The notes under the pieces: model-generated
The model's input: only the letters and a program-made list of their open reading frames with translations
Database searches by the model: none
What the model was told of the DNA's origin: nothing
Made by a program: the position numbers and the translations under genes
Origin: an uncultured SAR116 cluster alpha proteobacterium
GTDB lineage: Bacteria > Pseudomonadota > Alphaproteobacteria > Puniceispirillales > Marisalimonadaceae
Assembly: GCA_902619805.1 (NCBI GenBank)
Contig: CACNGC010000013.1
Span: 1-37,627, forward strand
Direction of reading: 5' to 3'
Length of the DNA: 37,627 nt
Shown here: positions 1-37,627 of the stretch, piece by piece
How the letters are laid out: each line of letters begins with the position of its first letter
Numbering within the stretch: position 1 is the first letter of the stretch

Positions 1-40
1 TTTATAGGATAAAATATATCACTTTCTTGAAGGGAAAGTG
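1..40 (-). terminator. possible terminator hairpin after the Sel1-repeat gene
   Basis: On the minus strand a 7-bp inverted repeat (CACTTTC at 20-26 against GAAAGTG at 34-40, 7-nt loop) overlaps the stop codon of the Sel1-repeat gene. It is followed by a T-rich stretch toward position 1. The stem is short and the T tract is interrupted, so this is only a weak terminator candidate. Confidence 0.3.
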
Positions 41-1182
41 ATTATGTTGCTTGAAGAATTTTTAGCTTCAACTTTAGAGATTACTTTTTGTCGTTGCTTA
101 TCAAGGGCAGTTTTATACTTTTCTGGTAATGAATTATTTTGAATAATCTCCAAATTTAATTTTGCATCCTCACTACCTGACTCTGATGCCAGTTTTAAAA
201 GTCTTTCACCCTCCTGCTCATTTTTTTCAATACCGTTGCCATAATAATACATAATGCCCAAGTTGTTCATTGAATCAAAATCACCATATTTTATACTTTG
301 CCTGTACCATTTTATAGCCTCTTTGGTATTTTTTGGCACTCCAAGACCATTTTCATATATATTTGCGAGCATGTAATCAGCTAATCCATCTTGAGCACCA
401 TGTTCCACTGCAAGTTTAGAATATTCAAAACATTTCTGAAAATCTTGTGGGTAGTGATCTCCATCAAAGTATAAAGCAGCTAACATTATTAGAGATTGTA
501 AATTTCCCTGTTCGCCTGCTAATTTAAATGCCCTTAAGGCCCCGTCTAAATCTATTGGTTTGCCATCAATATTAAGTTTTATTAAACCAAGATTCCATTG
601 AGCAATATCAAAACCACTTTTTGTATACAATCCACTTTTTGATGCAAGCTCAAACCATTTTACTGCGTTTTCATAATTAGGTTTAATACCATCACGTCCC
701 TCGTCATAAATGCAACCTAAATGAAATTGTGCAAATTCGTGTTTTTTTTTCGCAGCACGCGACAACCATTCTATTGCTCTTTTTGACTCATGAAAAGGAT
801 ACTCTTCATTATCGTATGTAATACCAAGTAGATATTCAAAATCTGTATCACCCCTTTCAGCCATGGGTGTGGCAATTTTTATTACAGATTTAAATTTACC
901 TTTGTCATACGCTCTCCAACAACGACTTGCCTTATCAAAAAAAGTGTCCCATGAAAAAAGTAAAACATAATAAATAGGTGTTATAAATATAATAAAAAAC
1001 AGTATTCTAAAAAGAAAATTATCAACCAAACTTTTGGGTAAAAGTTCTGCCAAAAATCCATATAAAGGATCGTTTAAAAATATGTAAAAAATGATTACAG
1101 ATCCACAACCAGCAACAAAACCAGTTAATTGTGCTTTATTTGTAGGTATAAAAAATTTAAGTACTTTAATAATCTTATTCAT
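19..1182 (-). CDS. Sel1-repeat membrane-anchored protein
   Basis: This 387-residue protein has two predicted membrane segments near the N-terminus (about residues 18-36 and 57-76), followed by a soluble domain of Sel1-like (TPR-type) repeats from about residue 110 to 345. At least five repeat units are visible, recognisable by patterns such as LGCIYDEG, LANIYENGLGVPKN and LGIMYYYGNGIEKN, each followed by AxxWxxxA-type helices. Sel1 repeats are protein-protein interaction scaffolds, so a role at the inner membrane in binding a partner is likely, but no specific partner can be named. The gene points away from the small secreted genes that follow. The C-terminal 40 residues are charged and lack repeats. 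Confidence 0.85.
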   Translation of the reverse strand: MNKIIKVLKFFIPTNKAQLTGFVAGCGSVIIFYIFLNDPLYGFLAELLPKSLVDNFLFRILFFIIFITPIYYVLLFSWDTFFDKASRCWRAYDKGKFKSVIKIATPMAERGDTDFEYLLGITYDNEEYPFHESKRAIEWLSRAAKKKHEFAQFHLGCIYDEGRDGIKPNYENAVKWFELASKSGLYTKSGFDIAQWNLGLIKLNIDGKPIDLDGALRAFKLAGEQGNLQSLIMLAALYFDGDHYPQDFQKCFEYSKLAVEHGAQDGLADYMLANIYENGLGVPKNTKEAIKWYRQSIKYGDFDSMNNLGIMYYYGNGIEKNEQEGERLLKLASESGSEDAKLNLEIIQNNSLPEKYKTALDKQRQKVISKVEAKNSSSNIITFPSRK

Positions 1183-1463
1183 ATTTATTACAAAAAATTT
1201 TTATATAAATTCTTAAATCAAAAAACAAAATATATTTGATACTAAAAATTATCATTTTACAAATAGTTAATCGAACCTCATCTGCTGATCATAAAAAATA
1301 TATAACCAAGTGATTTTATAAATTCAAAAATCACCAAAATATTAATTTTTAATATAATGATTGAATTTGATAATACTTTCTGTGAAATTTAATTCAAAAT
1401 TTTGGAATAAATTGCTTAACCCTTTACGAGTAATAATGAAATATAATATAATAAAATAAACGT

Positions 1464-1796
1464 ATGAAAATTTTACTTTTAATATTTATGTTTGTCTTTT
1501 CTTCCATCTCTACTGTCATTGCTAAATCTAAGTACTTATGTACAGGCAAATCTAATCAATTTTTTTTAAGTTTTAATTTACAAAATAAAACCGTTATTTT
1601 GAGTGATCACAACCCAAAAAAGTATTGGACAGAAGCTGAATACATTTTTTGGAATTCAGCAAATGACTACACAGTCTATGAATATACTTTTAAAAATGCT
1701 TATAATAAACTTTCAGGAATTCTTAAGGTAAAAAGTCATCATCTAGTTACTAGTAAGAATAAATGGTATGATTATGAATGTTTAATTTCAAAATAA
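1464..1796 (+). CDS. small secreted protein, unknown function
   Basis: The 110-residue product starts with a clear Sec signal peptide (hydrophobic core at residues 3-19, likely cleavage after IA at 19-20). The mature part of about 90 residues is rich in Tyr, Lys and Asn and has two cysteines (C26 and the one near the C-terminus) that could form a disulfide. I do not recognise the family. It is the first of several exported proteins encoded on this strand (1464-3211). No convincing ribosome-binding site precedes the ATG; the upstream 280 bases (1183-1463) are very AT-rich and show nothing else. Confidence 0.65.
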   Translation: MKILLLIFMFVFSSISTVIAKSKYLCTGKSNQFFLSFNLQNKTVILSDHNPKKYWTEAEYIFWNSANDYTVYEYTFKNAYNKLSGILKVKSHHLVTSKNKWYDYECLISK

Positions 1797-1827
1797 ATTA
1801 TAATGCTAAAAAAAATTAGAATCATTC

Positions 1828-2010
1828 ATGAAAAAAATAACAATCGGTAAAATTAGATCTTTTTTGTATACATCTGCTAAAATACTTGGAGACATCAATG
1901 CAGTAAAAAAAAATAAAATTGGAACTCGTGTGACTAATAGAGTGACTGGGAAAGTAAGTTCACGAATAAGATCTTATGTAAGTAGAAAAATAATGAATAT
2001 TTTTAAATAA
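1828..2010 (+). CDS. small basic conserved hypothetical protein
   Basis: This 60-residue protein is highly basic (about one residue in four is Lys or Arg). It resembles, from memory, a widespread but uncharacterised family of roughly 55-60 residues with the pattern AKILGDINAVKK followed by IGxRxxxRxxGK. Residues 17-28 and 32-42 here match that pattern. There is no signal peptide or membrane helix; the charge suggests nucleic acid or membrane-surface binding, which is inference. It lies 31 bases after the preceding secreted-protein gene and 26 bases before the next, so it could be co-transcribed with both. Confidence 0.6.
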   Translation: MKKITIGKIRSFLYTSAKILGDINAVKKNKIGTRVTNRVTGKVSSRIRSYVSRKIMNIFK

Positions 2011-2036
2011 CTATATTCTATAGGTTAAGATACAAC

Positions 2037-2558
2037 ATGAAGTATTTGGCTACAATATTTTGTTTATTAATATCATCTTATGCATTTCCACATGGTGGTG
2101 GTTTAGACAAAAAAGGGTGTCATAACAATCGAACCACCGGAGATTATCATTGTCATAGAGGATCTAATTCTCAAGGTAAAACATCAAAGTCAGGAAAAAT
2201 ATCTATTGGTAACGAAGACTTTTTTAATCTCAGACTTGCGAATTATTTAGGTGGAAAAACTGAGGTAACATACAACTATGACTACAATATAAACGGGAAA
2301 TCTCCTCGTTTAGGATCTATCAGAATTGATATAGTTACAGATCAATATGTTATTGAAGGTGGTTTGGATAAAAGAAGTAGTTTAGATAGTATCCAGCAAG
2401 CTGTGTTTGCATCTACATTAACAGGAAAAAAACCTGCAGTAGCTATTTATGATACAAATGGATCATGGGGCAAATATGAACACCGAATTTATTCTACAGC
2501 TAAAGAACTAGGAATTAAGTTTTTTTGGGTAAGCCGTGATCAGGTACATGAAAAATAA
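2037..2558 (+). CDS. secreted YHYH-motif protein with nuclease-like C-terminal part
   Basis: The 173-residue protein has a signal peptide (residues 1-18). It then carries a short Cys/His motif (GGGLDKKGCHNN at 20-31 and GDYHCHRG at 35-42) typical of the YHYH module found in many exported bacterial proteins. The C-terminal part (about 92-145) has the order R-I-D98-I-V-T, V-I-E107-G, DK at 111-112 and Q120/Q121. This fits the D...E-x-(D/K)...Q spacing of PD-(D/E)XK-type nuclease domains that occur as export-linked domains of unknown function. The assignment is by pattern, not alignment. If correct, it would be a periplasmic or secreted nuclease. The gene sits between other exported-protein genes, 26 bases after the small basic protein and 44 before the extensin-like gene. 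Confidence 0.65.
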   Translation: MKYLATIFCLLISSYAFPHGGGLDKKGCHNNRTTGDYHCHRGSNSQGKTSKSGKISIGNEDFFNLRLANYLGGKTEVTYNYDYNINGKSPRLGSIRIDIVTDQYVIEGGLDKRSSLDSIQQAVFASTLTGKKPAVAIYDTNGSWGKYEHRIYSTAKELGIKFFWVSRDQVHEK

Positions 2559-2602
2559 TCCATTAATTTTGTAAAAAATTTAAATTAATCTAAGAGCTAA
2601 TA

Positions 2603-3211
2603 ATGTTACGAATATTTACTTATTTAATTACCCTATTTTTAGCAGCCTTTATTTCTGAATATTATTTTCAATTTTTAAGTCAAACTTTTAATAAAATACG
2701 AACTTATACACTTTATGATGGTGGTGATAGCTGCATTGAAAAATTAAAAATTTATTCCTCAAACTTTAAATCCTTGGGGTCTTTTGAAAAAGGTCAGTGC
2801 AAAGTTAATAATGCAGTAAGAATTAAAGCTTTTAATAATACTAAATTATCAGGTGATATAACTTTGTCTTGTTCAACAGCTGTTCAAGTAGGAAAATATT
2901 TAAATGAAATTGACGCAAAAACTATTACTCATATGGGATCATATAATTGCAGAACTATTGCAAGATCTAAAATATATAGTGAACACAGTTATGGAACAGC
3001 ATTAGATATTTCACATGTGGATGGTGCCAATGTTAAACTTGACTGGAATAAAAATACTGAAAAAGGAGAAATATTAAAAAAAGCTTATAGAGTGGCATGT
3101 AAATATTTTAACAATATTTTAACTCCTGACTCAGATAAAGCTCATCATAATCATTTCCATTTTGATAATGGTTTCGGATTAAAGTGTTATTTTAAATCGA
3201 TTATCAAATAA
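2603..3211 (+). CDS. extensin-like C-terminal domain (M15-fold) protein, exported
   Basis: The 202-residue protein has an N-terminal hydrophobic anchor or signal (about residues 5-19) and an extensin-like C-terminal domain. Visible family features are the paired cysteines (C44, C66, C90, C116 and later ones) and the SEHSYGTALDI motif (126-136, with H128 and D135). The C-terminal HNHFHFD motif (182-188) supplies further zinc ligands (H184, H186). This His/Asp/His arrangement is that of M15/LAS-type zinc peptidases, so a peptidoglycan carboxypeptidase-like role in the periplasm is the best guess. Extensin-like proteins in alphaproteobacteria are usually somewhat longer, but the whole core is present. 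Start codon chosen as the first ATG; the ribosome-binding site is weak. Confidence 0.8.
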   Translation: MLRIFTYLITLFLAAFISEYYFQFLSQTFNKIRTYTLYDGGDSCIEKLKIYSSNFKSLGSFEKGQCKVNNAVRIKAFNNTKLSGDITLSCSTAVQVGKYLNEIDAKTITHMGSYNCRTIARSKIYSEHSYGTALDISHVDGANVKLDWNKNTEKGEILKKAYRVACKYFNNILTPDSDKAHHNHFHFDNGFGLKCYFKSIIK

Positions 3212-3255
3212 GATTTTTTTATTGATCAAGATCAATTTTGTTCTAAATTCAAAGG

Positions 3256-3603
3256 ATGAATTCTAAGTTTCAAGTCAAAATTAAAGATAAAATTATTAAT
3301 GAATTAAATGAGGGTTTATATCTTCATTTAAATATGGATCTATACGATGCAGATCATTTCTTTGGTTATTATAATGGATACATATATAAATTAATTGATA
3401 AAGTTTATAATAAGCACGGCGCTAAAGGATTAAGAATAGAAATTAAATATATGATTCAATATTTATTATTTTTAATGAATAAATTAAAAAACAACTCGAA
3501 GTTTGAAGATTATATATTAGTGGTTATTTATTTTCGATTGTATTACAGGCATTATTCCTATCGAAAACAATCTTTTGAAAATCAATTAAGTTTTAATTTT
3601 TAA
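3256..3603 (+). CDS. hypothetical protein
   Basis: This 115-residue protein is preceded by a plausible AAAGG just before its ATG. It has no signal peptide, no obvious membrane helix and no motif I recognise. The composition is Tyr-, Lys- and Asn-rich with several amphipathic helical stretches (for example residues 60-78). It ends directly before a block of decayed genes on the opposite strand (3623-3935). Confidence 0.5.
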   Translation: MNSKFQVKIKDKIINELNEGLYLHLNMDLYDADHFFGYYNGYIYKLIDKVYNKHGAKGLRIEIKYMIQYLLFLMNKLKNNSKFEDYILVVIYFRLYYRHYSYRKQSFENQLSFNF

Positions 3604-3622
3604 ACTTATAAATAATAAGTGA

Positions 3623-3752
3623 CTACTTTATTTCTACATAAATTTTACCATTATGCTTTAAGTACAGATCTATTACTTTCTGATATAAAGGAGGATCAGT
3701 ATAAAACTCCATGATAAAATACACACTGTCTAGGTTGAGTATTAATTAACTT
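3623..3752 (-). pseudogene. frameshifted remnant of the 9208/11559 paralogous family
   Basis: Reading the minus strand, one frame gives QPRQCVFYHGVLY and a neighbouring frame continues with TDPPLYQKVIDLYLKHNG and a stop at 3623. The intact homologue at 9208-9585 contains PRQRVFYLGVVYTGPPL followed by CQDITDLYLKRHGF. The order and spacing therefore match across a frameshift near 3700. Both the N-terminus and the C-terminal half (including the WKGK motif) are missing. This is a broken third member of a family otherwise seen twice at 9.2-11.9 kb and shows that this part of the island has been decaying. Confidence 0.65.
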
Positions 3753-3785
3753 TTACAAACTTATTTTCTTAAAACGTGTCTTCAA

Positions 3786-3935
3786 TTACCTCTCTTTGCC
3801 TATTAATAATATTTTTCCTTTCTCATAGTGTTGTCGATTTTCAAATTCTCCCTCATATTGTTCATTTATATCTTCACCATCTTTAGATATCATTTTACCT
3901 CTTCCACTTAATTCTGCGAGACTAACAGTTCGCAT
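3786..3935 (-). CDS. short MORN-repeat-like ORF, probable fragment
   Basis: A 49-codon minus-strand frame from an ATG at 3935 to a TAA at 3786 encodes a peptide with GRGKMISKDGED and YEGEFENRQHYEKGKI. The YxGEFxNxxxxxKGK pattern is that of a MORN repeat. One unit only is present, whereas MORN proteins normally carry several, so this is either a scrap of a larger gene or a tiny gene. No clear ribosome-binding site precedes it. The rest of the 3604-4047 gap holds the neighbouring pseudogene and the promoter region of the next operon. Confidence 0.4.
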   Translation of the reverse strand: MRTVSLAELSGRGKMISKDGEDINEQYEGEFENRQHYEKGKILLIGKER

Positions 3936-4047
3936 TTATAAATATAAATGTAAAAAGGTAAAAAAATTTAATTAATTAACTACAATTGTCATATTTTTCT
4001 TATTTCAGCGTTTATGTATTAGATCGCAAAAAAAGGAGAAGATATTA

Positions 4048-4932
4048 ATGACATTTTTTAACATTCAATTTGATGATGTTCATTTTTTAAATGATGTAAA
4101 ATTAGGAAGTATAACATTTCAGCCATTAAAATTTTTATTTAAGAATAAACCATCAAACTTAAAATCAATGGACCAACTTTTTGAAGAAGAACTAGTATCA
4201 ATTGAAGAGATAGGAATTGACGGTCGTGTTGAAGAAGTAAACGTAAGAAATTATAGTAAAGATTTTTTATTTGTTCCTGATGGTGAAGCAATAGTAGGAG
4301 CCAAACAAAATAGAATATCTGAAAGATCAGTTATTATTGCCCCATATTTCACACAAAAAATTCCTGTTACGTGTGTTGAACAGTATAGATGGAACTATGA
4401 AGAAGGTATAGAATTTGCTAAGAGTGACTTTGTACTTCATCCAAAAGCTAGGGAGGAAAAAGCAGAGCTTCTAAAAAAAGGTGAGAACAGTAAAATACAA
4501 AACGCTGTTTGGAATAATATAAGTAGTTTATCTGAAAAACATGAAGTTAATTGCATGTCAATGGACTTAGGTGACATACTTCATAGTTCAAAAAAATACT
4601 TCGATTTGGACTATTTTGATAGAGTTAAAGACTTCAGTTTTAATGCTTACATTGTCTCTGGTGCTGGAAGAACATTCATAGAGTTTTTTTATAATGATGA
4701 AGTATGTAAAAGACATGTCAAAAAATCTATTAAAGGTTGGATGGCAGATGCTGACGATTTGACAAGGACTTTTGATATCAATAAAGAAGAAGTCGTTAAA
4801 TCATTTATCAAAAGTGAGTGGAAAGAAGAAGACTCCATTTCTATTGAACAAGCTTTTAGTTCTGATTTGAAGAACAATGGAAGATGTATTTTCTTAGCTC
4901 AAAATTTAATTCATGCTTATTATTATGTCTAA
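4048..4932 (+). CDS. ARPP-1 domain protein
   Basis: The 294-residue protein matches the ARPP-1 family (ARG and Rhodanese-Phosphatase-superfamily-associated Protein domain). Diagnostic stretches are the FEEELVSIEEI region (45-55), VNVRNYSKDFLFVPDGE (64-80), the signature GAKQNRI (84-90) and IPVTCVEQYRW (105-115). The family name records its gene-neighbourhood link to ADP-ribosylglycohydrolases (ARG); an ARG-like gene is indeed the fifth gene of this operon (6831-7511). The biochemical activity of ARPP-1 is not established to my knowledge. A good AGGAG precedes the ATG with about 9 bases spacing. The next gene begins about 10 bases after the stop, so this is probably the first gene of a 4048-7511 operon. 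Confidence 0.85.
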   Translation: MTFFNIQFDDVHFLNDVKLGSITFQPLKFLFKNKPSNLKSMDQLFEEELVSIEEIGIDGRVEEVNVRNYSKDFLFVPDGEAIVGAKQNRISERSVIIAPYFTQKIPVTCVEQYRWNYEEGIEFAKSDFVLHPKAREEKAELLKKGENSKIQNAVWNNISSLSEKHEVNCMSMDLGDILHSSKKYFDLDYFDRVKDFSFNAYIVSGAGRTFIEFFYNDEVCKRHVKKSIKGWMADADDLTRTFDINKEEVVKSFIKSEWKEEDSISIEQAFSSDLKNNGRCIFLAQNLIHAYYYV

Positions 4933-4944
4933 GGAGAGTTCTTG

Positions 4945-5439
4945 ATGTGCGAAGGATGCAAAGAAATAATTAATGAAAAAAAACCTGTCATAAGACAGGC
5001 TGCTTTTAAGTATAAAAATGATTTTGTTGGAGCAAATGAATTAATCTCAATAATTAATGTTAAGTTTTTTAGCTGGAAAAAAAAACAAGTAGGACCTATT
5101 CAGGTAAATAACAGCTTTTTTCATAAGATTGCTCATAATGCTGCGATTGATGAAATAAAAGAATATGAAGTTAGTATTGATAGTCCAGATCATAAATCAT
5201 TAGTTGAAAAAATACATTTTCATGACCCTTCTTCTTTTGTGTTAGCGCAAAGAATAATGAAGGACTGCTCTCCAGAAGAAAAAGACGCTCTTATGTCAAT
5301 CGTTAATAGAGAAGATCCTGAGGAATTTGCAAATAGATACAATATTAATTATGCAAATGCAGTTCAAAAAAGAAGACGTATAGTCAAAAAAATTAAAGAT
5401 AGACTATTTTCAAAAAACGTGGAGAGAAGTCATGGATAA
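4945..5439 (+). CDS. ECF sigma-factor-like protein
   Basis: I chose the ATG at 4945 because AAGGAG at 4931-4936 lies 8 bases upstream; a TTG at 4942 is in frame but too close. The 164-residue product looks like a small sigma-70 family protein. About residues 30-75 resemble region 2 (NELISIINVKFF and HKIAHNAAIDEIKEY, compare the ARNxxIDExR pattern of ECF sigmas). About 110-158 resemble region 4, with a SPEEKDAL start and a helix-turn-helix ending in RRRIVKKIKDRL. The N-terminus has a CxxC pair. Sigma-like proteins inside a defence-type operon could drive or sense its expression, which is inference. It overlaps the next gene by 8 bases, so translation is likely coupled. Confidence 0.6.
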   Translation: MCEGCKEIINEKKPVIRQAAFKYKNDFVGANELISIINVKFFSWKKKQVGPIQVNNSFFHKIAHNAAIDEIKEYEVSIDSPDHKSLVEKIHFHDPSSFVLAQRIMKDCSPEEKDALMSIVNREDPEEFANRYNINYANAVQKRRRIVKKIKDRLFSKNVERSHG

Positions 5440-6154
5440 GAACTTGATCACATTATATGAACTTCAGCTATATGTTAAATCATGGGGTAACAGTAATAAT
5501 GATAGGGTAAAAATATTTTTAGAAAATGTTTTTAAAATGGGAATTTCATTAAGATACGATGATATCTTTCCAATGACAGAATTTGAATATGGTGATTTAT
5601 TAATATTAGACCAAGAATTCATTTATAAAGAATATATAAAATATCTAGAAAATAATGAGATACAAGACGATGTTCTATTTCATATAGCTGAGAATGAATA
5701 CCCTAATTTCTATGAGCAAATTAAATATGCTTTTAAACCATTAGAAGATATAAAATCCCATTTTAAAACTAGAAAAAAATTAATCGAAGAAGAAATAGAA
5801 AGGAAAAGACAAGAAGAAATTGAACAAAAAAAACATGAAGAATTAATGAAAAAATTACGCGAAGAAATTCAGAATGAAAGTGAAAATGAAGAATACAAAT
5901 CAACATCATTTAAAAGAGAAATAAATGCGAGTGAGAGTATAGAAATGTCGCAGATGATTGATTTAAATTCATTTTTTCCAAATCGTGATATTTACACCCC
6001 ACCTGAAACATTTGAAGAAAAATTACAGAGGCAAATGGGAGTTAATATCAACAAAGATTTACAAGCAAATATTTACGCTCGTATAAGAATAGAAGAGCAT
6101 CTAAAAGAAATTAATAAATTAAAATCAACGCTTACAAATATTTTTTTAAATTAA
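5432..6154 (+). CDS. coiled-coil protein of unknown function
   Basis: The 240-residue protein starts inside the previous gene (8-base overlap, GGAGAGAAG as ribosome-binding site). An acidic N-terminal region (1-105) is followed by a strongly charged Glu/Lys/Arg helix (about 107-150) with the look of a coiled coil. A C-terminal region of about 90 residues ends in another helix rich in Lys and Glu. No catalytic motif is visible. In this operon it may act as a scaffold or adaptor between the sigma-like and the zinc-ribbon proteins, but nothing in the sequence proves that. Confidence 0.6.
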   Translation: MDKNLITLYELQLYVKSWGNSNNDRVKIFLENVFKMGISLRYDDIFPMTEFEYGDLLILDQEFIYKEYIKYLENNEIQDDVLFHIAENEYPNFYEQIKYAFKPLEDIKSHFKTRKKLIEEEIERKRQEEIEQKKHEELMKKLREEIQNESENEEYKSTSFKREINASESIEMSQMIDLNSFFPNRDIYTPPETFEEKLQRQMGVNINKDLQANIYARIRIEEHLKEINKLKSTLTNIFLN

Positions 6155-6161
6155 TTTAGAA

Positions 6162-6812
6162 ATGACAAGAAAATGTATAAATTGTAAAATTGAGTTCCCT
6201 AACTCAATAGATTATTTTAGGAATGAAACAGCAGAAGCATGTAGGCAATGCGGAGATTACTATCTAACAACTTCACAAAGACAATTTTTAGAAAATCACC
6301 AAATTTATGTCAAACAAGTTTTTGATGTTTTTGGATTACAAAAGAAAAATTATCAACAAAAAATGAATGCAATTGATAAAATAATTGGTGTTGGAGCTAA
6401 CCCGTGTAGAGCATTTGGCCATACTTTAAAAATGCTGTCTGGACATTGTCCACAGTGTAATACGCACCATATAGAATTTACTTTACGGTGGTTTGACAAC
6501 AAGTTTGTCTATCTTGCATTTTCACAAAAGACACAATTAATTAAAATAGGTGTAACAGATAATATTATAAAAAGAGAATTATCTTTAAACGATACAAATT
6601 ATGGAAATATTAACGACTGGAAAATTTTAAAAAGCAATTTATTTAAAAAAGCAGGTCAGGTTGAGGCTAAAATTCAAAAAGAATTAATTAGACATAGAGT
6701 TTATAGAAAATTTATAAAAGATTATAAAATTGTTTATTCTTCTGAAATTTTTAATTGTGATTTAGAAACTGCTAATTCAATATTAGATAAGTATATAGCC
6801 TCTAATTTATAA
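6162..6812 (+). CDS. zinc-ribbon protein with GIY-YIG-like domain
   Basis: The 216-residue protein begins with a zinc-binding motif (C5xxC8 and C27xxC30), has a second CPQC pair at 96-99, and then a domain from about 115 to 215 that resembles T5orf172-type GIY-YIG domains. In that domain are VYLAFSQ (116-122) and IKIGVTDN (127-134), followed by R138, YG at 147-148, DW at 152-153, then a helix with AGQVEAKIQKELI. In GIY-YIG proteins the Tyr/Gly strand, Arg and Glu form the nuclease site; here Y117, R138 and the Glu of GQVEAK are candidates. Whether it cuts nucleic acid is unknown. It starts 7 bases after the preceding stop and precedes the ARG-like gene by 18. Confidence 0.6.
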   Translation: MTRKCINCKIEFPNSIDYFRNETAEACRQCGDYYLTTSQRQFLENHQIYVKQVFDVFGLQKKNYQQKMNAIDKIIGVGANPCRAFGHTLKMLSGHCPQCNTHHIEFTLRWFDNKFVYLAFSQKTQLIKIGVTDNIIKRELSLNDTNYGNINDWKILKSNLFKKAGQVEAKIQKELIRHRVYRKFIKDYKIVYSSEIFNCDLETANSILDKYIASNL

Positions 6813-6830
6813 AAGAATAAACAATTAATT

Positions 6831-7511
6831 ATGAAAAAAAAAAATTATACTCAGTTGATTCTTAGAGGCATAAAAGAAGGTGACCAGATTGGTGGCCCAT
6901 TTGAACTTGCTCAAATTGTTTTTAAAAGTTTAAATGAAAATAGTGGATTTAATGTGAATGATTTGAGAAAAAGATATTTAAATTGGTGGAGAAATGATGC
7001 ATTTGATACTGGTCCCACTTATGCAAGCGTCTTTACTAAAATTGAAAAAGGTATCGATCCTATTTTGGCTGTTAAAACAGTTCATGAAGAATTTGGTTTT
7101 AATACAGCTGGATGCGGACCAGCTCATAGAGCAACACCAGTAGCTGGCATGTTAAAAATACCAACAGACAAACTTATCAATATAGCAAGACAAGAAGCCA
7201 AAATTACACATTTTGATAATGACGCAGGAAATGGATCTGCAATTGTAATTATGCTTTGTAGATATATATTGGAAGGTAAAAGTTTTAACGAAGCTGAAAA
7301 TCTTATTTCTAATAATAATGACTTAAAAGATAGTTGGATTAAATTGCAAAATGCTGATTTAAAACCAGATGGATACATATACAATGTTATTTTTTCAGCA
7401 CTTCACTTTATAAAAAAAAATAAAACACTTGAGGATACATTTAAATTTGCAGGAAAGGCTAATTATTGCCCTATTATTTTTTCAGTTATAAAAAAATGTA
7501 TTTCTAGATAA
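6831..7511 (+). CDS. ADP-ribosylglycohydrolase-fold protein
   Basis: The 226-residue protein shows the ARG (ADP-ribosyl hydrolase, DraG/ARH) pattern. This comprises GDQIGGPFE at 17-25 (GDxxGxPxE), WWRNDAFDTGPT at 52-63, GCGPAHRATP at 94-103 and THFDNDAGNGSA at 126-137. The last is the usual T-H...G-x-G/A-A segment near the second metal-ligand cluster. Family members remove ADP-ribose from proteins, nucleic acids or related small molecules using Mg2+. At 226 residues it is shorter than typical DraG-type enzymes (roughly 260-300), and the C-terminal metal-ligand DD motif is not obvious, so activity may be altered. It is the last gene of the 4048-7511 operon, and its pairing with ARPP-1 is the main reason to see these genes as one system. 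Confidence 0.75.
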   Translation: MKKKNYTQLILRGIKEGDQIGGPFELAQIVFKSLNENSGFNVNDLRKRYLNWWRNDAFDTGPTYASVFTKIEKGIDPILAVKTVHEEFGFNTAGCGPAHRATPVAGMLKIPTDKLINIARQEAKITHFDNDAGNGSAIVIMLCRYILEGKSFNEAENLISNNNDLKDSWIKLQNADLKPDGYIYNVIFSALHFIKKNKTLEDTFKFAGKANYCPIIFSVIKKCISR

Positions 7512-7533
7512 TTAACAAAATTATAAAAGGAAC

Positions 7534-8190
7534 TTAGATCAAAACTGATTTATTAGTTTTAATTTCATGTCTTTGTGCAGAATAAAAAGGAGGTAAAATA
7601 ACAGACATTTTGGCTTGAGTTCTTATACAGCCAATTACTTGATCAGAGTAATAGGTTTGTTTATGACATTCACTACAATGATCCATCAATCCATCTATAA
7701 AACCTCTTTTAGTATCAGATGCTCCATGTTGCCACAAATCTTGAATTACAATACCAGTAACTTCCCAGAATAATTCATTATATAGCTTTTTTTCTTTTTC
7801 ATCTTCAAAATATCTGTGATGAATTAAGTTAATATTACCTATTTCTCCTTTACGTTTTAGAGATTCCATCCTTGGAAGTGGAAAAGTAGATCTAAATTCA
7901 TCATAATGATGATTTAATAAATGAAAAAAAGTTTCGTCTACAATGTTCGAAACAATTAAAAACATTCTCATTAAATATGGATCATCAGATTCATTAATTA
8001 CTTTTTCAAAATTATTTTCAGAATAATGAAATCCTTCAGAACAACTTCTTTTTTTATTTTTTTCGTTTTTTTTGAAGAAATCTATTAAGTGAAATGTATT
8101 GCAGCTTATAGGTTTTCCATCTTCATTTGTCGACCAATTAATTAACCAATATGGATTTCTATCTTTTAAATTTTTTAACTTATTAACCAT
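7534..8190 (-). CDS. hypothetical protein with CSECH motif
   Basis: The 218-residue protein has no signal peptide or membrane segment and no family I recognise. It is mostly helical in appearance, His-rich (for example HLLNHHYDEF and LIHHRYFED) and has a D-H-C-S-E-C-H motif in the C-terminal third, with another Cys shortly after. CxxCH is the haem-c attachment motif, but without export the cluster more likely binds metal or is coincidental. It converges on the ARG-like operon (22-base gap) and lies 11 bases downstream of the small secreted-protein gene on the same strand. Confidence 0.5.
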   Translation of the reverse strand: MVNKLKNLKDRNPYWLINWSTNEDGKPISCNTFHLIDFFKKNEKNKKRSCSEGFHYSENNFEKVINESDDPYLMRMFLIVSNIVDETFFHLLNHHYDEFRSTFPLPRMESLKRKGEIGNINLIHHRYFEDEKEKKLYNELFWEVTGIVIQDLWQHGASDTKRGFIDGLMDHCSECHKQTYYSDQVIGCIRTQAKMSVILPPFYSAQRHEIKTNKSVLI

Positions 8191-8201
8191 TTACTTCTGC
8201 A

Positions 8202-8456
8202 TTAATTGAAAATGCATTTAATATAATTTTTTTCATCAACAATTAACTGATATTTTTTTTCTTTGTGGTTTATCAAGACTGCGTACATTAAGGAACTGTT
8301 ATCTAAACCCTTAATAGGAATATACTTAATTACTGGTTCAGCAGAACAGTCAATAGTATTTTTATTCTGTAAGTGTTTATTTTTATTATCTTCAGCAAAA
8401 ACTGAATTATAACTCATTAGAATAAAGGATATTATAACGGTAAAAAGTAATTTCAT
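8202..8456 (-). CDS. small exported protein
   Basis: This 84-residue protein has a textbook signal peptide (hydrophobic residues 3-16, cleavage after VFA at about 21). The mature peptide is about 63 residues with two cysteines, which suggests a disulfide-bonded periplasmic peptide. A GAGGA element lies upstream of the ATG. The family is not recognised. It would be transcribed ahead of the 7534-8190 gene. Confidence 0.55.
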   Translation of the reverse strand: MKLLFTVIISFILMSYNSVFAEDNKNKHLQNKNTIDCSAEPVIKYIPIKGLDNSSLMYAVLINHKEKKYQLIVDEKNYIKCIFN

Positions 8457-8557
8457 ATTATCACACTGATCCTCATTATGATTAAGCTTAAATTATCAAC
8501 TCTATATTTTAACATAGATTTAATTTATATTTAATTCATAAATTACAGGAGAATTTA

Positions 8558-9004
8558 ATGTCTGATGAAATTAAAATTCAAGAAGAAGTACTGTCCACAC
8601 CTTATGACGATAATGAGCACCCAAATATAAGATTTGATATAAAAGAAAATGACGATGTCACTAAACATTTACTCTTTTACAAAACAGATAAAAAGAAAAG
8701 TTTTTCAGAAGGACGAATGCCAACTGACCTTTTATTTGATATGTTTAAAGAAATTCAAACACTTCCAAAAATACAAAACAAAGATGATGAAAATGACTTT
8801 AAAACATTCAATAAATTCATTAATTTTATAAATATTTTTATTCCACATTTAGTAATAAATTCAAATTCTAAAACTAATGTAATTGAGGTTGACGATAGTA
8901 AAAAAAACAAGACCATTGAACAACTTCATGATTTATTCAAGATTGCATCAAAAGATAAAAGAAAAGCAATGTTAGATAAATTTAATAAGGAAAATCCAGA
9001 ATAA
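8558..9004 (+). CDS. hypothetical acidic protein
   Basis: The 148-residue protein is preceded by AGGAG with good spacing. It is rich in Asp, Glu, Lys and Asn, has no signal peptide or transmembrane segment, and ends in a basic helix (about residues 125-145). No motif is recognised. It begins a two-gene plus-strand unit with the small gene at 9024, inside a patch of orphan genes that resembles the gene content of small mobile elements. Confidence 0.55.
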   Translation: MSDEIKIQEEVLSTPYDDNEHPNIRFDIKENDDVTKHLLFYKTDKKKSFSEGRMPTDLLFDMFKEIQTLPKIQNKDDENDFKTFNKFINFINIFIPHLVINSNSKTNVIEVDDSKKNKTIEQLHDLFKIASKDKRKAMLDKFNKENPE

Positions 9005-9023
9005 ATTCATGAAAGGACGTATT

Positions 9024-9221
9024 ATGAAAGTATCTAAAATTGAAGATAATAATGGCAAAAATTACATTATCAGAGACATTGAGTCTTTTTATCAACATAT
9101 TTTAGATTATCACTCATCAGGCACGTCCCTTCATGAGGAAAATGGGCATTATTTCACAATCAATGATGAATTTAGATCTAAAATAAAAAAATTATATCAA
9201 ACAACAATTAATCTTTCTTAA
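9024..9221 (+). CDS. small hypothetical protein
   Basis: I start this gene at the ATG at 9024 because AAAGGA lies 6 bases upstream; an in-frame ATG at 9009 has no ribosome-binding site. The 65-residue product contains ESFYQHILDYHSSGTSLHEE, reminiscent of small phage-type proteins, but I cannot name a family. It follows the previous stop by 19 bases and its last 14 bases overlap the convergent gene at 9208. Confidence 0.5.
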   Translation: MKVSKIEDNNGKNYIIRDIESFYQHILDYHSSGTSLHEENGHYFTINDEFRSKIKKLYQTTINLS

Positions 9222-9585
9222 AGTTAATTATTTCTGCATTTTGATATACTTTACCTTTCCAACCAAATTTTCTAAGATCATTAAACGTTATATGTTCTCC
9301 AATGTAATATTGACACAACATGTCCGGCACCTCATCTTCATCACATCTATCTAGTTCGATTGAGTATTTATGCTTATCGTACTCGTCATATTTATCATAT
9401 GTAATTAAAGACCATTTTCTCAATCCATTGTTAAAACCATGACGTTTTAAGTAAAGATCGGTTATATCCTGACACAAAGGAGGACCTGTATAAACAACAC
9501 CTAGGTAAAATACACGTTGTCTTGGTAATGGCTTTTCATATTTGAGAGGAATACAAATATTTCTTGGAAATTTAATTACTGTCAT
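9208..9585 (-). CDS. orphan family protein (paralogue of the 11559 gene)
   Basis: I place the start at 9585, where AAGGA lies 8 bases upstream and the N-terminus (MTVIKFPRN) lines up with that of the 11559-11942 product (MKNIIPFPKQ). The product of 125 residues shares with it the order PRQ...F-x-G..GP, YLxR, WSL, a run of acidic residues and a C-terminal GWKGK followed by NAxIxN. The family is unknown to me. The gene is the second of a unit whose first gene (9572-9823) carries a SAM-II/V-like leader; the two overlap by 14 bases. A broken third copy lies at 3623-3752. Confidence 0.55.
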   Translation of the reverse strand: MTVIKFPRNICIPLKYEKPLPRQRVFYLGVVYTGPPLCQDITDLYLKRHGFNNGLRKWSLITYDKYDEYDKHKYSIELDRCDEDEVPDMLCQYYIGEHITFNDLRKFGWKGKVYQNAEIINFKKD

Positions 9586-9823
9586 TTTTATCATCCTTAA
9601 ATTTCCAACCATTTCTAATTAAAATATTAATAAGTCGTTGGATTATTTCATCACGTGTTGAATTCTTATCAGCCACAGGTTCTAAAAAAAGATTTTTCTT
9701 ATTTTCAGTTTTTTCTCTGTGGGCAATATAATCTTTTAGTTTTCTGTTGTGAGATGACACAGTAAATCCTTGCTTAAAGATAGGGTCATCTTCTTTAAGT
9801 TCTTTCCATATTATTTTTTTCAT
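9572..9823 (-). CDS. small hypothetical protein behind a structured leader
   Basis: The 83-residue product is basic, without signal peptide or membrane segment, and not recognised. It is preceded by AAAGGAG, which is the 3' end of the structured leader at 9824-9888, so translation initiation is probably what that leader controls. It overlaps the next gene of the unit (9208-9585) by 14 bases, which suggests coupled translation. Confidence 0.5.
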   Translation of the reverse strand: MKKIIWKELKEDDPIFKQGFTVSSHNRKLKDYIAHREKTENKKNLFLEPVADKNSTRDEIIQRLINILIRNGWKFKDDKNDSN

Positions 9824-9888
9824 TTAAATCTCCTTTTTAGTACTTTTGTCTTTATGACTGGGTGTACAAGTTGGTTGATAAATACCCG
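9824..9888 (-). promoter_or_regulatory. structured leader, SAM-II/SAM-V-like (copy 1, divergent)
   Basis: Read on the minus strand, this leader has GGGT, then ATTTATCAACC, ACTTGTAC, ACCC, a small GTC/GAC hairpin, and GTACTAAAAAGGAG just before the ATG. GGGT pairs with ACCC, and CTTGTAC can pair with GTAC further on, overlapping the ribosome-binding site: an H-type pseudoknot. The order matches my memory of the SAM-II/SAM-V riboswitch superfamily, whose 3' end also reads CTAAAAAGG. Compared with the copies at 10153 and 11943, the first stem differs on both sides in a compensated way, which supports a selected RNA fold. Confidence 0.6.
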
Positions 9889-9909
9889 TTAGGTTGGTTG
9901 CTGCTTTTA

Positions 9910-10152
9910 TTAGCCTCCAATTTCCTCCATCATCTGTAGTGCATCTAATGGATGTAAATCAGGAAATTCTTTTAAGCCATCTCTAATTATTGATAACCTA
10001 AATTCACCAATAAGCTCCTTTTGTTCAGCTGTAAGTTGATTAATTTTTTCTTCTGGGCTGAGAGTGCGGTAAAGTTTTTCTCTGTTTAAACGCAGTTTTG
10101 TAGACATTGCATTTGCAAAGTCTTGGTCTTTTTTTGATATATCTGAAGTCAT
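9910..10152 (-). CDS. small helical hypothetical protein behind a structured leader
   Basis: The 80-residue product appears wholly alpha-helical and charged, with LSPEEKINQLTAEQKELI in the middle, and no recognised family. Its ATG follows the structured leader at 10153-10218, whose last bases (GCGGAGG) form the ribosome-binding site. It is unrelated in sequence to the products behind the other two leaders. Confidence 0.5.
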   Translation of the reverse strand: MTSDISKKDQDFANAMSTKLRLNREKLYRTLSPEEKINQLTAEQKELIGEFRLSIIRDGLKEFPDLHPLDALQMMEEIGG

Positions 10153-10218
10153 TTGAGCCTCCGCTTTAGTACTTTAGGCAGGATGCCAAGGCGTACAAGT
10201 TGGTAATTAAATGCCTTT
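10153..10218 (-). promoter_or_regulatory. structured leader, SAM-II/SAM-V-like (copy 2)
   Basis: On the minus strand the leader reads AAGGC, ATTTAATTACC, AACTTGTAC, GCCTT, a GGCA/TGCC hairpin, then AAAGTACTAAAGCGGAGG before the ATG at 10152. AAGGC pairs with GCCTT (5 bp), and the CTTGTAC loop segment can pair with the downstream GTAC, so the ribosome-binding site lies in the pseudoknotted 3' strand. It is nearly identical to the copy at 11943-12006 although the genes behind them are unrelated. Confidence 0.65.
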
Positions 10219-10295
10219 CACATATATAATAATTCAAGATTATAATTTCAAGTGAATTACATAATTTTTAAAATTTAATCTTGATAATAAAATAA

Positions 10296-10970
10296 TTAAA
10301 AAGAATAATCATCTTTGAAAACATCTTTTAAATAATGACTGAGTCTTATGTTAATTACAGATAATATCTCATTATGTAAATTTTCTTTTGAATAATTTTC
10401 TTGATGTGTTTCAGGAGTAAGTCTATCCAAGTTAAAGTGTTGAGTTTGAAAAACATCACTACTGCTTATAGGTAGAAAATTTATCAGATAATCTTTTTCA
10501 TAACGATTTATTACATGATTATTTGCATAAATTTCGTCAACTTTTTGAATTATGTCGTATTTTTTAACTTTGTTTTTTAATGTTATAATACTCTTAACGT
10601 CATTTATAAGACTTGATGTATCCCAATCATTCGGTAATGTGACATTATATCTTTCTGATATAATAATGAATTTGTATTTGTTATATGTTATGTCGATTGG
10701 AATTTTACGAAGTAAAAATTTTTCTTGAATATCATCAATATCACTTCTTATCTCTTCAATATCACGAAATAAATCAACATTATCTTTAAATGGGATATAA
10801 TCAGATATATTTGGTCTATTAATATCCTTAGTGCGAATAAGATTATGACCAATCATTTTCCTGTAAGAGCTTTTCTCTAGACCTTCAGGGTTACCTTCTT
10901 CATCATCTATAAAATTAATATTTTTTGTAATTTCATTTATAATATCTTTTTTTTCTATAATTTTCTCCAA
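10296..10970 (-). CDS. hypothetical protein
   Basis: The 224-residue protein is rich in Ile, Asn, Asp and Lys, with no signal peptide or membrane helix. A GGAG lies upstream of the ATG. No catalytic or binding motif is recognised; several amphipathic helices (for example 63-85 and 125-150) suggest a helical fold. It belongs to the orphan-gene patch between the ARG operon and the restriction-modification genes. Confidence 0.5.
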   Translation of the reverse strand: MEKIIEKKDIINEITKNINFIDDEEGNPEGLEKSSYRKMIGHNLIRTKDINRPNISDYIPFKDNVDLFRDIEEIRSDIDDIQEKFLLRKIPIDITYNKYKFIIISERYNVTLPNDWDTSSLINDVKSIITLKNKVKKYDIIQKVDEIYANNHVINRYEKDYLINFLPISSSDVFQTQHFNLDRLTPETHQENYSKENLHNEILSVINIRLSHYLKDVFKDDYSF

Positions 10971-11141
10971 TCGTTTACTTATAAAAAAAATTAATTAGTA
11001 AAGTATAATTTTTAGCCCTAAAATAAACATAATCTAATATTAATTAAATATAATGTTAAATTTTTAATACTTCTAAATTTTATGGTGACAAAGCTTGCTA
11101 ACAGGCGAGTTGCGTCTAAATAATAAAAAAGAAGGAGTATT

Positions 11142-11525
11142 ATGTATAACGTAAGTTTTGACGATAAAATTTACCTTTTTGAAGAACATAAAAAAAAAGA
11201 AACTGAAAATGTTGCTCATGTTCTTTTCTGTGAAAAATCTGTTAACCATCTTCCTTTTTATGAAATGAGGCATAAGCTAATTTTAAAAGCTGGTGAATAC
11301 CATAATGAGGGCTTTATAGATAACACAGTTACTTTTATGGATATGGTTTTTCATTACCAAACTAAAATTAATGACCTACCACATACAAAATTTGATAATT
11401 ATTGGTGGTATGACACAATTATTTTTAAATATCATATTGAGTTTTTTATATTTTTTGTCTGTTTTGAAAATCAATTAGGTAAATTTGAAAGAGAATTACA
11501 AGAAAAAATAATTTTTAACTCTTAA
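11142..11525 (+). CDS. hypothetical protein
   Basis: This 127-residue product has a strong ribosome-binding site (GAAGGAG). It is His- and aromatic-rich (for example NYWWYDTIIF and HIEFFIFFVCF near residues 86-107). The second of these stretches could be a buried strand or a short membrane-associated segment. The family is not recognised. A small inverted repeat lies upstream (about 11091-11110). Transcription probably ends at the symmetrical hairpin at 11534-11555 shared with the convergent gene. Confidence 0.55.
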   Translation: MYNVSFDDKIYLFEEHKKKETENVAHVLFCEKSVNHLPFYEMRHKLILKAGEYHNEGFIDNTVTFMDMVFHYQTKINDLPHTKFDNYWWYDTIIFKYHIEFFIFFVCFENQLGKFERELQEKIIFNS

Positions 11526-11533
11526 TAATAAAA

Positions 11534-11555
11534 AAGGAGGGTATATACCCTCCTT
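11534..11555. terminator. bidirectional terminator
   Basis: A perfect 22-base palindrome (arms AAGGAGGGTA and TACCCTCCTT around a two-base centre) lies between the convergent genes ending at 11525 and 11559. It is preceded by an A-rich run and followed by a T-rich stretch, so it can work as a Rho-independent terminator on both strands. Confidence 0.75.
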
Positions 11556-11558
11556 CAT

Positions 11559-11942
11559 TTAATTTAGTTGTTTTAGGTTAACAATAATTGCATTTTTTTT
11601 TATTTTACCTTTCCATCCCATTCTATGCAGTTTTTTATATGTAACTTGACTGAATAAATTCCATTTTTCTAACATTTCTATAACTTCATTTTCGTTACAG
11701 ACATCAATTTCAATTAACTTAAGATCACATGTTTCTTTTTGTTCTTGAAACGTTTTTAAAGACCATGTTTTTTCTTTGTTAGTATTCTCACCACGTCTTA
11801 TATTGCGTCTTAAATAGTAGTAAGTGAATTTATTATCATAAATGGGACCATGAGATATCTTACCAGCTAAAAAAAGTTGCTGTCTTGGGTATCCATTAGG
11901 TATTGTGGTAATTTGTTTAGGAAAAGGTATAATATTTTTCAT
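11559..11942 (-). CDS. orphan family protein (paralogue of the 9208 gene)
   Basis: The 127-residue product begins MKNIIPFPKQ and contains PRQQLFLAGKISHGP, YYYLRRN, KTWSLKTF and a C-terminal MGWKGKIKKNAIIVNLK. Every one of these blocks recurs in the same order in the 9208-9585 product, so the two are paralogues; the family itself is not one I can name. Here the gene follows a structured leader directly (11943-12006), whereas the paralogue is second in its unit. The C-terminal WKGK block looks like the best conserved part. Confidence 0.6.
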   Translation of the reverse strand: MKNIIPFPKQITTIPNGYPRQQLFLAGKISHGPIYDNKFTYYYLRRNIRRGENTNKEKTWSLKTFQEQKETCDLKLIEIDVCNENEVIEMLEKWNLFSQVTYKKLHRMGWKGKIKKNAIIVNLKQLN

Positions 11943-12006
11943 TTGTACATCCGCTTTAGTACTTTAGGCATGATGCCAAGGCGTACAAGTTGGTAGTTAA
12001 ATACCT
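11943..12006 (-). promoter_or_regulatory. structured leader, SAM-II/SAM-V-like (copy 3)
   Basis: On the minus strand this reads AGGT, ATTTAACTACC, AACTTGTAC, GCCT, a GGCA/TGCC hairpin, then AAAGTACTAAAGCGGATG shortly before the ATG at 11942. AGGT pairs with GCCT through a G-U pair where copy 2 has G-C, so the stem is kept. The conserved ACCAACTTGTAC and GTACTAAA segments are identical to copy 2. The ribosome-binding site is a weaker GCGGATG. Confidence 0.65.
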
Positions 12007-12063
12007 GATCGTATACGTAATTATTTTAATTGAGTTTTCAAGATTTTGTTATTATACCAGAAA

Positions 12064-12561
12064 TTATTTTGAGAGATTCATTATTAAAGATACATCTTTT
12101 TCATTTAAAACTTTTATACCGCCCTGCATGAATGCTCCCCAGTTATAAACATTATTCGACGAAGACTTTATTTTTGAAATAAAACTAATTTTTTTAAAGT
12201 TTTCTCTAAATCCAAAGGGTTTATTAAAATGCTTAATATTTTTTAAGGTTAGCAATTTCACAGGAGTATCTACCAAATATTTATCTGATTCAAACCAATA
12301 AGAATTTTTGGTAAAGTTTTCAACTTGAGCAATTTTAGCTGATGCAATTATTGAAGAAGTATACTCTAAGTTTTTGGCATTAGTTTTTCCAATGTATATG
12401 TATATTTCATCATTTTCTTTGATTTTATCTTTATGGGAGGTGCTTGCATATAATGCCCATTTTTTTTGTTTTAACCTCTCCATTGCAACATTAAATGCGT
12501 CAATTGTATAACCATTTACCGTTTCAATTTTAGAAGTTATCAATAAATATCTTGTAGTCAT
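12064..12561 (-). CDS. EVE/PUA-like domain protein, probable modified-base reader
   Basis: I use the ATG at 12561; the upstream in-frame start at 12570 is a TTG. The 165-residue product has the layout of an EVE or related PUA-like domain. An N-terminal strand (RYLLITS) is followed by a Trp segment (KKWALYAST), a KENDEIYIYIGK strand where EVE proteins read GDxVxxYxG, then IIASAKIAQV, and a late NWGAFMQGG block. EVE domains are known to bind 5-methylcytosine or other modified bases and often sit beside restriction-modification genes. The neighbour, facing away across about 100 bases, is a cytosine-C5 methyltransferase. A tethered reader or restriction role is inference. Confidence 0.5.
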   Translation of the reverse strand: MTTRYLLITSKIETVNGYTIDAFNVAMERLKQKKWALYASTSHKDKIKENDEIYIYIGKTNAKNLEYTSSIIASAKIAQVENFTKNSYWFESDKYLVDTPVKLLTLKNIKHFNKPFGFRENFKKISFISKIKSSSNNVYNWGAFMQGGIKVLNEKDVSLIMNLSK

Positions 12562-12665
12562 TATGATCAAATTTATATTATTTTAATTACAAAAACACTC
12601 AGTATTGATATAATAATAACAATTATTGTCCTTATTTTTACCAAAATTAAACATTAATAGAAGTT

Positions 12666-13682
12666 ATGAAAAAAGCAAAAATTTTATCATTATTTTCAGG
12701 TGCTGGTGGGCTAGATTTAGGCTTTAGAAATGCAGGGTTTGAAATTATAACTTCTAATGAGATAGATACTGACACATTTGATACTTACAAGTATAACTTC
12801 CCAACAACGAAGCACATTGGTGGATCAATAGTTGAACTTAATAAAGATGACCTTGAAGACTACTACGATGGAATTATTGGAGGACCTCCTTGTCAAAGTT
12901 GGAGTGAGGCAGGAAAACAAAAAGGCATAGATGACCCTCGAGGTAAATTATTTTACGAATACATAAGGATCCTTGATTTAATCAAACCAAAGTTTTTTCT
13001 TGCTGAAAATGTTTCAGGAATGCTGCATAAAAAACACCAAAATTCTTTAAATAATATAGCTGAAAGATTTTCTAATGTTGGTTACAATGTGGATTATAAA
13101 CTTCTTGATGCTGTTGATTATAATGTCCCTCAAAACAGAAAAAGAGTATTTATAATTGGAATAAGAAATGATGTGGAAAAGAAATTTGTTTTTCCATCCA
13201 TTGATCTATTCAAACCAAATAAAACATTAAAAGATGCCCTAGCTGATTTACCTAAACCCAAACCCGCGCTAGAAAAAAATAAAAGTAACTATAAAAATCA
13301 TGTTACAAAAACGAATCAAATGGCAAATAATGAATATATGATCGGTAGTTTTTCAACAATTTTCATGTCAAGAAATCGAGTAAGAAATTGGGATGAACCC
13401 TCTTTCACAATTCAGGCTGGAGGAAGACATGCGCCGATACATCCAGATGCTCCAAAAATGACGAAAGTTGAAAAAGATTTATTTCAATTTTGTAAGAAAA
13501 ATTTAAATAAATATAGACGTTTATCAGTCAGAGAATGTGCGAGGATACAAACATTTCCAGATGAATTTGTTTTCTTTTATGAACAAGTAGCTGATGCTTA
13601 TAAAATGATTGGTAATGCTGTTCCAGTTAAATTAGCAGAGTCTCTAGCTATTGAAATCAAAAACCAGCTTTTTCCCTCCTAA
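12666..13682 (+). CDS. DNA (cytosine-5) methyltransferase
   Basis: The 338-residue enzyme transfers a methyl group from SAM to carbon 5 of cytosine in DNA. All main motifs are in order: I (FSGAGGLDLGF, 10-20), IV (GGPPCQSWS, 72-80, catalytic Cys76), VI (AENV, 113-116), VIII (PQNRKRVFIIG, 155-165), IX (RECARIQTFPDEF) and X (MIGNAVPVKLA, about 314-324). The target-recognition region between VIII and IX is of ordinary size (about 90 residues). The last 39 bases overlap tail-to-tail with the endonuclease gene on the other strand, a typical type II restriction-modification layout. If the partner is NgoPII-like, the target may be GGCC; that is inference. Confidence 0.93.
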   Translation: MKKAKILSLFSGAGGLDLGFRNAGFEIITSNEIDTDTFDTYKYNFPTTKHIGGSIVELNKDDLEDYYDGIIGGPPCQSWSEAGKQKGIDDPRGKLFYEYIRILDLIKPKFFLAENVSGMLHKKHQNSLNNIAERFSNVGYNVDYKLLDAVDYNVPQNRKRVFIIGIRNDVEKKFVFPSIDLFKPNKTLKDALADLPKPKPALEKNKSNYKNHVTKTNQMANNEYMIGSFSTIFMSRNRVRNWDEPSFTIQAGGRHAPIHPDAPKMTKVEKDLFQFCKKNLNKYRRLSVRECARIQTFPDEFVFFYEQVADAYKMIGNAVPVKLAESLAIEIKNQLFPS

Positions 13683-14513
13683 TTGAAAATGAATGTATTT
13701 GCATTTCATAATATTATTTTTATTCATCGGCGATACAATATTTTTATCTTGAATTTTAATATCATTTTCTTTCTCTAATAATTTAATAGCATCGTTTTGA
13801 AAGGAAAAATATTTATCATTAGTCATTATACAAAAAACATTTAAATCACTTGTTTTATTAATTTTACAAAATTCAAAAATTTTAAATGGATTCCTAAGAA
13901 TAAACATAGGTCTAACTCTAAGGTCAGTGTAGTTTAGTGGATCAATATTGTTCAGACGTGCCAATTCTGCAGTTTGAGAAAATGTAAAATTACCTCTATG
14001 GATTTGTTCTTTAATATTTTCAAAAATTTCCTGATAGTAATCGTAAGAACAAGCAAAACATGTACCTTGAATAAAAAAAACATGTTTTAATATTTTTTTT
14101 TCTTGATAACCAATAATATAAAAAATATCTTTTTCTTTCCATGAAACTAATTCACTACTTCTACATTTATTTGTGAGTTTTGGATCATCAAATTTAAGTT
14201 TGTTTTTGGGAAATGAACTATTTAAATGTATATCAGATGTGACAGATTCTAATTTTTTAACCTCAAAAGCATCACCTTCTCTTAAAATAAAGTCAGGAGG
14301 ATTTTTACTATTTCCTAAATAAGAAAAGTAATCTAATTCATTATTAGGATAATCTTCATCATTTTCATCAATAAATAATTTTTTAATGTAAGTCTCAAGT
14401 TTAGCTCCAACGTCATTTATCCTATTACCTGTATTAGATGTTTCATTAATTTCCAGATTTTTAAGATTATACAAATTTATTAAAGCGTTAATTACATTTG
14501 TTTTTGATGACAT
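13644..14513 (-). CDS. type II restriction endonuclease, NgoPII-like
   Basis: The 289-residue protein resembles the NgoPII family. It begins with an INALINLYNL-type N-terminus and has a central NPPDFILREGDAFEVKK block (71-87) that holds the PD-(D/E)XK catalytic residues (D74 and E84-V85-K86). Further on come KLTNKCRSSELV-like and DLRVRPMFILRNPFKIF segments, the latter matching the LRVRGMWxIENPF region I recall for NgoPII. NgoPII itself cleaves GGCC, so GGCC is the working guess for this system. It overlaps convergently with the methyltransferase that would protect the host DNA. No frameshift or lost catalytic residue is seen. Confidence 0.75.
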   Translation of the reverse strand: MSSKTNVINALINLYNLKNLEINETSNTGNRINDVGAKLETYIKKLFIDENDEDYPNNELDYFSYLGNSKNPPDFILREGDAFEVKKLESVTSDIHLNSSFPKNKLKFDDPKLTNKCRSSELVSWKEKDIFYIIGYQEKKILKHVFFIQGTCFACSYDYYQEIFENIKEQIHRGNFTFSQTAELARLNNIDPLNYTDLRVRPMFILRNPFKIFEFCKINKTSDLNVFCIMTNDKYFSFQNDAIKLLEKENDIKIQDKNIVSPMNKNNIMKCKYIHFQLGGKKLVFDFNS

Positions 14514-14562
14514 TTTACACTCAAATTTATAAATATTTACAAATATTGCTTAAGTTATTAAT

Positions 14563-14742
14563 GGAGTCAAATTTAGGGATTAAAATGGGGACTGAATTGA
14601 AATTATAATTAATATTGTTGGCTACACACAATTACAGCAAGTGATTGACAGACCCTCCCTCCGCCATAATATTAAATTAATATATTGATTTTATTGATTT
14701 TATTATTACCACAAAATTTCTACCCACAACTCTACCCACAAT
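14563..14742. other. attachment-site-like junction with arm repeats on both sides of a tRNA-Ser-like core
   Basis: The centre is CCCTCCGCCATAA at 14657-14669, which equals the 3' end (acceptor strand, discriminator G, CCA) of many alphaproteobacterial tRNA-Ser genes; no T-arm precedes it, so it is a fragment. To its left, GGGATT and GGGACT units at 14576 and 14588 are 12 bases apart. To its right, on the minus strand, TTGTGGGTAGAG is repeated at a 12-base period (14719-14742). The left arms sit 81 and 69 bases from the core, against 83 and 71 for the TAGACT units of copy D at 37.3 kb, which ends in the same core. The geometry suggests integrase arm-type sites around a crossover core. Confidence 0.55.
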
Positions 14743-14794
14743 AGAGTATAAGAATAAACTCATATATTATTGTGGGGTTACTGCACCCTTTTCC

Positions 14795-14990
14795 TAATCA
14801 ACAATGGTCAATGGTCAGGGGGTGGTCTACCCATTGACCGTAGTCCATGGAACATGGGCCAGGGATCATTAATGATTTCATTTTTATAAATGGAATAAAC
14901 CTGACGACTGGTTGGTACGATGGTTTGTATAACCAAACCCTATCAGGCTTAAAACACAATAACCCTCAAAAACCGAAGTCTTTGAGGATA
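14795..14990. other. hairpin-rich noncoding stretch
   Basis: About 200 bases that are more GC-rich than their surroundings contain four inverted repeats: GGTCAATGG/CCATTGACC (14806-14814 with 14831-14839), CCATG/CATGG (14845-14857), GGTTTG/CAAACC (14922-14939, nested in CCTGA/TCAGG at 14900-14947) and CCTCAAA/TTTGAGG (14964-14987). No reading frame fits. It could be a structured RNA, a recombination or replication site, or the remains of one. I do not recognise an RNA family. The rest of the 14514-15310 gap is covered by the junction, the tRNA fragment and plain AT-rich DNA. Confidence 0.4.
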
Positions 14991-15019
14991 CTCTAAGTTA
15001 TTGATTTTATTTATAAAGT

Positions 15020-15064
15020 TAGTTTCAGGGGTAGGATTTGAACCTATGACCTTAAAGTTATGAG
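15020..15064 (-). pseudogene. 3'-half fragment of initiator tRNA (fMet, CAT)
   Basis: On the minus strand, 15064 to 15020 reads CTCATAAC, AAGGTC, TAGGTTCAAATCCTACCCC and then TGAAACTA. Initiator tRNA has CTCATAACC, AAGGTCGTAGG, TTCAAATCCTACCCC and CGCAACCA, so this is the anticodon loop, T arm and a decayed acceptor end. The sequence upstream of the anticodon does not form the D arm or the anticodon stem. Such 3'-half copies are what integrases that insert into tRNA genes leave at the far end of an element. The intact gene is not in the window. Confidence 0.7.
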
Positions 15065-15310
15065 TGTGAATGAAATATATTTCATCAATTATAATAGAAT
15101 TTCAAAACACCCTTATTTCATATGTTTGTTAATTTTAATTATAGATTTTCTCTTTAAAAAAGTTAATCTATAGAAAATGATTTTCTAATTTACCATAAAA
15201 TAATAGATAACTATGATGTGTTTTAAGGACTTCTTTTAGCAAAAAATATTTTAATAAATATTTTTTTAGATTAGGCTATTAATATCATTAGAGGATTTAG
15301 AAGGAAAAAT

Positions 15311-15970
15311 ATGCAAGCAATTTTTTTTGGCTCTATAGGAACCTTGGTCGAAACATCTGAAATTCAACGTAAGGCATTTAATGCTGCTTTTGAAGAATTT
15401 GGATTAAATTGGTACTGGAATATTGGAAATTATATCAACATGATTCAAAAGCCAGGCGGAATTTTAAGAATTAAAGAGTACTCAAAATTAAAGCTTAAAG
15501 ATAATGAAGTAGAGAAAATATATGATCTTAAAATTAAATATTTTAGAAAATACTCTACTAACTCTGTGAAACCAAGGAAAGGTGTTTTAGAGATTATCAA
15601 CTATGCTAATAAAAATAATATTAAGCTTGGATTTATTACAACAACTACCAAAGAAACTATTGAGATTATCAAGGATAGTTTATCGAGATATATTGATTTT
15701 AATAACTTTGATCTTATTACATATGAAAAAGATTGTTCTAAAAAGAAACCTAATCCAGACATATATAATTTTGCAATAAACAATCTTGACGTGGCAAAAA
15801 ACAATTCAATTACAATTGAGGATACTCCTGTTAGTTACACTTCATCAAAAAAAGCTAATATTAAAACTATTTTATTTCCTGGCGAATATTCAGTAGATAA
15901 AAACAACATTTCATCTACATACAAAATTTTTGAAGAAGTTAAAAATTTTTTCGAGATAAAACAAATTTAA
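15311..15970 (+). CDS. HAD-like protein lacking the nucleophile aspartate
   Basis: The 219-residue protein has the size and order of a phosphoglycolate-phosphatase-type HAD protein. Motif II is present (FITTTTKE, 108-115), as are motif III (KKPNPD, 145-150) and motif IV (IEDTPVS, 169-175). Motif I, normally DxDGT, reads FFGSIGTL (5-12), so both aspartates are replaced (G7 and I9). Catalysis by the usual phospho-aspartate route is therefore not possible. A sensing, binding or modified function in the sugar transporter operon is possible; I recall similar motif-I variants beside such operons. It has AAGGA ahead of the ATG and is followed after one base by the ABC ATPase gene, so it starts the 15311-20202 operon. 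Confidence 0.75.
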   Translation: MQAIFFGSIGTLVETSEIQRKAFNAAFEEFGLNWYWNIGNYINMIQKPGGILRIKEYSKLKLKDNEVEKIYDLKIKYFRKYSTNSVKPRKGVLEIINYANKNNIKLGFITTTTKETIEIIKDSLSRYIDFNNFDLITYEKDCSKKKPNPDIYNFAINNLDVAKNNSITIEDTPVSYTSSKKANIKTILFPGEYSVDKNNISSTYKIFEEVKNFFEIKQI

Positions 15971-15971
15971 G

Positions 15972-17012
15972 ATGGCTGTAGTCCAATTAGAAAATGTTTC
16001 GAAGTCATGGGGAGATTTTAAGGCAGTTGATAATTTTAATTTAACTATAGAGGACAAGGAATTTTTAGTTTTATTAGGACCCTCTGGATGTGGAAAAACA
16101 ACAACTATGAGAATGATTGCTGGGCTAGAAGAGTTGTCTTCGGGGACTATAAGGATTGATGATATTATAGTTAATGAGCTTGAACCGAAAGACAGAGACG
16201 TATCTATGGTTTTTCAATCATATGGTTTATACCCAAACATGAGTGTTTATGAAAATATAAGATTCCCTCTTAAAATCAGAAAAATAAAAAAGTCACTCCA
16301 CGAAAAGCTAGTTATGCGAGCCATAAAAATGGTGGAATTGGAAAAATTTTTAAAAAGAAAACCTGCAGAATTATCTGGTGGACAAAAACAAAGAGTCGCA
16401 CTTGCTAGAGCTTTAGTAAGAAATCCAAACATATTTTTAATGGATGAACCTTTGTCAAACTTAGATGCAAAATTGAGAGTTTCTACGCGAGCCCAAATAA
16501 AACATCTACAAAATAAACTGAAAATTACAACTATTTACGTAACGCACGACCAAGTTGAAGCAATGACATTAGCAGACCGTGTTGTCGTCATGAACAATGG
16601 AAAAATACAACAAATTGGATCACCAAAAGAAATATATAATAGACCTTTCAATACATTTGTTGCTTCTTTTATTGGAAGTCCTCCCATGAATTTAATCCCA
16701 ATTTCTATTAGAAATAAAACATCTATTTCTCAACATCTAAAATTTTCAAAAATTAATATTAAAGATGGAAAATATACACTTGGATTTAGGGCTGAAGATG
16801 CTAGCATTGAAAAAACAGGTAATTTCACTGGACCAATTTATTCAATAGAACTGTTAGGGGATAGTACGATAGTTACACTCAAAATTAAAAATAATTTATT
16901 ACATATAAAAACCTCTAATAACTTTTCCTCAAAAATTGGTGAAATTGTATCAGTAAAAATACCAAATAATTTATGTCATTTTTTTGATTCAAAAACTGGA
17001 ATTCATTTATAA
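15972..17012 (+). CDS. sugar ABC transporter ATPase (UgpC/MalK family)
   Basis: The 346-residue ATPase powers uptake through the two permeases encoded downstream. It shows Walker A (GPSGCGKTT, 36-44), the Q-loop (Q82), the signature LSGGQKQR (134-141), Walker B (FLMDE, 155-159), the D-loop (SNLDA) and the switch H192. A C-terminal regulatory (TOBE/MalK-type) domain runs from about residue 235 to the end. UgpC/MalK-type ATPases usually run to about 350-370 residues, so the C-terminal domain is slightly short. Substrate cannot be read from this subunit. It directly follows the HAD-like gene and is 17 bases before the binding-protein gene. Confidence 0.93.
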   Translation: MAVVQLENVSKSWGDFKAVDNFNLTIEDKEFLVLLGPSGCGKTTTMRMIAGLEELSSGTIRIDDIIVNELEPKDRDVSMVFQSYGLYPNMSVYENIRFPLKIRKIKKSLHEKLVMRAIKMVELEKFLKRKPAELSGGQKQRVALARALVRNPNIFLMDEPLSNLDAKLRVSTRAQIKHLQNKLKITTIYVTHDQVEAMTLADRVVVMNNGKIQQIGSPKEIYNRPFNTFVASFIGSPPMNLIPISIRNKTSISQHLKFSKINIKDGKYTLGFRAEDASIEKTGNFTGPIYSIELLGDSTIVTLKIKNNLLHIKTSNNFSSKIGEIVSVKIPNNLCHFFDSKTGIHL

Positions 17013-17029
17013 ATAGATTGGAGTAAAAT

Positions 17030-18259
17030 ATGAATTTAATAAAGTACACTTTTTTGATAACAAGTTTTTTGTTTTTTTTAATTAAAAATTCTTTTGCTTG
17101 CGAAGTTAAAGCAAGAGTAAGTGTTGTTGGAAACGAATTTCCAGCTATACAAACAGTTGGTGCAGGTGTAAAAAAATGTAAAGGTGCCGAAGTTAAAACA
17201 AACTTAACAGCAGACCATCAAAAAATTAATGTAGCTGGAATGAGTAGCGAACCAGCGGAATATACATCTGCTATAGTAGCAAACACATCCATTGTTGCAC
17301 TTTTAAACAACGATTTAATTAGACCCTTAGACGATTTAGTAAAAAAACACGGCTCAAAACTTAAGAAAAATCAACTTATAACAATTAATGGTAAAGTTAT
17401 GGCAGTCGCTTTCATGGCTAACGCTCAACATTTAGTATACAGAAAAGATATTTTAGAGAAACTTAATATTTCTGTACCTAAAACATATGAAGAAATGTTA
17501 TCAGCTGCAAAAAAAATACGTACATCTGGTCTTGCGAAAAATCCTGTAGGTGGAGCTTATAAAGCGGGATGGAATTTAGCACAAGAATTTAATAATATGT
17601 TTATCGGATATGGTGGAAAACATTTCAAAGGTAATACACCTGAACCAAACGTGAATACTGATGCTGGTAAAAAAGCATTAAATATGATGAAATCTTTATC
17701 TGAATATATGAACCCAGACTTTTTAACTCATGATAGTAATGCTACTAATGCAGAATTCAGAGCTGGTAATGTTATCTTGATGAACATGTGGGGAAGTAGA
17801 GCTGCCACACTAACTGATGCAGACGGAGTTTCTGATGCGGTTAAAAAAGGTATGGATATAGCTGGTCCAATGACTGTTGGTGGTGGTAATGTTCCAGCAT
17901 CTACACTTTTTTGGGATGGTTGGACCGTTGCTAAAAAAATAAGTGACGCTGAAGCTGAAGCTACTTTCATTGCCATGATGAATGCAATTGACCCATCCAT
18001 AATTAAGGATGATAAAGTTAAAAAGCAAGCAGTTTGGCTTTTAGACGGATACACCCCAACAGATTCTGCTAGAGGTGTTTTTGCTGCAGCAAAAATGAAT
18101 ACAACACCTTACCCAATGCTTCCGTATGCTGGTCTAATGCATTCAGCTATAGGTGCAGAAATTGCTGATTTTATGCAAGGTAAAGAAAACGCCAACAAAA
18201 CTTTGTCTGATATAGAGGATGCATATAGTGCAGCTGCAAAAGAAAAAGGTTTTTTATAA
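17030..18259 (+). CDS. periplasmic sugar-binding protein of ABC transporter
   Basis: The 409-residue protein has a signal peptide (residues 1-23, cleavage after SFA) and the fold pattern of family 1 extracellular solute-binding proteins. Visible features are KPLDDL-type and NGKVMAVAFMANAQHLVYRK segments, VPKTYEEML, a Gly- and Trp-containing hinge region, and a long helical C-terminus. The AglE-type alpha-glucoside binding proteins are the closest type I can recall, but sugar specificity is a guess. Codon use looks cleaner than in neighbouring genes, as expected of a highly expressed binding protein. An ATTGGAG ribosome-binding site precedes the ATG, and 48 bases separate it from the first permease gene. 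Confidence 0.9.
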   Translation: MNLIKYTFLITSFLFFLIKNSFACEVKARVSVVGNEFPAIQTVGAGVKKCKGAEVKTNLTADHQKINVAGMSSEPAEYTSAIVANTSIVALLNNDLIRPLDDLVKKHGSKLKKNQLITINGKVMAVAFMANAQHLVYRKDILEKLNISVPKTYEEMLSAAKKIRTSGLAKNPVGGAYKAGWNLAQEFNNMFIGYGGKHFKGNTPEPNVNTDAGKKALNMMKSLSEYMNPDFLTHDSNATNAEFRAGNVILMNMWGSRAATLTDADGVSDAVKKGMDIAGPMTVGGGNVPASTLFWDGWTVAKKISDAEAEATFIAMMNAIDPSIIKDDKVKKQAVWLLDGYTPTDSARGVFAAAKMNTTPYPMLPYAGLMHSAIGAEIADFMQGKENANKTLSDIEDAYSAAAKEKGFL

Positions 18260-18307
18260 AATAAAATTCAGTGAACTAGAGAGATACGTTCTATCTGGTT
18301 TTGAATT

Positions 18308-19333
18308 ATGAAGCACAGAACTTTCTTCTGGTTTATATTGCCAACATTTTTGGCAATGTTGATTTTTATTTTTTTACCAATTATTTCTGTTATTTTACAA
18401 TCTGTCCATACGTCTCACGAAAATGTACTTATCACTGTTGAAAATTGTGACCCTTTTGGATGCAAAAAAGTTACATCAATTGACCAAAATGCAACAAAAA
18501 ATTTAAACCAGTCTAAACCCTTGGGTAAATTTGTAGGATTAGATATTTATTTTGATAGAGGACACCTGGCGATTGAAAAATTTAAACTTTTATGGAATAA
18601 CTCTGAAAATATTTTCTCATTTATAGAATCTTTAAGTAATCTTCCTTTTTATAAAGCTGTTTTTTTTACACTTACTTTTACATTCACAGTCACACCCATA
18701 ATGCTTTTACTTGGTTTATTGATCGCTTTAGGTGTAAATTCAATAAGTAAAAAATTAAGAGGAATAGTAATTTTTTTTTCTCTATTACCGATGATTGTAA
18801 CTCCTCTTATTGGTTCAATAATATTATTTTGGATGATTGACTCACGGGGTATAATTGGAAATTTAATTCAATGGTTACTTAATGATCCTAACTTATCTCT
18901 TAAAGCTTCCACCTCGTTAACTTGGATTATGTTAATTGTTTATGGTGTATGGCATGCAATTCCATTTTCCTTCATAGTTTTTTATGCAGGACTACAAACT
19001 GTTCCAAGGGATCAACTTGAATCTGCAAAGATTGATGGTGCCAATAAGTTCGAAGAAATAATTTATATTATTATCCCTCATTTAATGCCATTAATTACAT
19101 TTGTTACACTTATGCAATTAATGGATAATTTTCGAGTATTTGAACCTATCGTTGGTTTTAGTGCAGAAGCACATGCAACGTCATTGAGCTGGATTATTTT
19201 TAACGACTTAGGTGGTGAAACACGACAGCTCTCAGCTGCAGCTACAAGCTCCATATTGACAATTATCGGCGTAATTATTTTGCTTTCACCAGTTTTACTA
19301 AGAACCTGGAAGGATTTTAAGTTGAAAAAATGA
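18308..19333 (+). CDS. sugar ABC transporter permease, first subunit
   Basis: The 341-residue inner-membrane protein has one N-terminal helix (about 8-28), then a large periplasmic insertion of some 80 residues with two Cys (GCK region near 50-55). A block of five helices carries the binding-protein-dependent transport domain. The EAA loop reads ESAKIDGANKFEEIIYIIIP in its conserved form (A..DGA..... ..I..P) and contacts the ATPase. The long first loop matches AglF/MalF-like permeases. The stop codon overlaps the start of the next permease gene (ATGA), so the two subunits are translationally coupled. Confidence 0.9.
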   Translation: MKHRTFFWFILPTFLAMLIFIFLPIISVILQSVHTSHENVLITVENCDPFGCKKVTSIDQNATKNLNQSKPLGKFVGLDIYFDRGHLAIEKFKLLWNNSENIFSFIESLSNLPFYKAVFFTLTFTFTVTPIMLLLGLLIALGVNSISKKLRGIVIFFSLLPMIVTPLIGSIILFWMIDSRGIIGNLIQWLLNDPNLSLKASTSLTWIMLIVYGVWHAIPFSFIVFYAGLQTVPRDQLESAKIDGANKFEEIIYIIIPHLMPLITFVTLMQLMDNFRVFEPIVGFSAEAHATSLSWIIFNDLGGETRQLSAAATSSILTIIGVIILLSPVLLRTWKDFKLKK

Positions 19334-20202
19334 AAAAGACTAGTTCAAATAGATTTTCCATACTAATCTACTCATTTATTATTATTTGGGTTTTTTTAGC
19401 TTCTTTCCCTTTTTTTTGGACATTTTGGGGTTCCTTTAAAGTAGAACTTGATTTTTTTTCAATCTCTAATTGGTATAATGCAGTGACTGGCAAAAATACT
19501 TTTGATACTTACAACTCTCAGTTTACGGGAGCTGGTTATGAAGGGATTTGGGTTCAAGAAGAATTTTGGAGATCTTTTGTGAACTCAGCCATAGTTTGTT
19601 TTTTTGTTGTCTTAACTTCTCTTACAATCGGAACATTAGGGGCATATGCTTTATCTAGATCAAATTATAAATATACTTTTTGGCTCTTAATAACAGCTCT
19701 AATTTTTAGAGCAATGCCTCCAATTACTCTTGTGGCTGGATACCTACCACCTTTTTTCGAGTGGAATATCTGGGGAATATTACCAACAACTATAATTGTA
19801 CTAGTATCAATTAATCAACCCTTTACACTTTGGATGTTACACTCTTTTTTTCAAAATATACCAAAAGAACTTGATGAAAGCGCTAAGGTAGATGGATGCT
19901 CTCAATTTCAGGCATTTAGACATGTTATTATTCCTGTGATGTGGCCTGGTGTCATAACAACAGGATTATTTAGTTTCTTGTTAGCTTATAATGATTTTGC
20001 TGTAACTTCTATGTTATTGTCCGATGAAAATAGAACTATGATCCCAAAAATTGCTGCTTTTTTAGGAACAACTTATACTGAAGGAAATATAATGTTTGCG
20101 GTTGCAGCTGTTGTTTCAGCTACTGTTCCACTTTTTATACTTGTAATGTTTTTTCAAAAAAAAATAGTAAGTGGTCTTACACAGGGCGCAGTAAAGGGAT
20201 AG
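19330..20202 (+). CDS. sugar ABC transporter permease, second subunit
   Basis: The 290-residue protein has six predicted helices and the permease EAA loop (DESAKVDGCSQFQAFRHVII, about 181-200) that docks onto the ATPase. It resembles AglG/MalG-type subunits and forms the heterodimeric channel with the preceding gene product. Its reading frame starts in the 4-base ATGA overlap with that gene. It is the last gene of the operon: the next gene is on the other strand, and the short gap (20203-20240) has only a weak GACAA/TTGTC inverted repeat. Confidence 0.9.
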   Translation: MKKTSSNRFSILIYSFIIIWVFLASFPFFWTFWGSFKVELDFFSISNWYNAVTGKNTFDTYNSQFTGAGYEGIWVQEEFWRSFVNSAIVCFFVVLTSLTIGTLGAYALSRSNYKYTFWLLITALIFRAMPPITLVAGYLPPFFEWNIWGILPTTIIVLVSINQPFTLWMLHSFFQNIPKELDESAKVDGCSQFQAFRHVIIPVMWPGVITTGLFSFLLAYNDFAVTSMLLSDENRTMIPKIAAFLGTTYTEGNIMFAVAAVVSATVPLFILVMFFQKKIVSGLTQGAVKG

Positions 20203-20240
20203 ACAAATTAAAATTGTCAAATGTTAAGTTAAAAACCAAT

Positions 20241-21251
20241 TTAATCAAGATCCAAAGCTTGATGCCAAATTTGGTCTATCGTATTTAATAAATTATCACC
20301 ACCAGAATATAACATTTTTGAAATCATACTTAATTTGCTAAAAGACCAAAAAAGTCCTGCTTCCAAAAAAATTGGTTTGTTAGTCCGTTCATCAATTCTA
20401 AAGTCAAAAAGTGAGTAATGACGTGCACCTAATGCTTTATGAGCTGAAATAGCTGAGAAAATGATTTCATCTTTTAAATTATTTTCTACATTAGCTGGAC
20501 ATACTGATTTTAGAGGGGTACGATTAGCTTGTTGATAAGGTAAACCTAAATTATTTAAATCTAGTTTATCTTCGGTATGTCTTATTGGATAATCTTTGCT
20601 TACTAAATATTCAATCATAGCTGGCACATAAAATTCTTTATTTCTTTCAATCACTGCAACTCTTATTTCACGACCAGGTACAAATTCTTCAGCTAAAACT
20701 TGATTATAATTTTTTTTAAGAAGTGTAATAATATTTTGAAATTGATGTTTGTTATTGATTAGTACAACACCAGTTGAATTATCTTCTTTGTTAGGTTTGA
20801 GGATAAATGGAAATTTTAATCTAGGGATTTGTCCGTTATGGACTAATATTCCATCAGCAACGCTTAATCCTGCTCTTTTAACTATTTTTTTTGTTTTATG
20901 TTTATCTGTAGCTAACCCCATTGTATAGCCAGTTGATCCTAACAATCGAAAGTTGAGAAAAGTCTCAAAATAATTTCTATAATCTGTCATCCCTGAATAA
21001 CAAAATAAGTGTGGTATGATTAAAGAATCAGAAGGAATACATGATATTAAATTTGTTATATGTATTTTTTTACCCCTTGAGTTACTTTTACTTGAAAGAT
21101 AATAATTTTTATCTGGGTCAATTGTAATAAAAATTTGCTTCCAATTTGGAGGTGCTAAAATATCGTTAGAATAAATAAATGATAAGTCATAAAAAAAATT
21201 ATTAGTTGGAGATCCCCGTAAATGTACAATATTTCTAAATTTATTTTTCAT
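20241..21251 (-). CDS. ATP-grasp family protein (D-Ala-D-Ala ligase-like)
   Basis: The 336-residue protein shows an ATP-grasp core. It has GLATDKHKTKKIVKRAGL (about 111-128, the start of the ATP-binding lobe) and PFILKPNKEDNSTGV (about 143-157, with the lysine and Gly-rich loop). It continues with LAEEFVPGREI (the EEFxxGRE motif of D-Ala-D-Ala ligases) and FDFRIDERTNKPIFLEAG with the metal-binding D and E residues. Enzymes of this fold form carboxylate-amine or peptide bonds via acyl phosphate. It is unlikely to be the housekeeping Ddl because the N-terminal domain differs, so the substrate is unknown. The 169-base gap to the divergent bicupin gene would hold both promoters. Confidence 0.8.
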   Translation of the reverse strand: MKNKFRNIVHLRGSPTNNFFYDLSFIYSNDILAPPNWKQIFITIDPDKNYYLSSKSNSRGKKIHITNLISCIPSDSLIIPHLFCYSGMTDYRNYFETFLNFRLLGSTGYTMGLATDKHKTKKIVKRAGLSVADGILVHNGQIPRLKFPFILKPNKEDNSTGVVLINNKHQFQNIITLLKKNYNQVLAEEFVPGREIRVAVIERNKEFYVPAMIEYLVSKDYPIRHTEDKLDLNNLGLPYQQANRTPLKSVCPANVENNLKDEIIFSAISAHKALGARHYSLFDFRIDERTNKPIFLEAGLFWSFSKLSMISKMLYSGGDNLLNTIDQIWHQALDLD

Positions 21252-21420
21252 TGGGATTAAGTATCAGTTTAAAAAATTAATCGTACAATATGCTCTTATA
21301 AAACAAATGTTTTTATTTAGAAATAATTATTTTTTAATGATAAAAAGAAAAATTCATTATAAGTATGAATTACAAAAATTGATTGAAGTAGAAATTTATT
21401 AACTATAACATTTAACGTAA

Positions 21421-22392
21421 ATGAAAAAATTTAATCTAAAAGAAAGGTTAGTAAGATTTGACGAACTAATACCTTGCAAAACTGCTTTTATTGATGCTCA
21501 CACACCTGGATCAAACTTAAAGGAAAATTTCACAATTATTGGTGCGGGAGTTTCTGAAAATCCCGATCAACACGTTCATATAAATATACCTCACGGCTTT
21601 AATATTGGAGCTGCTGGCCAACCACCCAAATGTAATAATTCACTACACAGCCACAGGACAGCTGAAGTATTCTTTGTTTTATTTGGCAAATGGAGATTTT
21701 TTTGGGGAATAAATGGTGATGCTGGTGAAGTTATTCTTGAAAAGGGAGATATATTTAATATTCCTACAGGTATTTTTAGAGGCTTTGAAAATATAGGCGA
21801 AACATATGGCATGCTAATGGCTGTATTAGGTGGAAACGATGCAGGTGGTGGAGTGATTTGGGCACCAAAAGTTTTAAATGATGCGAAACAACATGGTCTA
21901 ATTCTATCTGAAAAAGGTAAGATTTATGATACTAAAATTGGTCAAAATTTGCCTTATAACGAAAAAGAAATGCCCGCGTTAACTGAAAAAGAACTATCTC
22001 ATTTTCTTGAAGTAGAAGCTAGCGAAATTACCCCATTTTATGTGGCGAGATATTTGGATTTATATTCCTTGTCAAAACGAAACTTTGTTTCAGTCATTGG
22101 AGAAAATGGTATTATTTATGATAAACCAGGTTTTGAAGTAAATTTTATATCGGAGCAATGTGTAAATAAAATTAAAAATTTTTCTGATAGAGATACTGTG
22201 TTAATGCCTGTTGAAGGCTGTTGGAATATTAAGGCAGATATATTTAACTTAACTTTAAATCCGGGAGATACATTGTCAGTTCCAAAAAATACATATTTTA
22301 ATCTTAAAACAACTAAACCATATATGTCCTCAATTTATCAAGTTATTCCCACAGATGATCCTGCCGGGTTTACTCACTTACAAAATTCTTAA
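21421..22392 (+). CDS. bicupin protein
   Basis: The 323-residue protein has two beta-barrel cupin modules. The first (about 60-140) carries a metal site in SLHSHRTAEVFFVLFG (H76, H78 and E82-type ligands) followed by GDIFNIPTGIFRGFEN. The second (about 235-315) lacks the histidines but keeps LNPGDTLSVPKNTYFNL. One active and one structural module is the usual arrangement for cupin dioxygenases and isomerases. The exact reaction is unknown. It stands alone between the ATP-grasp and Pcs genes; no strong ribosome-binding site is seen before the ATG. Confidence 0.8.
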   Translation: MKKFNLKERLVRFDELIPCKTAFIDAHTPGSNLKENFTIIGAGVSENPDQHVHINIPHGFNIGAAGQPPKCNNSLHSHRTAEVFFVLFGKWRFFWGINGDAGEVILEKGDIFNIPTGIFRGFENIGETYGMLMAVLGGNDAGGGVIWAPKVLNDAKQHGLILSEKGKIYDTKIGQNLPYNEKEMPALTEKELSHFLEVEASEITPFYVARYLDLYSLSKRNFVSVIGENGIIYDKPGFEVNFISEQCVNKIKNFSDRDTVLMPVEGCWNIKADIFNLTLNPGDTLSVPKNTYFNLKTTKPYMSSIYQVIPTDDPAGFTHLQNS

Positions 22393-22480
22393 AAATAATT
22401 TTAACAACACATGTTGGTTCATTGCCTAGAAGCAAAAAATTATCTGAACTTCTTTTTAAAAAATGAAACAATAAATCAGC

Positions 22481-23212
22481 TTAATTTTTTTTAAAATTTA
22501 AGTTTATCCATATTACAAACACTATGAAATATGCGTTTAACAGATACCAAATAACTTCAAAAATTGATTTAAATTTATCTAAAAAATTTATGCTTAAGGT
22601 ATTTAAAAGTAAAGTAAGTGAGATAAAGATTAAACCAATAGCAATGATAGAATTTCTTCTTTTATGACTTTCGTACCTCATAGGATGAATTACTTTAATA
22701 GGTATTACCTTTAATATTATTAAAATTACAAGTATGATTAAATTATTCCAAACGTTTAAATCTAAAATCGATAAATAAATAATGATAACATTCCAAATAG
22801 AAGGAAATCCTACATACAAATAATTTTCAGTCATTATTTTTAAATAAGAAAACGAAAATAAAGAAATACTTAATATTAGTATTGGCAAAATAATTATAAA
22901 TTGCTCAGGTACATAGTTGAATTTATAAATAACAATACACGGTATGAATACGTAGTTTATATAATCGACTATGCTGTCTAGCATTATACCATCAACATTT
23001 GGACAAAACTTTTTAACATTGAATTTTCTAGCTAAATTTCCATCAATAACGTCTATAAACAATGCAATTACAAGAAATAAAAAAGTTAAGAGTTTATCTT
23101 CATTTAATATTGAAATTATTGAAAAAAAGCTCATTAAAATACCAGTTCCAGTCAACAAATGTATCAAATATGCTCTGATTACATTAATATTTAGATTTGA
23201 GTATTGTTTCAT
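22481..23212 (-). CDS. pcs: phosphatidylcholine synthase
   Basis: The 243-residue membrane protein has about eight hydrophobic segments and the CDP-alcohol phosphotransferase motif D57-G58-xx-A61-R62 ... G75-xxx-D79-xxx-D83. The spacing between the R and the G is longer than in the phosphatidylglycerol enzymes and matches Pcs. The following VDYINYVFIPCIVIYKF fits the Pcs pattern I remember (VDFLTYVFVPAxA). Pcs condenses choline with CDP-diacylglycerol to give phosphatidylcholine in one step, an alphaproteobacterial trait. The gene is monocistronic. Confidence 0.8.
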   Translation of the reverse strand: MKQYSNLNINVIRAYLIHLLTGTGILMSFFSIISILNEDKLLTFLFLVIALFIDVIDGNLARKFNVKKFCPNVDGIMLDSIVDYINYVFIPCIVIYKFNYVPEQFIIILPILILSISLFSFSYLKIMTENYLYVGFPSIWNVIIIYLSILDLNVWNNLIILVILIILKVIPIKVIHPMRYESHKRRNSIIAIGLIFISLTLLLNTLSINFLDKFKSIFEVIWYLLNAYFIVFVIWINLNFKKN

Positions 23213-23307
23213 TATTTCAAAATAGAATTAAATCATTTTGTTTACAAATTAATTTGTCTAGTAATGATAGTTGCTTATAATAATCTTAATGATTGTAAAA
23301 AAGAGAC

Positions 23308-23541
23308 TTCAAAACTTAAAGAAATTTAAATTAAATAACCAGTATAATTCATTTTTATCAAGTAATACGTAAGAATATATTCCTAACATAATAGCTTTAA
23401 TATCACTTAAATTAACTTTTTGTGATACCAACCTGTCAATTTCTTCAAATTTGCCAGCTAAGTAATAAGATGCAACTAAACATTCTGTTATAAAAAATCC
23501 ATTATCATTTGGTGCTGAATTAAGAGCATTTTTGTCTAAAA
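23308..23541 (-). pseudogene. decayed fragment of a helical (TPR-like) protein
   Basis: The minus strand is open from 23541 to a TGA at 23308 without a usable start near the beginning. The frame reads NSAPNDNGFFITECLVASYY, LAGKFEEIDRLV, and then a hydrophobic end. The YLAGKFEEI pattern looks like a TPR helix from a long multidomain protein, such as the C-terminal TPR part of a cyclase. This fragment fills most of the 458-base gap between pcs and the next gene; nothing else is seen there. Confidence 0.35.
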
Positions 23542-23670
23542 ATTAATCAAATTTTTAATAAAGTACATTGATATAGCAATTAAAAATATTTGTGTTTTAA
23601 ACTTTAACAGTAGTTGAAAACTGTCGTTTCATATTGATATAAAAATCTTTTAATTTTATTTGGAGTTAAT

Positions 23671-23928
23671 ATGTCTATTAAAGTTTCTGTTGTTGAAAAA
23701 AAAGTTACTGAGATTGTAAATCAATATAACTTGGATGAGTATTATATTAATGAAATCTATGGTTCAGTTAAAAGGTTTAATCAGTTAGTTAATGGTGACG
23801 AACTTAAAAATGGTGAAACACCGCTTCCGGTTTTTCTTAGCGAAATAAGACCAAACAATATAATAAAAACACCTGAAAAACCTATTAAAGATAATTTAAT
23901 AATCGAGGCCGGATATATTCAACATTAA
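23671..23928 (+). CDS. small hypothetical protein
   Basis: The 85-residue product follows a good TGGAG ribosome-binding site. It starts with a helix (VVEKKVTEIVNQYNLDEYYINEIY) and ends with a Pro-rich tail. No family is recognised. It converges on phaB with a 16-base gap. Confidence 0.45.
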   Translation: MSIKVSVVEKKVTEIVNQYNLDEYYINEIYGSVKRFNQLVNGDELKNGETPLPVFLSEIRPNNIIKTPEKPIKDNLIIEAGYIQH

Positions 23929-23944
23929 TAATTATCATTTAATG

Positions 23945-24715
23945 TTAATACATATGATGGCCACCGTTTATAGAAATAGTTGACCCAGTTACAAATTGTG
24001 TGTCTTCCCTTGCTAGGAATGAAACTGCTCTCGCTATCTCAATTGGATGACCTAATCTTCCCACAGGTATTGTGCTTACAATTTTTTCTAAAACATTCTC
24101 TGGTACAGAGGCAACCATTTCAGTGTCAACATAACCAGGTGCGACTGTATTAGCTGTTATATTATATCTGGCACCTTCCAACGCTATGGCTTTTGTCATT
24201 CCAACAATTCCTGCCTTTGCAGCACAATAATTAATTTGACCATATTGTCCTGCTTGTCCATTTACTGAAGATATATTAATTATTCTTCCAAACTTTCTAA
24301 CTGTCATTTCTTCCCAACAAGCTTTAGTCATGTTGAAAACAGATCCAAGATTTGTATCAATAACTTCCTGCCAATCACTTGGGGTCATTTTTTTTATAGT
24401 TCTGTCTCTTGTAATACCAGCGTTATTTACAAGAATAGAGACAGTCCCATAAGTTTTTATTATTTGTTCAACAGCATCAATGCAAGAGTTATGATTTGAT
24501 ACGTCCCATTTCAAAACTTCTATATTAGTTTCTGTTTTAAAAATGTTTGCTTGATTATCATCTTTTGCATAACCAGCAATAACCTTTGCACCAGCTTGAT
24601 TAAGAATTTCGCATATACCTTTTCCAATACCTCTAGTACCTCCAGTTACAATAGCAACTTTTCCAACCAGGTAATCTTTATTATTATCAGATGGCAAATT
24701 ATTCATATTAATCAT
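23945..24715 (-). CDS. phaB: acetoacetyl-CoA reductase
   Basis: The 256-residue short-chain dehydrogenase reduces acetoacetyl-CoA to (R)-3-hydroxybutyryl-CoA, the monomer for PHA. It shows the Rossmann motif TGGTRGIG (24-31), NNAG (97-100) and the catalytic set S150, Y163 and K167 (ISSVNGQ and YCAAK). The PhaB-type stretch GQYGQINYCAAKAG matches closely, which separates it from FabG, as does the nearby depolymerase and synthase. No thiolase (phaA) lies in the window, so acetoacetyl-CoA must come from elsewhere. An in-frame ATG at codon 4 is an alternative start. Confidence 0.88.
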   Translation of the reverse strand: MINMNNLPSDNNKDYLVGKVAIVTGGTRGIGKGICEILNQAGAKVIAGYAKDDNQANIFKTETNIEVLKWDVSNHNSCIDAVEQIIKTYGTVSILVNNAGITRDRTIKKMTPSDWQEVIDTNLGSVFNMTKACWEEMTVRKFGRIINISSVNGQAGQYGQINYCAAKAGIVGMTKAIALEGARYNITANTVAPGYVDTEMVASVPENVLEKIVSTIPVGRLGHPIEIARAVSFLAREDTQFVTGSTISINGGHHMY

Positions 24716-24793
24716 TTATCAAACCTCAACTTGATACATTCATTAAAGATAAATACTAAAATGGTAAACTAGAGACTTAATGTCTAATTAAAC

Positions 24794-24819
24794 TAAAAAA
24801 AAATGATTAAAAATTAATC
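24794..24819 (-). terminator. Rho-independent terminator of phaZ
   Basis: On the minus strand, 13 bases after the phaZ stop, GATTAA/TTAATC forms a 6-bp hairpin (24819-24805) directly followed by a run of nine T residues after one intervening AT. The stem is AT-rich but the T run is long. It would separate phaZ from phaB, giving phaB its own promoter in 24716-24794. Confidence 0.55.
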
Positions 24820-24831
24820 AAAATATACGTT

Positions 24832-26067
24832 CTAACAATCATAATTATTATTATCTAGAAACTTTAAAAATTTTGGCTTTATTTCATTTCTCCATGCCTT
24901 TCCACTAAAAATTCCATAATGACCAGCATTTTTTTGTAAATGAGAGATTTTTTTATTTTTTGGTAGATTCTTCAATAATTTCACTGCAGCTAGGCATTGT
25001 CCAGGTGCTGAAATATCATCATTAGCACCTTCTATTATAAATACAGCAGTATTTTGAATATTTTCTATATCAATTTTTTTATTATCAATTGAAAATTTAT
25101 TTAGTGCGATTTCTCTGTTTTTAAAAATTCTATCAACTGTGGATAAATAAAACTCTGCTGTCATATCCATAACTGCTAAATATTCATCATAAAAAGTATT
25201 GTGTCTATCTACTTCAGATGCTTCACCATTTATTTCTCTTAAAATCTGATCATGGAAAGCTTTTTGATGGGTTTGTGGGTTCATTGATAAAAAAGATAAA
25301 ATTTGAATTATACCAGGATAGACCATCCTACCAACACCATTATAATTTATACCTACTGACATGGTCATAGTATTTTTTAATTTATCCATCTGTATTTTGT
25401 TTCCAAAATCAGTGACTGCTGTTGGATTTGCTTCTGGATCAATAGGTCCTCCTATTAAAGTTAGAGTAGATGGGACATACTTTTTCTCTTTAGCAAGAAA
25501 AGCTGTCGCTGCTAATGCTAATGGAGCTGGTTGACATACTGCGATAACATTTAATTTTGGAGCAAGTTTTTTAAAGAAATTTATTAAATATTTTGTAAAA
25601 TCTTCTATATCAAATTTTCCATGTGAACTAGGAATATCTCTCGCATTTTTCCAGTCGGTAACGTAAACATCACAATCAGGCAAAAGCGATATAACTGTAT
25701 TTCGAACTAAAGTAGAATAATGACCTGACATTGGAGCAATTATAAGTACTTTTCGTTCTTTATTATTATTATTTTCTTTTTCAAATTTTATAAGATTACA
25801 AAAAGGAAAATCCATTATAATTTTTTCATTAACATAATATTCTTTATTTCCAGAAATATATGAAGAAATACCCCAATCTGGTTTTGAAGATATTCTAGAT
25901 AATGAATGCTCTGTTACCTTTCCCCACGCAGCAAAGGCAGGGGGCAATGGACTTGGAAGCAACCCAAATATAGGATTGTTCCAAAATGTTCTAGTTGAAG
26001 ACGCAAGCCACTGATAATACTGTTTGTTAATTTCAAAAAGATCATAAGATTGTGTTGGCGATAACAT
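24832..26067 (-). CDS. phaZ: intracellular PHA depolymerase
   Basis: The 411-residue alpha/beta-hydrolase breaks down stored PHA. The family is recognised from MLSPTQSYDL at the start, IIAPMSGHYSTLVRNTV (109-125), the nucleophile Cys178 in VCQPAPLALAATAFL, GGPIDPEANPT and a late HYGIFSGKAWR with the catalytic His. The Asp of the triad is likely in EGANDDISAPGQ. Cys instead of Ser as nucleophile is the hallmark of the PhaZ1-type intracellular enzymes. It is divergent from phaC, with a 73-base intergenic region that must hold both promoters. Confidence 0.9.
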   Translation of the reverse strand: MLSPTQSYDLFEINKQYYQWLASSTRTFWNNPIFGLLPSPLPPAFAAWGKVTEHSLSRISSKPDWGISSYISGNKEYYVNEKIIMDFPFCNLIKFEKENNNNKERKVLIIAPMSGHYSTLVRNTVISLLPDCDVYVTDWKNARDIPSSHGKFDIEDFTKYLINFFKKLAPKLNVIAVCQPAPLALAATAFLAKEKKYVPSTLTLIGGPIDPEANPTAVTDFGNKIQMDKLKNTMTMSVGINYNGVGRMVYPGIIQILSFLSMNPQTHQKAFHDQILREINGEASEVDRHNTFYDEYLAVMDMTAEFYLSTVDRIFKNREIALNKFSIDNKKIDIENIQNTAVFIIEGANDDISAPGQCLAAVKLLKNLPKNKKISHLQKNAGHYGIFSGKAWRNEIKPKFLKFLDNNNYDC

Positions 26068-26140
26068 TATTACCCCTTTAAAAAATAAACTAGTTAACTT
26101 ATTATAACACTATGATTAAAAACTCACAAAGGCAAATAAA

Positions 26141-27913
26141 TTGAAGGATAATAAAAATCAATACGAAAATTTTGATTTTGATGAACTCAAAAAAAATTTA
26201 GAAAAAGTTGATGTTCTTACAAAAAGATTAGTATTTATAATAGCATCTAAATCTAAGAAACAACAAATAACTCAACCAAATCAAGATCTTTACTATAAAG
26301 CTGCAGCTAAATATTTTTCTGAAATACTTTCAAACCCTTCTAAATTAATAGAAAACCAAGTTAAGTATTACAAATCATCTTTAGAAACGTGGTCAGATGT
26401 CCAAAGATATTTTCTCAAGCAAGAAAATAATAATCCAAAAAAAAATGATAAACGCTTTAGAAGTGTTACGTGGGAAGAAAATCCATATTTTAAAATGATA
26501 AAGCAACAATATCTTACTTCTTCAGATATAATTCAGGAAACTATTACGGGAATAGACGGTCTTAGTCATCCTGAGCAAAAACAAATTACTTTTTTTACAA
26601 AGCAAATGCTGGAGTTTTTTTCTCCCACAAATTTTCTAATGACAAACCCAGACGCACTTCAAGAGGCTATGGAAACTAAGGGTCAGTCGTTAGTGAATGG
26701 ATTAGAAAATTTAGTTGATGATCTTGAAAAGAATGATGGTGAATTTAATGTCTCACTTACTGATGAAACTGCATTTGAGATAGGGAAAAATATTGCTAAT
26801 GCCGAAGGATCCGTAATCTATGAAAATAAGTTATATCAATTAATTTACTATAAACCAACTCAAGAAATATCACATCAAATACCAATATTAATAATTCCTC
26901 CCTGGATAAATAAATTTTACATTTTAGATCTAAAACCAGAAAATAGTTTTATTAAATTTTTATTGAGCAAGGGTATTCCAGTTTTTTTAATGTCTTGGGT
27001 TAATCCTGACAGCAGTCATTCTGAAATAGGTTATGATGATTATCTTAAAGATGGTTTACTGGACGCTATTGAACAAACTAGAAGGTTTTATTCTGTAGAT
27101 TTAATAAATTCAATCGGTTATTGCATTGGAGGTACACTATTAGCCACAGGATTGAGTTATCTAAATGCAAGAAAATTAGAATATATTAAGTCAGCATCTT
27201 TTTTTACTACTCTTACTGATTTTGAAGATCCAGGGGATTTATCAATATTTGTTTCAGATGAGTATTTAAATACAATTAAAGATCAAATTGATGATCTTGG
27301 TTTTATGGATGGTGATTTTTTATCCCAAACATTTAGTTTTTTAAGGTCTAATGACCTAATTTATGGTCCTGCAGTAAAGTCATATTTAATGGGTAAAAAG
27401 CCTCCACCATTTGACCTGTTATATTGGAATAGTGATTCAACAAATTTACCTGCGAAAATGGCTCTAGAATATTTAGAAAAATTTTATAAAAATAACGATT
27501 TCTCAAAAGGTAAGCTAGAAGTTTTAGGTGAAAAAGTTAATTTAGAACAAATTTCGCAACCTATTATAGTTATTGGAACTTTTAATGACCATATAGCTCC
27601 ATGGAAATCATCTTTTAACGGTTTGAGTAAAACCTCTGGAGAAAAAGTATTTATTCTTGCAGGAAGCGGACATATTGCAGGAATAATTAATCCAGAACAT
27701 TCTAATAAATACGAGTATTGGATCAATAATGAAAATTATTCAACCCCTGAAAAATGGTTCAATAGTTCTATAAATAAAAATGGTTCTTGGTGGAATGAAT
27801 GGTATGAATGGAAAAAACAATTTTTAGCAGAGAAAATAATTTCAACTAAAATGATTGGAATTACTGAAATAGAACCTGCTCCAGGACGTTATGTAAAAAA
27901 GAAAAATAAATAA
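26141..27913 (+). CDS. phaC: class I PHA synthase
   Basis: The 590-residue enzyme polymerises (R)-3-hydroxyacyl-CoA into PHA at the granule surface. The lipase-like box GYCIGG (326-331) holds the catalytic Cys328; the other triad members are Asp483 (GTFNDHIAPW) and His511 (GSGHIAGI). The length and the N-terminal domain (WEENPYFKMIKQQYL) are typical of class I enzymes. The start is a TTG at 26141, preceded by AAAGG with 8 bases spacing; there is no better ATG. The C-terminus ends in the family PAPGRYVKKK. The phasin and phaR genes follow on the same strand. Confidence 0.95.
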   Translation: MKDNKNQYENFDFDELKKNLEKVDVLTKRLVFIIASKSKKQQITQPNQDLYYKAAAKYFSEILSNPSKLIENQVKYYKSSLETWSDVQRYFLKQENNNPKKNDKRFRSVTWEENPYFKMIKQQYLTSSDIIQETITGIDGLSHPEQKQITFFTKQMLEFFSPTNFLMTNPDALQEAMETKGQSLVNGLENLVDDLEKNDGEFNVSLTDETAFEIGKNIANAEGSVIYENKLYQLIYYKPTQEISHQIPILIIPPWINKFYILDLKPENSFIKFLLSKGIPVFLMSWVNPDSSHSEIGYDDYLKDGLLDAIEQTRRFYSVDLINSIGYCIGGTLLATGLSYLNARKLEYIKSASFFTTLTDFEDPGDLSIFVSDEYLNTIKDQIDDLGFMDGDFLSQTFSFLRSNDLIYGPAVKSYLMGKKPPPFDLLYWNSDSTNLPAKMALEYLEKFYKNNDFSKGKLEVLGEKVNLEQISQPIIVIGTFNDHIAPWKSSFNGLSKTSGEKVFILAGSGHIAGIINPEHSNKYEYWINNENYSTPEKWFNSSINKNGSWWNEWYEWKKQFLAEKIISTKMIGITEIEPAPGRYVKKKNK

Positions 27914-27914
27914 T

Positions 27915-27967
27915 TTGCAGTTGCAGCATTTTTCTATTGACAATTTCTGCAATGCGGCATATATATT
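27915..27967 (+). promoter_or_regulatory. phasin promoter with PhaR-type operator
   Basis: TTGACA (27937-27942) and TATATA (27960-27965) are 17 bases apart, a good sigma-70 promoter. Two TGC/GCA-rich imperfect palindromes flank and fill it: TTGCAGTTGCAGCA (27915-27928) and TTCTGCAATGCGGCA (27945-27959), the second lying in the spacer. PhaR repressors of alphaproteobacteria bind CTGC-N-GCAG-type sites before phasin genes, and phaR itself lies two genes downstream. Binding here would block RNA polymerase until granules titrate PhaR away. Confidence 0.7.
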
Positions 27968-27997
27968 ACTCATGTTAATCAAATTATGGAGCACTTT

Positions 27998-28420
27998 ATG
28001 TTTACATTTGACGAATACACAAAAAATTTTGAGAAGTTTTCTACTCAAAACCCTTTTTTGTCTTCACATTCCTTAGATGATATACTTGAATTCAATTCAA
28101 AGTTATCAAAAATCGCATTGGAAACAATTAAAAAAAATACAGAGCTTAGCCAAGAATGGTCTAAAGAAACTTTGAATTCACTAGAAACATTTACTAAGAC
28201 ACAGAAAAATCCAAGCGACTATTCAAAAGTAATAAACGATTTTGTTACTCAACAAACACAATCTTCTCCAAAACATATAGCTGAATTTGCTGAAATAGCA
28301 AAAAAGGCTCAATTGGATACTATAGATTTATATATGTCTGCTGGAAAAGAAATGAACAAAGAAATGACTAAAACAGCAACAAAAACATCAAATAAAACTG
28401 TTGTGACATCTTCAGAATAA
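27998..28420 (+). CDS. phaP: phasin
   Basis: I start at 27998 because GGAG at 27988-27991 is 6 bases upstream; the in-frame ATG at 27986 overlaps that site. The 140-residue protein is almost wholly helical with the phasin pattern: FEKF and LEFNSKLSKIALETIKKN in the first part, QEWSKETLNSLE, then HIAEFAEIAKKAQLDTIDLY. Phasins coat PHA granules and control their number and size. Regulation by PhaR is expected from the operator at 27915-27967. The gene is followed by a strong hairpin (28430-28466). Confidence 0.85.
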   Translation: MFTFDEYTKNFEKFSTQNPFLSSHSLDDILEFNSKLSKIALETIKKNTELSQEWSKETLNSLETFTKTQKNPSDYSKVINDFVTQQTQSSPKHIAEFAEIAKKAQLDTIDLYMSAGKEMNKEMTKTATKTSNKTVVTSSE

Positions 28421-28429
28421 TTTATCATA

Positions 28430-28466
28430 GAAACTAGTAAAGGATATAATATTCTTTACTAGTTTC
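28430..28466 (+). terminator. hairpin between phasin and phaR
   Basis: A perfect 13-bp stem (GAAACTAGTAAAG at 28430-28442 with CTTTACTAGTTTC at 28454-28466, 11-base loop) lies between the phasin stop and phaR. The following bases (TAACTTTCAATTTA) are only modestly T-rich. It may cut phasin transcription partly, protect the abundant phasin mRNA from 3' decay, or set a high phasin to low PhaR ratio. Confidence 0.6.
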
Positions 28467-28494
28467 TAACTTTCAATTTATGAGGCAATAAATT

Positions 28495-29061
28495 TTGTCT
28501 GAAGAACAAATATTGATAACCCGATATTCCAGCAGACGTTTATATAATACCAATTCAAGTGAATATGTTACACTTGAGGAAATATCAACACTTATTAAAA
28601 GTGGTAAAAATATAAAAATAATTGATAAGCAAACTGGTGAAGATTTAACTAAACAATATCTTCTTCAAATAATCTCTGATATTGAAAACAAAGATGGTAA
28701 CATTCTTCCAGAGAATATGTTGACTGAGATAATTAAAAGTTATAGCAATGCAACAGAAAAAATCATGCCAGACATGGTGGCTAAAACATTTGAGTTCTAC
28801 CAAAACCAACAAAGTGAATTTTTAAAACATCTCAACACTAAAAGTGTCAATCCATTCACGGACAAATCCAGTTCAGAATTAATGCAAGATTGGCAGTCAA
28901 AACAATTTGAATTGATGAAAGATTTTCTAAATCCCTGGGATAAAAAAGAAAATACAGAAAATCCCTCTAATGAAAAATCGTCACTGAGTGACAAAGACGA
29001 AATTGAAATTTTAAAAAAACAAATGTCTGAACTTAAAGAAGAGTTAAATAAGAAAAAGTAA
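28495..29061 (+). CDS. phaR: PHA synthesis repressor PhaR
   Basis: The 188-residue protein starts with a TTG at 28495, 9 bases after GAGG. It shows the PHB accumulation regulator N-terminal domain (RYSSRRLYNTNSSEYVTLEE, about 9-28, and IIDKQTGEDLTKQYLLQII, about 43-61), the DNA- and PHB-binding part. A second helical region follows, then a Gln/Lys-rich C-terminus ending in a coiled coil. PhaR binds PHA granules and represses phasin and its own gene when free. An operator is visible before the phasin gene but not right before this TTG, so its regulation may come through the upstream promoter. Confidence 0.92.
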   Translation: MSEEQILITRYSSRRLYNTNSSEYVTLEEISTLIKSGKNIKIIDKQTGEDLTKQYLLQIISDIENKDGNILPENMLTEIIKSYSNATEKIMPDMVAKTFEFYQNQQSEFLKHLNTKSVNPFTDKSSSELMQDWQSKQFELMKDFLNPWDKKENTENPSNEKSSLSDKDEIEILKKQMSELKEELNKKK

Positions 29062-29066
29062 ATCTT

Positions 29067-29333
29067 TTATTCAAAACCATATTTTTTCAAATTATTAGTA
29101 ATGTATGGATAGGTGTTTAGATGTTGATTTTGCTTGGTAAATGCAAATTTTATTTTAGATAAATGATTTTCTTTTAAAAACTTTTTAACAAAATCTAAAT
29201 GCTTTTTAGCAATATCAAATTTTTTCAAAGAATCATAAGCTAAACCTAAATGTAAATTCCACCAAACATAAGAAGTACATATTTTAAAGCAAAAGCGAGG
29301 TTTTTGAAATATCGTAATAAAAGCAAATAACAT
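29067..29333 (-). pseudogene. C-terminal TPR fragment of a larger protein
   Basis: The 88-codon frame contains WWNLHLGLAYDSLKKFDIA, KKHLDFVKKFLKEN and a YITNNLKKYGFE end. This is the TPR helix pattern and the tail seen in cyclase-TPR proteins, where such tails often end LRKAGLPE. The first 20 codons do not fit the TPR pattern, and a neighbouring frame does better, so the gene is frameshifted as well as cut. Its missing 5' part would lie where repeat copy A now begins (29341). That fits truncation by an insertion at that point. Confidence 0.45.
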
Positions 29334-29340
29334 AAATTAA

Positions 29341-29440
29341 TTGTAGGCTGAGTTGTAGACTAAATTAATATCATTCTATAATATCTCATTAAATCAGATG
29401 GTTACAATGAAATAACGAGGAGGTTATCTCCTCCAAATTA
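29341..29440 (+). repeat. dispersed ~95-bp repeat, copy A
   Basis: TAGGCT (29344) and TAGACT (29356) stand 12 bases apart and are followed by a conserved AT-rich middle, AATCAGATG, AATGAAATAACGAGGAGG and then a core-like CTCCTCCAAAT about 84 bases from the first unit. The last bases also form a GAGGAG/CTCCTC hairpin, which could end egtBD transcription on the minus strand. Same-strand copies B, C and D lie at 31824, 33097 and 37317. Confidence 0.75.
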
Positions 29441-31540
29441 TTTGACTTTAAATAACATAACGGCAAATAGGTTTTCTTTATCTGTCCATGTCGAAATTTT
29501 CTCAAAACCAGAAGAGGCAGCCAAATCTACAAATTCATGGATGTGATATTTATATGAATTTTCTGTATGAATTGTTTCACCAGCTGTAAAAAAAAATCTT
29601 TCTTTACCAATATTAACTACTTGATCAACACAACTTTCAAGATGCATTTCTATTCTACCTTCTAAAGTGTTAAAGCGTACAATATGACGAAATAAATTTT
29701 GATTAAAATCAGCACCTAGTTCTTGATTAATTCTCGAGAGAAGATTTTTATTAAAAGAATCTGTAATACCTTTATTGTCATCATACGCTCTAAGCAGGCG
29801 TTCATAATCTTTTTTTAAATCAACACCTATTAACAATTTTCCGTTTATACCAACAGTTTTGCAAATTGATTGTAAGAATGTTTTAGCACTAATTGGCTCA
29901 AAATTTCCAATAGTTGAACCTGGGAAAAATGCAATTTTTGACTTTGTCTGTCTTTTAGATTTCGGTATTTTCAGTGATGAAGTGAAATCAGTAGCGACTG
30001 TTAAAACCTCAAGCTTGGGGTAGGCCTCACGTATAGTATATGCTCCTTTTTGCAATTGTTCTTCCGAAATATCAATTGCACAAAGTGAAACTGGATCAAT
30101 TAATTTGTCTAGTAGTATACGTATTTTCTCAAGAGATCCAGAACCGTATTCAATAAGCGTTACATTCGAGCCAAGATATTTTGCTATTTCAGTCGCATTA
30201 TTTTTAAGAATACCTACTTCTGTTCTTGTTGGATAATAATCCTCAAGTTTACAAATTTTTTCGAATAAACGAGCACCCTCATTATTATAAAGATATTTTG
30301 ATGATATATGTTTAGGTATTGAACTTAATCCTGAAATAACATCATTAAAAAATTTGTCTTTATTACAATTATCATTAGCATGAAGACTATAATTAGTAGC
30401 AGATTTGTCCTTGGCCAAACGTATTCCTGAAAATTGCCAACGCGCACTTGGAGGAAAGAAGTTACGGTATGAAGCCCTGATGTGATCTGAAGAAGAGGCG
30501 CATGAACCACCGCGTAAAACCATTTGGCCAGACATAAATTTTCCGTTATATTCTCCTATTGCACCATCCGCGATCTGATAGCCTGGATAAGCAGCAAATG
30601 AGCTTTGTGTCCATTCCCACACATCTCCATAAATTTGTGTAACTCCATCTTTTGTTGAAGGTTGTGGTGCAAATATATTAGAGTCAGCAAAATTACCCTC
30701 AATATCAAATGATTTAGCAATTATTTCCCACTCAGACTCTCGAGGCAACCTAGCATTAGACCATCGAGCGAATGCATCAGCTTCATAATAACTAACATGA
30801 CAAACCGGAGCGTTCAAATTTATTGGTATTATACCACTCATTGTATAATAAGACCAAGTACCATCACCATTTTTATACCAATACATTGGAGATTCCCAAT
30901 GTTCCTTTTGGCATAAAGTCCATCCGTCAGATAACCAAAACTCTGCCTTCTTGTAACCCCCATCCTCAATAAAGTTTATATATTCACGATTTGATACAGG
31001 ATTTTTTGCTAAACAAAATGGTTCTAGCCAAATTTTATGTCTGGGACCTTCGGCATCAAAAATAAACTTTTCTCCAGAATATCCAATTTCGACAAGCCCC
31101 CCTGGATGATCTAACCAGTTTGGTTTACTTACACTTAATCCTTTTACTGGAATAGGATCTCTATATTTAGGATACAATGGATTTCTTGAAAAAGCATGTT
31201 TTATGTCTGTTATTAAAAGTTCTTGATGTTGTTGTTCGTGATGAATGCCAAGTTCTATCAATCGTAAAACATCAGATTTTGGTTTCATTTGAAAGTATTC
31301 TTTCATTTTATTATCAATATAATTTCTATATTCGTATACCTCAGCTGATGAAGGACGGGTTATCATACCTCTTTCAGGTCTAGCGTGACGATCCCCTATT
31401 TTATTATAATAAGAATTAAATAAGAAATTATAGTTAGGATGAAACTCTTGGTAATTTCTAACAAATTTTTTAAGGATAAACGTTTCAAAAAACCAAGTTG
31501 TATGAGCTAAATGCCATTTAGTTGGACTTGCATCAGGCAT
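29438..31540 (-). CDS. EgtB-EgtD fusion (ergothioneine biosynthesis)
   Basis: The 700-residue frame joins two ergothioneine enzymes. The N-terminal part (to about 380) is EgtB. It contains WHLAHTTWFFE (9-19), the iron-binding HHEQQHQE (100-107, ligands H101 and H105 with an early His), and the formylglycine-generating-like domain with QIYGDVWEWTQSSF and LRGGSCASS. The C-terminal part (from about 400) is EgtD, the SAM-dependent histidine N-methyltransferase, with LYNNEGARLFEKICKLEDYY, EYGSGSLEKIR, IDISEEQLQKG and FFPGSTIGNFEP. Eukaryotic Egt1 has the reverse order. The ATG at 31540 lies inside the conserved EgtB region; homologous coding (QSLSEPLSEADQCIQS) continues upstream to about 31660 but has no ATG, GTG or TTG before the stop at 31694-31696. 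The start codon is therefore lost or unusual (ATT possible), and the gene could be damaged at its 5' end. Confidence 0.85.
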   Translation of the reverse strand: MPDASPTKWHLAHTTWFFETFILKKFVRNYQEFHPNYNFLFNSYYNKIGDRHARPERGMITRPSSAEVYEYRNYIDNKMKEYFQMKPKSDVLRLIELGIHHEQQHQELLITDIKHAFSRNPLYPKYRDPIPVKGLSVSKPNWLDHPGGLVEIGYSGEKFIFDAEGPRHKIWLEPFCLAKNPVSNREYINFIEDGGYKKAEFWLSDGWTLCQKEHWESPMYWYKNGDGTWSYYTMSGIIPINLNAPVCHVSYYEADAFARWSNARLPRESEWEIIAKSFDIEGNFADSNIFAPQPSTKDGVTQIYGDVWEWTQSSFAAYPGYQIADGAIGEYNGKFMSGQMVLRGGSCASSSDHIRASYRNFFPPSARWQFSGIRLAKDKSATNYSLHANDNCNKDKFFNDVISGLSSIPKHISSKYLYNNEGARLFEKICKLEDYYPTRTEVGILKNNATEIAKYLGSNVTLIEYGSGSLEKIRILLDKLIDPVSLCAIDISEEQLQKGAYTIREAYPKLEVLTVATDFTSSLKIPKSKRQTKSKIAFFPGSTIGNFEPISAKTFLQSICKTVGINGKLLIGVDLKKDYERLLRAYDDNKGITDSFNKNLLSRINQELGADFNQNLFRHIVRFNTLEGRIEMHLESCVDQVVNIGKERFFFTAGETIHTENSYKYHIHEFVDLAASSGFEKISTWTDKENLFAVMLFKVK

Positions 31541-31823
31541 TGATTGGATGCACTGATCTGCTTCACTAAGTGGTTCTGATAAACTTTGTGTTTTATTACG
31601 AACTTTATTGTAAAGAGTTGCTATATTCTCATTTATATTTTTGTGATAGGTATATGAAGTTGATTTTAAAATGATAAATCTCTGTAATTCTTTTTAAATA
31701 ATACTTATTTTGAAATTGTTTGCAATTGATAATTTAAAATCTTTTTAACTAATTTATCATCCGCCAAGTTGAATAATATAATTATTGAAAATTACTTAAT
31801 TATAAAAACATCATGTTGTTTAG

Positions 31824-31925
31824 TTCATAGACTGTTTTGTAGACTGAATAATTATTATTATATAAAATCTAATTAAATCAGATGATAAAAATGAAATAAC
31901 GAGGAGGTTATATCCTTTTTATTGT
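31824..31925 (+). repeat. dispersed ~95-bp repeat, copy B
   Basis: TAGACT at 31828 and 31840 (12 bases apart), then ATTATTATTATATAAAATC, AAATCAGATGAT, AATGAAATAACGAGGAGG and a core-like ATATCCTTTTT about 84 bases from the first unit. It lies between the 5' end of the egtBD gene and the AEC transporter gene. The rest of the 31700-32073 gap is AT-rich DNA without a visible gene. Confidence 0.75.
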
Positions 31926-32073
31926 TTTAGATAGTACGCTAATGCCCAAAAGTTAGTCATTAAAAGCCAAATCTTGTTAAACTAGTTTAAGACTTTGTTG
32001 ATCTCCTAAAATTACTTTACATGTTAAGTATATCAAAATATATTAAAGTAGAATAAAAGAATTAATCTTATAA

Positions 32074-33054
32074 ATGTTTGAAATTTTAGGTATTACAGCG
32101 TCTTTTTTTGCTATTATTGCATTGGGAGCTATTACTAAATACATAGGATTATTTGATGAAAAAAGTAGTCAAATATTTTCTAATTTTGCATTTTATGTAG
32201 CGTTACCTCCAATGATAATAACTTCTATTATAGCAAATCCAATTAAGGGTCTTATAAACTTTGATTATATTGTTAGATTTGAAATTGCTACATTGATTAT
32301 ATTTATATTATCTTATACGGTTGCAAAATTTCTATTTAAGCTAAAAAGTAATGAAAATTCAGTATTTGCTCTAAATGCAACTTACTCAAATTATGGTTAT
32401 ATTGGTCTTCCTTTAGTCTTATTACTTTTTGGACAAAAAGCAATTGTTCCTGCTGCAATAATTTTAGTTTTTGACATAGCTTTTGTCTTAGCTTTAGTTG
32501 CTGTTTTCTCAACTAATTTTAATAACACTTCAGGATTTTTAAATTTTATAAATGCATTGAAATCAATAATAAAAAATCCAGTAATTATTTCTTGTGTAAT
32601 AGGTTTATTATTATCATTTCATGAAATTAATTTAGGAAAGATTCCTGAAAAGACATTAAACATTTTGTCCGGAGCAGCTGTCCCAACGGCTTTATTTGCC
32701 ATAGGGATTATAATAGTTAGTAAAAGTGTAGAAAAAGCATATTCAGAATTAATATTTATAAGTTTTATAAAGTTAATTATGCACCCTTTATTAGTGATTT
32801 TATTATTTGTTTTTTGGTCATCAGATAGTCTTGAGATGCTTGATATAATGTGGTTGCAAGTAGCAGTCATTTTTTCCTGTTTGCCTGTCGCTGCAACCGT
32901 ATTTCCAGTTTCTCAATATTATAAAGCATATGTTTTAAAAACTTCATCTGCTATTATTGTTACTACCATAATCAGTATTTTAACAATTCCAATAGTATTG
33001 CTTTTAGTAATTGATAAAAATATTTATAATTTTCTTCAACTTCTATTCTCTTAA
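32074..33054 (+). CDS. AEC family transporter
   Basis: The 326-residue membrane protein has about ten hydrophobic segments arranged as two five-helix halves, the layout of the auxin efflux carrier (AEC) family. Recognisable parts are NFAFYVALPPMIITSI (about 39-54) and NATYSNYGYIGLPLVLLLFG (about 102-121), with the conserved N-x-G-x-xG-P pattern. In bacteria these move malate, malonate or other organic anions, but the substrate is not readable. It is the only gene between repeat copies B and C. Confidence 0.88.
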   Translation: MFEILGITASFFAIIALGAITKYIGLFDEKSSQIFSNFAFYVALPPMIITSIIANPIKGLINFDYIVRFEIATLIIFILSYTVAKFLFKLKSNENSVFALNATYSNYGYIGLPLVLLLFGQKAIVPAAIILVFDIAFVLALVAVFSTNFNNTSGFLNFINALKSIIKNPVIISCVIGLLLSFHEINLGKIPEKTLNILSGAAVPTALFAIGIIIVSKSVEKAYSELIFISFIKLIMHPLLVILLFVFWSSDSLEMLDIMWLQVAVIFSCLPVAATVFPVSQYYKAYVLKTSSAIIVTTIISILTIPIVLLLVIDKNIYNFLQLLFS

Positions 33055-33096
33055 TTACACCTCAGTGCTTTTTGGATATAAAATATAGAATTTAGA

Positions 33097-33195
33097 TTGT
33101 AGACTAAAGTGTAGACTAAAATATTATTATTATATAGAATCTAATCAAACAAGATGATTAAGATGAAATAATGATGAGGTTCCCTTTAATAAATT
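33097..33195 (+). repeat. dispersed ~95-bp repeat, copy C
   Basis: TAGACT at 33100 and 33112, ATTATTATTATATAGAATC, AACAAGATGATTAAGATG, AAATAATGATGAGG and a core-like TTCCCTTTAATAAA 82 bases from the first unit. It is closest to copy B in the AT-rich middle. It follows the AEC transporter stop by about 40 bases. Confidence 0.75.
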
Positions 33196-33249
33196 AGAAT
33201 TATTTTAAAACCAACAAAAATTTATCTTCAATTACTTTAGGTAAAAAAT

Positions 33250-33600
33250 ATGCAAAAAATTATATACGATACTTGGAATATTGTTATGAATCATAACAAA
33301 AATCCTCTTAAAAATATTCCAGATACTAATGTAAGACATATGATAATGCAGGTCTTAGCATGGATGTGGTGTATTGTATTTTCTATGTATTTTTCAAGCA
33401 TGTGGATTTTTGGGATTACAACAATTGCACATCTGATTTTATTAAGTGCAGTTGCAGTTACTGTAATAACTTTTGAAACAGCAAAAAGAAAACCAAAATT
33501 TTTTGGTAGATACTATACACCTAGTAGAAGTCGAGCAATATACGTTGATGGAAAAAGAATAGAATTAGATCCTAATGATAAGGGTGGAGAGCACGAATAA
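33250..33600 (+). CDS. small membrane protein, unknown function
   Basis: The 116-residue protein has two predicted membrane helices (about 33-50 and 52-72) between a charged N-terminus and a basic C-terminal tail (KRKPKFFGRYYTPSRSRAIY, then an acidic end). A TTAGG element precedes the ATG. No family recognised. The two-helix hairpin and basic cytoplasmic tail are typical of small accessory membrane proteins. Confidence 0.55.
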   Translation: MQKIIYDTWNIVMNHNKNPLKNIPDTNVRHMIMQVLAWMWCIVFSMYFSSMWIFGITTIAHLILLSAVAVTVITFETAKRKPKFFGRYYTPSRSRAIYVDGKRIELDPNDKGGEHE

Positions 33601-33622
33601 TTTAAAAATTTTATATTTGATG

Positions 33623-34467
33623 TCATTGAATCTCCTTATTAGTTTCTTTTAAAAACAAATATACTCCTCCAATCATAATTAATAATGAACCAGAAAGACT
33701 AAAAAAATCAGGAAACTCTCTAAAGATTAAATAATCATACAACAAAACAAAAATTAGAGTGCTATAAAAAAAAAGGTATAACAAAGTTCAACTGATTACT
33801 CCTAAGAGCCTTTAAAAAACAGATTTGTGCACATATCATAAGAAATCTTATAAGCATGCAAAATAGTAATTGTTAGAAAGTTGGTGTTTGCCAGAAAAAA
33901 AACTATTAATGATGATAAAATTAGTCCAATGAAATTATTTATTAATAAAATTTGTGTATTCTTTTCGTATTTAGTTAAAAGTTTTATAAAAATCGCCTCT
34001 AATCCCAAACAAATTGCTCCAAAAATTGAGACTAATGCTATTGGTTCAACGTATAGATTAGAAAATTCAGGCCTAATTAAAATTAAAGCACCTGCAAATG
34101 TAATTATCATTGCAATCCACCTATATGAAAAATATTTTTCTTTTTATATTATTATTGAAAATATCATTGCAAAGACTGGATTTGAAAAGTTAAGAGCAAC
34201 TGCATCATTCACCGGAATAAGACTTGATGAACCAAATAATATTGTTGCACCTATCCATCCCAACGATGTCCTTGCGAGATGTAGTTTAGGATTTGGTGAC
34301 TCAATTTTAATTTTATTAAAAAAAGTGAATATTAATACAGAAACAAATCCATATAAAAATCTTGATTGGCTTATTTGGAATGGTCTCAATGATTCTCCAA
34401 AATAATCTTTTCCTAATATTTTAGCAACAACTGCAGTTCCCCCAATAAATGCAGAGGCTTCCAACAT
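33623..34467 (-). pseudogene. broken DMT/EamA family transporter
   Basis: Three consecutive minus-strand frames together give one EamA-type transporter. 34467-34144 has GGTAVVAKILG, RFLYGFVSVLIF and FGSSSLIPVNDAVALNFSNP. 34110-33802 has MIITFAGALILIRPEF and GLEAIFIKLLTKYEK. A last piece to the TGA at 33623 has YDYLIFREFPDFF and GSLLIMIGGVYLFLKE. At least two frame breaks separate them, near 34120 and 33800, so the gene is inactive. The open frame continues upstream of 34467 to about 34520 without a convincing start. Confidence 0.8.
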
Positions 34468-34615
34468 ATAAAAAATACCAAATATAATTTTATTATTTAC
34501 ACTTTTATTTTCACTAACTTCGTTACCTAAACAAATTTAATTAGACCAATTTAATTTTCTGATTTATTCTTTTTTTATATTTAATTAATTTTTATATGAC
34601 TTTTATTATTTTAAA

Positions 34616-35764
34616 ATGAAAATAGAACCATTTAATATATCTTATCCCAAGATAAGAATATTGGAAATCAAAGAAAAAGTTAAAATGTTTCCATGGCATG
34701 AAATGCCAAAAGAAGGCGGATGGTCTTTTGGAACAAATATAGATTACATGAAGCATTTAGCTGATTATTGGACTAAGAAATATGACTGGGAATCTCAAGA
34801 GGTCAGATTAAATCAACAGCCTAATTATATAACAAAAGTAGATGATATTGATATTCATTTCATTTATAAAAAATCTTCTTCCCCGAAGGCTATTCCGTTA
34901 ATTTTAATTCATGGATGGCCTGGCTCAATAGTTGAGTTTTTGGATATTATTGAACAACTTAGTGAACCAGAAAAATACGGGAATAAAGACGAAATTTGTT
35001 TTGATGTTATTGCTCCTTCTATTCCTGGTTTTGCATTTTCTGGTAAACCAGATAATCCGATTGGACCAAGAAAAATTGCTGAGATTTTTAATAAACTTAT
35101 GACGGAAAATCTTGGTTATGAAAGATATGTTGCTCAAGGAGGTGATTGGGGTAGTGCAATCTCTACATGGCTTGGTTTTGATCACTCAAAAAATTGTAAA
35201 GGTATTCATATTAACATGCTTCCAGCAAGACATATCGATGGGCCAAAAACCGAGGAAGAAAAAAATTGGGATAAGCAATTCAATATAGATTATATTTCTC
35301 AAAGTGGATATTTTGCTATACAAAGCACAAAACCTCAAACACTTAGTTACGCCATGATGGAGAGCCCTGTAGGTGTGGCTGCTTGGATTATAGAAAAATT
35401 TTACCATTGGTCTGATTTAAAAGATGGAAGTATAGATTTGACCTATCAAAAAGACGATTTATTGACCAATATTATGATCTACATCTTAACTAAATCATTC
35501 AATACATCATCTTGGATTTATTACGGCAGGGTCAAAGAAGGAGGACGTATACTATCTAATGAAGGAAGAAGGGTAGAGGTTCCAACTGGATGTGCTGTTT
35601 ATCCAAAAGAGTTTTTAAGATGGCCTCCTAAATCGTATGTAGAAAGGCTTTTTAATCTAGTGCATTGGACTGAAATGGAGAAAGGTGGTCATTTTGCAGC
35701 TTTGGAGCAGCCGTCTTCTTTAATAAAAGACATTCAAGATTTTTACAAAAAAATCGCAATATAA
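34616..35764 (+). CDS. epoxide hydrolase-like alpha/beta hydrolase
   Basis: The 382-residue protein has the epoxide hydrolase N-terminal domain (about 1-85, with NIDYMKHLADYW and EVRLNQQPNYITKVDDIDIHF) and an alpha/beta-hydrolase core. The oxyanion motif HGWPGS is at 99-104, the nucleophile Asp177 is in GGDWGS, and the catalytic His359 is in GGHFAALEQP. The family opens epoxides by a covalent ester at the Asp; the natural substrate is unknown. The gene lies in the cassette between repeat copies C and D. No clear ribosome-binding site is visible before the ATG. Confidence 0.88.
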   Translation: MKIEPFNISYPKIRILEIKEKVKMFPWHEMPKEGGWSFGTNIDYMKHLADYWTKKYDWESQEVRLNQQPNYITKVDDIDIHFIYKKSSSPKAIPLILIHGWPGSIVEFLDIIEQLSEPEKYGNKDEICFDVIAPSIPGFAFSGKPDNPIGPRKIAEIFNKLMTENLGYERYVAQGGDWGSAISTWLGFDHSKNCKGIHINMLPARHIDGPKTEEEKNWDKQFNIDYISQSGYFAIQSTKPQTLSYAMMESPVGVAAWIIEKFYHWSDLKDGSIDLTYQKDDLLTNIMIYILTKSFNTSSWIYYGRVKEGGRILSNEGRRVEVPTGCAVYPKEFLRWPPKSYVERLFNLVHWTEMEKGGHFAALEQPSSLIKDIQDFYKKIAI

Positions 35765-35819
35765 AATTAATTTATCAATTGAATTTTATTTATTCATAAA
35801 TAATATTGTAGCTTAATAC

Positions 35820-36131
35820 ATGGTGTTGGAGATATTTATGTTTTGTATTGTATGTAGTGTTAGATATTCAAATTCAAAATTAATGCACGTAGGTCATCAA
35901 TATATGGCCGATAATTTTGACCCCAAAACATTAAATGGACTTTTAGAATTTAAAACTTTTCATTTAACACCTGATAAGGGATTAGGCATTTTTACTTTTG
36001 ATAACCAATAAAACTTAAAAAAGCATTTATCTGACATAAAAAACTTCAACAAAGATTACGAAGATAGATTTTCTTGCAAAGTCACTGTAGACACAGGAAT
36101 TATTAATCCTGATTTATACTATAAAGCCTAG
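35820..36131 (+). pseudogene. frameshifted small alpha/beta-barrel-type protein
   Basis: A first frame (35820-36011) reads HVGHQYMADNFDPKTLNGLL, EFKTFHLTPDKGLGIFTF. After a stop, another frame continues with KHLSDIKNFNKDYEDRFSCK, VTVDTGIINPDLYYK to a TAG at 36131. Together they look like one protein of about 110 residues of the small dimeric alpha/beta-barrel type, similar in scale to the DUF3764 and DUF1330 proteins next door. The break makes a functional product unlikely. This remnant fills most of the 35765-36262 gap. Confidence 0.5.
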
Positions 36132-36262
36132 TATAACATTCAAATTATTATCAAGTTAACTCGTAATGATTATAAATATAGCATTTATTTCTATTTTTAA
36201 ATTAGAGATTTGCATACTTCTTCATAATAAGATGTAATTATTTATTTTACAGGAGATATACT

Positions 36263-36523
36263 ATGGAAATATTTTTTATAGCAAAATTTACTTGTTCTTA
36301 TAACGAGTGGAAGTCAGTTTATGATGGTGATTTAGAATTAAGAAAACAGTTTATGAAAGATGATTTGGTAGGAAAAGTAAACGAAAATACAGCTATGATT
36401 AAAGCAACCATTACTGATCCTGAAAAAATGGAAAAAGTAATGTCAGAAAGAATTCCAGAAATTGCACCAAAACTCGGGCTAGAACACGAAATTTATACCC
36501 TCACAAAAATGAATAATGAATAA
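36263..36523 (+). CDS. DUF3764-like small protein
   Basis: The 86-residue protein has an AGGAG ribosome-binding site and matches the DUF3764-type pattern as I recall it: FTCSYNEWKSVYDGDLELRK in the first half and VGKVNENTAMIKATITDPEK in the second. These are probably ferredoxin-like alpha/beta barrels; the function is unknown. It begins a run of three small plus-strand genes (36263-37272) separated by 17-18 bases, a likely operon with the cupin and DUF1330 genes. Confidence 0.7.
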   Translation: MEIFFIAKFTCSYNEWKSVYDGDLELRKQFMKDDLVGKVNENTAMIKATITDPEKMEKVMSERIPEIAPKLGLEHEIYTLTKMNNE

Positions 36524-36541
36524 TCATGAAAGCTAAATAAT

Positions 36542-36952
36542 ATGTTAAGTAAAAATGTAAAGCTTATTAAACCAGGTAAGACTTATGTTGGTTTACAAGG
36601 TGTTTCATATAATGCCGGTGTTTCAAGGAATACAGCTGGTTCAGAAAAAGTGTGTATGAATATCCTTCCAATGCCAGCAGGTGTTCATTCAATACCACAT
36701 ATTCATAAAGAAATCGAAACTATTGCGTATATGCTTGAAGGAGAATGCACACTATTTCATGGTGAAAAATTAGAAAAACAAACTTTAGTAAAACAAGGGG
36801 AACAAATATTTATTCCTGAGAATGTACCACACGCTCCTTTTAATCAAAGTGATAAAGAATGCATATGGGTAGTTGTTCATTCATCGGGAGATGATCAAGA
36901 TGAATTAATCTCAATGCCAGATTTGGTTAAGGAACTTGATAAATTTAAATAA
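36542..36952 (+). CDS. single-domain cupin protein
   Basis: The 136-residue protein has one cupin domain. Motif 1 is HIHKEIETIAYMLEGE (about 59-74, with G-x(5)-H-x-H-x-E/xE pattern) and motif 2 is QGEQIFIPENVPHAPFN (about 91-107). The metal ligands would be the two His and Glu of motif 1 and the His of motif 2. The reaction is unknown. It lies in a three-gene unit with DUF3764 and DUF1330 proteins, both likely small dimeric barrels, so a joint role in modifying a small metabolite is possible. Confidence 0.82.
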   Translation: MLSKNVKLIKPGKTYVGLQGVSYNAGVSRNTAGSEKVCMNILPMPAGVHSIPHIHKEIETIAYMLEGECTLFHGEKLEKQTLVKQGEQIFIPENVPHAPFNQSDKECIWVVVHSSGDDQDELISMPDLVKELDKFK

Positions 36953-36969
36953 TTCATAGGAGAAATAAA

Positions 36970-37272
36970 ATGATTAGCAATTCAGTATATATGATTGGGG
37001 ATGTGGATATACATGATGTAGAAGAATACAAAAAATACATGGAAAAAGTAAAACCAATGATTGAAAGTTACGGTGGAGAATACCTTATTCGTGGTGGAGA
37101 AATAGAGGCTTTGGAAACTAAGCTTTGGACACCTACAAGAATTGTCTTAGTAAAATTTCCAAACAAAAAGACTGCTATGGATTGGTATAATAGTGAGGAA
37201 TATAAGCCTTATAAAAAAATAAGATTTAATACTTCTACGTCGAATATTCTTATTGTTGAAGGTATTAAGTAA
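36970..37272 (+). CDS. DUF1330 family protein
   Basis: The 100-residue protein matches DUF1330. It begins with YMIGDVDIHDVEEYKKYMEK and continues with the conserved YGGEYLIRGGEIEALE, TRIVLVKFPNKKTAMDWYNS and EEYKPYKKIR. These are small ferredoxin-like barrel proteins of unknown function, often near metabolic enzymes. A strong AGGAG precedes the ATG. It is the last gene before repeat copy D. Confidence 0.88.
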   Translation: MISNSVYMIGDVDIHDVEEYKKYMEKVKPMIESYGGEYLIRGGEIEALETKLWTPTRIVLVKFPNKKTAMDWYNSEEYKPYKKIRFNTSTSNILIVEGIK

Positions 37273-37316
37273 AAATTAAAAGATGTTAGTATTCATACAT
37301 AAAATTTAATAAACAA

Positions 37317-37416
37317 TTTGTAGACTAAATTGTAGACTGTAAAATAACAATTTTGTAATAAATAACATAATCAGATGTTTAAAATGAAATAACTAAGATG
37401 TTCCCTCCGCCATAAA
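37317..37416 (+). repeat. dispersed ~95-bp repeat, copy D, ending in a tRNA-Ser-like core
   Basis: TAGACT at 37321 and 37333, an AT-rich middle that has diverged, AATCAGATG, AAAATGAAATAAC and then CCCTCCGCCATAA at 37404-37416. That core is identical to the one at 14657-14669. Among the four copies only D keeps a tRNA-Ser-like end; it may therefore mark a recombination boundary on this side. Confidence 0.75.
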
Positions 37417-37627
37417 TCACCTTATTTTAAATTTCTTTTTTTCCTTAGATTTAGAAAAAGAGCTAGACACAACATTAATTGAATCTTTAAGAGCTTTTAT
37501 TATCTTCTCAACGTCTTTAGCATTATAGTCATAATTCCTAGGATTTGATAATCCAATCAAGTTTTCAATTGCCATAACTGCTTTTTCAGTTCTTAGCTCA
37601 GCTAACCTAATAAATTTTTGACGTTTA
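37417..37627 (-). CDS. conserved hypothetical protein, 5' end outside window
   Basis: The minus strand is open from the window edge to a TGA at 37417, giving the last 69 or so residues. The visible part reads KFIRLAELRTEKAVMAIENL, IGLSNPRNYDYNAKDVEKI and a basic tail. I recall a conserved family on alphaproteobacterial mobile regions with the pattern LAExRxxKAxxxIRLIGNLSN and NYxYxxxDVKKI; function unknown. The stop codon lies directly beside the copy D core, so the gene is just outside the putative element. Confidence 0.65.
   Translation of the reverse strand, partial: KRQKFIRLAELRTEKAVMAIENLIGLSNPRNYDYNAKDVEKIIKALKDSINVVSSSFSKSKEKKKFKIR

Follow-up and report, generated by a model that had tools for sequence, protein, structure and literature searches.

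SAM riboswitches are known for the feedback control of methionine and SAM genes, and the SAM-V riboswitch (Rfam RF01826) is typically found in front of metY, bhmT and mmuM in Pelagibacter. The SAM contact positions of this class are given by the published structure of the metY RNA (PMC6061858). A tandem of SAM-II and SAM-V stands before bhmT in Candidatus Pelagibacter ubique (PMC5069961). In this study, three leaders on the minus strand of a SAR116 genome were compared with these systems. The window, that is, the whole stretch of DNA analysed, is 37,627 nucleotides long. Judged by comparison of related sequences, the three leaders are very probably SAM-V-type riboswitches of the SAR116 lineage that control the small genes behind them.

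Structure and class of the leaders

Leader a (9827..9889, minus strand) contains P1 GGGU/ACCC, P3 GUC/GAC and P2 UUGUAC/GUAC-U-AA, and its 3' end is the ribosome-binding site AAGGAG. Leader b (10156..10218, minus strand) combines P1 AGGC/GCCU with P3 GGC/GCC and ends in GCGGAGG, while leader c (11946..12008, minus strand) combines P1 AGGU/GCCU with P3 GGC/GCC and ends in GCGGA. The ribosome-binding sites (GGAG, GGAGG and GGA) are located at the end of the elements, and the ATG begins 3 nt past each of them. The original prediction had placed ATTTA..ACC, ACTTGTAC and GTACTAAA in this order in the three leaders, ending at the ribosome-binding site, and this arrangement was found at all three; the changes that it had read in the first stem are real, and those of the internal hairpin do occur together. 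The pattern ACTTGTAC-N(4,30)-GTACTAAA occurred 3 times in the 1.98-Mb genome, always inside the window, and the reversed pattern occurred 0 times.

The Rfam SAM_V model matched leaders a, b and c with 33.8, 31.2 and 25.7 bits, respectively, none of which reaches its gathering score of 41 bits, and these were its only matches within 9700-12200. The Rfam SAM_alpha (SAM-II) model had no match in the same interval at E<=10. Thus, from the suggestion that SAM-II/SAM-V-like leaders precede orphan small genes, the SAM-V-type part was borne out by the covariance model, below threshold at all three leaders and above the 41-bit cut-off (45.1 bits) at a fourth leader copy, which the genome carries on contig C10, and the SAM-II-like part is absent at these three. 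R1, a covariance model built from leaders including a, b and c themselves, gave them 76.2, 86.1 and 80.1 bits. SAM_V matches at E<=0.1 were present in 28 of 61 genomes (the window's own included) and in 0 of 14 control genomes; at E<=10 a match also appeared in 9 of the 14 controls, none above the cut-off. In addition, a degenerate leader-like sequence at 31909..31971 (minus strand; R1 33.9 bits), in which pairs are broken and which no ORF follows, is probably a decayed leader copy. Two copies resembling it were seen in genomes G026 and G004.

The structure was examined in an alignment of 50 leaders (47 distinct rows). By this comparison, the leaders are shown to share an H-type pseudoknot (P1, P2 and hairpin P3) with a conserved third strand, a predicted SAM pocket and a ribosome-binding site at the 3' end. 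The pseudoknot pairing was kept in 98.9% of 702 cells, and two-sided changes were found in 7 of 15 pairs, as anticipated for homologous leaders; they include a pseudoknot pair that varies between A-U, G-C and G-U, and one change from C-G to U-A. The covariation score was 0.288, compared with a mean of 0.135 (sd 0.010) for 500 shuffles, 0 of which scored as high, and structures slid by 1-3 columns were 29-56% paired, both controls being biased in favour of a structure read off related sequences. Minimum-free-energy folds of single leaders were no better than those of shuffles with a tool unable to form pseudoknots. The P2a pairing with the Shine-Dalgarno sequence (columns 17-18 with 58-59) was present in 96.8% of cells, and its changes are one-sided only, so P2a has no covariation support.

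The contact set tested consisted of U9, U20, U47, A48 and A50 with the neighbours U10 and A49, matched by position to the SAM-V structure. U9, U10, U19, U20, G21 and U47-A50 were identical in 50/50 leaders, although this conservation of the core is partly selected because the SAM_V model itself served to find these leaders. The contact nucleotides were the same in the 7 metY/bhmT leaders and in the remaining 43. The H-type pseudoknot, the UUU third strand, the U47-A50 pocket and the 3' ribosome-binding site are shared with SAM-V. In contrast to that class, pair 23-44 of the leaders is mostly A-U where SAM-V has G-C, the window copies score below the cut-off, and the genes controlled are orphan small genes, not methionine genes. 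Position 18 differs as well, since the A18 that pairs with A50 in the crystallised metY RNA is mostly replaced: C was found in 46 of 50 leaders and A in 4, with C also in 7/7 metY/bhmT leaders of the order, and for this reason they are called a SAM-V-type variant rather than strict members.

Downstream genes, distribution and other SAM aptamers

Leader a is followed by the gene for a family B small protein of 83 aa (9572..9823, minus strand), recognised as an ORF and by family search, which passed no Pfam cut-off and had no NCBIfam or PADLOC match. The second gene codes for a family C protein (9208..9585, minus strand; ORF, alignment and search), with a start at 9612 in the ORF list and near 9585 in the family. 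Behind leader b is the gene for a small helical protein of family A (80 aa; 9910..10152, minus strand; ORF, search), for which the structure model (pLDDT 81.7) had no PDB match at E<=0.001, and behind leader c that for a divergent family C protein (127 aa; 11559..11942, minus strand; ORF, alignment and search). For family C, modelling gave a poor structure (pLDDT 45.8). A Phage_CRI identity of the family C protein, at E 0.019 and under the Pfam cut-off, was disbelieved.

Across the order, 111 leader occurrences were found in 136 genomes, with 86 before other ORFs, 15 before metY or bhmT, and 10 without an intact ORF. The ORFs behind the 86 are nearly all small orphans (84 under 225 aa). In the window's genus, 0 of 47 leaders precede metY or bhmT, and all 40 that have an ORF behind them precede other genes. 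The spacing from leader to start codon was 2-6 nt at 99 of the 101 leaders with an ORF; nine of the ten without an intact ORF also have altered letters in the core or the ribosome-binding site, as judged by eye. The same leader-gene pairs were indeed recovered in other genomes, since the leader precedes the gene at 94 of 106 places of four orphan families. Of the 12 places that are leaderless under the distance rule, two (family B in G114 and G117) overlap a leader overlooked by this rule, another two lie at or close to a contig end, two are broken, and one is a match of 20 residues. At the remaining five (F and B in G019 and G036, and an F-like ORF in G004), neither R1 nor Rfam found a SAM aptamer.

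A SAM-II-like element, located by a regular expression written from copies already seen, lies upstream of 4 bhmT, 7 metY and 6 orphan leaders. Rfam supports six of the metY/bhmT elements below its cut-off, but in two regions tested its SAM-II model had no match to the elements before orphan genes, and the alignment of the element has one covarying pair only. On contig C10, a SAM-II-like element with a terminator-like hairpin (fold z -3.5) is followed by the SAM-V leader; a consensus terminator scan found none at this copy. A tRNA was also considered for the conserved sequence that precedes some leaders; this identity was rejected on testing, and the sequence is SAM-II-like. The order of the two elements on C10 and in relatives is that of the Candidatus Pelagibacter ubique bhmT tandem (PMC5069961). 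Unlike that tandem, those found here lie outside Pelagibacter and precede orphan operons and an Mrr-type nuclease gene in addition to metY and bhmT, and the SAM-II-like part is absent at the three window leaders.

Links to a further aptamer class were found outside the order. Searches with the family G protein led to SAM-I/IV aptamers (RF01725) above cut-off upstream at G420 and G355, and a gene that follows SAM-V in G254 is homologous (BLASTP E 6e-14) to one that follows SAM-I/IV in G508. In other alphaproteobacteria, SAM-I/IV thus precedes genes of orphan family G and is also found close to SAM-V leaders, although its fold is unrelated to that of the leaders and the class is absent from the window. 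An assignment by eye of two genes behind the SAM-V of G420 to families D and B was dropped because the first gave no BLASTP alignment (with one D sequence) and the second an hhalign match of 23 residues at 17.6% probability. In other bacteria, relatives of some window genes follow SAM switches of different kinds, which suggests a SAM-controlled set with no obvious tie to methionine making. Members of these families also follow SAM-II/SAM-V tandems, and some relatives follow SAM-I/IV, so the SAM response appears to be the selected property.

A loose DNA pattern was also scanned in viral and genome collections, where the matches listed were mostly chance matches. Among these, R1 gave 5 weak matches on 100 viral loci (best E 0.061). 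On the next 20 viral and 80 genome loci it gave 7, which fell in 5 genome loci (SAR116 in the title of three, alphaproteobacteria in that of two), and on a final set of 38 genome loci it gave none; none of the 120 viral loci among the matches listed was seen to carry the leader.

Possible roles and cassette exchange

Following the published mechanism of the SAM-V class (PMC6061858), on which the direction of the switch is based, enough SAM would allow formation of the triplex and of P2a, a short helix, and the ribosome-binding site would thereby be masked. At low SAM, it would become accessible and the small proteins would be made. The most likely role of these proteins may be that of a low-SAM response module (methyl or sulfur stress) on island DNA, a reading for which the case is about evenly balanced.

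A less probable role, which competes with the stress response and not with the identification of the RNA, is that of an island-borne defence or counter-defence module for which SAM collapse would be a sign of phage attack or restriction-modification stress. A C5-cytosine methyltransferase gene (12666-13682, plus strand; Pfam PF00145) and an NgoPII-type restriction enzyme gene (13644-14513, minus strand; Pfam PF09521), both matched by PADLOC type II models, lie beside the array. Similarly, an Mrr-type nuclease gene directly follows the SAM-II-like/SAM-V tandem in G096, Mrr/ResIII helicase is found in the G016 locus and integrases in the G195 and G414 loci, in a neighbour annotation covering a minority of loci. 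However, the PADLOC models recognised 0 families when six orphan proteins and the Mrr-type protein were tested, and leader b and the family G query were unmatched in phage and plasmid records.

It is improbable that the SAM-V fold was kept with a changed ligand, so that the orphan genes answer another metabolite. No orphan family is tied to methionine, metY and bhmT are missing behind the leaders of the window's genus, and U8, changed in 6 of 50 leaders, is G in the four family E leaders. SAM-I variants that sense spermidine provide a precedent, also for SAM-type aptamers before non-methionine genes (PMC10853860); there, however, the contact residues are altered, whereas here they are conserved. 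Apart from U8, the ligand contacts equal those of metY and bhmT leaders, and the SAM-II-like element at six orphan leaders and SAM-I/IV at related genes would need a parallel change of ligand.

The leaders are also breakpoints where cassettes were exchanged. The stretch between leaders c and b (10219..11945) is missing at this place from the relative G021, whose single leader is a chimera that matches c on its upstream side and b on its downstream side. Similarity was lost across the leader in 50/110 and 235/286 similar pairs, and in the shifted-position control the loss was at most 10% at 10/14 and 13/14 positions. Although this concentration of breakpoints would suit a mobile leader retained mainly as a DNA-level recombination seam instead of for regulation, such a reading is very improbable, since recombination needs neither compensatory pseudoknot changes, nor a conserved pocket, nor a start spacing of 2-6 nt, and the leaders are associated with other SAM aptamer classes.

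For the SAM-V-type switches preferred here, the controlled units would be cassettes of small orphan proteins that reassort on variable islands, with the leader copies as homologous seams for their exchange. A broader possibility, held only tentatively, is that mobile recombining cassettes in marine alphaproteobacteria have recruited several unrelated SAM riboswitch classes to one orphan set, in which SAM collapse would trigger a defence-like or take-over programme and the riboswitch copies would act as seams. These findings suggest a way in which riboswitches spread, with the leader as the shared seam for cassette exchange. Taken together, most leader copies in this marine order (86/111) sit before genes other than metY and bhmT, which suggests that ocean bacteria have a SAM-responsive gene set so far unrecognised, the function of which becomes testable by altering one metabolite.

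Structure and ligand pocket of the SAM-V-type leaders

The three leaders, a (9827-9889), b (10156-10218), and c (11946-12008), all on the minus strand and 63 nt long, share the sequence blocks noted in the original prediction, and each ends at its 3' end in a ribosome-binding site; the ATG follows 3 nt later in all three. The predicted SAM-II/SAM-V-like class was supported. When 9700-12200 was searched at permissive settings over 4,227 Rfam families, SAM_V (RF01826) was the top match at all three leaders (33.8 bits, E 0.005; 31.2 bits, E 0.018; and 25.7 bits, E 0.28, respectively), but a search of the window at the Rfam gathering thresholds returned no match. A fourth copy in the same genome, G000:C10:21924-21984 in the coordinates of R1 (a covariance model built from aligned leaders, a-c included), scored 45.1 bits with Rfam, above the SAM_V cut-off of 41 bits. 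Among 61 genomes, 28, including the window's own, had RF01826 matches at E<=0.1, and 8 had matches over the cut-off. None of 14 control genomes matched at E<=0.1, and 9 did so at E<=10. Three of the five R1-positive named loci are labelled SAR116.

The covariation proposed from the three leaders was also found in their homologs. In an alignment of 50 RF01826 matches (47 distinct rows), with the pseudoknot taken from the SAM-V structure, 98.9% of 702 pseudoknot cells were paired and 7 of 15 pairs carried two-sided changes; the covariation score was equalled by none of 500 shuffles, and slid structures were only 29-56% paired. For example, P2 pair 23-44 was A-U in 34, G-C in 10, and G-U in 3 of the distinct rows. 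Pairing in the P2a columns held for 96.8% of cells, and none of the changes there was two-sided. In the SAM-V crystal structure, U47 and A50 hold SAM, with the sulfonium facing U20:A48.U9 (PMC6061858). When leader positions were equated with this numbering by counting along the Rfam consensus, U9, U10, U19, U20, G21, U47, A48, A49, and A50 were invariant in all 50 leaders (7 before metY/bhmT and 43 others), a conservation that is partly selected because the SAM_V model was used to find them. Position 8 was U in 44 of 50. Position 18, given as A18 in the crystal structure, was C in 46 of 50, including all 7 leaders before metY/bhmT, and C is therefore a feature of the lineage rather than of the orphan genes.

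Small genes behind the leaders and leader retention

Across 136 genomes of the order Puniceispirillales, R1 gave 111 matches, spread over 62 of the genomes. In agreement with the predicted orphan small genes, 86 of these leaders precede ORFs other than metY (11) or bhmT (4), 84 of them shorter than 225 aa, and 10 have no intact ORF. In the window's genus, 40 leaders precede other ORFs, 7 lack an intact ORF, and none precedes metY or bhmT. BLASTP clustering grouped the other ORFs into family B with E-type members (32 places, 45-83 aa), families A and F (13 places each), C (12), D (6, one doubtful), and G (5), an Mrr restriction-endonuclease-domain protein of 265 aa (2 places; PF04471, E 5.7e-6), and three single ORFs outside the families. 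Except for the Mrr protein, none of the tested orphan proteins passed the Pfam cut-offs or matched NCBIfam or PADLOC (family D was searched against Pfam only). The families reassort among operons: the window has leader-B-C, G004 and G022 have leader-E-F-(53 aa)-C, and G042 has leader-C-F.

The leader was largely kept with its genes in relatives. Profiles of families A, B, C, and F, whose members are mostly leader-led so that the count is not blind, found 106 places in the 136 genomes, 71 with a leader directly upstream and another 23 with a same-strand leader within 1.1 kb. The distance rule left 12 leaderless places. Those in G114 and G117 overlap a leader missed by the rule, G086:C3 and G016:C18 lie at and 59 nt from a contig end, respectively, those in G104 and G024:C11 are broken, and that in G084 is a 20-residue match. 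At the other five (F and B in G019, F and B in G036, and an F-like ORF in G004), a SAM aptamer was absent by both R1 and Rfam.

Proposed cassette exchange at leaders, and associated aptamers

In relative G021, a single leader stands in place of the window's two. The 400 nt upstream of it resemble those of leader c (0.915, vs. 0.539 for b), and the 300 nt downstream of it resemble those of leader b (0.80, vs. 0.50 for c; random pairs averaged 0.49). Among 93 leaders of >=60 bits with sufficient flank, compared as non-independent pairs, 110 pairs were similar up to the leader, and 50 of these lost similarity behind it (first rate); 286 pairs were similar behind the leader, and 235 of these had dissimilar upstream sides (second rate). 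With the breakpoint shifted 700-3000 nt upstream, these rates fell to 0-0.06 and 0-0.10. The second rate stood at 0.83 (64/77) at -400, and the first ranged over 0.09-0.58 between +400 and +2000, as cassette ends would predict.

A regular expression placed a SAM-II-like element upstream of 17 leaders, namely 4 before bhmT, 7 before metY, and 6 others (four E-F operons, including that on C10 of the window's genome, the Mrr nuclease of G096, and an A-type gene of G086). The 17 elements aligned with a mean column identity of 87%, and all nine named pairs held in 14 distinct rows, with a two-sided change in one. Rfam SAM_alpha scored six metY/bhmT elements at 27-35 bits, none over its cut-off of 36, and gave no match in the two orphan-associated regions tested. 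Behind the copy in the window's own genome stands a terminator-like hairpin (z -3.5), which was absent from the list of a consensus terminator scan. SAM-II-like/SAM-V tandems ahead of bhmT and metY were thus seen outside Pelagibacter (loci L055, L056, L065, L066, L057, L368-L372, and L375).

Across the class, R1 matched 19 of 385 genomes, including four within the order. Among the rest, a SAM-II-like/SAM-V tandem precedes family G in G254, and another in G239 is followed by a 32-aa ORF and then a family C homolog (hhalign probability 98.8%); other leaders precede metY and mmuM-, metK-, and OmpW-like genes (named by eye). A family G protein search found 7 places in 5 of the 385 genomes, 4 already known through R1 and 3 new. 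Of the new places, SAM-I/IV (RF01725) scores 71.2 bits in G420, where a SAM-V match of 38.6 bits, under its cut-off, lies between the SAM-I/IV aptamer and G; in G355, SAM-I/IV scores 70.2 bits and one gene intervenes; and G328 is too near a contig end for an upstream aptamer search. SAM-I/IV over cut-off also lies near SAM-V-type leaders of G414, G195, G508, and G486, and a gene directly after SAM-V in G254 has a homolog after SAM-I/IV in G508 (E 6e-14). At L393 (G195), SAM-I/IV precedes a DUF3293 gene and SAM-V then precedes a SNF2-type helicase gene; the locus also carries a phage integrase gene. At L404 (G184) and L402 (G479), a SAM-V-type leader is followed by an outer-membrane-like protein and metX- and metW-looking genes (named by eye).

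Several other features were observed in the window. A T5orf172-domain protein and an ADP-ribosylglycohydrolase adjoin the array (6162-7511), and several relatives have DNA resembling the ADP-ribosylglycohydrolase gene near the array. Minus-strand copies of a ~90-nt repeat, dispersed between genes, occur at 29339-29435, 31828-31915, 33082-33181, and 37315-37412, with more copies in relatives. One copy abuts a probably decayed leader-like sequence (31909-31971), ~370 nt upstream of ORF 29438-31540, which carries FGE-sulfatase and histidine-specific methyltransferase domains (PF03781, PF10017) and which we take to be EgtB/EgtD-like; in G026 and G004, similar decayed leaders likewise lie next to this ~90-nt repeat. 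Polyhydroxybutyrate genes occupy 24832-29061 and encode a depolymerase, PhaC synthase, and a PHB accumulation regulator.

Possible regulation and role of the small proteins

In the published SAM-V model, SAM stabilizes P2a as well as the triplex, so masking the ribosome-binding site (PMC6061858). By analogy, SAM bound to the present leaders would stabilize the same elements and cover the ribosome-binding site, and the small proteins would therefore be expected to be made when SAM falls. A full-text literature search, judged by titles and abstract starts, gave among the matches listed no SAM riboswitch ahead of these families and no SAM-V arrays in SAR116. Defence-like neighbors include a methyltransferase and an NgoPII-type enzyme in the window and, elsewhere, the Mrr nuclease behind a tandem, an Mrr/ResIII helicase (G016 locus), and integrases (G195 and G414 loci). 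A role in stress is the most likely one for the small proteins; these neighboring genes are what suggests a defence role instead.
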